Assembly: GCF_041260155.1 (NCBI RefSeq)
Contig: NC_091928.1
Span: 38,381,388-38,445,387 of the forward strand
Direction of reading: 5' to 3'
From: Ptychodera flava
Lineage: Eukaryota > Hemichordata > Enteropneusta > Ptychoderidae
Length of the DNA stretch: 64,000 bases
Shown: piece after piece, positions 1 to 64,000 of the stretch
Numbering within the stretch: position 1 is the first letter of the stretch
Layout of the letters: each line of letters opens with the position of its first letter
Notes under the pieces: model-generated
The model's input: the letters and a program-made list of their open reading frames with translations, nothing else
What the model was told of the DNA's origin: nothing
The model's database searches: none
Position numbers and translations under genes: made by a program

Positions 1-950
1 CATGCTTACTCATAACAGCTAGCTGGACTGCGATGATCACAACATTGTTTTTTGATATTCCGATACAAAATTAAAATAATTTTATTAATCTGTCGCATTG
101 ACTATAAAGTTACAAATGTTTCCTTGGGTGTTGAAACATGTTAGCATAGTGTGTTACAAATCAACACACCAAACAGCAATGTTCATGTAAGAACAACCTG
201 CTTGATTTCCATTGACTTTCTGGTAAATTCTTAGTAAAATTTCAAATTCAGTCTCAAAAGTTTTGAGTAAATTTCAAAATTGACTGTATTAAATTGTCAG
301 TTATCAACAAATTCCTTTTGTATGCCAATATAGCTCATCTCAGAACCGGACATACTTATATACACACAAGATTTGGCAACACCCTGACAATTAAATAATC
401 TTCAACAGCACTGATTTACATTTACAAATTATTCTATATGAAGTAATTCTTCAATTGCAGATACTATGATAGAAGAGTTCAGCACTGCCAAGATATGAGT
501 ATAGCACACTGAATTTTGAACCAGAGTTATGAAAATGACTGAACTGATGTGTCACAATAAGTTTCTTTTATTAAATCAATCGTTTCATTTTTTCTAAGAT
601 TGTAGAGACTAAAGGTTAAGGATATTAGTAACTTTAAACCAGGAAAAAATACCAATAAATGGAAAGGATCAAAAGAAATCAACTTATTTATTTCTTTACA
701 TGAACAAAACCAGAAAGTGACACATAATTCTAATTTAAGTGATTTAAGGCTAGTTTTACAAGCTTACTTGTCAATGTTTGATGATGAAAAGAAACAAAAA
801 AACCACGAATAAACCTCAAAAGCAACAAAATTCCAAGCATAACATTACACGATGGTTCAGAATGTTCATTTACAAAGTTCACTCAAAATGTACTTTGAAA
901 ACGATAGTATTTTGAGTGTCAAAATTTGACAGCTGTACCGCGGCTACTTA
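1..950. other. No gene recognised; possible 3' UTR of gene A
   Basis: AT-rich DNA without a convincing open frame. It would be gene A's 3' UTR if the candidate terminal exon at 951-958 is right. Confidence 0.3.
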
Positions 951-958
951 CTAAAAGT
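951..958 (-). CDS. Gene A candidate last coding bases
   Basis: A good pyrimidine-rich acceptor (minus strand tctttttcaacag) precedes ACTTTTAG. Joined to the one leftover base this gives Asp-Phe-stop, total 2973 nt or 990 residues. Reverse polyadenylation hexamers (tttatt on the plus strand) lie near 690 and 575. Short stop-containing fits arise often by chance, so the true last exon could lie elsewhere. Confidence 0.25.
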
Positions 959-3126
959 CTGTTGAAAAAGAGAAGAGTACTAAATATCGTTGTTTTTCAG
1001 GTCAACAAGTGATTGAATCAGAAACATGTGTCATGAAACAGTAAAACAACAACTGATAAATAAGTAACTTTTCTCAAGAGTAACTTGCAAACGCCTCGCC
1101 TGAAAGAAAATTTCATCCCGTTTCACAGAAACTGACTGCGTATTCGAGCGCCACAGCAATGAACGGTCGGGGATTGTTCACTTTTTAGCTGCATGATTCA
1201 GCTTGCCAAAATATTTTTATTTTGTAGATAAATAATTGAATTTCTTACTTTTTTATTTCGTTTGTTAATGAAAAGTCATTTTAATATTTTTAGATGCTTT
1301 AAAAATTTCAAAACCCGCTAAAAAGCGACTATTTGGCCAAAATTCAAACGAAAAACAGGAAAACCAAGCTCGAATCATGGGCTATTTCTCTATGAATACT
1401 CTCAGTCTCTGTAAGCTTACGCATGTTACTCTCGCCGATGCACGATTTTTGCATCGAAATTTTTCACTCATTTTCGTTGGTATGACTTTGAAACTCAAGG
1501 AAGCGATTGAGAAGAAAGGGTTACCTGAATTATTGAGTTTTTTGCTGATAATTTGCCAAATTAAATGAGAAAAAACACTACGCAAATTTCCACACGCCTT
1601 TCATGTTCGTGTGGTACAACATGTGATCATGGAGGTAGTAGGAGACTGAGGTTTCTTGCACGGTCGCGCCGATGAAATGGGAAGCTGAAATTTTCGCTCG
1701 TAATTTTACAAACGAAATCGTAAATCCACTCAAAACTTCGTATTTTTTTGACATATTTGAAACCCATGAGGAACGTAATTCATTCTCCCCTGCACAGTAA
1801 AAAGGAGATCGAAACGACATGCATGTCAGGACCAAACGCACGCATGATGTCCGTCAACATCCATCAATCTCGTAATTTACACTGACAGAACAAAAACAAT
1901 ATGATCGAGCATGGACGTTCTAACGTAAATGCATCATCGTCTATCGCATTTTCATGTAAGCCAATACACTCACACGTACGCTAAAGTTCAATTGTAATGT
2001 CAATTCAACACGATCTGGTATTTTCGCTGATAGTGAGCGTGCAACGTGAATGGTATGCCATGGAGGTATGTTCTGGTCGTTAAATAACACTGATCACGTG
2101 GTGTGACAAAATAGTTTTACGGAAGTTGTTGACGGAAATGACGTCAATTTTGCCTCTCCCAACTCTATAAGCTTCCTCAGTTACGTAACTTCGTCGCTAA
2201 AAACCATACAAATTCTCTGTGTCTTACTCGGAACGTGCCGTCCAAGAGAAAAGTGTACATATTCAGAACGTCAGTTTGATCGTTAATGAGATTCAGTGTT
2301 AAGTACGAAGTATTGTTGTCGGGGACCGCTTGGCAAATTAACTTTAATATATTCCACGATAGATCGCACAAAGAAACCTCAGCAGTTGCCTGTCCCGTTT
2401 TCTCGAGGGTCTATGCTCCAATCTGTGATATGATGGCCAGACTTAACATTTTGAATTGTGTAATTTTCTGTCAAGTATAAAGTGACCTTTCAATTGCTGA
2501 TGTCCGAAACATGTTTAATATTTGGCTTCTGGAACAAGTCTTTGATGTTGCCTGCAGATCTGGAGTGTCATTGTCATTATATAATCTGGTGTTTCAGTAT
2601 GGCTTGCCTCAATCTGATTAAAATCAAATGTAGAGAAGTTGACCTTTTTGCCTTTGCTTTTACTGTGCAGTTCTCATAAGGTCGCCTCACCACACCTGAT
2701 CCGCTGTCATAAAGAGACCGCAGTCGAATCTAGGTGGCGTTTTAAAATGCAATGCTGCAGTCCATGACAGCTGGCAGATGCAAACTTCTTTCTGACTGAT
2801 CAGGTGTCCTGGCCGATGAATGAGAGTTGAACACAATCTCTTATGATAGTAGCCATCAGATCTAGTGAGGCAACTATCCGCTAACTATAACAGCAAAGAA
2901 CAGGCAAAGGTGGAATAATGGCAGGTCACCACATCTGATTTATCAGTTAGGCTAGACTATACCCATCATACTACAAACTGTAGAATCATGTAAACAACTT
3001 CAACCTTGAAATAAGAAATACTTAAAGAATTTAGAAAGTGGAGGACATTGTTTGCTTCAAGAAATATTTTGATTACTGCAAGATTTGACAAGACGGTTGT
3101 ATTGTTCAAACACCACAAGTACATAC
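959..3126. other. Putative last intron of gene A
   Basis: No exon-like frame or recognisable repeat seen. It contains only short shadow ORFs. Confidence 0.4.
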
Positions 3127-3243
3127 CTTTGAGCCTTGCTTTCATTTCATCACTGAAGTATGGACACTCGATCCACTCATCAAAATCTAGGATGCAGTCA
3201 AATGCCGTCAGACCTTGGATGTTCTTATGTCTTACATTAGATC
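3127..3243 (-). CDS. Gene A exon, last clear ankyrin unit
   Basis: Reads GSNVRHKNIQGLTAFDCILD and then FDEWIECPYF, ending ARLK plus one base at donor gtatgt. No stop, so at least one more exon follows at lower coordinates or beyond the window. Confidence 0.82.
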
Positions 3244-6200
3244 CTAGTGGTCAGAGAAATGCAACAGTTAGCAATATAAATGGATAGGAAAAGAAAAAAA
3301 TTTCTCATTCAAAATTATTTTATTTACTTCAAAGGTAAAATATTATTTGTAAAGAAAAGGAAGCACTCACTGGACCTATACACAAACACACATACACACA
3401 CACAAAACTTTATTCTTGCTACCATAAATAGCTTTTGCCTTGTGGTAGGCAGGCAAACTACATGATATCTAAATACTTTGTGGGTAAAAAGTTGACCTCT
3501 TACCACAGCATATCTCATAAATACTTTTAACATAAATGTAATCACTGTTATGGTATAAAAAGTTCTGTTTGTTCATGAAACTAGGTAAACTCATTCATCT
3601 TTTCATCTTTTCAGGCGTTTTTGCCATTACATATAAATTCGTGAACAACCTGAAATTCTACTTTAGCTTCTGTAGTCTTGTGTGTTTTACCAGAAGAAAT
3701 CCAATATATTGAAAATATGGTTGACCCCCTGACATTTTTATGACTCACTTAGGTGGCAAACTCATATTTGAAGAACCCAGAATTGTAGAGTAAGAAGTCA
3801 ATGAAAATGAACAGTGCTTTCAAGAGTTTTAGGGTAAATTTCATCGTGCAGTTTGGTGTAAAAGAGATAATTTTCCATATAATTCAAATTGCCAACAAAG
3901 GGAACTTTTCTGATTTATCTTAGCTAGTTCAACCTTATTTTGCTGTGCAGAGGTCTACAAATAACTGGGAAAAAAGAGGCCTTACCAAAGTTGTGTTGAA
4001 AAGATTGATATCATGTAGTCATGCGATTACTTGCATGTTATGAGAATACCTTATTGAACATTTTATTTTCTTTGCATTTTCAGCATTTTTAATGAGATAA
4101 TTTTAGTCTTCTTTTTACCAAATATCGTTTGAACCAGAAATACACTTATGACCAATGGTGAATTATTTATTACAACATGTCAACACCAATTCCCTGAGAC
4201 ACAGGAATGAAAACACTTCAAACTCCTGTTATGAAGGTACAGCTGATAGAGTACAAGGAAGCAGCCAAGTTTTAAAAATTTCTAGTGTAAAATATCCACT
4301 TCCACTGTGGGACAAATAATAAGTCCAAGCAGCAAGACAAAGACCATAAAGTTGTACAAGTACAATTAAAAGAATTTTAGTCTAAAGTTTTTCACATTCT
4401 TAGCATTTTCATTCTGTGTTTAACTGCTTAGTTTCTACGCGCAATCTGTAAGGCGTGTTTCAACACTCTGTATTTGAAAGACTGGGGTGCGTGGCTATGT
4501 GTCGTATGCATTGTACATTGTTGACAAAAGGGAGTTCAGGTCAGGACATGAATTCAATTGTCCACAACAACAAGGCACGCCGTACATACCACAACCCTAG
4601 AGATCATCACAATCCCAGGTATTTCAATACAGAAAAAGGAAGTAGACCCAAAATTTAAAGGTGACATACTGGTTATGTGCAGAAGCTTGCGGAACTTTTT
4701 CAAATATTATGGTACACTTTTTGAGGGGGTTTACAAAAATCATGAAATCTCCATAGTTGAACCGTCATTTTATAGAAAAGGGACACACAACGAAAGTCTT
4801 ATCACACTCCTCATGTGCGTTTTATTACTCTATAAATCACTTTTACTTCTACTGTGCAGTTGGGGTAGATTTATTGATTGCTCACTTGAAATGATGTAAA
4901 AGAACCGTGAACAAAGCATGTAAGTGTACCGTAAGCTCCTTTACAGACCAGACACAGCAATAAAAAGAATTCCTTGCATCTACTTGAAATTTTCCGGTAA
5001 ATGTTAAATCACCGTATGACTGTCCTTGGCCTACAGTGCAGTTCAGTTGGGCTTGACTTCAGCCACACAACAAATTGATATTAATTTGCTCACCCCTATT
5101 CTCTAGTAAACAGGTCCACTCTCACCATTGATAACAATGGGTTTGGGCCAAACCATGGTGGTGAAAGGGTTCACAAGATTAATGTCATGGTTATATTTAC
5201 GATATGTAATTTTTTATAACATACAATCATTTGAGGTTAGTCTTGCCAACGTAACATAATTCAGATTAACAAATTGAAACTCACATTGTCAAAACATTGT
5301 ACAGCAATAAAGAGCATCATTCTTAAAACAAAAGCCATTAGTTGATTGAGCTGCCTATTATTTGCCATCACACAAAACACACCAAAACTCACTGTAATTT
5401 TTGGCAGTTTCACAGCCTTACCGTTATCAATGAGCACACTGGCCGAGTACATATTATTGGCTTGCATGGCAAAGAACAACGGTGTACACTGGTCGTCATT
5501 GAGTGCATCCACATCAGCTCCATAAGCCAGCAATATCTCTAGGATGTCTGTAGGACCAGTCATGCCGGCTGAGTAGTGTAAGGGCCTGTGTGAAAAAAAG
5601 TTAATGGATCAAAAGTGAAAAAATTCTAAACTTATCAATATCAATGGAAGTGCAGTTTAAACTTAGAATGTGGCTCAGGGACCAATATTCCCACTCTCAA
5701 ATGTGTTTCTGATCTCGTGCCACTTGCTGGGGACTCATTTTAAAGTTCTTGAAGAGACACAAATTGTCACTGTGTTAGTTTTTCAAAAATTGAAAATTTT
5801 ATTTTTCCCCGTAGATTTCACACAGGGCTGGCAGCCATTTTGAATTTCAAATATTGGTAAATGTTAGTAGATTATTTCTCTACTAACAAACTTTGCACAG
5901 TGACCCCTGATTTTGGTTCTCAATCTGATGCGAGATCAGTTAAAAGTTTCACTGAGGGAAGTTTGAGCAAAAGCTTAAGTCTTTCACTTTTTGAGGTGCG
6001 TACTTCCTTAAAGATGAGCCACAATAGGGCATAGACCTCACTGGTTAAAATAGCCTAGAGTGATGAATTGTAACTGTATGAATGTACGCTCTGTGTACAC
6101 ATTGTGAAACTACCCTAATTTTTTTATGTGGTTGCTTTTCACTATACAGAATACCATGAATCCATACAGCAGCCTTAAGTTTCTGGAAGTCCCCCTACAC

Positions 6201-9200
6201 CCCCACCCAATAGTCAACATTTCATGCCTTTTTGAATTTCCAACGTCCCATTGTTCAGGAACACAAATACACAGCATGGAATCAGAAAACAAATTCTAAA
6301 TAAATACTTTGTAAGAACTGGTGCTTCGATGAATCATGAATTGACTAACTCCTGATACTTATTTGTTCATTCATTTTCTATCTTCATGCCTACATGTTTA
6401 TTTAGTTCCTCCTATATATATTGACGGAAAATTAATGATTTGAATTCCCACGACTGAAAATTCAGTCTTGAAAAGAATGTCATCATCTAGAGACACACCG
6501 TAGTATAGTTGCTAAAAAATCATTGCTATTTTGAGTTAGATGTCTCAGCAAGGCCTATTATCTTTGTTGCTTGTCCCCATGCTGAAAACACTTTCACAAT
6601 GGGGAGGGGGACTTTGTGAAAATAAGAGGGGAATCCCCATCACAGTACTTGCCAGCCTGTCTGCTTGACACTAATTCTAACACCTGGGAATACCTGGGGA
6701 AGAAAACAATACATGCATTGATTTTTGGCACACCCTGATGTGATAGTGAAAGAGACTGACCTTTGACCCCAAACATAAATGCTGGGATCACCATTTTTTG
6801 TACTGCCAAAATAGACCACGATATGGACTAGGAGAAAATGTGGAGGATTGGAAAGTCTGCTTTTGTACTTTTTCAAGTGCCTTGATCAGGTTAAGAATGG
6901 CGATGTCATGCAAAAGTACAGCTTTTGTATGTATGACTCATTTATATTGATTTATATATTTCGTCTGGGGGACTGTTCATGGCACAGCTGGTACAAAGGC
7001 ATGCGTATGCACAGATCCATCCCCATGTATCAATAATGGTCTAGTCTCCGCAGTGGTAAACAATTAGACCAGACCAAATTTTTGAATAAAAAGGGGATTA
7101 GGAACACACTGACAGATGGGTAACAGGAAATGAAAATTTAGGAGGCAATGAGGAAACAGGAGGAAGTTATTGATCCTAACACAGGTTCTTTTGTTTTGAA
7201 ACTTTAGAAATAACATGCTGACATTTAAAATCATTCACAGCAATATGGCATTGTCAAACAAATATGGCGAGATTTTGAACCATATTCAGAATACAGCTAG
7301 TGCATGTACCAGTATGTGTACTCTGTGACGACAGGTAATTTGAAAATCTCCATGTAGGACGTACAGTCCATTCACTCACTGGTCTATTTTGACATGGGTC
7401 TCTCTCAAATTGAGAGAACTGATGTCAGATTTCTTCAGAAATGTGCACGGCTCACAAATTATGGGGTAAACAAGGGAAAGAAAGGGGGTGGTTGAGAGAG
7501 ACAAACAAATGAATCGCAGATATACCCCAATATCTACAGTGCACAGTGACTGCTATTTAAGTAAAGCATTGCCAAATACTGTTCCAGGTCACTGCATTTC
7601 CATTAACGGCTTGCTTAGTGTTTGCAACCATTGTTCATATGATGGATGAACATCGACTGCGGTGAATGGAAAAACCATTCACCTGGTATAATGGCAAGCT
7701 ATTAAAAGAAAATGAATTCCAGGAAAAGAAAACCTGTAAGGGGAAAGTGGTCACAGGAGGGAAAATTGGATAGCTGACATGGAGAAAATGCTTGCATTGA
7801 TTGTGTGTGGAATGAGGAACAAAATTCCACAAAAATGGCTCAATCACTTTGTTTGGCTGAAAATCTGGCAAACACATGTTAGATGCCACGTGAGGCCACT
7901 GATCAGCACTCTGACTTTTAACGATGGCAGCATTGAAAAAGAGAGACATTGCAACACTTGGGTTTTCCCATACGTATTTCACTTGTTATGCCAGCAATTA
8001 AAGTTGTAAGCTTGTTTTGTCCAGAGCTCTGACACAACAATCACACTCATTTTCAGTCTAAGTACTGGTGTATGAATAAGAAAAAACCCATATTATCTGA
8101 GGCAAAATGTATGAAGTTTCCTTTTGATATGTAATGAACAATTTTCTGAACATTCACTTTCCCTTGAGATATAAGGCAAAACTTGCAGACTTTCGCTTGC
8201 TATAAAAGCAAAACTTGTGACCTTTCACTCACTGGCAGAAGCAAAATTTTATGAACACTTACTTTCTCTTGCAATGTTAAGTAAAATTTTAAAACTTTCA
8301 ATTGGTATCTAAAGCAAAAGTTAAGCATTTTCAAGTGGCAAATTTCAAAGAACTTTCACTTGACATTTAAGGCAAAATGTTGAGAACTTTCAGTTTGCAG
8401 CTGTATGTCATAACTTACGTGTTTCCACCAGCATATCTCTGATTCATGTCAGCTCCATTGTCCAACAGAAACTTCAGAACGTCCACTCTCTTCTTGCTAA
8501 TATCAGAGAGAAATGGAAAAGAAAGAGATGAATTCAACATTCTGAGAACATACAATCCTATCAAAGTAAAATCATTGAGAACCTATGTCCTGCACCAGTT
8601 GATAGTAACAAGTCCAGTGACCTGGGAATGGTAGAAGGGGTCATTTTGATACCCTTAATAGAAAAAAGTGTGATCTTTCTTAAATTGTGTTTTGAAAATC
8701 AACAATTTCTTTTCCAGCACTAACTTCTTTCCAAGAATTTCAAAATATATTGATAAAATATAACGTGCTGACTGTGTGTGAACCCTTACTACTCTCAACA
8801 TTACCAGAACAACATTAGATTTCAAGAATTTAAAGAGCCCTTACACTTTAATTTGTTCAGTTAGAACCCTGTGCATCAAGACATCTTGTTCATTTAGTTT
8901 GAAACCGTATCCCTGCTCAACCAGCCATGTGGCACAGTCCAGGAAGTCGTTGGCAATGGCCAGATGGGGCAGACTGGGAGGTGAACGCACGTCTTCTTTG
9001 TCCAGGGCGTCGGGAATTTCACTGTTGACGTCGTGGTTCAGCAGCAAGGCGAGGGCGTCGATCCTTCCCTGCATGGCGCAGCAGTGGATGGCTAGCAACT
9101 CCTTGCAGTTACGGTGAGTCAGGGAAATGTTGCTTTCAAGCTGGATAGCAGGTGAAAATAAAATAAAAAGCATTAGACACAATATCTTACAATAATTTTA

Positions 9201-11080
9201 TGGGAATAAAATACAATCTCTATAAAACTTGAAATGAAAAAAATGTTGTCATGCAATGTACCGGTATTTCAGTTGACCGCACTTTACTTTTCATTGTGAA
9301 ATATGACAACAGATATGATAGGATTTTACATTCTGAACAAATGACTTGATATTCTTATCAAATGATTCAGTAAATATGATTTCATCAATTTGCTGGCAAT
9401 GCACAGCATAGCTTTTGATCATATTTTATGTTGAATCTTTTTTTTTTAATCCGCCCAGTTTTTAGGGGCAAGTTGAACTTAGTAAGTACTGTATAGCATA
9501 ATTCAAGAGGTAAATGAAAGGCTACATCCCTCATGAAGGGCGCCCCCATAGTCAAATAAAGGAGGGCACCTGTGTGAATAAAACTATTTTTGTTCAAGTT
9601 GAAATAATTGAGAAAAGCAAGAGAAATAGTCATGTAAACATGAATAAGGACATAATAGGTGTGTGAAAGAATAATAGCAACTTACAAGCAACTGAATGCA
9701 TTCTGTCTGGGTTGGTTTACCAGATTCACCGTAGCATTTCACGTGCAATGCAGTGTTCCCTTCACTGTCCTCAGCATTGATGTATCCACCATTGTCAAGC
9801 AACACCTTAGAATGAGAAAATAGACAAAGATTTCAATTATATTCCCATATTTTTATGGATAAAACACATACAGTATTTACATAATAAAATGTACTTTCAC
9901 AGAAAATCACCAAACAACATACCCCATCACCCTATCTGTATATTGTGTATAGTGACTGTGAAACAACAGATTGCATTTTCTGCTACACATGTCTAGTTCA
10001 CCAGTCTAGCCACCAATTTTAGAAGGTATATGCCTTGAAGAAAAATTTCAAATTTTGACACGATGGAGAAGATAAACTTTTGACTTTCACAAAATCAAGA
10101 ATGAAAAAAATACCATCTGTGTGTTTTGTTTAGACTTGAAAAGACTAGAAAAGTATTGTAAAATTTGGAAGTCTCAAAAAATCTGTCCCTGCGGCGCATT
10201 CTTTCAAACAATGAATTTGTTTGCTAGCTTTGTGGAGTATGTGTGACACTCGTGTTAAAGAATTGAGAAAGCATGACGCTGTTTCCAGAAGCACACAGTA
10301 CGCCATACAACAGATCGAAAAGCGCTTACAGTGTACAACAATACACACAGAACCAACTTATGTCAAATGACTGACCTGTATGGTGGCGGCGTCTTTGGCT
10401 CTGTGTAACGCAGTAGCACCTTTGTAATCAACAAGATTAACATCAACTCTTTCCTTGAGAAGTTCTTTTATCACTGATATGCAGCCAAAATAAGCAGCGG
10501 TGTGGATCAAAGTACTACCATTTATACACCTACAAAAAATCACAAAACGGGAAAATTATCAGAAGTTGCAAATTCCTGTTTTTCCAGTAAGTACATTTCC
10601 TCTGTGTACAGTTTTGCCATTACAGCCATCCAAATGTATCTTAATTTTGATACTGCAATTTTATCTCCAAAAAAAGTGAGTGGTTTTGCAAAAAGTGTTT
10701 GTCAAATGTGTCCCACTGATTGTGTTTACAGTTATTCTGCAGTATAAGGATTCTGTCGCAAAATGAGAAGCACAACTTGTACCTACAACATGAATCTGCT
10801 ACTTTCAGTAAAACATTCATAATTTATTTCGACAAACAATAAACATTGTTTTAGTGCTTACCTGCTTCTCAGACTAGCAAAAGTCTGTATTCCCAACACA
10901 TGATCATCAACTAATTGTTTCAGTAAATACGTGTCACCATCCATTAACTTTGGTATCGATGCTGTCAAGTGCTCATAATACTCTGCAATAAAAGTAACAG
11001 AAAATGAGTAAATGAATGAATGAATGAGGAAATGAATAAATAAATAAATAAATAACTGAATGACTGAATGACTGGATGAA

Positions 11081-11115
<35 letters not shown>

Positions 11116-14100
11116 ACAGTAAACTACTAATATTTCCTAATGTCAGTCAGGTTTTATTGACTTCATGAACTTTTACTTCTACAAAAAGTGGATATGGAAT
11201 CAAGTAAGGCTTCTAATCATCTGATGATCACGGCTTATCATTGGCTGTTACCAAGTAGCAGTTGCTTTTTCTGTATACAATGAACATTGTGATTGGCCGA
11301 AAACCTGGTTTAAATAACATATATCTACGGGTAGATTTCAACATACAGGAGGGTACTAATACTCTGTGACCAACTAGATTGATATAATGCTACTTTTGCA
11401 ATCAGAAGGAGCGTTACCCACCAGTGAGGAATGTTTTGAGTTCATCGTTCCTGACAAGATCAAACGCTGTCCTGCTTTGGTTGTTCTTCATGTGAACATT
11501 GGCACCCCACTCAACAAGGAGCTGATTAAAATGGAGAGATGGCAAGAAGTCAGGATGGAAACAGTAGGTAACTTGGTGCAATTGGAGAACACTGGATCCA
11601 ATATTTCTTACGGAAACAATAAGAGTTTACTTGGAGGGGCTTTCCATGGAGAACAATACTAAGACCTTTCAGGATGATTTGATTTTGTAAAATTGTCCAA
11701 TGTGGGTCCACTGTTCTCCAGTCTTGCATATTCTTTACATGGAGAACTATTCTACTCACAAAACATGTCATTCGTATGTAAAGATTTTGAGAAGCATTAC
11801 ATATTGAAGAAACTGTGGCTATCTTGCAGCAAATTGTCATAAAAATTTTTCAGTGACATAAAAAAAATTCAACCAGGGTATAGTCGCTACTAATACAAGT
11901 TACAGACTTTTGATTTGTTGATACGCTGACACTATTATACTATTTGACTGTGTCAAATATTGCAAGCTACACAGATTTTCAAAATGTAACATGACAAATA
12001 TGGTCTCAATGGCGAGTATATCAAATTCGACATGTCACCACGATGATTTCAAGATTTCAGAAATTTGGCAGAGTTGCTTATAATACCACCATATTGAGCA
12101 GGCATCTTCAAATGCAAATTGTTATTAATTTAAGAACACTCTGATGTACGTTGTATCTGACTGTTCTGACAAATCTGCTAAAAAGTATGCAATATTAAGA
12201 AGCAAAATCCACATCTTTGGAAAAAAATATAAAATACAAGTCAACCTACATCAGTGATTAGGTAATGTACCAATGTATTTCACTGTAAACTTTATGCTGA
12301 AATTTTTTAAGGTAGTATGCGCCTCAACATTTTGTTCAAACTTTCTGCAAGGAAACTTTAAGGCATTCCCCATCAGAATATGGCTGCTGTCCCAGTATTA
12401 ACTTGAAGAAAGATTACATTTTCAGTTTTAACAAAAATAAGCTGGTGAAAAGTTTAATTACTCCACAAGCTTCCAAATAAACCCCTACAAGTGGCTGACC
12501 AAAAAGGAATGCAAAAAGTTTGAGAGTCTGAATATCTATCCCAGAGGCGCATTCTATCCTAAAAAACTTTTTATAGTTTGAGCCGTGTACAGATGGAATT
12601 AGTTATACTGATCCATACTCTTGTACAGTTTGATATTTATGAAAATTATGAAGAAAAAAACATATGTGAACGTAAAGTCAATACTGATTGAAAACTAGAA
12701 ATACAAATATGCTACAATGTGATGCTCTGTGTGTTTGCAAAGTAGTAGTTTTAATGAACTGGAAGGCAAAAAAGTGACATCAGTGATACTAAATAAGGTA
12801 AATTCTGGTTGATCATATAATGAAATCATTTCCAATGAGTCACAAGTATTTGCAAAGTAGTAATTTTAATGAACTGGAAGGCAAAAAAGTGACATCAGTG
12901 ATACTAAATAAGGTAAATTCTGGTTGATCTTAAAATGAAATGATTTCTAATGAGTCACAAGTAGAAATGAAAAGCTATTATATTGTGTTGTACAGGATGG
13001 GTGAAACAACACTGAGGAGCTGAGGTGCTGACTTCTGAAAATGTAAAGATGTGATAGAAAGATTTCAACAAAGAAATATCGGTTGACAAGATTACAGCTG
13101 CCATATGAGTATCACTGTAAAAGAAAGATGGAGCTCTTCTCTGACCTTGACCTTACAGACTGTGACCTGATGGGAATTGTTGTGCAAATTTTATGGACTT
13201 CAGCCAGTGTTGGTGAAGTCTCAATCTTTTGTCTCATTCCACCACAGATCCTTGAGAAAAATTTCTCGAGGGTCTATAGATATAGTTTGGCAGGCTTGGG
13301 CTGTAAACAGGTTAACTGTGTGTAAGACATTACATGAGTGTTTTAATACTACTAGGGTAAGAGACTTGCTTCAACTCTGAAAAAGAACTGAGTGGGAGAT
13401 GACAGCCCATCATCAGAGAAACAATAAATGATCAAGCTAGCATAACCAGACATTGTGATCATGTTTTAAAACATGTACAGAATTTCTACAGAAACGCTGA
13501 GATGGTTTACCTGTGCCACTGTATCATGTGAATACTGCATGATGGGAATAAATGCCATGCGTTATTATGCTGTTTTTAGATCACTAAATATTTAAAACTA
13601 GATCAACTACACACCCAGATTATTCTGTTAGTATGCTTTAGTCACATCATGAATTTACACTCAGAGACTAATGTAGTGATGTGATTTAGTAACTGAGGAT
13701 GGGTGAGTGAAAAAGCAGAGAGTGCAATGTATTATCAGGTTAGTAAGAGTTAATGTTATTGTAAACGTTACACACCAGTTTAGTTTGACAATTTTATCTG
13801 ATTGTGTAATTATATCTCTCCTTTACAGATGTCATCTAATGCTCTAATGTCTGATGAAACAACAGTGAAAGGTTTTTAAACAGAAATGATGATTATGGAA
13901 GAATACAAATGTCTTCAGGTCTAATTTTTATCACGAGTCATTTTCATTTCAATTTCATTTTTAATTTGTATTGTACCAGTCGTCGGAAAGACCTTGATTG
14001 GTTTTCATTGCCTTCATATCAACTTACAGATGGAGAAGATAATAAAAATTTTATAACGTATGAAATCTGATAGAAAAATATGCAAATAAGGTACCAATTG

Positions 14101-17100
14101 CTAGGTTTTGTACACTATTATGTATGGTGCAGGGAGTTCTCTATTGAACATTCACAACATTTAACATCTACATTACCGGTATTATGCAAAATATAAATGT
14201 ACCGGTATGTGTGTTTTTTAGGTAAGCAAACCTACCCTATTTAAACTCTGATCAAAACTGTCAGTTTTTTTTGCAATTAAATTTTTAAAAATCATGAAAA
14301 ATTCTGCCAACATTTTCCTTTTTTTGGTTACACCCCATTAAAAATTAAAACTTCCAAAATAAAACATTCCCAGCCGACCATTCTATTTCCTGATGGCAAG
14401 TATAATGGTACATATATTGTGTGGCCTTATTTGAGCTCATCATCAAATTTGAGAAGTCATATCATGATGCTCACAGCCATTAAACACCAAGGAAAAGCCT
14501 CCTTGTGAGGGTTTGCTTCCCGGTAATAAATCATTTTCATGACTAGATCTTTCCATTCTTTGCCGAGTGTTTACGGAATATGTGCATGCATCAAAGCCTG
14601 ACTGGGGTTCTCTTTGTCCATCAAACACAGTAGTTCAGTCACTATTACAATTTACAGAACACTACATTTTGTATCAGTATCGGACATCATGGGGAAAATT
14701 AAACAATCTTGAGCTTTGTTCTCCACACAATTCAGTGGTTTTTGCTAAGAGTGGTACGTAAGTAAACTTCAGACAGTTCCCCAGTCATGTTAGTCAACAG
14801 GGTTCCCTCAGAATTTACTAATTTACTAATTTTGTAATGCAATCCTACTGCGGGGAAAACAGAAATGGTACTAAGTTTTCCAAAACACTTATGGTACATG
14901 CATGTACCTGTGTTTTCTAACTTTTGCAAAAAACGTGTTGACATGGTGATGGCAATTTTAGAATAGATGGGTCACAGGATCCATGACGGATGTAAATGTA
15001 TTTAAACGGTTGAGGATATCCACTGTCAAGCTATACACTACTTAAGTCACATATGTATACCACACTTTAAAAGAAATAGGGATTGAATGTTGAGAGCAAA
15101 GATATTAAAAATGAAAGAAAGAAAGTTACAAAGATACACACGAAAGAAGTGATTAAATAAAACTAATCTCATTATACCACTTTATGATGAGAGGAAAATG
15201 TGTTTCCTTGTCCCATGGCTAATCTAAACATCTATGTTTGCATGCAAGGAGGAGAAATAAAAACACAAAAATAAACTTTTTACGAACACATAATATCACT
15301 GTTGTTGTTGTGAAACACTTTTAATGACATGAAATAAAACACTGGCATCACAAAGGGACATCAATCAAATTCATTTCCTTCTTTCGTGGTATCTTAAGTA
15401 CTTTAAGTGCAAACTTTTCCCTGTGGTAAAAGTCACATCAAGGGTGGAGGTACAGGAAATGGCCCGCATACAGTGATTCTTGATGAGGGTTTGAATAATA
15501 AACCATGTCTTAAGGAGGGACCTTTGATCACGGGAACTGATACTGTGAACTGTACGTCCTCACGGTTTCCTTCAAGAAAGTACTGGTACAGGTATGTATT
15601 CTTGCAATAAATAAGGCAATACGTTGTTTGCATTGGGAAAACACTTGAATGCGACCTTTTCCCATTTCCTGCATATTGATCCACCAATCCATCCAACCAT
15701 AGAGATGGTGGATGGATCAGTTTCAGAACAAAGGTCTGCGTGATGTTCAAACATATGACAAATTTCCTGTTATTTGTTGGGTGCGATATCGTCAATGATG
15801 CATTGTGGGATTGATGATGTCATGTGACAAGTATGATGTCACGGCTAGCTTACCTGACTTATTCCCTTGGAGAGCCCTTCAACAGCGCAGAAGAAAGGTG
15901 TGCCTCCATTTGTGTTCTTAGAGTCAATGTACGCACCACTCTCAAGTAGATACAGGACAAGTCTCTGTTTGGACACAAAACAATACAAGAATATAGGTAC
16001 ACAAGACAGTGCCTCTGGGGGATGAGATTTACATAGTAATAGCAACAACAAAAATACAGACCAGTGTCACTTACATGTAAATGACAGAATGGAATGAAGT
16101 ATATGTATATACACTGTACATATATCATAATAGTAATTTCACTGGTAAAATTATATCCTCATTAATAAACTCTTGTGACCAGAAGAATTCGACAAATTTT
16201 TTTGACAGAAATTAATCTTGTATTTTTTATGCTTTTTACAGTGTACCGTAGTACTACTTGTTATATTTTAATTAATGCCTTGTAGTATTTTTTGCAGACC
16301 ATGTTGAAATTTTGTTGGGTTTCACCAATTGTTATTGTTTACAGAAACTTACATAGTGTCCATTTCTAGCGGCCCAGTGTAATGCTGTATTCCCTGTACG
16401 TTTCTCTTTGGCATTGATGAAGGACGGCCTCTTCTTCCTGAAGAAGACCACCAGTTTCTGCACAGTGTCAAGTTCACCCATCTTGGCCGCCTTGAAGTAG
16501 AGAAGTTCCCACTGCAGCGTGTTGCCGGGGAAAACTTGATACATGAAACTGAAACCATAGCAACAAGATTGTCAACATCATGACTCAGTGTGATGGGGTA
16601 CTTGCCACAAGATGGCGCTCTTGCAATATACTGGCTTGACATGCAATGTATGTACCGCTGTTACCCAAAATGCAGTGGGTTTCAATCAGTGCTACAACTC
16701 TGTATGTGAGACAGTTTGAGCTTCAGCAAACATCTTCTAACTTCAGCTGTAATTGTTACTAAAAACAGCTACATTGTTGATCAAGTGCAATCAACTGTTC
16801 AGCTATCAGTCCAGACAGATTTGCCCCATGCTGGTTTAGTGTAACTGAACAATGAGTCAGTGACTTTGAAATGTGTGGTGATACCCAAGCTAATCGTTTA
16901 CATTATACGTACAATGTGTCTGTGTTATCTACAGAGTTGTAGCACTGAATTGAAACCCACTGTATTCTATAAGCAGCCTGAACAATGTCTTTACAGAGTG
17001 TGCACAGCTTTTCAGTCAAAACTTCATAAACGCTGCAAAGTTCAACCCCTCAACTACCTTGTATGTTGGAAATTTCTGCTGCCATGTTGAATTACTATGC

Positions 17101-20100
17101 ACCTTGAGAGCTGGAAAATTCTTGTAGGAACCTACATGTGTTTACATTATCATTGATAATGAGGATAATATTGGCAATGGATGTCAAGGGGTTAATAAGT
17201 GAAAGAAACATTAATAAGTTTGCAATTTGCTCTTCACAGACTACCAAAAGAGAGGTTTGTCTCTGTACACAAAACATGATCAGCTGTGCTATCCATGATT
17301 CACGCTTTCCTGTCTGAAGGGACAACCATCCTGTCTAAAAAAAGAGGAGGGTGATTCAAGATTTAGGGGAGAGGGTCCAAAAAATACATGTACACAACTC
17401 TTCTAGTAAGTAGCATGCAGAAATCAGTCTGTCGGGGAGAAATACACCTTGACAGGGTTGCATACAGAATGGTATTTGAATACTCACATGCTACCAGCTT
17501 TCAATGTTTTATTCCGAGACTGGCTTTCAAAGTACATCTGTCAAAAGAAACAAAATACTGCACAGTTAGATTTCTGGCGACTCAATCCCAAGTGAACTGG
17601 CAAAATAACAAGTGCATTCTGAAAGCAGTAACACGGGTATGGTAATTAGGATGTGTAGACTGATGTACAGGTCTCAAAGAAAACATTTCTACTAAAGCCT
17701 CTATCTCATCCAACTAATCTGAAGTCTTCCACATCACTCTAAAATTACAACTTTTTCATCATGAAGTAATGTTCAATAAACTTCAATGTCACAAACACCT
17801 TAGTATTTCTGGAAGGTTAAAATCTCATAAGACCGACGTGACCATGATACAGAGGTTTTTACAATCAGTAACTTACCTCATACTGAGGATAATCTGATGG
17901 ATTAATATCAATCACTTCACTTCTTGGCAATCCTAGAATCTTCCTGATAGAAACTAGTGGAGAAACGGAAAATCATGATTGAGTCACTGTATACGTATAG
18001 GAACCTTCCCACTACATGCTACCAGAAACACTGAGTTGTGTGGTTATTAGGAACACCTTTGATTTTGAGTGATATCACCGTAGTGTTATTAGTTGACGCA
18101 AAAAATATTTGAATATTTAACATTTTATAAACAGTGAGCTACAGCTGCTGATATTTTAGTCCAAGGAAGTGTAACTTTTGACATCTTCTTCGTCAGGTGT
18201 TTGTTACATGTGTCAGCAATATTGTCAAGTTAACCTCCTTCCCTCTGGGTGTTGAAATACCCAGTACTCAGCCTGCTGACATTGACTGCGTATCTGTGTC
18301 CTACATTGTTAGTGCTGATGATCAAATTCAGGTCAAGACTTGAATTCCATCTTCAACAATAACAGTGCGTATCACTCACTGACAAGCTGTATCATTGAGC
18401 AAAAGACAGGATATTTCAAAATGCCTTGGGAAGTAGACCAAAAAACTATAGTTAGTATACCGTACGGAAGAAAAGTACAGAAAAATATTGTCAAAATTTA
18501 GTAACTGAGCCTTTAATAAATAAAAAAAAGCAGAATTTCAATGACAAAATTCTATGCTCCCGAGCAATATGGAAATACATATCCCTACTGAATTAAAGTT
18601 CAAATCCAATGAAATGTTTATTAAGAGGATAAAGAGACATTTCTTACTTTTCTTTTGGCCTTTGGCTTGCGTAAAGTCATCAATATATTCCCCACTCTCT
18701 AAATGTTTCAAAACTATTCTCCTGTCTGGTGTAAATGTTTCTTTGAACTTGGCAAGGTAAAACCCTGACCCGCCAGTCAAGCTGAGGTTGATGACCATGG
18801 AGAGACACAGATCATTGATGGTAATATTCCTGAAAATCAACAGTATTATCATGGATTAAGGTACTATTCCTGAAAATCAACGGTAATCATGGATTACGGT
18901 ACTATTTCTGAAAATCAATGGTAATCATGGATGAAGGTACTGTCACAAGAATTCTATGGCAGAATCTGTATTGGGAATATTGTCAGATTATAACCAGCTT
19001 ACATATCCTGGCTAGTCTGCATGTTGCGTGAACTCATTTTCAAAACTTGTTGAAGAAATCTACTTTTATGATATTGATTTTGTGAAAATCCAGAAATTGA
19101 TTTTCGCTACAGATTTAATAAACAATAATAATGGCAGTTTTGAATTTCACTTATTGATAATTTGAAGTGATTTATTTGTGTTGTTGTTCAAAAATTTGTG
19201 TAGTGACTTCAAACTTGTTCTTGCTTATGAAAGAGAATATGTTTTGTGTCACTGAGCAATGCATGAGCAAAAGTTGAAACTTGTATTATCACAGAATTAC
19301 CTGAAATGATATCTACACTTTATAAGTTTGTCTTAAGGAGATATCTTATTTACTGACTGCGCAAATACTTTTTCCCAGCAATTTGATGTCCAAAGATAGT
19401 TCAACAAATTGAAAAGGTGACGAAAAATCTTTCATTTTAAAAAAATTGAAATAGAAGAACAAAGAACTTACCTAGGCACTGTCATGGTATCAAACCTCTG
19501 CTTCATTTTCTCAGCTACAACAGCTCTTGTCTGAAAGTTAAAATATTTGAAATACAGTCATAATTTATGAAAAGTAACACATTCAAGAGAATTAGAAGTT
19601 TTATAAAATTTCTATTCAGTCAGTGATCTTAATTTCCTATCTCTGATATTTTGACATAGAGTGTGATCAATAGCAGAAATCTGTCACCTTGCCAGCCTCC
19701 GAAAAGAAAGAACGTTATCAACAGAATTTTTCAAAGAAAATCTATGAGAAAAGTTGTAAATTTGCCAGAGTTTTTAGACACTAACTATCGCAGTCACTCC
19801 ACACGAGTGACTGTATAACTATCATAGAAGACTGTCTTGATATTCATGGTTGTAGGGAATACCTGTAGGGATGTATGGATTCAACCTTTTTCAGCCGTAC
19901 TTTGCAATTATTAGTGCTCAACTTTGGGAAAAAGGAATCAATTTAAACCAAAGTTGGTTGTAAAGAGGAAAAGTATGAACACATTACCTCTGCCTGGATT
20001 TCATCAACATGTCTCCACCATTTGTTACACTCATCCAAGTCATAGATATTGGTTAGTCTTTTATACTCTGTGAAAAAAAAGACAACTGTTGTGTTTAAAA

Positions 20101-23100
20101 ATGTGTAATCTTAAATGTTTCATTGCTACACAAGAGCACTAGCAGAGAATGCATTAAGGTAATGACCGTTTGGTGAGTGAGAGACTTGTCAAGAAATACT
20201 GCGCAGAACAAAACTTTAATGAGAACAGCATATATTTGTTTTCAGTGATATTTTGGGTCAATATACAAAACTTATCAGTAACTTATCAAGTTATCAGTAT
20301 ATACACCATTATTATACACCTACTGCCGTAACCTATGGGAGTTTGACCGTCCAATAACTTTCCGTATTTTGTATAGTACGCGGAGTCCCGAATACGAGAG
20401 ACGCGCGACGCGCAATTTTCAGGGCTTTGTAACAATTTTATTTCAACAATTGCGCGTGTTCCACTCATATTGTGCGTGCCGCATCCTTCAAAATTTACCA
20501 TAGAATTAGTTTATACGAACGATTAATGGAGGGAGGTGTATAATAATAGGGTTATACACAAAATACGGCTCTGTATGGACGAGGGCTCAGTGAGTGACAT
20601 ATTGGACTAGCCTTCGGCTCGTCCAATACGTCACTCACTGAGCCCTCGTCCATACAGGGCCATATTTTGTGAATAACCCTATAATACATGTACATCTCTG
20701 TATGATCACCGCCTTAACTCTGCTCAGTACAATGTTGTGTACTTGAACTCAGCAGATGATGATTCACAAATAGAAAGGAAGAATATGTCTTGGGGACTGA
20801 TTTTCAGGCTTTCATTTTTTTCAGTACTTTCCTGGTCTACCACTTGAGGGGACTCATTTTAAAGCTCTTGGTGTAAAAAACATTTTTTCCATCTCAGTTT
20901 TGGGAAATCAAAAAATCAATTTTTTCTCAAGACTTAACACAGAATTGGCAGCCATAATAAATTTCAAATATTGTTAAAATTTCCATAATATTTTTCTCTT
21001 TAAGTTTAAGGTTAAGCTTAAGTCATTTTCAAGGCATGTCACCTTTAAAAAGGGCTTGAAATCGCATCTCTTTGAGAGAGCTTTCTGATTTTTAAGTCTT
21101 GTTCAGCGCCTTAGAACATTACAGTAATGGATTTTGGCGCTATATAAATGCTTTTGATTGATTGATTGATTGAAGGCATAAACTACCTTAAATATCAATA
21201 AATATCAAAATTTCAAGCTAGAGTGTTTTTCTGTGTTTTGAGGTGACATCCACTCACCACTCTCATAAGACTCAAGATTGCTTTTGAGTTCTTTCTTTCT
21301 TTTCAACTCTGCCATGGTGTTGATTATCGCTGGGAAATTCTCCAACTCATGGTTGGCTTCACGGATCAGCTGGGTCAGCTCACTCTGTCATTGACAAAAA
21401 TGATGAAAGAGTTCGAATATCTTCAAAAGTAGTTGCTGGTCCACCCAAAATTTAAACACTTCATGATGATAGTAATGCAGAGAATCAAGAACATGCACCA
21501 AGACAACCATGTAAGATGTTAAATGAAATTTGAAAGTTCCCTACATAAACAATACATGTAGCTGTATGTTTTAACTATTCAAGTTTATGAGATTATTACA
21601 ATGTCCATATAAATAAAAAAAATCAGAAAAGAGGAATGAACCAATACATTGCTTTACGATACTTAACATACATGATCCTGACAGTTCCTACTCTGAAACT
21701 CCATTCAAAATGTCCATGGGAAGGCATTAGACTGGTATCTGCAATTTTCCATTTCTATATTATCTTTCACAGTATAAGTGTACAGTATACCATAGCGCTA
21801 ATGCATATACCAACTTTCATGATGTGTATTATTTTGAAAAATAAAATATGGTCACCGGGGAAGAGTTGGTTAGTTGATTTATTGATTGATTGAAAAGCAA
21901 AAAACGCACGACCTACCAGTCTATTGATGACAGCTTTGGCTTGCTTCAGTTTGTAACCACACATGAAATACACACACATGTATGATGACATAGCCATTGG
22001 ATCAGCCTGAAACACAAACAATGACACAGTATATCAAGCAAACTGCTACACTTAGAAACGACCGATTTGAAAAGTTTTCATAAAATGTCAAACTGCAGCA
22101 TTTGGTTTCTGAAGCAGAGAGATTTTTTGTGTGAGAAAAACTGACAGCAAATCTTGGAGTGAGTTGAACATAACCGGTGTGATTACCAAAACAATGTTTG
22201 ACTTAAAAAGTGCATAGTTACACATGTGGGTAAACAAAGTGTAAACAGCAAAATAAATTTTGTGTGTGGCACATTAAACACAGAGTCAATGCACATTCTC
22301 CTCTGATTACAAGTTACTGTAATGACAATTTCTTTGACATTGTTAAAATTACAGATAGCCTTCAAATGTGACATACCTCCACCAGGTCTTCAGAATCAAC
22401 AGGTGTCTTCAAACGGATAATTTTCTCAAACACTTTCAGCGCCAGATTAATTGTCCACCTGTCGTTTAACATGACTTCAGTTGTGAACGTCCCAGGTGCG
22501 AATGAATTGACCAATGCGCACAGGACACGACTATCGACCAAATCATCCATGTTTGTGACAACCAATCGTCTTCCTTCGCGTACAGTCTGTAACAGAAACA
22601 AATTTCAATTTAGTTTATTTTGTTACAGCGTGCACCTAATTTCATCAAGGCTCAAGCATTTTTGTTATCATCGGCTGCTTTTTCTAAATTATACTTTATT
22701 AACATCTTTCACAAGATTTCACTGTGTCAACACATATTTTAAGAAAAATGGGTACAGTAACATGCCTTTTTAGGCACAGATTTTCTATACACCGTGTTTC
22801 CAACACATACATAAAGAACCTGACTGTGGCACCATGTAGGATCTTTCAAAAGCACTCAAGAGCAAACAATCAAGTACTGTATTTATACAAATTGAGATAA
22901 TCAATATATACCGGTACACATACATACAATAAAATCAAAATATTACATGTATCACATATAACATGGTACAATGGTGATATAGAGCATATCTTCTCATTGT
23001 TCAAAACTTGTTTTGAGAGAAGAAAATAATGTCTGATTGCATCTCAAAATTTCATGAAGATTTCATGTGAAAAGTTTCATGTGAATGATTGCATCAAGAC

Positions 23101-26100
23101 AAGTAAGCAACAAGCATGTTGCTTGCACAAATATGAGACTTAAAGGCTTAGCCACAACCAATCTCAAAAGAGATGTAAAGCAGCATACACATACACAACA
23201 TGTAGACACAACTTTTCATAGTGACACAATGTGGCAATCTTCATGAACTTTTGCCAACAATTGTTTGCGTCATCATTCCAAAATCTGGGTCATTGACCAA
23301 CAAATGTGTACTCATACCAGTATACAAACACACAGATATACAAACAATGTATAAATATTATCATGGAGGTACATGTACATTAGTAATTGCAGTAGTAATA
23401 CAAAAACAGAATAATGTGCAAATATAGACTACAGACTTTTTTCATTACAATTTCCATCAAATCAATAATGAAGGTGGAATCATGCGGTACATGATTAGAA
23501 ATGACAGGCACCATAGAATTTACTTTGCATCCCATAGTCTTTCAACTGCCTACCTGTAATTGTGCATTTATCATTTCTATGATGCAATCATCAGCATCCG
23601 GTGGCTGCCAGTTTTTCCGCTGTGGTTTATATTTGTTCACAATTTCATAGCCAGGAAATTTGTCATATTCTGGCATCGGCTCCTGTTGAGTGTAATAGAA
23701 AGAAAATATAAATATCTTTGAACAAGAATACATACAAAAATACACATAATTAAAGCTGCAAGCAGCGTTGGCGGGGCCCAAGCGGATAACATGGTTGAAA
23801 GATCTTGTACTAATGATATTATGTGCAAAATTCGATCTTGCAAAAGTATGATTTTGAACATCATCTCATCATAGTTACTGTACGTGTCAGTGGGAATTGC
23901 ATGTTTTATGTAAAATCCAGTATGGCGGCCAAATATGAAGGGTGAAGCACTTGTGGTTGTGAATATTGACATATACTCATATTTAAGGGCAAAGGTCATC
24001 GAGGTCACGTGATATTTTGTCAAAAAAATTGTAATGCTAAGTTATCCCTATATACCAAAAATCAGACCTCTAGCTCTATTGGCTGGCTCAGAATTAGATA
24101 TGCGCATAACTAATGAGGTACAGGATGTGGTGTCATAAGGTCTCCCATCATACCAAATATGAAGGGTGTAGCACTTGTGGTTACTGAGTTATGGACATAT
24201 ACGTATATTCAAGGTCAAAGGTCATGAAGGTCATGTGACATTTTGTCAAAAAAATTGTATTGCTAAGTTATCCCTATATACCAAAAATCAGACCTTTAGC
24301 TCTATTGACTGGCTGAGAATTAGATATGCACATAATTAATGAGGTACAGGATGTGGTGTCATAAGGTCTCCCATCATACTAAATATGAAGGGTGTAGCAC
24401 TTGTGGTTACTGAGTTATGGACATATACTCATATTTAAGGTCAAAGGTCATTGAGGTCACATGACATTTTGTCAAAAAAATTGTATTGCTAAGTTATCCC
24501 TATATACCAAAAATCAGACCTCTAGCTCTATTAGCTGGCTCAGAATTAGATATGCGCATAATTAATGAGGTACAAGATGTAGTGTCATAAGGTCTCCCAT
24601 CATACCAAATATGAAGGCTGTAGCACTTGTGGTTACTTAGTTATGGACATATATGTATGTTTGAGGTCAAAGGTCATGGAAGTCATGTGACATTTTATTT
24701 AAAAAATTGTTTTCCGTGGTTATCCCTATATACCAAAAATCAGACCTCTGGCTCTATTGGATTGCCCAGAATTAGATATGACTCTTACATAGGCCAGAAT
24801 AAGCCATTGATATAGCTTAGCTGCAGAAGTATAGGGGAGGTCAAAGGTCATTGAAAAATCAGAAAAATAATACTTTAAAAATCTTCTTCTCAAAAACCGC
24901 CAGGTCAATTTCCTTGAAATTTCATATATAGCATCTAGGTAGTATTGCCTATAAAGTTTGCGAAAAGATTTTGGATCGGTCAAATTTTATGGAAATGGGA
25001 CAGTAAAAAACATTTTCATTTCAAAATTGTAGCCAGGTCACATGACTAATTAAAAATTCAAGGGTCAGGTGCACGAGTACTACCCATCACCTGTTACCCC
25101 TGCAAGTTTGAGAAGTTTTCGTTCAGCCGTTCGAGAGATCTAGGTGAGCAAAGAAATGGCAGAAGAAGAAGAAGAGGAAGTCAGTAGAACTTGAGCAATA
25201 ACAATAGGGTCCCAGCCGGTCGGCTTGGGCCCCTAAATATATCAACATATATTTAGAATCACTGTTTTCGTTTGTAAATCTCTTTTTTCCTTTCCACATT
25301 AAGTGAAACTCCTGAATTCTGTTTCACATTTGGCAAGATAAAACAAAGTAAAATTTCAAATGACATAGAGGGCGCACTCCAACATGATCCACTTACTGGT
25401 GTTGTAGGCAGGGACTCGGTGATCACAGAAGCAGATCCAAATCCAGACAACAGGGATGTAGATTTCTTTATTTTCTTCTTCTTCTTTGCTGGCGGTGGTT
25501 CAGGTGACCACTGTGTGTATAAAAATTGAAATTCAAAATGGGCTCACATGTTCAAGTTTTAATACACAGGTAAAAATCGGAATCACATAATACCTTTTGT
25601 TGTTAATCTTTAAAGGGTTTTGAAAAAATTGACCAGTTAAAATGCAATATTGGATCTACACAGAATAGCCTTCTGTTTAACTGTGCCCCCACCTGCCATC
25701 CCCTCTATTCCCTAACAAAGTAGTAACCTTTTTTAAGGTACTGTAGTATGCACCTTGAAAGTTGAACTTTGAATTGTAAAAGTTTGAGAGTCCAAATATG
25801 AGTCAATGAGGTGCATTCTAGCTTGCGGACATTGGCAATCTGTTTTTGACCTAATTTGTACCCATAACTGTGTACCAGTATAGTGGTCACGATTTCTGAC
25901 ATTGAAGTGAACAGATAAGCGGTATTTTTTATTTTACTGGTTTCATACATTTCGACATCAACACTGTTTTGACAATGACATAATCCTAATCTTTAGAAGA
26001 TTCATGATAACTAGGTATGTTTCAACACACTGGTCTTATCAAAAATATTCACTATTTAGTTCACAACCTGAAAAGAAAAGTAAGGCCATGCACCTCCAAA

Positions 26101-28740
26101 TTGCAGGTCATTGTTTTGAACCTTCGGAAGACCACTTAGTACAGATGACAGCCATACGTACATGTATCATTCATTGTGATAGTGATTAAACAAAGATGAA
26201 TTCTTGTCCCAGTGAAAACAGGGATGGGGTTGAAATTGGTAGAGGTATTTGTAATCATGACAATTTTCATTATACTTTTTTTTATTTGTGTGCAGAAAGA
26301 TGCAATCTTGACTCTACCTTGAATGGCACCTCTGCAATAATACTGTCTTCAGTTTGTAGCATGAACTCCATTCTCTCCCATGTAAACCAAATATCATGTT
26401 CTATCAGCTTCCACAGCAAATCAAACACCTGTGAAAATAGAAGAGTCAATGGGTCTTCCTTCCAAAGTAATGCACAGGTAAGATGTTTATGTTATTTCAG
26501 TCATTGTAAGAAAAGATGAATGATGACGTTCAGAATGAACAGAGGACTACCAGACAAGCCAACAGGACCACTGGATTACCATTATGGTAGTGGTCCTCTG
26601 GATGACCAAATCCTACTCACTACAGGAGAAGCAATTAGAAATAGAATATCAGCAAAACCACTTCTTTTGAAAGCATTACAATGGAAGGTGAGAAGGCTTG
26701 CTATACATGTACACTGCTTTCTGTACTGTAGACTACAGCAAAAACCTGAATTAGCACACTTTGGGAATGTGCATGTCAGTTAAATAAGTTATTGTTTGAT
26801 GATTTTTAAAGAGCACTGGCATCATGCATTTCAAAGAGTTTATGGGTTTCTCTAGTACATGTATGTAGGTCACAACTATGTATTTTAATGGGTACTTCGG
26901 TACTGTACTTATTATGCCCTCTGAAACCTGGTTTTCTTGACGTAAACAAATCATGCAAGACACACGGCAAAATGATTTCGTATCATTATGGCTTGAATTA
27001 GAGAGATTGAAACTGTAGCACTGAGATAGCAAAATGTGCAGCTATTACTTACATGTTCAGCATGTCTCATTGCAAACAGTCTGCAGTCTACATAGACATC
27101 CTCTGGAAGGATTTCCCTGCGTGGAAAAATTGGAAAATCATTAAAATTTCACATCAAGTATCGGATAATGCCATGGTCTTACAATGATCAGAATGATTTT
27201 GCTGTCCCATGATCAACAAGTCTTTGCTGGTGTTCTATTGTTAATACAACTTAACCTGTTCACCTCTATTTCCAGTATACTGACCCACACTTACTATTTA
27301 TGGCAATGTGATTGGGTAAAAACACAGAGGTGGAGAGGTTAAGCTTATTTTTAACAAAACCCGAAAGCTTGAAAGAGAATAACCTCCTTATGTATCCAGA
27401 GTCAGACATTTGACAAGTTGTTTATTCAATGAACAGTTCCTGATGAAGGACACACACATAATATGATATAGATACATGTCTATGATTATCAGTAACAAAT
27501 ACAGATATCAATGATGTAATACACATGTAAGGTAGAATAAGACTTGAGGACAGATATTTGAACTTTCAGTTTTTTCAATATATTGCTGTGTTGCTGCTCT
27601 TGTCTGTGGAAGCTCGAGGAGTTACTGGAATTTGAAAGAATGGTTCAGAGTTTCCTACAGGAAAGTTTGTGATAAAGGAGCATGGTGCCTTCATTGTGAA
27701 AATACACAACAAATTACTGTTATAAAAGCATAACAGCTTGCATTTGAAAGGATATTTGCCAAAATTTGTAACACTTTTTGAAAAGAATGACAACAACACT
27801 CACGATTCTCTTAGTTCTTTTACAATCCATTCCATTCTTGTAACTTTCTGTTGTTGGGTTAGATCATCAAAACTTTGAATTCTCTTGTTTTCGATGCCTG
27901 TGAGACCTATTGTAGAGAAACCATGTACGGTTACCTAAAATAATTATTTGGTTTTGTGTTAGAGGAAACAATACAAGTTAAAGTCATTGTGGCGAATAAC
28001 AGTGACTACAACTCAAAAATTTGGTGACACTCAGGTGGATTACTGTACACAGACTTGTAAATTTAACAATCAATATACATACATAGATACATAGATACAC
28101 ATACATAGATACATAGATACATATGTACCAGTACATACATACATACTAACATATAGATAGATACACTGTATATAGATAGATACATACATAGATACACTGT
28201 ACATAGATAGATACGTAGATACATACATACATACATACATATGGTCTCACAATGATACCTTTAATAACTGGGAATTTGCTCTTATAGGAACTCAGTGTCA
28301 GGCTCCCAAGAGTTTTGATTTTACAAATTTTTGCAAGTATTCTATAATTTAATTGTTCGAGCCAAGGTTGAGTAATGCATGTAGGCTATTACAAGAAAGT
28401 GTCTATATGTCACATGGATCTTTCAAACAGTTTATAACATACCGGTATGTCATCCATAGTATCATAGTTGTTGCAAACAAAACGCCACAGATCATCAACA
28501 CACATGACCACACAAATGCAAATGAAAAGTACACTTTTACTTGACCTTAAGAAGGTCACTTCATCTGAATGTCAGATTTCCCTTGATATAATGTTATCTA
28601 GATTGCTTACTTTCTATGAGCATCTTCATATTTGTCCCTTTCAATAGGTCCATTAAAACATTGCTCATCAGTAAATTGTACGGCATGAGTCGTAAGTTGA
28701 CCCATGCTGTAAAACCGTTGATCTTGGTCCGCATCGACAT
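3127..28740 (-). CDS. Gene A: tandem calponin-homology and ankyrin-repeat protein (spliced, about 990 aa)
   Basis: Coding exons on the minus strand, 5' to 3': 28740-28611, 27906-27804, 27116-27053, 26428-26318, 25510-25397, 23682-23554, 22586-22377, 22006-21917, 21384-21258, 20067-19988, 19530-19472, 18829-18648, 17953-17877, 17519-17488, 16548-16353, 15964-15854, 11521-11422, 10982-10862, 10529-10376, 9805-9686, 9140-8845, 8496-8419, 5585-5422, 3243-3127. All have GT/AG borders and the frame stays open through all 23 junctions (2965 nt, one base left over for a last exon). Domains: CH1 about residues 5-120, Lys-rich linker about 137-175, CH2 about 195-312, charged helical region about 318-400, unassigned 400-500, ankyrin repeats about 510-985. 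Paired CH domains usually bind actin and ankyrin arrays bind protein partners, so a cytoskeletal scaffold is the likely role; this is inference. The start ATG at 28740 has an in-frame TAG 12 codons upstream. I cannot name a specific orthologue. Confidence 0.82.
3244..5421. other. Gene A intron
   Basis: AT-rich. Holds a short CA-rich tract near 3382-3405. Nothing else recognised. Confidence 0.5.
5422..5585 (-). CDS. Gene A exon, ankyrin repeats
   Basis: Reads TPLHYSAGMTGPTDILEILL, AYGADVDALNDDQCTPLFF and then ASVLIDNG, two good ankyrin consensus units. Acceptor ttcacacag, donor gtaagg. Confidence 0.88.
5700..6015. mobile_element. Dispersed MITE-like repeat, copy 1
   Basis: Shares the body ggggactcattttaaag, then cactgtgttagttttt and attttatttttcc, with copies near 20850 and 29860. 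It ends in gaggtgcgtacttccttaaa, the inverse of the left terminus of the copy at 12303 (ttaaggtagtatgcgcctca). Lies in a gene A intron. Confidence 0.55.
6016..8418. other. Gene A intron
   Basis: Nothing coding seen. Around 8105-8395 a degenerate phrase (aaggcaaaa followed by tttcactt or tttcagtt) recurs five or six times at roughly 50-60 bp spacing, a decayed minisatellite. Confidence 0.4.
8419..8496 (-). CDS. Gene A exon, ankyrin repeat
   Basis: Reads KKRVDVLKFLLDNGADMNQR and then YAGGN, an ankyrin second helix and hairpin. Acceptor gatattag, donor gtaagt. Confidence 0.83.
8845..9140 (-). CDS. Gene A exon, ankyrin repeats (largest exon)
   Basis: The 296-bp exon reads CKELLAIHCCAMQGRIDALA and, further on, PPSLPHLAIANDFLDCATWL. 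It is visibly richer in GC than its neighbours. Acceptor tatccag, donor gtaagg. Confidence 0.85.
9686..9805 (-). CDS. Gene A exon, ankyrin repeat
   Basis: Forty codons, VLLDNGGYINAEDSEGNTAL then HVKCYG, an ankyrin unit with a longer loop before ECIQLL. Phase 0 at both ends. Confidence 0.85.
10376..10529 (-). CDS. Gene A exon, ankyrin repeats
   Basis: Reads CINGSTLIHTAAYFGCISVI and then KGATALHRAKDAATIQ, two ankyrin units. Donor gtcagt, acceptor ttttgtag. Confidence 0.85.
10862..10982 (-). CDS. Gene A exon, inter-repeat segment
   Basis: Reads YYEHLTASIPKLMDGDTYLL and then VDDHVLGIQTFASLR. It joins two ankyrin blocks. Acceptor tattgcag, donor gtaagc. Confidence 0.75.
11009..11117. repeat. AATG/AATA tetranucleotide microsatellite
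   Basis: Runs of (aatg) passing into (aata) and (aaat) units, just outside the exon at 10862-10982. Confidence 0.9.
11422..11521 (-). CDS. Gene A exon, ankyrin repeat
   Basis: Reads LLVEWGANVHMKNNQSRTAF and then DLVRNDELKTFLT, a clear ankyrin half-repeat following the previous exon directly in phase 0. Two overlapping donors occur (gtgggt and, 4 bp on, gtaacg); only gtgggt keeps the frame into the next exon. Confidence 0.8.
12303..12563. mobile_element. Dispersed MITE-like repeat, copy 2 (both ends present)
   Basis: Left end ttttaaggtagtatgcgcct and right end gaggcgcattctatcctaaa are imperfect inverted repeats of each other. The same termini occur at the other copies in this window. About 260 bp, with no coding capacity. 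Confidence 0.6.
12733..12964. repeat. 116-bp tandem duplication
   Basis: Two consecutive 116-bp units starting tttgcaaagtagta and ending gagtcacaagta, nearly identical apart from a few substitutions, so the duplication is young. Confidence 0.9.
15854..15964 (-). CDS. Gene A exon, ankyrin repeat
   Basis: Thirty-seven codons starting RLVLYLLESGAYIDSKNTNG and then TPFFCAVEG. It completes the previous repeat and opens another. Phase 0 at both ends; acceptor ccaaacag, donor gtaagc. Confidence 0.85.
16353..16548 (-). CDS. Gene A exon, first ankyrin repeats
   Basis: Reads LLYFKAAKMGELDTVQKLV and then TGNTALHWAARNGHY, the start of the ankyrin array. Acceptor ggtttcag, donor gtaagt. Confidence 0.85.
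17488..17519 (-). CDS. Gene A micro-exon (32 bp)
   Basis: A 32-base exon between acceptor gaaagccag and donor gtgagt, reading SRNKTLKAGS plus two bases. It is needed to reconcile the phase-0 end of the exon at 17877-17953 with the frame of the ankyrin exon at 16353-16548. Found by phase and splice sites only, so less certain than its neighbours. Confidence 0.5.
17877..17953 (-). CDS. Gene A exon 14
   Basis: Reads ISIRKILGLPRSEVIDINPS up to YPQYE; acceptor tccactag, donor gtaagt. Phase 0 at its 3' end. Confidence 0.68.
18648..18829 (-). CDS. Gene A exon 13
   Basis: Reads NITINDLCLSMVINLSLTG and later RRIVLKHLESGEYIDDF. Conserved-looking but not assigned to a domain. Its acceptor (ttgattttcag) lies in a tandem repeat that holds two more copies of the same site just upstream. 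Confidence 0.75.
18825..18942. repeat. Triplicated 38-41 bp unit spanning a splice acceptor
   Basis: Three units starting at 18825, 18866 and 18904, each beginning att(c/t)ctgaaaatcaa and ending ggtact. Each carries, on the minus strand, a copy of the acceptor ttgattttcag of the exon at 18648-18829. Confidence 0.9.
19472..19530 (-). CDS. Gene A exon 12
   Basis: Fifty-nine bases, TRAVVAEKMKQRFDTMTVP, acceptor actttcag and donor gtaagt. Two bases carry over into the next exon in frame. Confidence 0.68.
19988..20067 (-). CDS. Gene A exon 11
   Basis: Phase-compatible exon reading EYKRLTNIYDLDECNKWWRH; acceptor tttttcacag, donor gtaatg. No domain recognised. Confidence 0.7.
20306..20547. mobile_element. 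Short TIR element next to a palindrome
   Basis: Bounded by attattatacacct at 20306 and its inverse aggtgtataataat at 20534. The interior is CpG-rich (gacgcgcgacgcgc), unlike the surrounding intron. Confidence 0.45.
20543..20686. repeat. Near-perfect foldback palindrome
   Basis: Arms of about 63 bp (20543-20605 and 20622-20684), including gacgagggctcagtgagtga and its inverse, around a short agccttcggct hairpin. Outer ends are ataatagggtta and taaccctataat. Lies in an intron of gene A. Confidence 0.85.
20795..21197. mobile_element. Dispersed MITE-like repeat, copy 3, split by a LINE tail
   Basis: Body ggggactcattttaaagctc near 20853 and gcttaagtcattttc at 21016-21030 match copy 1. The terminal sequence ggcataaactaccttaaat resumes after 21174. 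The stretch between is a LINE 3' end. Confidence 0.5.
21031..21175 (+). mobile_element. LINE 3' end fragment
   Basis: Reads FKKGLKSHLFERAF followed by a stop, the usual C-terminus of a non-LTR retrotransposon reverse transcriptase protein (L-K-x-H-L-F). It is followed by ggattttggcgctatataaa and a (gatt)n tail. 5'-truncated. Confidence 0.65.
21258..21384 (-). CDS. Gene A exon 10, charged helical segment
   Basis: Forty-two codons plus one base. Reads SELTQLIREANHELENF and then a Lys/Glu-rich helix (ELKRKKELKSNLESYE). Probably helical or coiled coil after CH2. Confidence 0.75.
21917..22006 (-). CDS. Gene A exon 9, end of CH2
   Basis: Thirty codons starting ADPMAMSSYMCVYF, which matches the terminal CH helix (D-P-x-S-v-x-t-Y-v-s-x-f). 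Phase 0 at both ends. Confidence 0.83.
22377..22586 (-). CDS. Gene A exon 8, CH2 core
   Basis: Seventy codons. VTNMDDLVDSRVLCALVNSF, then a short APG loop, then INLALKVFEKI and DSEDLVE follow the CH2 pattern of filamin and actinin type domains (W-x-D-G-x-A-L-x-A-L-V ... N-x-A-L). The usual Trp-x-Asp-Gly is Leu-Val-Asp-Ser here. Confidence 0.85.
23554..23682 (-). CDS. Gene A exon 7, start of CH2
   Basis: Forty-three codons, phase 0 at both ends (acceptor caacag, donor gtaggc). Reads through PMPEYDKFPGYEIVNKYKP and then CIIEMINAQLQ, the first helix of the second CH domain. Confidence 0.78.
23750..25236. mobile_element. Helentron/Helitron-like non-autonomous element
   Basis: The left end carries hairpin gctgcaagcagc (23755-23766) and then ggggcccaagc. 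The right end carries the inverse gcttgggcccc, hairpin agccggtcggct (25214-25225), 11 bases and a terminal CTAA. Short sub-terminal inverted repeats, a 3' hairpin about 11 bp before CTRR and internal tandem repeats fit Helentron-type elements. The same end motifs are, from memory, very widespread in animal genomes. No protein is encoded; it sits in an intron of gene A. Confidence 0.6.
23925..24790. repeat. 226-bp tandem repeat inside the Helentron-like element
   Basis: Nearly four units. Phrase ataaggtctcccatcatac recurs at 24135, 24361 and 24587 (226-bp steps), and aaatatgaagggtg occurs one step earlier near 23931. Units share aaaggtcat, ttgtcaaaaaaattgta and ttatccctatataccaaaaa. Confidence 0.92.
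25397..25510 (-). CDS. Gene A exon 6, Pro/Lys-rich linker
   Basis: Thirty-eight codons beginning WSPEPPPAKKKKKIKK and followed by a Ser/Thr-rich stretch. A flexible linker between the two CH domains, with a basic patch that could be a nuclear-localisation or lipid/actin contact. Acceptor cacacag, donor gtaagt. Confidence 0.75.
25730..25836. mobile_element. Dispersed MITE-like repeat, short copy 4
   Basis: Begins ttttttaaggtactgtagta, then tgcaccttgaaag, and ends gaggtgcattctagc. The termini match the family seen at 12303, but the interior is shorter. Confidence 0.45.
26318..26428 (-). CDS. Gene A exon 5, end of CH1
   Basis: Reads VFDLLWKLIEHDIWFTW, which matches the CH-domain helix that normally carries the LIW-x-x-I pattern. 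Phase 0 at both ends; acceptor ttcacag, donor gtagag. Confidence 0.8.
27053..27116 (-). CDS. Gene A exon 4, CH1
   Basis: Short exon reading EILPEDVYVDCRLFAMRHAEH between acceptor ccacgcag and donor gtaagt. It restores phase 0 and leads into the last CH1 helix. Confidence 0.75.
27804..27906 (-). CDS. Gene A exon 3, CH1
   Basis: Continues CH1 in phase as LTGIENKRIQSFDDL, the loop after the DLLKGTNMKMLIE helix and the counterpart of the L-E-x-L-T-G segment of CH domains. Acceptor ctacaatag, donor gtgagt. Confidence 0.8.
28075..28243. repeat. CATA/GATA microsatellite
   Basis: Interspersed (cata) and (gata) tetranucleotide runs in an intron of gene A. Confidence 0.9.
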
Positions 28741-28788
28741 CTTGGACTGTCCTCTAAAATCCTCTTCTCTGGTCTAGTGCGCTACATT
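28611..28788 (-). CDS. Gene A exon 2 with start codon; start of CH1
   Basis: ATG at 28740-28738 reads MSMRTKINGFTAWVNLRL. The FTAWVN motif is the classic first helix of an actin-binding type CH domain. Bases 28788-28741 are 5' UTR after an acceptor (tttcacag), with an in-frame TAG that fixes the start. The donor is gtaagc at 28610. One base carries over. Confidence 0.85.
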
Positions 28789-29337
28789 CTGTGAAAACAA
28801 GAAATAGTTTAGGAATATCACAAGATGCTAAAATTGTCTAAAATAGTGCCGATTGCCATCAGTTATTAATGGCTGGTTACTAGATACAGTGTACGGCAAT
28901 AATTGCAGTCTGTCTAGTCAAAATAACAAAAGACTTTGTGGTATATTATTTTGTATGGTATGTTTTGGGTCCAAACCAAAATAAGTAGATTTAGTTGCAT
29001 TATGGTCCTTCTGGAGGGACTGGTTGCATGTGGCAACACATACGTAGCTTAATCTATACCCTTTTATCAAAATGGTTCAATCCTTAACAGAAACAATAAA
29101 TATTTAAAATTTCTTCAATTATTATTGTAAGAAAACTACCTTTTTCTATCAACTGAAGATGGTGTTTATTAATCATCAAACACTCAAATAATAACAAATG
29201 ATACATGTAGCAAGGGCAGTGTCAGGATTTGTTGCTTGCCCAAGGCATGGTGCTCTTGACAGTAACATTGATGATGCCCAAGCGTATAGTGAGGATATCA
29301 TCAATATTATCATCATGAGTAAAAGCCTGTGATCTTA

Positions 29338-29722
29338 CCTGTGCAAGCATAATTCACAACGCCAGATCTGTTGACTGTTTTAAACGTCTTTTAAAAACTC
29401 ATCTTTTTAATCAGTGCTATTTGTGATTGAGTTTTTAAGATCATCTTCTGTATGGTTTTTAACTGGGACTTGTTTTTTTTTTAACTGGGACTTTTTAATT
29501 TATTCTGCTGCTTTCATAATGTTTTTTTAACACAGTCTTTTGTTTCATTTTATTTTTATCAATTAATTTTTTTAAAATTTTTTTTATCACGGTCTTTTGT
29601 TTATTGTACGAGAATGGTACCGTTGCTGGTTTTTAGTATTTGTCTGTTTCTTTTTTAAAATATGTAAATCGCACTGAGACGTATTTGTAGTGCATGTAAG
29701 AAATAAATATTAAAATATTAGA
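29338..29722 (+). mobile_element. LINE 3' end fragment
   Basis: Reads SVDCFKRLLKTHLFNQCYL and a stop, a typical C-terminus of non-LTR retrotransposon reverse transcriptase proteins. An AT-rich 3' UTR follows, ending tgtaagaaataaatattaaa. 5'-truncated, inside the 5' UTR intron of gene A, opposite strand to the gene. Confidence 0.7.
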
Positions 29723-29769
29723 TTGGTCATATGGGTCCTCTATGACCTTTGAGTGCAGCTTCGATGACT

Positions 29770-29960
29770 GTATCCCGTCGAGGTAGAATGCGCCTTAGGA
29801 CAAATATTATATTTGGACTCAAATTTTTACCATTCTTTTCTGATCTACAACTTGTGGGGGCTCATTGAAAAGTTCTTAGAGAAAAAGTTTCACTGTGTTA
29901 GTTTTAAGAAAATCATAAAAATTTTATTTTTCCTCCAAAGAGTTACACAGGGATATGGCA
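29770..29960. mobile_element. Dispersed MITE-like repeat, copy 5
   Basis: Contains gaggtagaatgcgccttagg, then gggggctcattgaaaagttc and ttcactgtgttagtttt, the terminus and body of the same family. Confidence 0.5.
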
Positions 29961-30719
29961 AGGGATGGGGAGAAGTACGGAAGGTCTGAACCACGTAGAG
30001 TGGTTGGAGGGTTGATACATTGTAAACCTAGCTTGCAAGTTACAACCCTGAGTGCAGGTATCGGTGGTTGGGGTGAGCAGAGGTTAAAGAAGTCTGGAAA
30101 AGTCGGTTTATGTTGAGATGGGACATCCAAAGTATGAACTTCTCTTGCTTTAAAATTGATACTTCCGCTACAAATGTTCATCAACTCATAAAAGTATTAA
30201 AAACTGAAGATCACACGGGAGAAATCATTGAGGCGCTAGCCATAGTACTGTAGCTCGAGGTTTTTCCTGCATATGTGGGTCGGACGCTTTTCGACCAAAG
30301 AGATAATGCCAAGGCAAACCTCATGCTACAGTACTGCAACTAGGAAGCAGCAATCTGGGATCTCAGCAATCTTTGTGCTCCTCTGGTGAGCTCCCTCAGC
30401 TCAGTGTTCCCGCGAAAATGAAAGGTCAGTCGAGTATGACAACGATACACACTGGCGGAACGGTGCCGAAACTAATGACAGTAAGGTCAACCGTTATGCC
30501 CTTTCGTCACTCGCTAAGTCCCGTATTTTAGTGTATTTTTACACAACAGTAAACAATGCAAAATGGCATTATGACAACCCGTGCTGAATCGAAATCCATG
30601 GACGCTATTCGGTATCCAAGGCTCGATTGAAGAATTAAACTGGACGTTTATTGTCGACTTCATAAAAAATTATGTTTAAATTACATCAGGATCACATTTT
30701 GAGAAATGAGAGTGCTTAC

Positions 30720-31133
30720 CTGAACAGCAAAAGGTTGGAATATTTAAGGTTTAATCAGTGCTTGCCTACAGCACACACGGTAAACAAAACCTGAAAACTA
30801 ATATGGACGACCACCACCTTTCGTCCTCGTTCGCTAATGATTATAATATAACTTGATATTGCATCAGAGATTTATTGCATAAATTAATCTAGCATTTCAT
30901 GATATATTTTGTTATTGTTTGATATACAAAGAAACAACAAATCACTCGAGACACCGCGGTATTATTGCTTTTTACTCGATTATTTTTTGTATTAATGATA
31001 ACTCAGTAGTGAACGAGGCATAAGAGTTTCCGGTCGAGCGTTGTCAGCCGAAGAAACGTGCAGTGGTACGCGAGGGACTGAGTTTTCAATGTTATTTTTT
31101 CAGTGGCACATATTTTATTGCAACAACAGTCCT
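30720..31133. promoter_or_regulatory. Putative bidirectional promoter between genes A and B
   Basis: A minus-strand 5' UTR exon may end at 30720 (donor gtaagcac) and a plus-strand 5' UTR exon may end at 31133 (donor gtaagtat), leaving both genes head to head over roughly 200-400 bp. The interval has more CpG than nearby introns. No TATA box can be assigned with confidence; transcript ends are inferred only. Confidence 0.4.
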
Positions 31134-32426
31134 GTAAGTATAGCTTTACGGTATTTCAGATGTTGAAGTGGGGGTGCTTTCATTTCCGAGACACTGATCA
31201 TTTCCGCTGACGCTGTATTGGTACCACACTAATACGCTCAGCGAGTGTGAAGACTGCTTGCTGTTTTTATGTGTAGGTGCGACTGAGCATGTCGAGAGCA
31301 ATCGGGTAATTCCCAATTTTACAATTACTGTACATTACTCTTTGAACCCGTTGTGAATAGGTACTGTAATATTTAAATTTATGACTGACGAAAAATACAT
31401 CGATACCATCGGGCGATATTAGTGTTTCCCCTAGAAAGCAACTGTAATAAAGAAAAAACGATACCGTCTTGGTTTTATCTTCTCAAATGAATATATGTTT
31501 ACAAATAACACACTGATTTGCTGAACCTAGTGCTCGCACTGAGATTTCACAGTGTCCCTAATTAGATGCATCGTCAGGATGGCGTTTGCAACTGTAGGAT
31601 GATTTTCTGGGTGAAGTTATAAATATGTTCAATGGTGCCGTTCACAGGTATCTACCTTAACCCTGTATAAGTCCCTGGTGCGGTTTGACGGCTGTCATAC
31701 TGCCCAGGACTAGCTCGGCATGACTCTCTGCCTCCTTACTGAGGGTTAGAGTCATGCTGACATTACTGAAAGTCAACATCAGATGTTCAGCGGCATAATT
31801 CAGCTACCATCAATGATATCGGACATTTACACACATATGTTAGTCTGCATTAGTGACTGTTTGGCGTAAACCATTTCGAGTAAAAAAACCCCGAAAACAA
31901 TTGTGTTTACAAACGGAACAAAAATAAACCCAAAAAATCAGCATTAGGCAAAACAAATTGATTTGTTTCTGGTCACCACTTGCATCACTTCAAAGTGTGC
32001 ACGTCAACTCTTTTTTTTCCTGTTTTTCATTTTAGCTGTTCATGGTTTGAAAGAGTTGGCAACTTCACAAACATTGAGTTTACTGAAGTCATTTCTTTTC
32101 TGACATGATATTGTGAATCATTCACGGATGTTTCTGTTGTAGCTGTTTTTGTTTTGAGGGGGGGGACTATAATTATTTTTTGCACCCACCGAAATATGGG
32201 GAAAGATACACAAAGGCACAGGTTTCTAAGTGATGTGAGTGATGACTAGAAACAATATTACCAAATAATGCCTGCTGTAGAACAAACATCTAAAAAACAA
32301 ACTATTTTCCCATTTTTGTAAAGTACCATTTCTGAATGTTCTGTATCAGAAGAAACTGCTCAAAACTGAGCTACCAGTAACTGGTACACATACTCATGTC
32401 AGAATCATCTGTACATTTGTCTGCAG
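31134..32426. other. Putative 5' UTR intron of gene B
   Basis: No coding frame seen. A G-run (gaggggggggac) lies near 32157. Confidence 0.4.
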
Positions 32427-32572
32427 AATGTGTGAAGATTTTTGAAGAATGAATGGAAACCATAGTGACAAGGAAGAAGATTTCAGGATACCAGATGCAT
32501 TGGATGCATTATTCAGGAATACTGAACAAACTTATGAAGAATTCCTGAACTCATTCACAACACTGACTGCAG
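32427..32572 (+). CDS. Gene B exon with start codon
   Basis: Acceptor ctgcag at 32421-32426. ATG at 32449 starts MNGNHSDKEEDFRIPDAL. A five-codon upstream ORF (ATG 32428, stop 32443-32445) lies just before it. Donor gtgagg at 32573. Confidence 0.65.
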
Positions 32573-35500
32573 GTGAGGACAGACCAGACAGCTGCGGCAT
32601 AATATTCACTGCAAATTGCAATCTTCATAGAATGTGCCCAAGATATCTTGTGCTGCAAGTTTTCCACCGGTATCTTGTACACATACTGGCAGCACAAGTA
32701 CATGTATCAGTACATGTACATGTATATGATACCAGTACATTTATTATGTTTTTGTCACTGACTCCATCATCCAAAAGGTGAACGCCCATTGAAAGGATGG
32801 GGTAGCCATCACCTGGCCAATTTAGCAATGGGGCTAGACTTGCCCCAGGTCTGCGGGCTATTAAATGTCAAAAGAGTAAACTGAAAGAATAAATTGAACT
32901 TCCAACAGTACACTGCTGCGTTGATGGCTAAGTGGTCACAAAATTGAAGTGCTATACAAATGGCAGCTGTGTTTAACTTTACGGTCAAGTGGTCAAAAAA
33001 CTGAAGCAATGTACTTACAGTATCAGACTGCTGTGTAGATTGTTGGGTGAATTCAATGGCAACACCAGGACTGCAAACTCACCACCTTTTTATCCAGTCA
33101 AATCACCTACCCACTAGTGCATCGTGCAGCCTGTTTTTTAGTTTATCAACATTTTTCATTTCTTTCTTGACTGTTCAATACTCATGTGATCTAGAAGCTG
33201 TGCAAGATCCAAAGCCTTCCAAAAAAAGTAACTACATGTACACATTTGTTTTTCATTCTGTAGAAAATTATCAATCTGAATTTATAAATATACTGTCATT
33301 GAGTAGAATATTTTGGCTTTTTGTTTCACAGAGGATGTTGCAGGATTTCATCTCCGCAATGCTGAGAGACTCAATAGTGCAACTGCACAAACACAGGATA
33401 CAGGGACATCAACTGCAGTGAATCTGACAGATGATGATAAAATACAGACTTTGCAGTCAAGTGACGATTTGCAGGAGGAGGTGAGAGAATCCATTGTTTT
33501 AGTAAAAATATATTATTACAAATTTTGGTGCAACCAAATTTGTCAACTCCTGAACAGAAAGGACACACGTTGTGCTATAGACAAACTACCATTATGCCAA
33601 AAAGATCAAATGATGGCATTAAAATAAGCCAACATGTATAAATGGTATAAAAAACATGAAATTCTCTATGCATATTTGTGTACATGGGTTTATTTGTAGT
33701 AAATTGTACCATAATCCATTCAAATTCTGTGTTTTACCCATTGTATTTGAACTTTTCTGTCATAAAGTTGGTGCTCATTGTGGGGAAGTTTGGTTCACAC
33801 AATAAAAAGAACAAAACAACAGTTCAATTGCAGGGTCACACGACTTCCAAAGATATATTTTGGCCCAAGGTATCATATGCAAAACTCAATATATTTTATC
33901 AAGCGTGATGCAAAAGACTTGTTATCTCCTGGATTACCTGTAATTTTTGACTAAATTGTTAATGAGATGCAAAATATTATGTATTTTTTGCCAGCTTGCT
34001 TACTGAGCTTACAGCGCTTTGTTTTTACATCAACGTCCACCTTTTCCCCCAGTGTTTGCACAATAACCAGGTTATAGTTTAACAGTAATACATTCCAAGT
34101 CATCCTTTCTATCATCACATGCATATCTAAACCATATTGCCTTATTTGGGTCTTTTCTGTGTTTTACTATTTTTTCACCACAAAGTTCAATTGCAGGGTC
34201 ACAGGTACATGTAGTTAAGCTTCATACATATCCAAGCTTCTTTCTGTCTTTGACCTTCATACTGGTACAGCATGTTTTCTGTAAATTTATTTAACTTTTC
34301 AACAAAAGACATGAAAAGTGTAAAATATTTTCCAGCCAACGGATGAAAAGCAGGATCATTGAGGTAAATATTCAGACAATATGCTGTATTATTTTAAACA
34401 TGCATTTTCACCAATACATTGGTTTTATACCGTAATCCAACTGTACTGGGGTGCATGTATCTTGAACATGTATAATAATGCAGCGTGCACCCAGGTACAT
34501 GTATCTTGAACCATGGTCACTCTCAGAATATTTTTTACCAAAAAATACCAACCATGTACTTTTTGTTTGATAAATTGTCTTTTATGCAGGTGTTAGAAGA
34601 AGGGACTAGAGCACCAACATTCCTGATGAGGACACCAGACACAACTGGAGGAACGTTACTGAAGGTAGAAAATTGTGATTACAAATTACAATATTGCAGA
34701 TTGTTCCTTACATGTGTCACTGTACATTGCATCTAAAGCAAGAACTCCTGCAGCAGGTATACATGACGTTTGGGCACAATGGTGGTACACTCTATGACAT
34801 ATATCATCTCAGCTGCCTGATGAGTGCAATACGAAGCTGTATCTGTACCAAAATTTAGTATTTAGAGTACCAGATTGCAAAGGGGCTTACATGTGTTGCT
34901 GTCATATCAACATTTGTGTTCATGGTGTTAAAAGTCTTTTCCCTTGTTGTTTTAGCATGAAAAAAATGGAGAAAACAGAATCATATACTGAGTAATCATG
35001 GTCGAACAGAAATTTAGCGCCCATTATAGAGCATTGTTAACATGAAGGATACAGTACTGTACCGTGATAGCACTCATACTGTGCCATAGCAGCGGAGGAG
35101 AGACAGATGATAAACAAGTGATGGCGCTGATTGGTGAAGCAAAAGCAAAATGCTCTAAAAGGCAGTTCAAAAAACATATTCTTAATGTTTACACTGCCAC
35201 CCGTAACAGTCACCATGTATTGAATTGTCTAACAACTACGGTACTTTGGCTCTAAAGCTGATGTTCCAACCATCTAAGCACTCTGTCTCTGCATTAAGGT
35301 TCTATTTCTTACAGCTTGGCTGTGTAGATTTCTGTATCTTTGTAACAACCAGATGTTCCTGTAGGAAGAAAAATGTTTGTAAACGTACATGTTGACACAA
35401 AAGTCATGTACGTTTTGCAATTCAATATTTTACCCATAATTCTACTAGCTGATATACAAAGGCCTGAGAATAGATCATTTTACAGCGCCCCACATGCTTA

Positions 35501-38500
35501 AATACTTATACTCATCAGCAATACTGATGCACATTAAACAAATGTAAATAACCACTTTTGACAAGTTACACATGAGTATAGTACAGATAAAATGATATTG
35601 TTGGGGAGTATTGAACAGAACTCACCGTTGACGTGCTGAAAAAATGCACAGAGAATGTTCTATTATCATATAAGTTGTTCCGTTATACATGTACTGATTG
35701 TACTGATCTGTAGCAGAGGGCAACAGCTGCTAAATATATCCCTGTTGTTTGATTGACAGGTGGACAATTTTGTGGAAGATGAGGGCGCTGTCAGCAGCAG
35801 TGAAGACAGTGATGAGTTGAACAGCGACACAGACATTCCATATCAACCTTCATGTCTTGGTGAGGGAAAACAAACAAGGACAGACGCTGAAAAAGTGCAT
35901 GGTAAAACTTTGAACGATAATGAATCAAAGACTTCTGACAGCTCTGCACAGGAAGGTGAACCGATAAACCCAGTAACTGGACAAAGAATGTCCAATCAGG
36001 ATAACACAAGAGTACTAAACATATCAGAAATGAAAACTTCTGAAACTTCAGTAGACACTGAAGCAGTGTTTGGTGAAGAGACAGTGGATACTGAGAAAAG
36101 TATTGATGAAAGGAAATTAGAGTTGTCAAACTTGGAAAATGTCACGCAGGTTGACAGTGATACAGGTATGTGCTTCAAAACCTTTGTTATGAATTTGGGT
36201 CTGATGTATCTACCAGTACTCGTACACTACCGTAGTTACAATAGAGATTTTTTCAGCATTAAAACTAACCCTGACATTACCTACCGGTACATGTACATGT
36301 CTGTACTATTGTAAAATTTTCACATAGTGACTGTCTCATGATATTGCCATTCATATTGAGTGTGTCCCATCTTTTGAATGGTTTTAATTTGATCCAAATA
36401 CAAGAGTATGAGAGTGACAATGTTTGACATGATATGCTGCACTGCCAACAAAAGAAGTGAATACCCATGTTGTAGGACAGTCTCCCGAGATATCATGCAC
36501 ATGTTAGTTATCCTGAACACAAATTCATTTGAAAGATCTGGTCATGTAAAAATTCATGTCTCATCATTTGCATCAAGGGGTACATGTACATGTACAAATG
36601 TATGTACCTTGAAAATTTTAAATGTTTGCTTATACTTTACATCAGATAATTTTCCACTATTCTTTTCCATTCAAGAATATAAATCATGCTCACTTTACAA
36701 AGTTTTGGAATGGAGAAAGTTACTGCAATCTGTTGAGAAAGAGCAAAATTTTGATGATCACATAAACAAGACTGTACATCATTCAGTCATTCCATTCAAA
36801 GTTTCAAAATGCGTCAATGAAAGCAGCTGATCAGATAGGTTTTGCACCAATGTGCATTTTACCTAATTACTACTTTTTATCTCATTCTCTTTATAATTTC
36901 CCTACACACACAGAAAGCCATGAAGTCAGACCTCTACCAGGAGAGGCAGAGGACATTCCACCAAGCCCCACACAATGCCAAATGACGAAGCAAACTTTGT
37001 TGGAAATGGCAAGTACTTCACTCAGAGAAACATCAGGGCAACATGCAGCCATCACTGAAGAGGTAAGTTGAAGACAAGTTACCATACTGTCAGGACACAC
37101 ACCACCTGTCAACTTAAAGGCCTGTGCTTGGTATTACAATGGTAATTATCCTCATATATCATTCAGATTGTCATAGGGTTTACTTCACCAACAGAGTCCA
37201 AATTACAATATACTGTTCCTTGGCAAGATCATACAAATACCCCAATAGTGTTTAATAGTTCAACTAAAACTATCTCTGTGATCGATACTTATGTAGGCCA
37301 TTGTTCAATTCATATGACATTGTTCTTTTTTGGGAAATAATGCATGTGTAAGTCTAGAGAAAAATGGCCTCTTTTTGTATTCAAAATTTGGTATTAGTAA
37401 TTAGACATTCCAGAGACCAGCTCTGGAACTGTTAGTTTTTGCTCACTTTCCTTCTTTCTTTCTTTCTTTCTTTCTCTATTTCCGGTATTACTATCATAGA
37501 ACGTGCTATACACAAATTTTACCTTAATTACCCAGAATGCATTGCGACACGCTTATGACGTCATCGCTCAGCTCGGACGGGTTTTACGGGCATTTCTTGT
37601 GTGTTTATTTATTTATTTTTTATTCTGCATTGCTCGACTATCATATTGCGTTCAGCTATTAATAATTCTAGCTTTCTTTCGCTTTGTTTTTTGTTGCTTT
37701 TTGATTTTATTTTTCTCTAAATACTCGCCGTACGTGGCGCTATACTGTTTCGCCCGAATGCTCATGAGATAACAATGGCGGCGGGTTTCGCTCGCATAGA
37801 GAGAGAAAAATTGGCTTTTTGTAAGTTTACAAGCACGGCTGGGCACATCGTGTACCTAGGCGAGGTGGGTGTGCTCGAAAACGAAGATCAATGCAAAATT
37901 TGGATTCAAAATCGGCTGTTTTGGCGGAGAAACTGCCCGCTGTATTTCTGAGGAGCCACCAGCGGTTTTTCCTATATCAGTCCGGTAACACACAGCCCTG
38001 TCACCGCAAGGGCATGCGTTGGCTGCACATTAAAGCAGCTCAACTTTCCAAGATCAAACGGTCAGTATCTTGTGAAAACAGCGACATTGCAATGAAAATT
38101 GTTTTAGTCTGTGCTTTTAATCAAATGACAATGCATGTGGCCTCGGTTTTCAATTTCAACGGCCTAGGTCCGATCATGGATGTAAAAAATAGATCCATGG
38201 TCCGATGTTTCCTCTCGTCTGATCATCGTCGTAAACCACGCGCCTCTTTACGGCAACAACTCAGCGCTACCCGTCAAGCGATTGATTTGTTTGCGTAGGT
38301 CAGCGGAGCGAAAATTATTGCTCTGGCTCGCGAGAATGTCGTCTGATATACATTTCCGTGCGTTGTCGCCCCCGTATGTATCTGTTGCGTTTTTACCGTA
38401 CATGTAGGCATTTGTAATCTGTGGACTGCCTTGCTTTTAGTTGTATTATGGTGTTTTACTGCTAGCAGCCCTAACTATAGGTATGTGCTTGAATATTAAA

Positions 38501-38812
38501 ATCCAAAGCACTCTTTCATTCTGCACCTATCTTTGTCACACATTCTCTTGTTTCTTCCGCTGCTCTGGTCTCTGGAACTTCGCTTTTGCTTGCAAATGCT
38601 TTCTAGTTTGACATAACAAATAGAGACACCATACCTTGACTTACCTTTTCAATACTTTCAATTAAACAACTATGCACTAGAAATTGTGACTTGTGTTGGT
38701 CATGGAAAATGACTCAACTCTTTGTTTATTTCAATTTTCTCAGGTCTCAAATGATGATGTACAGCCATTTTCACTACATGAAGATTTTGATTATGATAAT
38801 GTAACTTGTTGA
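32449..38812 (+). CDS. Gene B: acidic low-complexity protein (spliced, 323 aa)
   Basis: Coding exons: 32449-32572, 33332-33480, 34590-34664, 35760-36165, 36914-37062, 38744-38812 (972 nt, exactly 324 codons with stop). All borders are GT/AG and all phases agree. The N-terminus (EEDFRIPDALDALFRNTEQT, then YEEFLNSF) looks helical. The rest is rich in Asp, Glu, Ser and Thr, for example EDEGAVSSSEDSDELNSDTD, and is probably disordered. No signal peptide, membrane segment or known domain. I do not recognise the family. The last two exons are each short, and the exon before the last also fits in phase onto gene C. A 3' UTR follows with AATAAA at 39220. It may be an independent small protein or an alternative short product of a B-C locus. 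Confidence 0.6.
33332..33480 (+). CDS. Gene B exon 2
   Basis: Acceptor tttcacag, donor gtgaga. Reads EDVAGFHLRNAERLNSATAQ and ends SSDDLQEE in phase 0. Confidence 0.65.
34590..34664 (+). CDS. Gene B exon 3
   Basis: Twenty-five codons, VLEEGTRAPTFLMRTPDTTG to LLK, between acceptor ttatgcag and donor gtagaa; phase 0 at both ends. Confidence 0.6.
35760..36165 (+). CDS. Gene B exon 4, acidic Ser-rich
   Basis: The largest B exon, 406 bp, reading VDNFVEDEGAVSSSEDSDEL onward. Acceptor attgacag, donor gtatgt. Strong Asp/Glu/Ser/Thr bias. Confidence 0.7.
36914..37062 (+). CDS. Gene B exon 5
   Basis: Reads ESHEVRPLPGEAEDIPPSPT and ends HAAITEE in phase 0. Acceptor cacacacag, donor gtaagt. It could splice to 38744 or, equally in phase, to 43219. 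Confidence 0.65.
37450..37476. repeat. (CTTT)n microsatellite
   Basis: A short run of ctttctttctttctttct adjoining the CpG-richer island. Confidence 0.85.
37500..38330 (+). other. CpG-richer island with CRE-like site and two overlapping ORFs
   Basis: Inside the gene B intron. It has a palindromic tgacgtca at about 37557, a 58-codon frame from ATG 37775 (context aacaATGGCGGCGGG, stop 37949-37951) and an overlapping 135-codon frame 37891-38298. The composition differs from the flanks. It could be a nested promoter and first exon, a retrocopy or an inserted element. Neither predicted peptide resembles a family I know. Confidence 0.3.
38744..38812 (+). CDS. Gene B terminal coding exon
   Basis: Acceptor ttttctcag, then VSNDDVQPFSLHEDFDYDNV, TC and TGA at 38810-38812. 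The 3' UTR runs to AATAAA at 39220 or 39451. Confidence 0.6.
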   Translation, partial: VSNDDVQPFSLHEDFDYDNVTC

Positions 38813-39240
38813 CTCCTAAATGGAGGCCAGATGACCATCCTCCAGGCTGGAGAGATGGACTTTAGCACCAGATGACCATCAAAGAGGGACTCTTCAGACC
38901 AGAGGACCATCCAGCAGTACAGAGAGCATAACATTAGGACCAGACAGTCATTCTCCAGGACAGTGACAAGGACATCTGACCCAAATGACCATTCTTCAGG
39001 AGAAGGAAGGTGCATGAGGAATACTGTTTTACTGTGGCAGAAACAGTTGGCTGGAAACTATTGAAAGAAACATTTGTTTCACTTTCAAACAAAATTCCAG
39101 GATAACTTTGTGATCAGATAAATGAACATGTACTGTACCTAAATTAATCACCAATCTTGGTTTGATACTTTGTTTACGAATACACCAGAGTTGCTGCAAA
39201 TATTGCCTGGGAGCTTGACAATAAACATTCCTTATCTGTC
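38813..39240 (+). other. Gene B 3' UTR with degenerate ~40-bp repeats
   Basis: Five loose copies of ccagatgaccatyctccagg between about 38825 and 39010, spaced 30-43 bp. Polyadenylation signal AATAAA at 39220-39225, with another at 39451. Confidence 0.5.
39220..39225 (+). terminator. Polyadenylation signal of gene B
   Basis: AATAAA about 410 bases after the gene B stop, in a normal position for a 3' UTR end. Confidence 0.45.
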
Positions 39241-42200
39241 AGTCACTGAGACAATTCACCCCAGTACTTAGGTAGGGTGGCATGACCTTGGTTGGCATTT
39301 ACTAAAAAGAAGAGAAGTACGACATTTACACAAAGACATGTGATCATTTAGTTTACATACATTTGTTGATGTGATATAGTATTCCATGTTTGTTTCTTTC
39401 AGAACCTTTTGCTGGTAGGCAAGATTTGAGGCAGTTTCAGTACATTTAGGAATAAAGTACATCACCTATCTAGATTAGTAATTAGGTAAGATTATTAGCA
39501 TGTCTTACTCTCAAATGCATGCTGAAATTAGACATAATATTTGAATTTGTTTGAAATCTGATGAAATCAGAAGTACAGTAAATCCATGGTCCCAGTTCCA
39601 GGAGGTGCAGTTTTCTGGATCGACAATGTTGCTACAGTATGTTGACTTCTTAAGGAGACAGTAACTGTAACTTTCAATCTCTCTTTAATTGAGTTTTGAA
39701 ATTGTAAAAATAGGTACATGCATGTGTTTTTATGGTTTCCATAAATTATGTTGACATGCAAAGTTTCAGTTCTGCTGACACAATTTATTGTACACAGTGA
39801 GTAAATCATTGCAGACTGGAATTCAGTTGCCAACATAACAGTAGACATAACAGACATATATTTTGATTATTTTGATATGATTCTCAGTGAATATAAAGTT
39901 GTACAGGTTACTTACCAACAACTTGTTGGAAATGGATCAGAAGCTACACATAATACAACTTTTAATTGGAATTGAACAACAGAGAATGAACACAGGGCCA
40001 CAAGACCACATTGTAGGACCATGGCAATTGTAGGAAAGGTCCAGATTGTATTGTGTTTGTTGTACTCACGAGTGTTTAAAGTCACAACAAATAATAAATT
40101 TGGCATGAAGGTCATTCAAGAAAAATTTCAAACTTATCTTTAGGTCTTTAAGGTGAGGGGAATATCCATGGTATGACAGTTAATAACGTACCGGTAGAGT
40201 TTATTTTCATACCGAAGCAAGTGTACTTGGTTTATTAATAATGTACTGATTGTGTAGCTAGTTACACAAGGACTTTGGTCTAGTGCTCAAAATAGATTTT
40301 CTCATTTGTATATGCTTTATTTAAAGTAGTAAAATCTTTGCTTTCTTTTACATGTTGGTGATCAGTTTTTATTTCTCTAGCTTTTCCAATCTTGTGATGA
40401 TCAACCATAAATTACAGAACTTTTAGGATCTGTGGAGAAAATAAGGCATAAGCAATCAAACATGGAAGCTTGACCAGTGTTGCTAGGGATTCGAAGTACA
40501 CTCATGCAAGCAAATTGCTGTGGCTCATACCAATGTTGTGGAGCACAAGTCATGGATTATATATTGTGGTAATCAAGGTGTGCACTGACCTTTCCTCTTT
40601 GACATCTGTGGTACACTATCAGTCATTCTTGTTGTGTGTTAATTGTTACAGATGAGGTGCCTGGATCACCTAATCAGCCAATTACCAAACTATATATCCA
40701 GCAATATGTTGAAATCACCTTGTAATTAGTAGGGCACTTTGCCAACATGACAATGATATTTTTCTTTTGAATCAACAGATAAAACTAAAGAAAAGACTTT
40801 TCTTTGGTAAAGTAAGGGATGATGCATAAAGGTATGATGACGTGGGATTGGGATGCCAGGCAAAGAGCTGGGAAATAATATCCTATCAATATTCAAATAA
40901 GGTGATGGGGTTTTTAAATTTCTATAGGATATTCATTTTGCACAGAGTTGAAATTACACACAATTTACAAGATTTGTAACACTGTGAATAATTGCTTTAG
41001 GAGTTTGCTTTGACACAGGCACATTTACATCATAAACACAGGCTGTCTTAAAATAAAGCAGAATTTCTCAAGAAAGGATGAGTCATGTTATTGTTAGTGT
41101 TAAGTAATATTCAAAATTCTACTGTGTTTGGCTTGCATTGTCCAACGTGTCACTTTCTTAGCTTATAAACAGGTGAAAGGACGTAAATATCATTTAGGCT
41201 TGTGAATGCATACCTTGCACTGAATTTGGAGGATAATTGTCACCTAAATAGTGAATTGTGTCAGCTCATTTTGTCAAGATTGTGATTTATGATCAAACTA
41301 AAAAGCCTATTTGGAAAGAATTATACAGCCCTAGGTGTTTTGAGCACTGTGTATTTACGAAGGGCAAATTCCAACTTTTCCAGGAAGGTATTTAAAATTC
41401 TGGTTGTACGATTTTCTAAAGCATAGGTACCATAAACACCAACATTGTGGGCATACCACGTTATCAATAACACTGAACAATCAAGATTGAGATGCCAGGC
41501 GGTGATAAAATGCAAATACTGTAACCACCCACCTACATGGCTTGGGTGTTCAATGATCATACATACAAACTGCATTGTACCAATTCAGTAAAAGTGAACT
41601 TTGACCGCATCACTTTGTCTCCGCCTGATAAGTGCTGGATTCAAATACTACCACCCACCTACATGGCTTGGGTGTTCAATGATCATACATACAAGCTGCA
41701 TTGTAAATAACCTACCAATTCAGTAAAAATGAACTTTGACCCCATCACTTCATCTCCGCCTTTTAAGTGCTGGATTCGTTCCAAATCACATGATGCACAT
41801 TGCTGTGTTGCTACATGATAACCCAAAACTCTGGAAGTGGTACTTCTTCCTTCTAGTGAATTTCCCAGGGTATTTTCAGCTCACAATACACCATTTTTGG
41901 GACATCTGGATACACAGAGGTGTGAAGTAACCAGTGGTTAACACAGCCATGGTATGTTTAAATTCTTATCCCAATTTGCGGCTTTAGTAGATAGCGTCTA
42001 GTTCCTCTAAATGTAGTTATGCAGACTTATGTGGAGTAAGAATATTGTGTTATTCATAACAGCGGTTCATAATGACTTGTAATACTGAATTATAGATTTC
42101 CTTCAACTTTTGCATCTTCATGCAGTACAAAGATGTTATTGACATTTACCTGAGACTTGTAAACTTTAACAAAATACAAATGACCTCACAAGACCTTTCA

Positions 42201-43218
42201 ACTGGAATGACCTCTGTTAAAAAATGGCGACAGAGAAAGACCATTGGTGATACAACTACAGTGCAGCATTTGGATGCATTCGTATTTATCATGTTGTTAA
42301 TAACATCACCTTGATATGCAGAAATTTCAGCAATCAAAAATTATATAAAATTGTTACTGAAGCAATCTGCAGCACTTACCGGTACTTGTCCTACTAACGA
42401 ATTTCTATGCAATATATTTGAAATTACAGCATCACAAAATAATAGGAAAACATATTGAGCCTTGTTCATGATTGTCCTGTGTAATTGTCATCTCTTCTCT
42501 AATTTTACTATTTTCATGATAAATGATTATTATGATAATGGAATCTAGTAGTGATTATATAAAATAATATAAATAGCTGATAATGTTTAGCAAACTTTGT
42601 AGGAACCTAGGAAATTTTTCCGGCTATCTGCTAACTTGATTAAGAAAACAAAAATATCAGAAATTATCAAAACCTATCCAACTATATGCTGACTAGATCA
42701 TACATCTCCAATAGCTATGGCTATGTACTATCAAAGTCATTTGATGGCCATACAGATGTTGGCAATTGAATTGTTTGTAAATAGGCATAAAATATATTGT
42801 GCATTTCTTTTAACATGCCCTCAGGAAATGGGGTAGGTACATGTAGGTAAGGGACTACTTTTATTTGGCTGTGACCCATCAAAATACAGTCAAATTTGGT
42901 AAAATCATGTATGACTTTTAAAAATGCGAGAAAAGTCAGTTGAAGGGTTTGAAATAGATTATTTGAAACACATTTGTTTTAAATTTGGCCAAAGATCAAA
43001 TCTAAAATTGGGTATTTCGAGGAATTCAATTGTATATCAAAGCCATTGAACAAGTTTTAAGTAGGATTTTTGAAATGTCCAAAATGTAGACAAAAGCTGC
43101 AGGCAGCTACACAACAATTGGACCGTCATCTGTTTAATAAAGCATTGTGCTGTTGACAGCTGATCTCATGTCACTACAGGTAGGTGCAGAAAACCATGAT
43201 ATTTACAATTTATTCTAG
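39241..43218. other. Interval between genes B and C
   Basis: No exon certain. It holds a 126-bp tandem duplication (41513-41770) and a possible but weak 33-bp exon at 42125-42157. No clear promoter for gene C is visible here, which leaves open a B-C joint transcript. Confidence 0.4.
41513..41770. repeat. 126-bp tandem duplication
   Basis: The segment starting ccacccacctacatggcttg at 41525 recurs at 41651 and continues through tgatcatacatacaa and aagtgctggattc. The second copy has small insertions. Confidence 0.9.
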
Positions 43219-43224
43219 GCAAGC

Positions 43225-44908
43225 ATGAACCAAACTGAGGGAGTGCTGTGTATCTCAACAAAATGGGATGAAACAACCCAGCAGGTGATTGGTAATTTCC
43301 GTCAGACAATACCAAAACAGACACCTGATGAACCTTCCAATGTTTATTGCACTGTCCTTGATGTTGAACTGAGTCAAGAACAAAAGGAAGATGCAGCAAG
43401 ACATGGAGTAACTTTGATTCCAGCTACCAGACCGAAATGGTCTGATGCCGCTGAAGATCCACCTGCAATCTCCTGGCTTTTCAGTCATGTCAACTACTAT
43501 CCCAATCTGCAGACATTAGAACATATTACACACGTGGTTGCATTGTCAGCAAAAACTAAGACTGTCGCATCAGCAATCCATGACAATCTCTTCCCTCAGG
43601 CCAAACTTGATCTGGTGAATTCCAAACCTGCAGCATTATTTGTGGGCAATTCCTGGAATAAAGATGAGTTGGGTCTGACAGGATTTCACAGAACTCTTAT
43701 AAAAGATTTCTGTAAAAGAAAGGCCGAGGTAGGAGAAGATCTGAAAGCCTACTCCACTGTACTTGATGTCAAAATCAGTGATGACCAGAAGAAAGATGCC
43801 GAGAGCTGTGGGGTTACCTTGATTGAAGCACAAAGGAGGGAGGGGATTAAACCACAACATGACCCCCCAAGACCTGATTGGCTGTTGCTCCCTGAAAGTT
43901 ATTACCCTAACCTTGGAGAGATAGAAAATGTTCACTATGTGGTTGGGTATGCTCCAAAGACAGGACTTGCAGCAGCCTACATCCGAGAAAAACTTTTCCC
44001 TGGTGCAAAGCTAGTTCTCATCAACCATGCTTGTCCTGAATCAAACTGCCTGCAAGTTGAAGAATATAGAGAATATAAATTTGAAGAGAAGATGCTACAG
44101 ATGGCCAGGAAGGCAGACCTTCTGTTTTCCATAGGACCAGGGATATACGAGTACTTCCTGACTGCATATAAGGGTCACATTTATGGTAATGGTAAAGAAC
44201 TGTCAGAAATACCACATGAGGAGATTCTCCCATTGCCAAGCCGCTGTTCTTTAGGGAAAGAACCTGGAGAAGGGGAGATAAGACAGCACCAGATACTAAC
44301 ATGTGGTCAGATGGATACTAAACAAGCAGTAGACCGATGCAACATCATGGCAGCTTCAATAGGCAATGCAGCTAATAGGTGGAAAGCAACTCACACAACT
44401 GCCCCTAAATGGAAGATACAGGGAGTATCGAAACAAGCAGGTGAGATTGAAGTGAAGTTCCTAATTGGTAAGATGAAATGTCCTCATATACAGCCCATAC
44501 TATATCCAGGGCATTCAGCAAAATCCCTGCTAACATCACTACAGCAGTCTCACCTGTGCCTGCCTTCATCATGCTACACGGATTACAGTTTTTATGGATT
44601 AGAAGCAATGGTATCTGGTTTACCAACAGCAGTGGATGAATCTTCCCATCTAGGTTGCTTCATCAACAAATATTTGAAGGAGCATGCTGTCAAGTGTGTA
44701 CTACCAGCACAAGCTAGAAAGAAAGACTTGTCTGCTGCAATATTAAAATATCTAAACAATACAGATGTTGCTTTCAAGCATGCAAAGGACCTTGCAACAG
44801 ACTTGTTCAACAGTGAAGCTATGGCAAAACGATATGCCATCTTTACAACCCTATTAACTTCAACTGTCATGCAACAAACTGGAGATGAAGTAGGAAGGGA
44901 TATGACAG
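43225..44908 (+). CDS. Gene C exon 1: glycosyltransferase-like region with duplicated N-terminal part
   Basis: An uninterrupted 1.7-kb exon (561 codons plus one base; acceptor attctag, donor gtacaa). Residues about 6-132 and 137-268 are a tandem duplication: YCTVLDVELSQEQKEDAARH matches AYSTVLDVKISDDQKKDAES, and NYYPNL and LFPQAKLDLVN match SYYPNL and LFPGAKLVLIN. Residues about 420-475 resemble the nucleotide-sugar site of GT4 enzymes (LPSSCYTDYSFYGLEAMVSG then LP). In GT4 enzymes this carries E-x7-E. Here the second Glu is E460, but the first position is Thr452 with Asp453 beside it, so catalysis is doubtful. One large exon among many small ones suggests a retroposed or horizontally acquired module. 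Confidence 0.78.
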
Positions 44909-47900
44909 GTACAAAAAACATGTATTGAGCTTTTATTTTGTAATTTCTAAACATGTACATTTTGTCAAACAGGTTGAAATTGTGCGCACATATACAAGTT
45001 GTTGAAAAGGTCGAAATTATGCAAAATCCATTATGATTAATATATTGCCAGTATTATGTAGCTTATCAATAGCATCAAATTTACATGAAAACATATTAAA
45101 TAGAAAGCAATGCATTTTAGGCCAACTACTGTATACACATGGTAGCAGGCCGTAAAGAACAATTCTTGGTTTTAGAAACTCAGTGTTCTGTACACTACAA
45201 CATCACTTTGTAGTGGATAGATCATGAAGCTACAGTGCATTTACATTAGTTCATTTGGTGAAGAGAACTAAAAGTTTCTGTACAAAGCCATATAACATGA
45301 ATCTTATTTTCTACATTTCTATATGTACTTCCTCAGACACTGACCTATCTGTACAAATAGAATTGGATGCCATTGATAGTCATCACCAACATCTCAGAGA
45401 AACAGAAGAAGATGTTACAGCCCTTCTAGGAAAAGGAAGCAAAGAGCCTGAGCAGAAAGTGGTGAATCAACTGAAGGCCAAACTGACACATAGAGTAGAA
45501 GAAGTGGTGGCTGATGAAGACCGCCGTGAAGAGGTAATGAAAATTTGCAACAGGATACTTGAAGATATGGTGCCAGAACTACTGACAGTAAGATCCTTGG
45601 CAATCTTGCTGAGGTTCCTTACTCTTTATAATCTCTACAAGTTGAAGCAGACTTGTAGATCTGGAAGTTTGGCCAGAGCATTTGAACCACTTCTGATAAC
45701 AGATGAAATGAGAAAGATCGCTGCAGAAGCTGGGATCAAACTGCAGTTGAAAGCTACTTATGACACGAAAAAGTTTGAAGAAGTTGAAGTTTTCTTTATA
45801 AATCGTAAGTTGATGTTAAACCCTTTTGTAACAATGAATTGTGAATAGCCATAAAAGTATAATGCAGCCTCATGCAGTTCAACAGATATATCACACATTG
45901 CCTTTACAACCAGTTGCTGCTTTGACAATGAAGCAGAAGTTATAGTAATGTTGAAAAAGTGTTGTTTGTGTATGAAAATACTCATGATGGGACAAAACTT
46001 GGAGTGTTAGTCTCACAAATCTTCAAACCTGCAAATAAGGACTTGAGGTTTTTGATTCCATATTGTGTATAACTTATGGGATTGACAAATATATAAATAA
46101 CTACGGTAATGAATAGTTTATTTTTTATTTATTCATTTAATTATTTATTTGTTCACTCATATTTATACTGGTTTCAGCTCCCTTACTCATAAGGGCTGAT
46201 TTCTAAGGAGGACAAGTAGAGAATGAAAAAGTAAAAAACAATAATGTAAAATCTTAAAGATATACCAAAAGTGAACAAGTATATCAACACAACAAAATTG
46301 AAATTACAACTTGATATGAACAAATGAAAGAATTGCAAACGTATTAAAGTTACTGACAAGTGTACAACAGTGAATGATGTACATAATGAGACAAAACTAA
46401 GTTTTGTGTAAAGTCAAATTGGGTGAAATACTGGCCTCTATGCAGGTAAAGTATTAAGCTAGCAGGTTGAACAATATGAACAGAAATTACAGACTTAAGG
46501 TTATTTGTATGGAAGCAAAGTAAAGATATGGACATTTCTTATGAAATACCGGTGAGTTGATTTGTAACAGTGAGGAACAAGATCCCCTTTGCATGATTTC
46601 AAACAAGACATCGATCAGGAGCAACAACAGTTAGGTGCATATTTGACCAATTGTTGATGTACACTTTGTGAAAACTTAATTTGAAAAGATATGAGCAGCC
46701 CTAAAATGAAGCTATTAATCTGTATCATTATACATTATTTTGGCCCATCCAGAATAACATCACACTGGTCAAATGGGCTGAACTAAAGTGGTATACATGT
46801 GTACACAATACTTGTTCTGGTGTTGATCATTGATTTGATATCGCTTCACATTCCAAGGCGACAAGAACAATTATCGTGTAACCATATTATGTGATCGTTA
46901 CAAGTTAAAAATAAACTCCTTGGTATTAAAGGAAACGATCATTTCAGTAACCTAAATAAAAATGTTGACATCAGGTTGCAATCGAGTATACTTAAGAGAA
47001 TAAAATTAAGTTCCATCCAGAATAGCTGTGGGTATCGATGTTTTCCACCCTTTTCCACTGCACCTTGTTTTTCTTCCAGGTGATGGTGGAGGAATTCAAC
47101 CAGTGAAATTCTATGACAATATCATCGAAGAAGAAAATGATGAGAACCTAACTTTCGATAGACATGATACTGTTGTAACAGAAGATGGCAAGTTACAGCT
47201 AAAATCAAATGTGAGTAGAAAAAAGTAGCTGTCAAATTAGAATTCAAATACTTTCAAAATATTGTGGTCCAAAGGTGGACTTAGTTCAAGAAAGAGAAGT
47301 GTGAAGCAAGTGTTTTGGTAAAAATAGGTAGACTGGTGAATGTGGTTAATATTTCAAGGTTTTACTTTTCCTTCAAGGTAACAGAATCTGGTCAAACAGA
47401 CAGTCATCAGAAGGACCAAGGAAAAAGTAAGTACAAATTTAATATGTATATTAAGTAATTTGACCATGCAAGTAGCTTTTCTGTTACACTCAGTCATATG
47501 GATTGTAAAATATCCTTTTGCAGAATAAGGGATGTCTGGATCGCAATTCACATTTCCTTGGTAGGACCAATTTAAGGTATAATAATCTTTACAGCCCTGA
47601 TACGGGTTTTGCGGCTCGAGGTCGTACGGCGGAAGGGCCTGAGCGTGCGAGGGCCCATACGCCGTACGACCAAGGGCCACAAAAGCCGTATCAGGGCCGT
47701 AAAGGTTTTATCATATACATTATGGAATGATAAATAATAGTGTACATAATATTCAACATTGTTTAGGAGATAAAAATGCATGCGATATCAAAAATTCATC
47801 GCCATTTGTGTCAGTTTTTCATAAATACGATGGCCGCTTCCTGTCGCGGATCGACATACATAATGACATCATTTGTTTACCAGCAGAATTCTAGAACACG

Positions 47901-50900
47901 CAAAGCAACATCTGTACTATTAGGTGACCAACAGAGATCAAGGCTGAAATTGAGGTGTAAGAAGGACAAATCGCGATGTCAGTTTCTTGTAAGATATACT
48001 GTACAGGCACGCACTTAGTATACACAGGATTTCACTAGAATTTTAATAGAAATAAAAGCGGATGTCACCTGCACAGCTCCACTGTCGCCACGCGCAACTA
48101 TGATCTAAGCGAGCAGACGTTTTCCTAATCTAGCGCTGGCTTTGTGTGCGAACGGAACGTTTGCAGATAGCAACGTGTGTAGTAACCAGAATTGAGATAG
48201 TTCAGAAATGCACATGATTGCCCATATTTGGGCACTGGGCGGGGCGTGATAAGTAAAAAAAATGCACAGATCTGAGGGTGCTTTCTCCCATAGCTTTACA
48301 CAGGCACGTGTATTTAGAATATGATAATACTGGGTAGGGCTTAATATTCAATATCATCTGTTCCTTTTGTCTTATCAGTATTCCTGTCATTTGCCACATC
48401 AGACACTAAAGCTATTGTCATGTCTGATGGAGAGCGAATGTAAATCACCCAGAGATGACAAAAGAACAGCTATATTGGCCGTAGCATACACTCATAGAAG
48501 GAATCTGCTCTAATTCGCCAAAGGCATGAAATATGTGTCAATATTTTACGTAAACATGCCTGGAAAAACCCAGTAAAACTGCCACAGCAATATGTAAAAC
48601 ATCTCGTAACTACTATACATGTGATTGAACTCCAGGAGTATAAATGATCTTGCTGTTAATTGCCTTCAGTAATAAAAATTATAAAAACATCAAATAATTA
48701 CTCAATGTCAAGGCAATTTTAGAACCAGCAGAATAGTTATAGTGAGAAGCTAATCTCAGTCTTGACCCATTAATTCATGTTTAAATTGATTTCACACACT
48801 ACAGCCCACATGGCTCAGTGACATGCACCGGTATATATCATTCGTTACAAGTGAGTTTCCTTTCAAAAGCTTTTTTTTAATGTTATGGACTAAAATAAAG
48901 TGGTGTGCCTACGGTGAACAAAGACCGAAGTATTTATGATCTTACTGGTAGTGGTAATACTCATTCAGTCAAAAGATCCCCTCGCTGAGGCTATGCTTCA
49001 AAACCCTGCTAATCAGTTTAATCTCCAGATCATCATGGTATGGTGGAATGTCGATGCAATGTAGTTTTCATTAAGAGCCGCGACATGAAATAGTGATGTA
49101 TGTGTCCACAATTTAACATTATCTCACAGCACATTCAACATGTAGACTGTGCTGTGTGAGGAATTTTAGATATTTGCAAGGAACCTACTGATAGTTTACC
49201 TCACTTCCCCTTGGTACCAACATAACAGCACCGTATGCATGTAAATCATATCCTACCGATATAGTATACAGCCCTTTGCTCTGAGCATGCATGCACTGTC
49301 TCCAAGGGCAGTGATTGACTTAATTAGCTTTAAATGATCTACAAAGGGCTGCCTATGTTTGCTTTACATCATTTCAATCATACTTTGTGGACAAGGCACT
49401 TATTTTTACAGTGTAAGATCAGTGCTTACAGTGTAATGATCATCACACTAAATCAACTATATATCAATTTGGCTACTGTCAGAGAAGTTGATATTTTATG
49501 TTTGATACTACAGTGTAAAGCCAAATCCATATGCTATCAGCAGGCCCGCTGATATAGATGTCTTCTTTTCTTGAGTCTTAAAACAGACATATTGTCATTT
49601 GAAATTACACATAGCCATGCAAACTTCGTCTATTGGTAAGGTGCCCTAATCTCAACCCAAAATATGCTTATATGGTCCACTCCAATAATAGTCACAAATG
49701 CATCAAAACTAAATACATCTTACAATTCATAAATGACCATAAAGCAACACAGGTAGGTGTTAACCCTTTTCCTGCCAGACAGTATCACTTCCCCATCAGC
49801 CAAGTCAGTAAAAAGTGGTATTGAGCCAAAAAATGACGTATTTTCACCCACTTGGCTTGGTCTGTTATAGCATCTTTAGTCCCAAAAAATCAAGTTTACA
49901 GTATCTCTGTTTTCAACAGCCTTCAAATGTACAGTATTATTTTAAAATACATCATATGGAATATGTTGTGTTTCATTAATTTTAACCATCTTGACCTGGT
50001 GGTGAAATATGGACTTGGCAGGAAAAGGGTTAATGGATGCATATCTCTGAGTTACTGATATGACTGTTGACAATCATGTGACTACCTTTTTGCAGGAAAG
50101 GATCCATCAAAGTTGCTGCTACTTGAACTTGATGCTGAACGCGAAATCAAATCATCCACTGAGACCAATGTATGTTCACTGTTCAAAGCTGAGAAGTGTA
50201 TCAGATGGACAGGGAGGCAGTTTGATATGCTCCAAGCAGTGATGACAATGACAGACAGGGTTGAACATATCCTATCCTCTAGACAGGAAATCTTAGCACT
50301 ACTGGGTGTTACAAGGTATCTCTTGGCTGATTCAGAAGGTCTGTCATTCCTTGGTGAGTATTCTCAACCATTAATCACACCAATGTATGGCATGTACCGG
50401 TATATGAATACTTTTTAGGACATATCAGCTCTCAACAGATCTCAATGAAACATGTAAATAGCATCACAAAATCTTCCATGAGAGTGACAGGATTTTTATC
50501 AGCTTTATCTTTGAGCAAATTGACTAACTGTGCACAAGTTTTAAAGGAGAACAAAGCACGTACAAAACAGTCAATGTGAACAACCACTAATGTTGGAACA
50601 AGGGATTGCCTTTAAAAGATCTGATTATTTCATATACAATATCAGCATATCATCTGGTCATGAAAGTAAACATGCAGTACTTGAGAGATCTAAAATTTCC
50701 CATGTATTAACTGCAGACTTATTGCAACACTATTTAAATTTTCAATAGAAAATCTTGCCATGTCATAGTATGCTTTCCTACCAAATTGTTTTGGAAAGCT
50801 GTATTTACGTAGATGCAACTACAGTGTTGCTGTACAGAACTGTATGAAAACAAATAAAATCTGATTAGGAAATGTTGAGGCTACACTCAGTCTGAACAAA

Positions 50901-53900
50901 TAGTGCCGATATAAGGGATGGACCATTTGATTTCTGGGGATGGGGCTGGAGAACTTTCGAAGAAAATTTGGTTGCCAGCCATTTCTAGGGAAAAAATTGT
51001 CTACCCAGGGGACATGGAAAAAACAATTTCTTCAAGGCTGTACAAAAAACTGTTTCCAGTTACCCTGAGACAGTAGACTGTGTCTTCAGTAGTCTGAGGA
51101 GCTGCCACCTATGGTGTTTAATCATGGCGAAGATTTCATAGATTAGTTGATAATTCAGCTGCGAATTAATCTTCTGCATATGATTTGTGGCATGAAAGAG
51201 CAGAAACCTGAGTATGCATCGATGTACTGTAGTATTCTGTTTTCTTCCAAGTTGTTTACAAATGCATTCCTGCTAACTTTCTTAAACCAAAAAAGCTAAT
51301 TGTACTTCAGGAAAAGGTAAAAAGGGGACTGTGTCCCTTCAAAAACTTCCATTTAAAGGGACAGTCTCGAATCCATGGTTCTCACATAAGTTGTTGTTGG
51401 CATTGACTGTTTACATGTATGTGATTTTAGTCCTTTGTTAATTTGTGCACAGTTAGTCATTTTTGCCTAGAGATAAAGTAGATAAAAACCTGCAACATTA
51501 ACAATTTTCTACAAAGGTTTTATAAAATAGCAAATTTCTTGGAATGCTTGAAGGCGGAGCCTCCCTTTAAAAGGCTGCAAAAACGCAGACAGACTGCAAA
51601 GCGGTCAGCGCGAAGCTGCTGCTGATCAAACTCTGTGGTTATATTCAAATTCTGACATGACGGAAGACGATTTTTTAGGAAATTCGTGCGGTTGGTGGTC
51701 GGGAATCAATGCCCGTTGGCAATTTGAACCGACCGTCAATCAAACACTTGCATGCCTTGGTCCACACAGTTATAAAATGGTAATCAACTCCATAAGAAAC
51801 AAAAAGGAACATGTCACTAATTACAGTGACGGCACCAATGATTTTGACGATGAGATACAGCTGGATATTGATACACTACCGAATTAGGTTTGTCAGTTTG
51901 CTCTCAAATTTACCCTTTTAGTGGTCAACTTTTACAACTTTGCGCCAACATCAGACAGACTAAAACAGCAGGTGACGCAGCAAGATGTCTGTAAACTAAT
52001 TTACTATGTAGTATGTTTATATCTTTACAGCAGCTATCAGTTTCAATGGTGACACACACAGAGACTGGTTGCCAAGTTTTACAAGCAGTTCAAATTCACA
52101 GAGAGGTGGTAAAAGAACGACGTTACTGCAAATTTAGACTCAGAGGACAGTGTTCTTTGTAGTTGAATATCAATAAAGTTCATGACTTCAAAAATAATAG
52201 AGTGATGTGTAAAATGAACAAACTTTACTTTGGTTATCAACAAATGAATGACACCACATTTCTCAATGAGCTGACATTGGGGCCTACTTCAGTACGAAGT
52301 GAACTTGGGGGTTTCAGGCTATTTCGTGAACGTCATTTGTTTTCTATATTGACAAGATTGTAGCGACAAGCGATAAAAACATTGCAACATTGTAAGAGTG
52401 TTTATCATTTCTAGTTGATCCGACGTTTTTATTAAACACAAAAAAATCTAAAACTAACAACCCAAGGTCTTTGTGTCAGCAACTTTCTAGCCTAAAATAA
52501 CTCAGACAACAGTTTTCTATATTGACAAGATTGTATTGTATTGATATTCAACTACAAAGAACACTGTCCTCTTAGTCTAAATTTGCAGTAAGGGGTGGAC
52601 CATTTGATATCCTGGGGGGGGGGCTTGGAAGATTTGGGGGAAAAAAAAAGATGCCAGGTGGAGTTGCTCGAAAAAAAAAATCTGGCTTTAGGTGGCTGAT
52701 GGAAAAAAAATTATGGACCATTGCGACTCGGAAAAAAAAATCTTGGCAATTGTTCGATGCACACTGCAGCATCAATAAAAATCAAGCAGTAGCTCTAGAG
52801 TTTTATAAAGCATAAACCATCAAGCTTGAGGAACAATAACTGAATATGAACAATTGTACAGTATACATGACCTTCTGATTAGAGGAAGTATGCTGAAATT
52901 GAAATTGCTCACCAGTGTTTTCCAGAAATGTGTAAATCTGAATGTAAGGATTTTGTCAAAATACCACAAGAAGAGAGACAGCCTGCAAACATTTTACTAT
53001 TATCGTTTGCGCATAGAAAACTCATAACAATGAAAAAATGCGTAGAGACTCAATCCAATGCGTAATATTATTACGCATTGGATCGACTCTCTACACATTT
53101 TTTCATTGTTATGAGTTTTCTATAAACGCATGTTTTATTCGTAAATGCGAACACTGTTATAGTGAATTATCTTACCAATGTTTTTCTTAACAAAAGCGAA
53201 TGTGTTTTGATTAGAATTGAATGAGTTTGATGGTTTTGGGGAAACTACTATGTGGTAATGAAGAATGGGAAATGGGCAATGAAATGAGCAGACAGCAGGT
53301 GATTTAAGATTAAATGTTACATCTTCACTGCAAATAAAACCATAAGTGTGTCATAAATAATACAAACAAAACAAAATCATGTTTGTTTGTTTTGTTGTAT
53401 GTGAGCCACGTCTAAGACACACAACAAAAGTAGTGTTTCAGTCAGTAAATGTCACCTCAGATGCCACCAGAGAAAACCATTTCCACTCCAAAATTTCATT
53501 TTTCGCCTTTTGAGAGGGCGGACACCCCCTCTCGTGCTCCCCTCCTCGTTGGCTACGCTCACTCGCCGCTCAGTCGCTTCGCTCCCTCGCAGTCCACCCG
53601 TCTACTTTCTTAAATTACCCGGCTACTTTCAATGTAAGGACAACAATAACAAGTAAATGCCATAAATGTACATGATTTTACAAATATGTTTTAGTAAAGT
53701 GAATCAAAAATGTACATGTATTTACATAATTTCATTTAGTTTCTTGAATATAGTCTGCGTGGGACAGAACAGCATCTTTTTACTGGGTGTGAAAAACCAA
53801 GCAAAACAAATATTGCACTGAAATTTGGTAAAAAAAAAATATATCTCAAAGAAGGAAAGTGAAAAAAAAAAGTTGCCAGCATATGCCCTGTAGAAAAAAA

Positions 53901-56900
53901 ATAATCATGGTGAAGCACGTGGGAAAAAAAAAATAATGGCTCTCCACCAATCTTCCAAGCCCCCCCCCAGGATATCAAATGGTCCACCCTAACCTCGTTC
54001 TTTTACCACCTCTCAGTGAATTTGAACTGCTTGTAAAACTTGGCAACCAGTCTCTGTGTGTGTCACCATTGAAACTGATAGCTGCTGTAAAGATGTAAAC
54101 ATACTACATAGTAAATTAGTTTACAGACATCTTGCTGCGTCACCTGCTGTTTTAGTCTGTCTGATGTTGGCGCAAAGTTGTAAAAGTTGACCACTAAAAG
54201 GGTAAATTTGAGAGCAAACTGACAAACCTAATTCGGTAGTGTATCAATATCCAGCTGTATCTCATCGTCAAAATCATTGGTGCCGTCACTGTAACAATTA
54301 AGCAAAATAACCCTTAGACTACCAATACAGCTGAACTCGTTCTCAATAGACAAAAGTTGTCATACAGTTGTCTTCTGTTTTATTACAGAATTGGAGGAAC
54401 AACTCATTCAACATGGTGAACCAACTCAGCCAATCACAGCAGTCTATGAGACACTAAGTTTACAGGCTAGAAGTTTACTTCTACACAAACCCAGCAAAAA
54501 AAAACTAACAGATTCTGAAATCAGATACTTGGAATTGGCACAGTCTAAAGTTCATTCTTTACAAAGTCAACTTGACAAAGCTTTCACAGAAAAGAAACTT
54601 CTGGAAACCCAACTGGCTGAAGCAGTACAGGAAAAATCGCAGCAGGAAAGGCAGTATCAGAAGTACATGTACCGCTGCCATACTGCTGAAAAAGTAGTTT
54701 CTACCCAATTAAGTGATGTGCATAAATTTAAAGATAGAGTGGAAAAGTTAGAAATTAAGCTCAAAAAAAAAGACACAATAATAACAGAACTTAGGACAAG
54801 GCTATCACAATTATCTGATGCACAATATGATATTGAACTGCAGAAAAAAATTGCAAAGAGCCTTCAACTCGGTGGACATGTTAGCACAGAAATGAAAGAG
54901 AAGGGTGAGTCAACTAATAATATTGTATTCATGTGCGTAAGTGCTCATGCTTGGGCAAGCGGAACCCGTCCTCAACTTTCAATGAAAGTTTCCAATCAAG
55001 GTAATGTTCCGGCAAGAGCCCATCCCAATTTTTTCAATTTTATGATTGTTTGTTTTTTATTTTTTATTTTTTTATTTTTTTTTTTTTTTTTTTTTATTTT
55101 TTTTTTTATTTATGGGAGGGGGGAGGATTGTGAAACTAATAATTTAATAGAAGTCATTATGTTTGAGTCTCATTAGCTCAACATTCTTTTGGTTACATCA
55201 TGCAGATAAATTCTGATGGCCCTGCCTGAAAAGACCCATCGCTATGCAGCTGGAATGAAGCAAATTTTACAATATATTTTGAACAATGAAACAAGTAGTA
55301 TTTGAACATGTTGGGTCGAGTCTGAGGAAGTGCACTTGCCCAGTTTTTTAATAAAAATATATGCTCCATATCCCGGGTGTTTACGCAGATAAATATGGTA
55401 TTTGTAGTGAATGCAATACATACAACTTTAGTGACAATGCAGGGGGATTTTCATAATGTGCAAATGAATACAGCGACAAAGATAGCATTATGATAAGTAA
55501 ATTTTCAGACTTCTGTAATCTTTTAGTCAATTTAGGATTTTTTTGAAATTTTCTTGAGTCTTTAGTCATTCTTACAGGTGCCGCCAACTAAGCTGTTCGT
55601 GCAAAAAGGTGTTCGTGCGACGTTTTTCAGCGGGCGGGCAAATTTCAAAACTAATCAGCGGGCGGGGAGAAAAAATCTATATTTACTGTGGGCGGGGAAG
55701 AATTTTCACTATTTTCAGTGGGCGGGGAGAAAATTTTTGACAGTGGGCACCGGAAGATACGTAGAGGGAGGGGAAAGCGGCGTGGTTGACAGAACTTGAG
55801 GGGAGATTTAGCACCTAACTTAGAGGGGAGCAATGTTCCAAAGCTATACTGCCAGCTGCTCCTACGGTTTGCGTTGATCTGGGTTGCCTAGTAGACATCT
55901 AGTTGGCAATGGGAAATTTCAGTAGTGGGGAGAGGGCAGAGGGGAGCCTAAAATGTTGTGGGGAGTGGGGAGCGGGCAGACTATAGATACTGGAGGGCAG
56001 CGGGCATCAAAATTCAGTGGGAGGGCATATTTTCCGTGTATGCCAGTGGAGGGCAGTTACGAACAGCTCTACTTTCCCCTCCAAATTTTGGGTCAAGGTC
56101 AAAAATACGAAAAATCGGTATATCAGCCTTCAAAACATGTTTTGTGATGATTTTGCGAAATTCATGAAATTTACCAGTTGGCGGCACCTGTTCTTATACA
56201 GAGAACCCTCAGATGATCAACTTTAGAAACCCCTTTGTCTATACATACATATTAGACTATTATGGCTGTATTGAGAGATATCAACAGACGGTAAAGTTGA
56301 CTATCCCAGGTTGCCTAAATTAATTGAGGCTACAGTCACAGTATGTCAAATGATGATGTAAACACACAACTTGTTAAGCGGATGGATGCTCCTAAGGCAT
56401 AATACATATACTGACACATAATGCTCTGTTCTATATTAAAGAAACAAAAGCATTGCTTCAGTTTTTAAAAACTACGCTTGAATAAAGACAAAGACAATAA
56501 AATTTGCTCAGTAGTGACTTTCTTCCTTATAAACTCTTATTTCATTTTGCCCATTATGAGCACCTGAGGATTTGGTAAATTATGTCTTAACCCTTTAAGC
56601 GCTGGCATTTTCTCCCGCCAAAATTTTACCAATTTTTTATGGATTTTTTTGTAATTTTTGACCAAATGGACATCACATTGATTTGCTACTGTTTTTCCTC
56701 AAAATTTTGGGAAAATTTTAGAAAAATTAACTAGGGTATATTTTATAAAGGGGAAAAATAGACTTTGGCGCTCAAAGGGTTAATATTCTTTCTGAATGTA
56801 ATGAAATTATAGTAATTTCTGTTATTCATAATAGAGGTGACTGATACTACAGTGGATAACGTACATGCCAAGACAGAAATGATGCAGACTGAGAAAGAGA

Positions 56901-59900
56901 AACCACAAAAACTCGAGATGACTGTAAAAAAGGGAAATGAGATGGAGACTGCCACATCAATACATCAACGTGAGAAGACTGCCAGGGATGGAAGTGAGAT
57001 TGAGATAACCACACCAAGAAAACGCCAAAAGACTGGCAAGGATAGAAGTGAGATTGATTCAGCCACACCAACTCTACCTGATAGCAGGGAGGGATGTCAG
57101 ATGGAGACAATCACAGTCAGCACAGCACAAGAACATCATAAAGGTCAGTAGGTTTTCTGTTCATTCAGATGATGTACATGAAGTATTAATATTCCATTAA
57201 TACTGAAGTGCATAGCTATGGCCATGAATATTTAATTCATGAGATGAATATTGTTTGGAGCATTCAATAGAAATCAGTGCCATTATTTTATGGTATAACA
57301 TGATTTCTTAGTTACTTTCAACAAGGTGGATTTAGTCAAGAGCTGATAGTTGAAGAATAGATTAGAATAGAGTAGATTGTTCCATTATTACATTGGAAGT
57401 AGCAGGGATGACCTTAATGTAAGCTTTATTAAAAAACTGATTAATTTCATGGGCCTGCATGCAAAATGTTAATCTTGTGAGAGCAAATATTATATCCCAG
57501 TCTTTACTCATATGTGACAATCAAAGGCAGAGAAGGTAACTTGCTTACTGCTCAGTTGAAAAAGATTTCTTACTTATCACAGAGAAGGATTCAACATATT
57601 TTCAGCAACATCTTCAAACGTCTTACTGCAGGTAAAACCAGATCTGATGGCAGTATGGTGACTCCTGGTAGTACTGCTACACAGGAACAAACAAATTTTT
57701 GTGCAGCTCACGGTGAAGTGTTGCCTATTGGTTCAGTGCCCTCTGAGATGTCTGGTGGTATGGTGAAACTTTCTAGTGCAGCGGAGCAAAGGGTTGAAGA
57801 TAGTGACAATAGTGAAGAGATGACTGGATCAGTGCACTCTGAGATGATACCTGGTGGTGAAGAGGAGCAAAGAGTTGCAGATAGTGAAGACAGTGAAGAG
57901 ATGACTGGGTCAGTGTCCTCTGAGATGTCTGGTGATATGATGATACCTGGTAGTGAAGAGGAGCAAAGCTTTTCAGATAGTGATGACAGTGAAGAGATGA
58001 TGAGTAGTTCAGAGTCCTCTGAGGAGATATCTGATAGCACAACAACAGCTAAAAGTTCAAGTGTTTCTGGTTAGTATTAACTCTATTAAATTAAAGTAAA
58101 TTGGCTTTAAAAGCAACATCTGATTTACACATTGCAATTGTTTTATCAACAAGTAATTTTTTCAGTATACACTAGCTTTAAGAAACATCAATCTTATTCC
58201 ATTTTTTTTCCTTTTTCTTCATTAACATCTTACGGCTGGGTACATAAGTTGATCATGAAAGTTTCTCTCATACTGAACATAGTATTGCCAAAGCAAGCGT
58301 ATAGATCTACCAGAGCGTGTTGTTTTGGTATGACTAATTATGGGGAATGATAAAGTAATGAATGATATTGTGTGTATGCATGCAGTACCAATATTTTGCC
58401 CCTTGAATGACTAGGCAGCCATAGTAGAGATTCTTTCGATACAACCTGTATACGATATTGGCAGTTGGCAGCCATGGAATCAGGAAGGGAGTTGTATTCC
58501 GCACATAGCAAATCACCCATATTTAAACTTGTATTACTTTCTAAGATCCTGTGCTATGAGACAATATAATACAAATGTTAACTGTTATTGAGGGCAAAAG
58601 CATATGTCTGTACCCCGATGGAATGTGAGTCACAACCCCTCCACCTCCCAACAGGCTGTTTTAGCTGGGGGTGACTCAAAGGCCCAAAGGGATAAAGACA
58701 TGCTGTTGCCCTCATGGCCAGTCAATATGTGTTCTATAACACACCTCACCCGCATCATACATAATAATGTGGCAACCACAAATCTTTTACATTCAGTTCT
58801 CGACCATATTGTTCCACTAGGCCATAGACGACATTTTTGTTTACATTCCAGTTTGCACATGTGCAAATGTTGCTTTTAAAGGCAACGGGCATCATCTTTT
58901 GGAACACATGCCTGGCAGGCAAGAATTCCAACAAATGATGCTTAATGATGTCGTTTACATGGATCAGCACAAAAAGAATACATTCTGCGCCCAAATACGA
59001 ATTAGAACATAGACTGGAGGTGAGGTGTGTTACAATAAAACATAGTACCATTCAGTTGATCATTGTTCACCAAAGATGTTTCATAGTTGAAAATGTATGT
59101 GGCACTCATTGAAACTGAAAGCATGACTCAGAAACTTTATGAGCTCAAAAATGTACCACAGTATATTTAGGACCATGTCATGATCTGATTTCACATCAGC
59201 AAATTAAATGATGGAAATACTAAAATCATAACTGATGTAAAATGTTCTTGAAGGGTCGTTTTCACTCCACATATGATTTTTTAGAGCCTAAGAGTGCAGA
59301 AAAGAAGCACATTATGGGAGCACAGATAGGGGTGCAGACTATCAATTTTTGACCGCTCAAAAAGCTCATATATCAGCTTTATAGTTCTGTTGTACAAATA
59401 ATGGTTTGTCTCAGAGAAAGTCTTCATATGAATGGAATTTCCCGTTCAGGCAATGTGGACCAAAATTTACTGTACAGCTGTTTGCCATCTATTCACAAGG
59501 TTTAGCTGAATCAGTTTCTCTCAGTTGCCAAATAAATTGTGTATTATCCTCAGATGCCCGGAATATGAACTACATTTCAGCTTTCGTAAGTTTGTGTGAC
59601 TTTGATCTTACAGGGAATTGGTCAAAGAAGATCCTCTATGGAAATGAAAGCCAATGGCCTGGAAAGCGGTTCAATTATGCAACAGGCTTGACCTTCCACA
59701 ATGATAAACTTTTGGTGTGCGACACAGGCAACAATATTGTAAGAATACTGAATCAAGATTACACATGTCACAAGGTGTTGGGCAGTTTCAAAGGCCAATT
59801 TGCCTACCCATTTAAGCCTCAGTCCATAGCAGTCTCTCAGAACAGCCTCTACTTCATCCTTGATGACATCAATGTCCAAGTTGTTGTTTGTGATCAAAAT

Positions 59901-60434
59901 AATAAAGTTGTCAAGTTGATTAATCTACCTAAAGACTCACATCCTACTTGCATAGCTCTTGTTAAGACATTTCTCATAGTTACAGAGGTCAGCAATAACC
60001 GCATCCTCAAGTACAGCCAGGATGGAGATTACATAGCAGAGATTGGTGGTGATACTGACAGCAAACAACAATTCTGGCATCCAAGCTCTGTTGCTGTCAA
60101 CAGTAAGGATGTCATCTTGGTGTCTGACTGTAACAATGACTGCATCAAGTGTTTTGATTTAGAGTTAAATGGTCTGTTCCAATACGGAGAGGCTGGTGAA
60201 GGCAATGGTCAGACGCACCTCGTCTATGGCATTGCAGTGGATGGCAATGATAATGTGTATGTTTGTGACTGGCGTAATGATAGGATTGTTAAATGGAGTA
60301 GTGATGGAAAATGGATATGTAATCTTTTTCAACGTGAACGGATTTACCCAGAATACATTGCTGTGACCACCGCTGGTGATGTAATTTCTGTTGTTGAATC
60401 TAACAGTGGTACAATTGTAATATTTTCTAGGTAG
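43225..60434 (+). CDS. Gene C: GT4-like / TRADD-N-like / coiled-coil / NHL protein (spliced, about 1557 aa)
   Basis: Coding exons: 43225-44908, 45337-45804, 47080-47210, 47378-47426, 50096-50353, 54389-54904, 56835-57143, 57632-58069, 59614-60434 (4674 nt). Every junction has GT/AG sites and matching phase. Order of parts: divergent GT-B fold glycosyltransferase-like region (residues about 1-550, one exon), TRADD-N-like domain (about 590-717), acidic linker, helical exon (778-863), coiled coil (about 900-1030), charged repeats (about 1045-1130), Ser/Glu repeats (about 1150-1284) and a six-bladed NHL propeller (about 1290-1557). No signal peptide or membrane segment, so cytosolic. TRADD-N domains are signalling adaptors and NHL propellers bind RNA, protein or glycans in TRIM-NHL proteins; a signalling or innate-immune role is inference. 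Both ends are clear, but the middle linkage rests on splice phase alone. Confidence 0.68.
45337..45804 (+). CDS. Gene C exon 2: TRADD-N-like domain
   Basis: Acceptor ttcctcag, donor gtaagt; residues about 562-717. ILLRFLTLYNLYKLKQTCRS, then GSLARAFEPLLITDEM and GIKLQLKATYDTKKFEE, line up with the N-terminal domain of TRADD (I-V-Q-L-R-F ... Y-R-E-G-A-L-R-A-A-L ... V-P-L-Q-L-E-L), an adaptor fold also found in invertebrate NLR-like proteins. A Glu-rich helix precedes it. The comparison is from memory, not a search. Confidence 0.62.
47080..47210 (+). CDS. Gene C exon 3, acidic linker
   Basis: Acceptor ttcttccag, donor gtgagt. Reads DGGGIQPVKFYDNIIEEEND onward; phase fits both neighbours. Confidence 0.6.
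47378..47426 (+). CDS. Gene C exon 4, 49-bp linker exon
   Basis: Acceptor ccttcaag, donor gtaagt. Reads VTESGQTDSHQKDQGK plus one base. Small and low complexity, supported by phase only. Confidence 0.5.
47576..47717. repeat. Foldback palindrome in a gene C intron
   Basis: Arms of about 57 bp: left tttacagccctgatacgg then ggtcgtacggcg, right cgccgtacgacc then ccgtatcagggccgtaaa. Ends ggtataataatc and gttttatcatatac also pair. CpG-rich, unlike the intron around it. Confidence 0.85.
47718..50095. other. Gene C intron
   Basis: No exon recognised. A short frame at 47776-48018 has some CpG-rich sequence but no family match. Confidence 0.4.
50096..50353 (+). CDS. Gene C exon 5, helical segment
   Basis: Acceptor tttttgcag, donor gtgagt. 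Reads KLLLLELDAEREIKSSTETN and later FDMLQAVMTMTDRVEHILSS, predicted helical. No family assigned. Confidence 0.6.
50918..51060. mobile_element. Partial copy of the Harbinger-like MITE end
   Basis: Begins gggatggaccatttgatttc followed by tggggatggggctgg, a diverged copy of the terminus of the element at 52592-53989. No matching right end was seen nearby. Confidence 0.4.
51657..51887 (+). other. Unassigned 76-codon ORF in an intron
   Basis: ATG with a CpG-rich leader (gcgcgaagctgctgctgatc) and an acidic C-terminus (DFDDEIQLDIDTLPN). The 3' quarter lies within the inverted-repeat arm that starts at 51821. No family recognised; it may be a captured first exon or part of a transposon. Confidence 0.25.
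52592..53989. mobile_element. Harbinger-like MITE with TAA target duplication
   Basis: Ends ggggtggaccatttgatatc and gatatcaaatggtccaccc are inverted, followed inward by G-runs and A-rich stretches on both sides. It is flanked by TAA on each side inside the right arm of the inverted repeat. A TAA duplication with GG..CC termini is typical of PIF/Harbinger. No transposase is encoded. Confidence 0.7.
53008..53130. repeat. Near-perfect palindrome inside the Harbinger-like MITE
   Basis: Arms of about 60 bp (agaaaactcataacaatgaa, then aatccaatgcgtaat, and their inverse) meeting at taatattatta with almost no loop. Confidence 0.9.
54389..54904 (+). CDS. Gene C exon 6, coiled coil
   Basis: Acceptor tattacag, donor gtgagt. 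Heptad-rich: AQSKVHSLQSQLDKAFTEKK, LLETQLAEAVQEKSQQE and VEKLEIKLKKKDTIITELRT. A long coiled coil, likely for oligomerisation. Confidence 0.72.
55040..55120. repeat. Poly-T tract
   Basis: About 70 bases of nearly pure T with a few A, followed by gggagggggga. Confidence 0.85.
55575..56190. mobile_element. 616-bp MITE with 6-bp target duplication
   Basis: Terminal inverted repeats caggtgccgccaact and agttggcggcacctg, flanked on both sides by TTCTTA (55569-55574 and 56191-56196). The interior holds degenerate GC-rich repeats based on cagcgggcggggagaaaa. Non-coding; in a gene C intron. Superfamily not assigned. Confidence 0.8.
56835..57143 (+). CDS. Gene C exon 7, charged 16-18-residue repeats
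   Basis: Acceptor cataatag, donor gtcagt. Four loose repeats built on GNEMETAT, GSEIEITT, RSEIDSAT and CQMETITV, spaced by Lys/Arg-rich stretches (RKRQKTGKD). Probably disordered. Confidence 0.6.
57632..58069 (+). CDS. Gene C exon 8, acidic Ser/Glu tandem repeats
   Basis: Acceptor ttactgcag, donor gttagt. About three repeats of roughly 30-35 residues (SEMSGG, EEQRVADSEDSEEMTGSV, SEMSGDMMIPGSEEEQSFSD). Repeats at DNA level suggest recent slippage growth. Ser-Asp/Glu sites resemble casein kinase 2 targets. Confidence 0.65.
59614..60434 (+). CDS. Gene C last exon: six-bladed NHL beta-propeller
   Basis: Reads GNWSKKILYGN and then six NHL-type blades, e.g. YATGLTFHNDKLLVCDTGNN, HPSSVAVNSKDVILVSDCNN and VYGIAVDGNDNVYVCDWRND; stop TAG at 60432. 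The acceptor could be at 59613 (atcttacag) or 59553 (atcctcag); both keep the frame after the previous exon. AATAAA at 60438 is only 4 bases past the stop; other hexamers lie near 61491 and 61690. NHL propellers typically bind RNA, proteins or glycans. Confidence 0.82.
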
Positions 60435-60437
60435 ACA

Positions 60438-60443
60438 ATAAAC
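60438..60443 (+). terminator. AATAAA close to the gene C stop
   Basis: A polyadenylation hexamer 4 bases after the stop codon. If used, the 3' UTR would be unusually short. Confidence 0.35.
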
Positions 60444-62190
60444 CAACATGTTATGAATGTCTTTATTTCATCAAAATACTGAAATTTGTTCAAAATTTTT
60501 GGTACACATATTTTAATCATCACTTAATTGTAATAAGCTAATGAATCACACTGTTGATATATACATCAACTTCCAAAGCAACAGTTAGTTATGTTTTCAC
60601 ATTTCATGATCTCATTTGGTAAATCACATAATCAGCCAGGATGTTTTTTCTGTTCAACACCTTTTGAAGTTTTGGTTTCAGCATTCAGTAAAACCAAAAT
60701 ACAAAGGCCGTACGAATTTCTCACTTCATCCTGGAACAGCTCTTGGCAAAAACGAATGTACTGGCTCTGTTTGAAAAATGACATGTAGATCTAAGAAACT
60801 AAAAATGTTCTGGGGGAAGTGAATAAATCAGCATTCACATCCAAAGTGGAAAATTTCAGTAGCCTGACATAGTTGCAGCTCTCTGGCATCTATTGATAAC
60901 CACCCAAAACACAATATCTTCAGTTGTTTTCATGTATCCTTAAATTGTGATAAAGTGTCTTTTCTGGACTACAGCATGATTATCCTAAGTCTGTTTAGAT
61001 AAGAATATTGAGAAAGGAAAAGGGTACATGAACATCTTGAAGAAAGGGCCTTCATAATTTGATGAGAAAGGTGGAGAAAAATTTATAGGCAGGTGATATG
61101 ACAAAAATCAACACAATTATTGCCTACACACCTGGGAGATCATTTATCTCTATGCTTCAGCAAATGTAATTATCAACATTTGGAGTCCCTCCACCACTTT
61201 AATATCCCTTATATTTGGAACGTTTTAGCATAATTTTTGTCATATTCTCTACAAAATGTTATGTTTTCTATTAAAGTGTATATGTCTCCTGCGTATTCTA
61301 TTAAACTGGTAAAAGCAATGGGAAGCTTAATTTGGAAGATAACGCAAACAATATCTCAGTAGGCAACTCGGTGTTTAGCCACCGATTAATATACTGCTTT
61401 ATGTAAAGGTTTGATATGAGCCTACTATGTGTAATTAAGTAAAACCTAGCTGGAAATCTAACTATTCCATATTCAGTGACTATTACTGCAATAAATTTTA
61501 TGTTTTAGGTATTAATATATTTTAAGCACAATAGTTTTGGCAGTGTGTACATTTTAATGGCAATACGAGTTTTCAATTTGTTCAGTGTTGTCATACGTGT
61601 TCAACTTCATTGAGGAGTAGAAATACCAATGCTTACAAAGCGTATATTGTTTAATAGATCTATTATATAATATTATAATATTATATAAGAGCCTGAAAGA
61701 ATAAAATCGGATGACATTTTTTAAAGAACATTTCATGTAGAAGATTTCCAAATTTTAGATAGAAAAAATATAATTGTTTTTGCAGTTTTAAGAGTTAAAT
61801 TCTTTTGAATAACTTCATTGTGAATTTAGGGCTTGTCGGTATTAGATTTCCATGTTAGATGCTTGTTACATGTTACATGTGTCACTTTATTGTATTCAAA
61901 TTAAATAATTATATGTGTATAGTACAACAGTCTGGACGCAGCTTATATTGATAAGATTGTACATGTACATAGGAATGAAAATTTTACTACTGCAGCAGAC
62001 TTAATCAAGTGAATGAGATATTGTTCTGACATTTGCTGATAAAGTTGATACAGTGGGAGAAATTGTTAATGTAAGCACTCATTTTACAGTTACACAAAAA
62101 AGCATGGACTTCACAAGCATTGTACTTCTTGAGAAGACTCTTATTTTTGTGCTAAATGTAGTAAGTTATTTTGGAAGAGGAAAACAATCA
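60444..62190. other. Intergenic, AT-rich
   Basis: No gene or repeat family recognised. A short inverted AT motif (attatataatattataatat) occurs near 61662. Confidence 0.45.
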
Positions 62191-62199
62191 GAAAGATGA

Positions 62200-62820
<621 letters not shown>

Positions 62821-62824
<4 letters not shown>

Positions 62825-63255
62825 CATACACATACATGCATGCACATGGGTGTTTCTTTGGCTACAAATGCCATCCAATTATCCTCAAGCATCCTTTCTA
62901 TTTCTCAGATTAAGTCATATTACCTGTGTGAGGCATCCAATTCATGTCTAGGCAACTGCTGGTGTTGGTGGATTTCTAGATCACCAATAGTGTTTGCATA
63001 AACCACTGGAGTTAGTGTCCACGAATAGCAGACCCTCTATCACAGTTTATAAACTATCTACTGTTGATTGGCCAATCAGAGTGCTCATTCAGGGTGTTTT
63101 ATTTACTCGTAAAGCCTTGGTCACCAAATTCCAGAAACGAATGACACGCCGTAGTAAAGTACTGTCCAATCAAAACTGAACATGTCATATTCTGTAGACA
63201 TCTGGTACGTTTTAATATTCAAATTTGGTAACACAGCGGAAACCAGCGGCAACAC
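62821..63255. other. Intergenic
   Basis: Nothing recognised. Confidence 0.4.
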
Positions 63256-64000
63256 AAAACTAATCTTAAATTCTAGCAATTATTTACCTAGACATTATAC
63301 AAAAGGCAATGCTTTGTATCAAATTGTTTTATTTGATACAGGTACATGTTAGTAACTTGAAATAAACATTTAACACAAAAATATCTGGTTGCTGTAGCTG
63401 TAACAGTCATATTTTGAATGGTACTGCAAAATCACAGTATTGCCAACTCGCATACATTTTCGTTAAACCTGTCTTCTTGTAAGTCGCCTACTGAGCTTAT
63501 TTTTTAACATAACGTGGCAAGTTGGGCATCATTAGAAAGTTAATTTACTCTTCTTTAAAATAATATATTGCAATATGCAATATCTTTTACAGTTTTCATG
63601 AAATAGGACCCCAACTTACCCCACACCCCAAAGTTTTATGTTCCAAATTACAGTCAAAACTAATCTCAAATTCTGCCAACTATTTACCGGGACATAATAC
63701 AAAGGGCAATGATTTGTATTAAATTTAGTTTATTTGCTACAGGTTCATGTTAGAAACTTGAAAAGAACTTTTAACAGAAAAAATATTGTGATGCTGTAGC
63801 TGTAACAGTAATATTTTGAAGGGTACCACAAAATCATGGTATTGCCAACTTGCATACCGTACGTTTTTGTTTAACCTGTCTTAATATTGTAAGTCATCTG
63901 CTGAGCTTATTTTTTAACATAAGTTGGCAATTGGGGTATCATTAAAAAGGTTTTTTTTTTATTTGATATAACATATTGTAATATACAATATCTTCTTTAG
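63256..64000. repeat. 400-bp tandem repeat, running out of the window
   Basis: Segment beginning aaaactaatct at 63256 recurs at 63656 (400-bp step) with about 80 percent similarity by eye. Shared phrases include gctgtagctgtaacagt and gagcttattttttaacataa. The array may continue beyond 64000. Confidence 0.85.

Follow-up and report, generated by a model that had tools for sequence, protein, structure and literature searches.

Relation to described proteins

GT4–TRADD-N–LRR proteins of the DEDD2 clade are described from cephalochordates, hemichordates, and cnidarians in the main text of Kaur et al. (2021, PMC8195603), where this clade is also said to be fused to TRIM domains. According to the same text, TRADD-N of the NCOA6 clade in Branchiostoma is linked to beta-propellers by a low-complexity linker, and GT4 domains are proposed as effectors of the GT4–TRADD-N proteins. 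We analyzed a 64-kb stretch of Ptychodera flava DNA (the window), in which nine exons on the plus strand (43225..60434; all features below lie on this strand) join in phase into a single open frame of 1557 codons. The predicted protein resembles the DEDD2-clade GT4–TRADD-N–LRR proteins in its N-terminal GT4, in a possible TRADD-N domain next to it, and in its repeat-type C-terminal module. However, this last module is an NHL propeller and not leucine-rich repeats, one half of the GT4 fold is duplicated, the GT4 site is degenerate, and TRADD-N is unseen by Pfam. In TRIM-NHL proteins, a coiled coil precedes the C-terminal NHL, and this arrangement is shared with TRIM2, TRIM3, TRIM71, and Drosophila Thin and Brat, whereas the N-terminus is GT4 here and neither RING nor B-box is present among the nine Pfam matches of the whole protein up to E = 5. 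The NCOA6-clade proteins begin with a death effector domain and terminate in WD40, the passage on them in PMC8195603 mentioning no GT4, whereas the present protein starts with GT4 and ends with NHL.

The exact order of the domains, the half-domain duplication, and a degenerate GT4 were not met in the sections of PMC8195603 covered here. Architectures are tabulated in the supplement of that paper, which may already include a GT4–TRADD-N–NHL protein. Literature searches with the names GT4-conflict, PF20706, PF20694, and TRADD-like N-terminal found no paper, and the literature on invertebrate NHL/death-domain proteins gave none with NHL among the matches listed. The sequence-only reading knew of no described animal protein with this order. 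That statement can stand for the complete order only, as GT4–TRADD-N–LRR, TRADD-N–beta-propeller, and TRADD-N–TRIM combinations are in print (main text of PMC8195603). The protein looks like a variant of the published immune-type GT4–TRADD-N proteins rather than a new type, and extends the members described there from sequence by a form that ends in a propeller and is probably non-catalytic.

Gene structure

GT...AG borders are found at all eight introns, in line with the nine in-phase exons and about 1557 codons proposed earlier, and the pseudogene reading was dropped because the frame is open throughout. Seven of the eight introns are in phase 1. Exons 2, 5, 6, 7, and 8 have phase 1 at both ends, so that phases would readily agree and their agreement speaks only weakly for linkage.

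Codon scores were trained on exons 1, 2, 6, and 9 and compared with those of open intronic windows of equal length. The linker exon 3 (47080..47210) and exon 5 (50096..50353), which belongs to no known family and has no Pfam match, were placed by splice signals and codon score, and the linker exon 7 (56835..57143) by its repeat family and codon score. Their scores were matched by none of 1141, 43, and 10 intronic windows, respectively, supporting these domain-less exons as coding. The 49-base linker exon 4 (47378..47426), also placed by splice signals and codon score, is the least certain one, and its score is reached by 53 of 4805 intronic windows. Exon 8 (57632..58069) scores 0.14, slightly less than another frame (0.16) that contains 28 stops, and has no open intronic window of equal length.

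The donor of exon 1 at 44908 is the weakest of the eight (0.3 bits versus 1.6–6.1). The exon 1 frame continues until a stop of its own, which ends at 44928. Downstream of this stop, the polyA motif scan places ATTAAA at 45095. A GT4-only transcript consisting of exon 1 is possible in view of this stop and motif, the latter being weak evidence because the interval 43225–61500 contains 33 copies of AATAAA or ATTAAA. We infer that the nine exons form one transcript, in which the join of exon 1 to exon 2 is above all weak.

GT4 module

Exon 1 (43225..44908, aa 1–561), defined by its open frame and splice signals, encodes the whole glycosyltransferase-like module. In the whole protein, Pfam PF20706 (GT4-conflict) matches aa 139–527 (43639..44805) with E = 1.3e-35 and 123.6 bits versus a cut-off of 26. 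The alignment extends over profile positions 2–372 of 385 and includes both Rossmann halves, and aa 136–561 alone gave E = 5.4e-32. The glycosyltransferase-like module recognized earlier is thereby confirmed, with PF20706 covering GT4 broadly, since it matches in all 14 control genomes at E <= 0.001 (two of the 14 at E <= 1e-20). The N-terminal half of the fold is duplicated. An extra first copy (aa 1–132, 43225..43620) is 37% identical to aa 131–267 over 137 aligned columns, and a 142-aa piece with this copy alone matches PF20706 with E = 1.9e-4, under the curated cut-off.

No PDB entry matches the GT4 module below E = 0.26. As a single-protein query, which reaches close relatives only, the module has no relative in the genome or viral contig collections. 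For exons 1 and 2, NCBIfam gave only weak matches, and the single-sequence AlphaFold models of the two exons (mean pLDDT 37.7 and 50.7, respectively) are too poor for use. Five Rhizobium plasmid records match the module with 23% identity (E = 0.3). One of them (L001) was reused as a query and gave nine loci. L003–L006 were placed in a first alignment with L001, and the motif comparison was made with L001 and L003–L005. The partial L006 was left out of this comparison, as were L002, a near copy of L001, and L007–L010, which are short partial matches.

The compared residues, including the phosphate-contacting ones and the EX7E motif, are taken by us to be the positions of the active GT4 site. 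Four of the six positions are altered here (aa 149, 241–247, 362, and 452), and each of these is conserved throughout the four bacterial relatives. GG is replaced with LG, GHDHITG with GYAPKTG (aa 241–247), and RMED with QMD, where the arginine is changed to glutamine at aa 362. EX7E becomes TX7E (aa 452–460) with loss of the first Glu. Two positions are unchanged, namely the second Glu (aa 460) and the Lys that follows RMED. The extra N-terminal half likewise lacks the glycine loop. Because four of the six positions are altered, including the first Glu of EX7E, the module is probably a pseudo-enzyme that has lost catalysis. Loss of this Glu is no proof of inactivity, since GX7E, a motif possibly involved in activity, is reported in GacB homologues (PMC6802508). 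Of the two functions suggested earlier, the scaffold whose enzyme is dead agrees better with the four altered positions than does an action through glycosylation.

Exon 2 and the TRADD-N question

Exon 2 (45337..45804, aa 562–717) encodes a helical stretch and, judging from a gapless match, a TRADD-N-like C-terminal part. The Pfam TRADD-N profiles PF09034 and PF20694 are absent in the whole protein, exon 2, and fragments, whereas a human TRADD segment used as a positive control matches both in the same library. The sole Pfam match of exon 2 is DNA_pol_B_thumb (E = 0.097, below the cut-off), and no Pfam profile of any death-fold family matches. With exon 2 as the query, the PDB chains gave four sequences at up to E = 10, none of them TRADD. 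The Smith-Waterman score between exon 2 and TRADD (BLOSUM62) is at chance level (651 of 2000 shuffles), and single-sequence hhalign with TRADD ranked exon 2 only 13th of 82.

In the gapless comparison, the best place for the TRADD core segment in the whole protein is aa 647–682 in exon 2, with a score of 23 versus 6 for the next place. This score is reached by 4 of 5000 shuffles, and is exceeded by that of an unrelated open frame of 57 residues at another place in the window (30). The corresponding strand-helix segment is given as aa 647–717 (45591..45803), of which aa 717 is the exon end and not a measured domain border. TRADD-N characteristically has a tiny residue and serine (uS) in the beta2–beta3 turn (main text of PMC8195603). 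At aa 647–648, just before the supposed strand, R-S is found, in which the serine is present and the tiny residue is missing. As to the RRM-like fold of TRADD-N, the single-sequence model of exon 2 (mean pLDDT 50.7) is too low in confidence to be informative.

Exon 2 has no relative in viral contigs, a search reaching close relatives only, and a 109-residue piece of it has no match in plasmids. No TRADD-N member was found in five genomes, in 398 of one phylum, or in 392 of another, nor in seven cyanobacterial plasmids. These searches are uninformative on absence, since the 14 control genomes likewise gave no match in the former case, and 5 of 14 and 2 of 14 at laxer limits, below the cut-off, in the latter. 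The identity of exon 2 as a TRADD-N domain is plausible but weakly supported: the TRADD-N domain claimed earlier finds no Pfam profile, while the gapless match of the TRADD core falls within the exon.

Coiled coil, linkers, and NHL propeller

Exon 6 (54389..54904) encodes the coiled coil. Its score in a home-made heptad test was reached by 1 of 200 shuffles, as compared with 38 for exon 2, 81 for exon 5, and 126 for exon 7 (200 shuffles each), in agreement with the earlier coiled-coil assignment. Pfam coiled-coil matches of this exon are weak and below the cut-off. An acidic, repeat-bearing linker lies between the coiled coil and NHL. Exon 7 has three copies of an 18–19 residue repeat, and exon 8, rich in Ser, Glu, and Asp (53% D/E/S/T), carries an 81-base tandem repeat, corresponding to a repeat of at least 27 residues.

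Exon 9 (59614..60434) encodes the NHL beta-propeller and the stop codon. Pfam NHL matches three stretches (E = 7.4e-12). In the PDB, 6d69_A (Drosophila Thin) matches with E = 4.4e-37, and NHL of TRIM2, TRIM3, and TRIM71 is also matched, so that both databases bear out the propeller. NCBIfam gave the NHL-type scyF (E = 1.3e-23, below its cut-off), and no relative of the exon, within the close range of the search, is present in viral contigs.

Proposed function and alternatives

We give a slightly better than even chance to an intracellular innate-immune sensor or adaptor of the marine-invertebrate GT4–TRADD-N class, with a pseudo-enzyme GT4, a coiled coil, and NHL. The NHL propeller, at the end of the flexible acidic linker, would bind a protein or RNA ligand derived from an invader or related to stress, and the coiled coil would render the protein dimeric or oligomeric. 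Clustering may expose the TRADD-N-like domain, which could then recruit a partner, either an E3 ligase with a MATH domain or a death-fold protein. The GT4 module, with its doubled acceptor-side half and damaged donor site, would serve binding or regulation, most likely without sugar transfer. More tentatively, the protein might be a pseudo-glycosyltransferase immune receptor, in which GT4 has become a module for sensing or docking without catalysis and is joined via TRADD-N and the coiled coil to NHL, giving a two-ended sensor with death-domain-type signaling. A former GT4 conflict enzyme would then have lost the donor site and duplicated the acceptor-side half, which we regard as equally tentative. 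If the enzyme is dead, this would argue that a captured bacterial GT4 fold can act in animals by binding rather than by sugar transfer.

An active GT4 with an altered site, an effector that glycosylates an invader or host target once the NHL end is engaged, is unlikely. Such a role is already proposed in print (main text of PMC8195603), the second Glu of EX7E and the Lys after RMED are retained, and GX7E instead of EX7E is reported for GacB homologues (PMC6802508), but the four altered positions are conserved in all four bacterial relatives, and the extra half also lacks the glycine loop. Somewhat less unlikely, though still doubtful, is that GT4 and NHL are joined by ordinary helices without TRADD-N, making the protein an NHL scaffold unrelated to death signaling. 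The missing TRADD_N, TRADD-like_N, and death-fold matches agree with this, as does the low-confidence model of exon 2, which is mostly helical. However, the gapless TRADD core match falls exactly in exon 2, and this exon comes directly after GT4 as in the published proteins (main text of PMC8195603).

Two genes or alternative transcripts, namely an independent GT4-like gene made up of exon 1 with its stop ending at 44928 and a downstream coiled-coil/NHL gene (exons 2–9), are likewise improbable. The weak donor at 44908, the in-frame stop, the ATTAAA (one of 33 in the region), and the small weight of phase agreement as evidence for linkage would suit such a division, as would the exon 2 frame, which stays free of stops back to 45228 and includes an ATG in this upstream part. 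Against it, exon 2 is preceded by a pyrimidine-rich AG acceptor (judged by eye) and therefore needs an upstream phase 1 donor. Two of the six GTs in 44800–44935 are in phase, of which 44908 (0.3) is better than 44812 (−1.8), and a GT at 44889 with an equal score would give an exon 2 frame with 17 stops. GT4 followed by TRADD-N is also a published order (main text of PMC8195603).

Other features of the locus

No second copy of the gene is present within the window, and neither Rfam (at gathering scores) nor PADLOC gave a match. The polyA motif scan places AATAAA at 60437, just past exon 9.

Exon structure and coding support

The nine exons on the plus strand (43225–60434) join, as the sequence-only reading had claimed, into one spliced frame of 1557 codons with no internal stop. 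The eight introns all have GT...AG ends, seven of them being in phase 1. Codon scores, trained on exons 1, 2, 6, and 9 and compared with those of open intronic windows of equal length, support exon 3 (equalled by 0 of 1141 windows), exon 5 (0 of 43), and exon 7 (0 of 10), while support for exon 4 (53 of 4805) is less clear. The score of exon 8 is 0.14 in its own frame versus 0.16 in another frame with 28 stops. AATAAA is located at 60437, directly 3' of the stop; AATAAA and ATTAAA together occur 33 times in 43225–61500.

Glycosyltransferase module and its active site

Exon 1 (43225–44908) alone encodes the entire glycosyltransferase module. In the whole-protein profile search, residues 139–527 match Pfam GT4-conflict (PF20706) at E = 1.3e-35, and no other glycosyltransferase family is found up to E = 5. 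Since the GT4-conflict model is broad, matching all 14 control genomes at E ≤ 0.001 and 2 of the 14 at E ≤ 1e-20, the match proves that the module belongs to GT4, and the absence of a better-matching glycosyltransferase family only points to the conflict branch. Residues 1–132 repeat the N-terminal half of the module (37% identity); with the same model this extra copy by itself gives E = 1.9e-4, short of the cut-off. Apart from this half-domain repeat, no second copy of any module is found within the 64-kb window.

In GT4 enzymes, the motif residues bind the sugar donor. They were compared with those of four bacterial sequences, the Rhizobium plasmid-borne relative L001 and three relatives 56–78% identical to it. 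LG (residues 149–150), GYAPKTG (241–247), and QMD (362–364) stand in place of GG, GHDHITG, and RMED in the bacterial sequences, respectively, and Thr452 replaces the first Glu of EX7E. The second Glu (residue 460) is retained, as is the Lys following RMED. Thus, four of the six active-site positions compared are changed. Overall, 63 of the 181 columns invariant among the bacterial sequences are kept. Loss of the first Glu alone does not prove inactivity, because GacB homologues are described in PMC6802508 as carrying GX7E. All positions together suggest that the module is rather a pseudo-enzyme than a working one.

The TRADD-N-like segment

The assignment of TRADD-N to exon 2 (45337–45804, residues 562–717) is the weak link of the reading. 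Pfam TRADD_N (PF09034) and TRADD-like_N (PF20694) match neither the whole protein, exon 2, nor its fragments; both match a segment of human TRADD. Up to E = 10, four PDB chain sequences match exon 2, and none of them is TRADD. Local alignments to TRADD that allow gaps do not reach significance, since with the three matrices used 651, 365, and 139 of 2000 shuffles score as high; exon 2 ranks 13th of 82 in single-sequence hhalign.

A 36-residue TRADD segment, the part recognised by the TRADD-like_N profile, was also scored, gaps excluded, at every position of the 1557-residue protein. The optimum is at residues 647–682 in exon 2 (score 23; runner-up 6). The score is equalled by 4 of 5000 exon 2 shuffles, a count that is too favourable because the segment was picked after the likeness had been noticed by eye. 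The exon 2 site is one of two among 18,602 six-frame windows that score at least 23; the other, at 5885, belongs to a short open frame and scores 30. The conserved TRADD-N turn is described as a tiny residue followed by serine (PMC8195603); exon 2 has the serine and lacks the preceding tiny residue.

Coiled coil, linker, and propeller

The coiled coil and NHL propeller expected from the sequence are both borne out. The coiled coil lies in exon 6, whose home-made heptad score is equalled by 1 of 200 shuffles. Exons 7 and 8 form a linker that is rich in acidic and serine residues and contains short in-frame repeats. Exon 9 (59614–60434) is an NHL propeller resembling those of TRIM2/3/71 and Thin, as judged from Pfam and PDB chains; the Pfam families that the protein matches include neither RING nor B-box.

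Rival readings

A protein without any TRADD-N is a main rival, for which the Pfam results speak, the gapless optimum speaking for a TRADD-N-like segment. Another is a pair of transcripts split at exon 1: the donor at 44908 is weak, the exon 1 frame has its own stop at 44928, ATTAAA is located at 45095, and an ATG lies within the open frame upstream of exon 2. The GT4 module may also be an active effector, with the retained Glu and Lys on this side and the changed positions on that of the pseudo-enzyme, which we prefer.

Published relatives and proposed role

Related proteins are published in PMC8195603 (Kaur, Iyer, Burroughs and Aravind, 2021). This paper describes GT4 before TRADD-N with LRRs after in cephalochordates, hemichordates, and cnidarians, TRADD-N linked to beta-propellers, and the DEDD2 clade fused to TRIM ubiquitin-ligase domains, among others; GT4 is proposed as an effector of bacterial origin and propellers as possible sensors. 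NHL is absent from its main text, but a TRIM fusion may have an NHL end. The literature search found no further paper on the GT4, TRADD-N, and NHL combination. In the published GT4 proteins LRRs follow TRADD-N, whereas this protein ends in an NHL propeller. Its parts are of familiar kinds, and their order is for the most part known; the end module is new, the duplication of the half-domain is unusual, and the enzyme is probably dead.

The protein would be an intracellular sensor or adaptor, in which the NHL end would bind a ligand, the coiled coil would gather copies, the TRADD-N-like domain would recruit partners, and the GT4 module would dock instead of catalysing. The anatomy alone is established; this mechanism is a proposal.

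Other features of the window

Intron 5 contains an inverted repeat (51821–52125/53990–54294; arms of 305 nt, 99% complementary, 1864 nt spacing) with further inverted pairs nested within it, 52593–52622/53960–53989 being exact; it resembles a young insertion of the fold-back type. A palindrome is located at 53013–53123 (arms of 55 nt, 95% complementary, 1 nt spacer). Ankyrin-repeat open frames on the minus strand at 5264–5608 and 8844–9197 (Pfam Ank, E = 1.7e-8; Ank_2, E = 2.9e-6) are probably exons of a neighbouring opposite-strand gene. A tandem array occupies 23929–24780 (unit of 226 bases, 3.8 copies, 90% matches), and two long AT dinucleotide runs lie near each other at 62299–62427 and 62623–62828.
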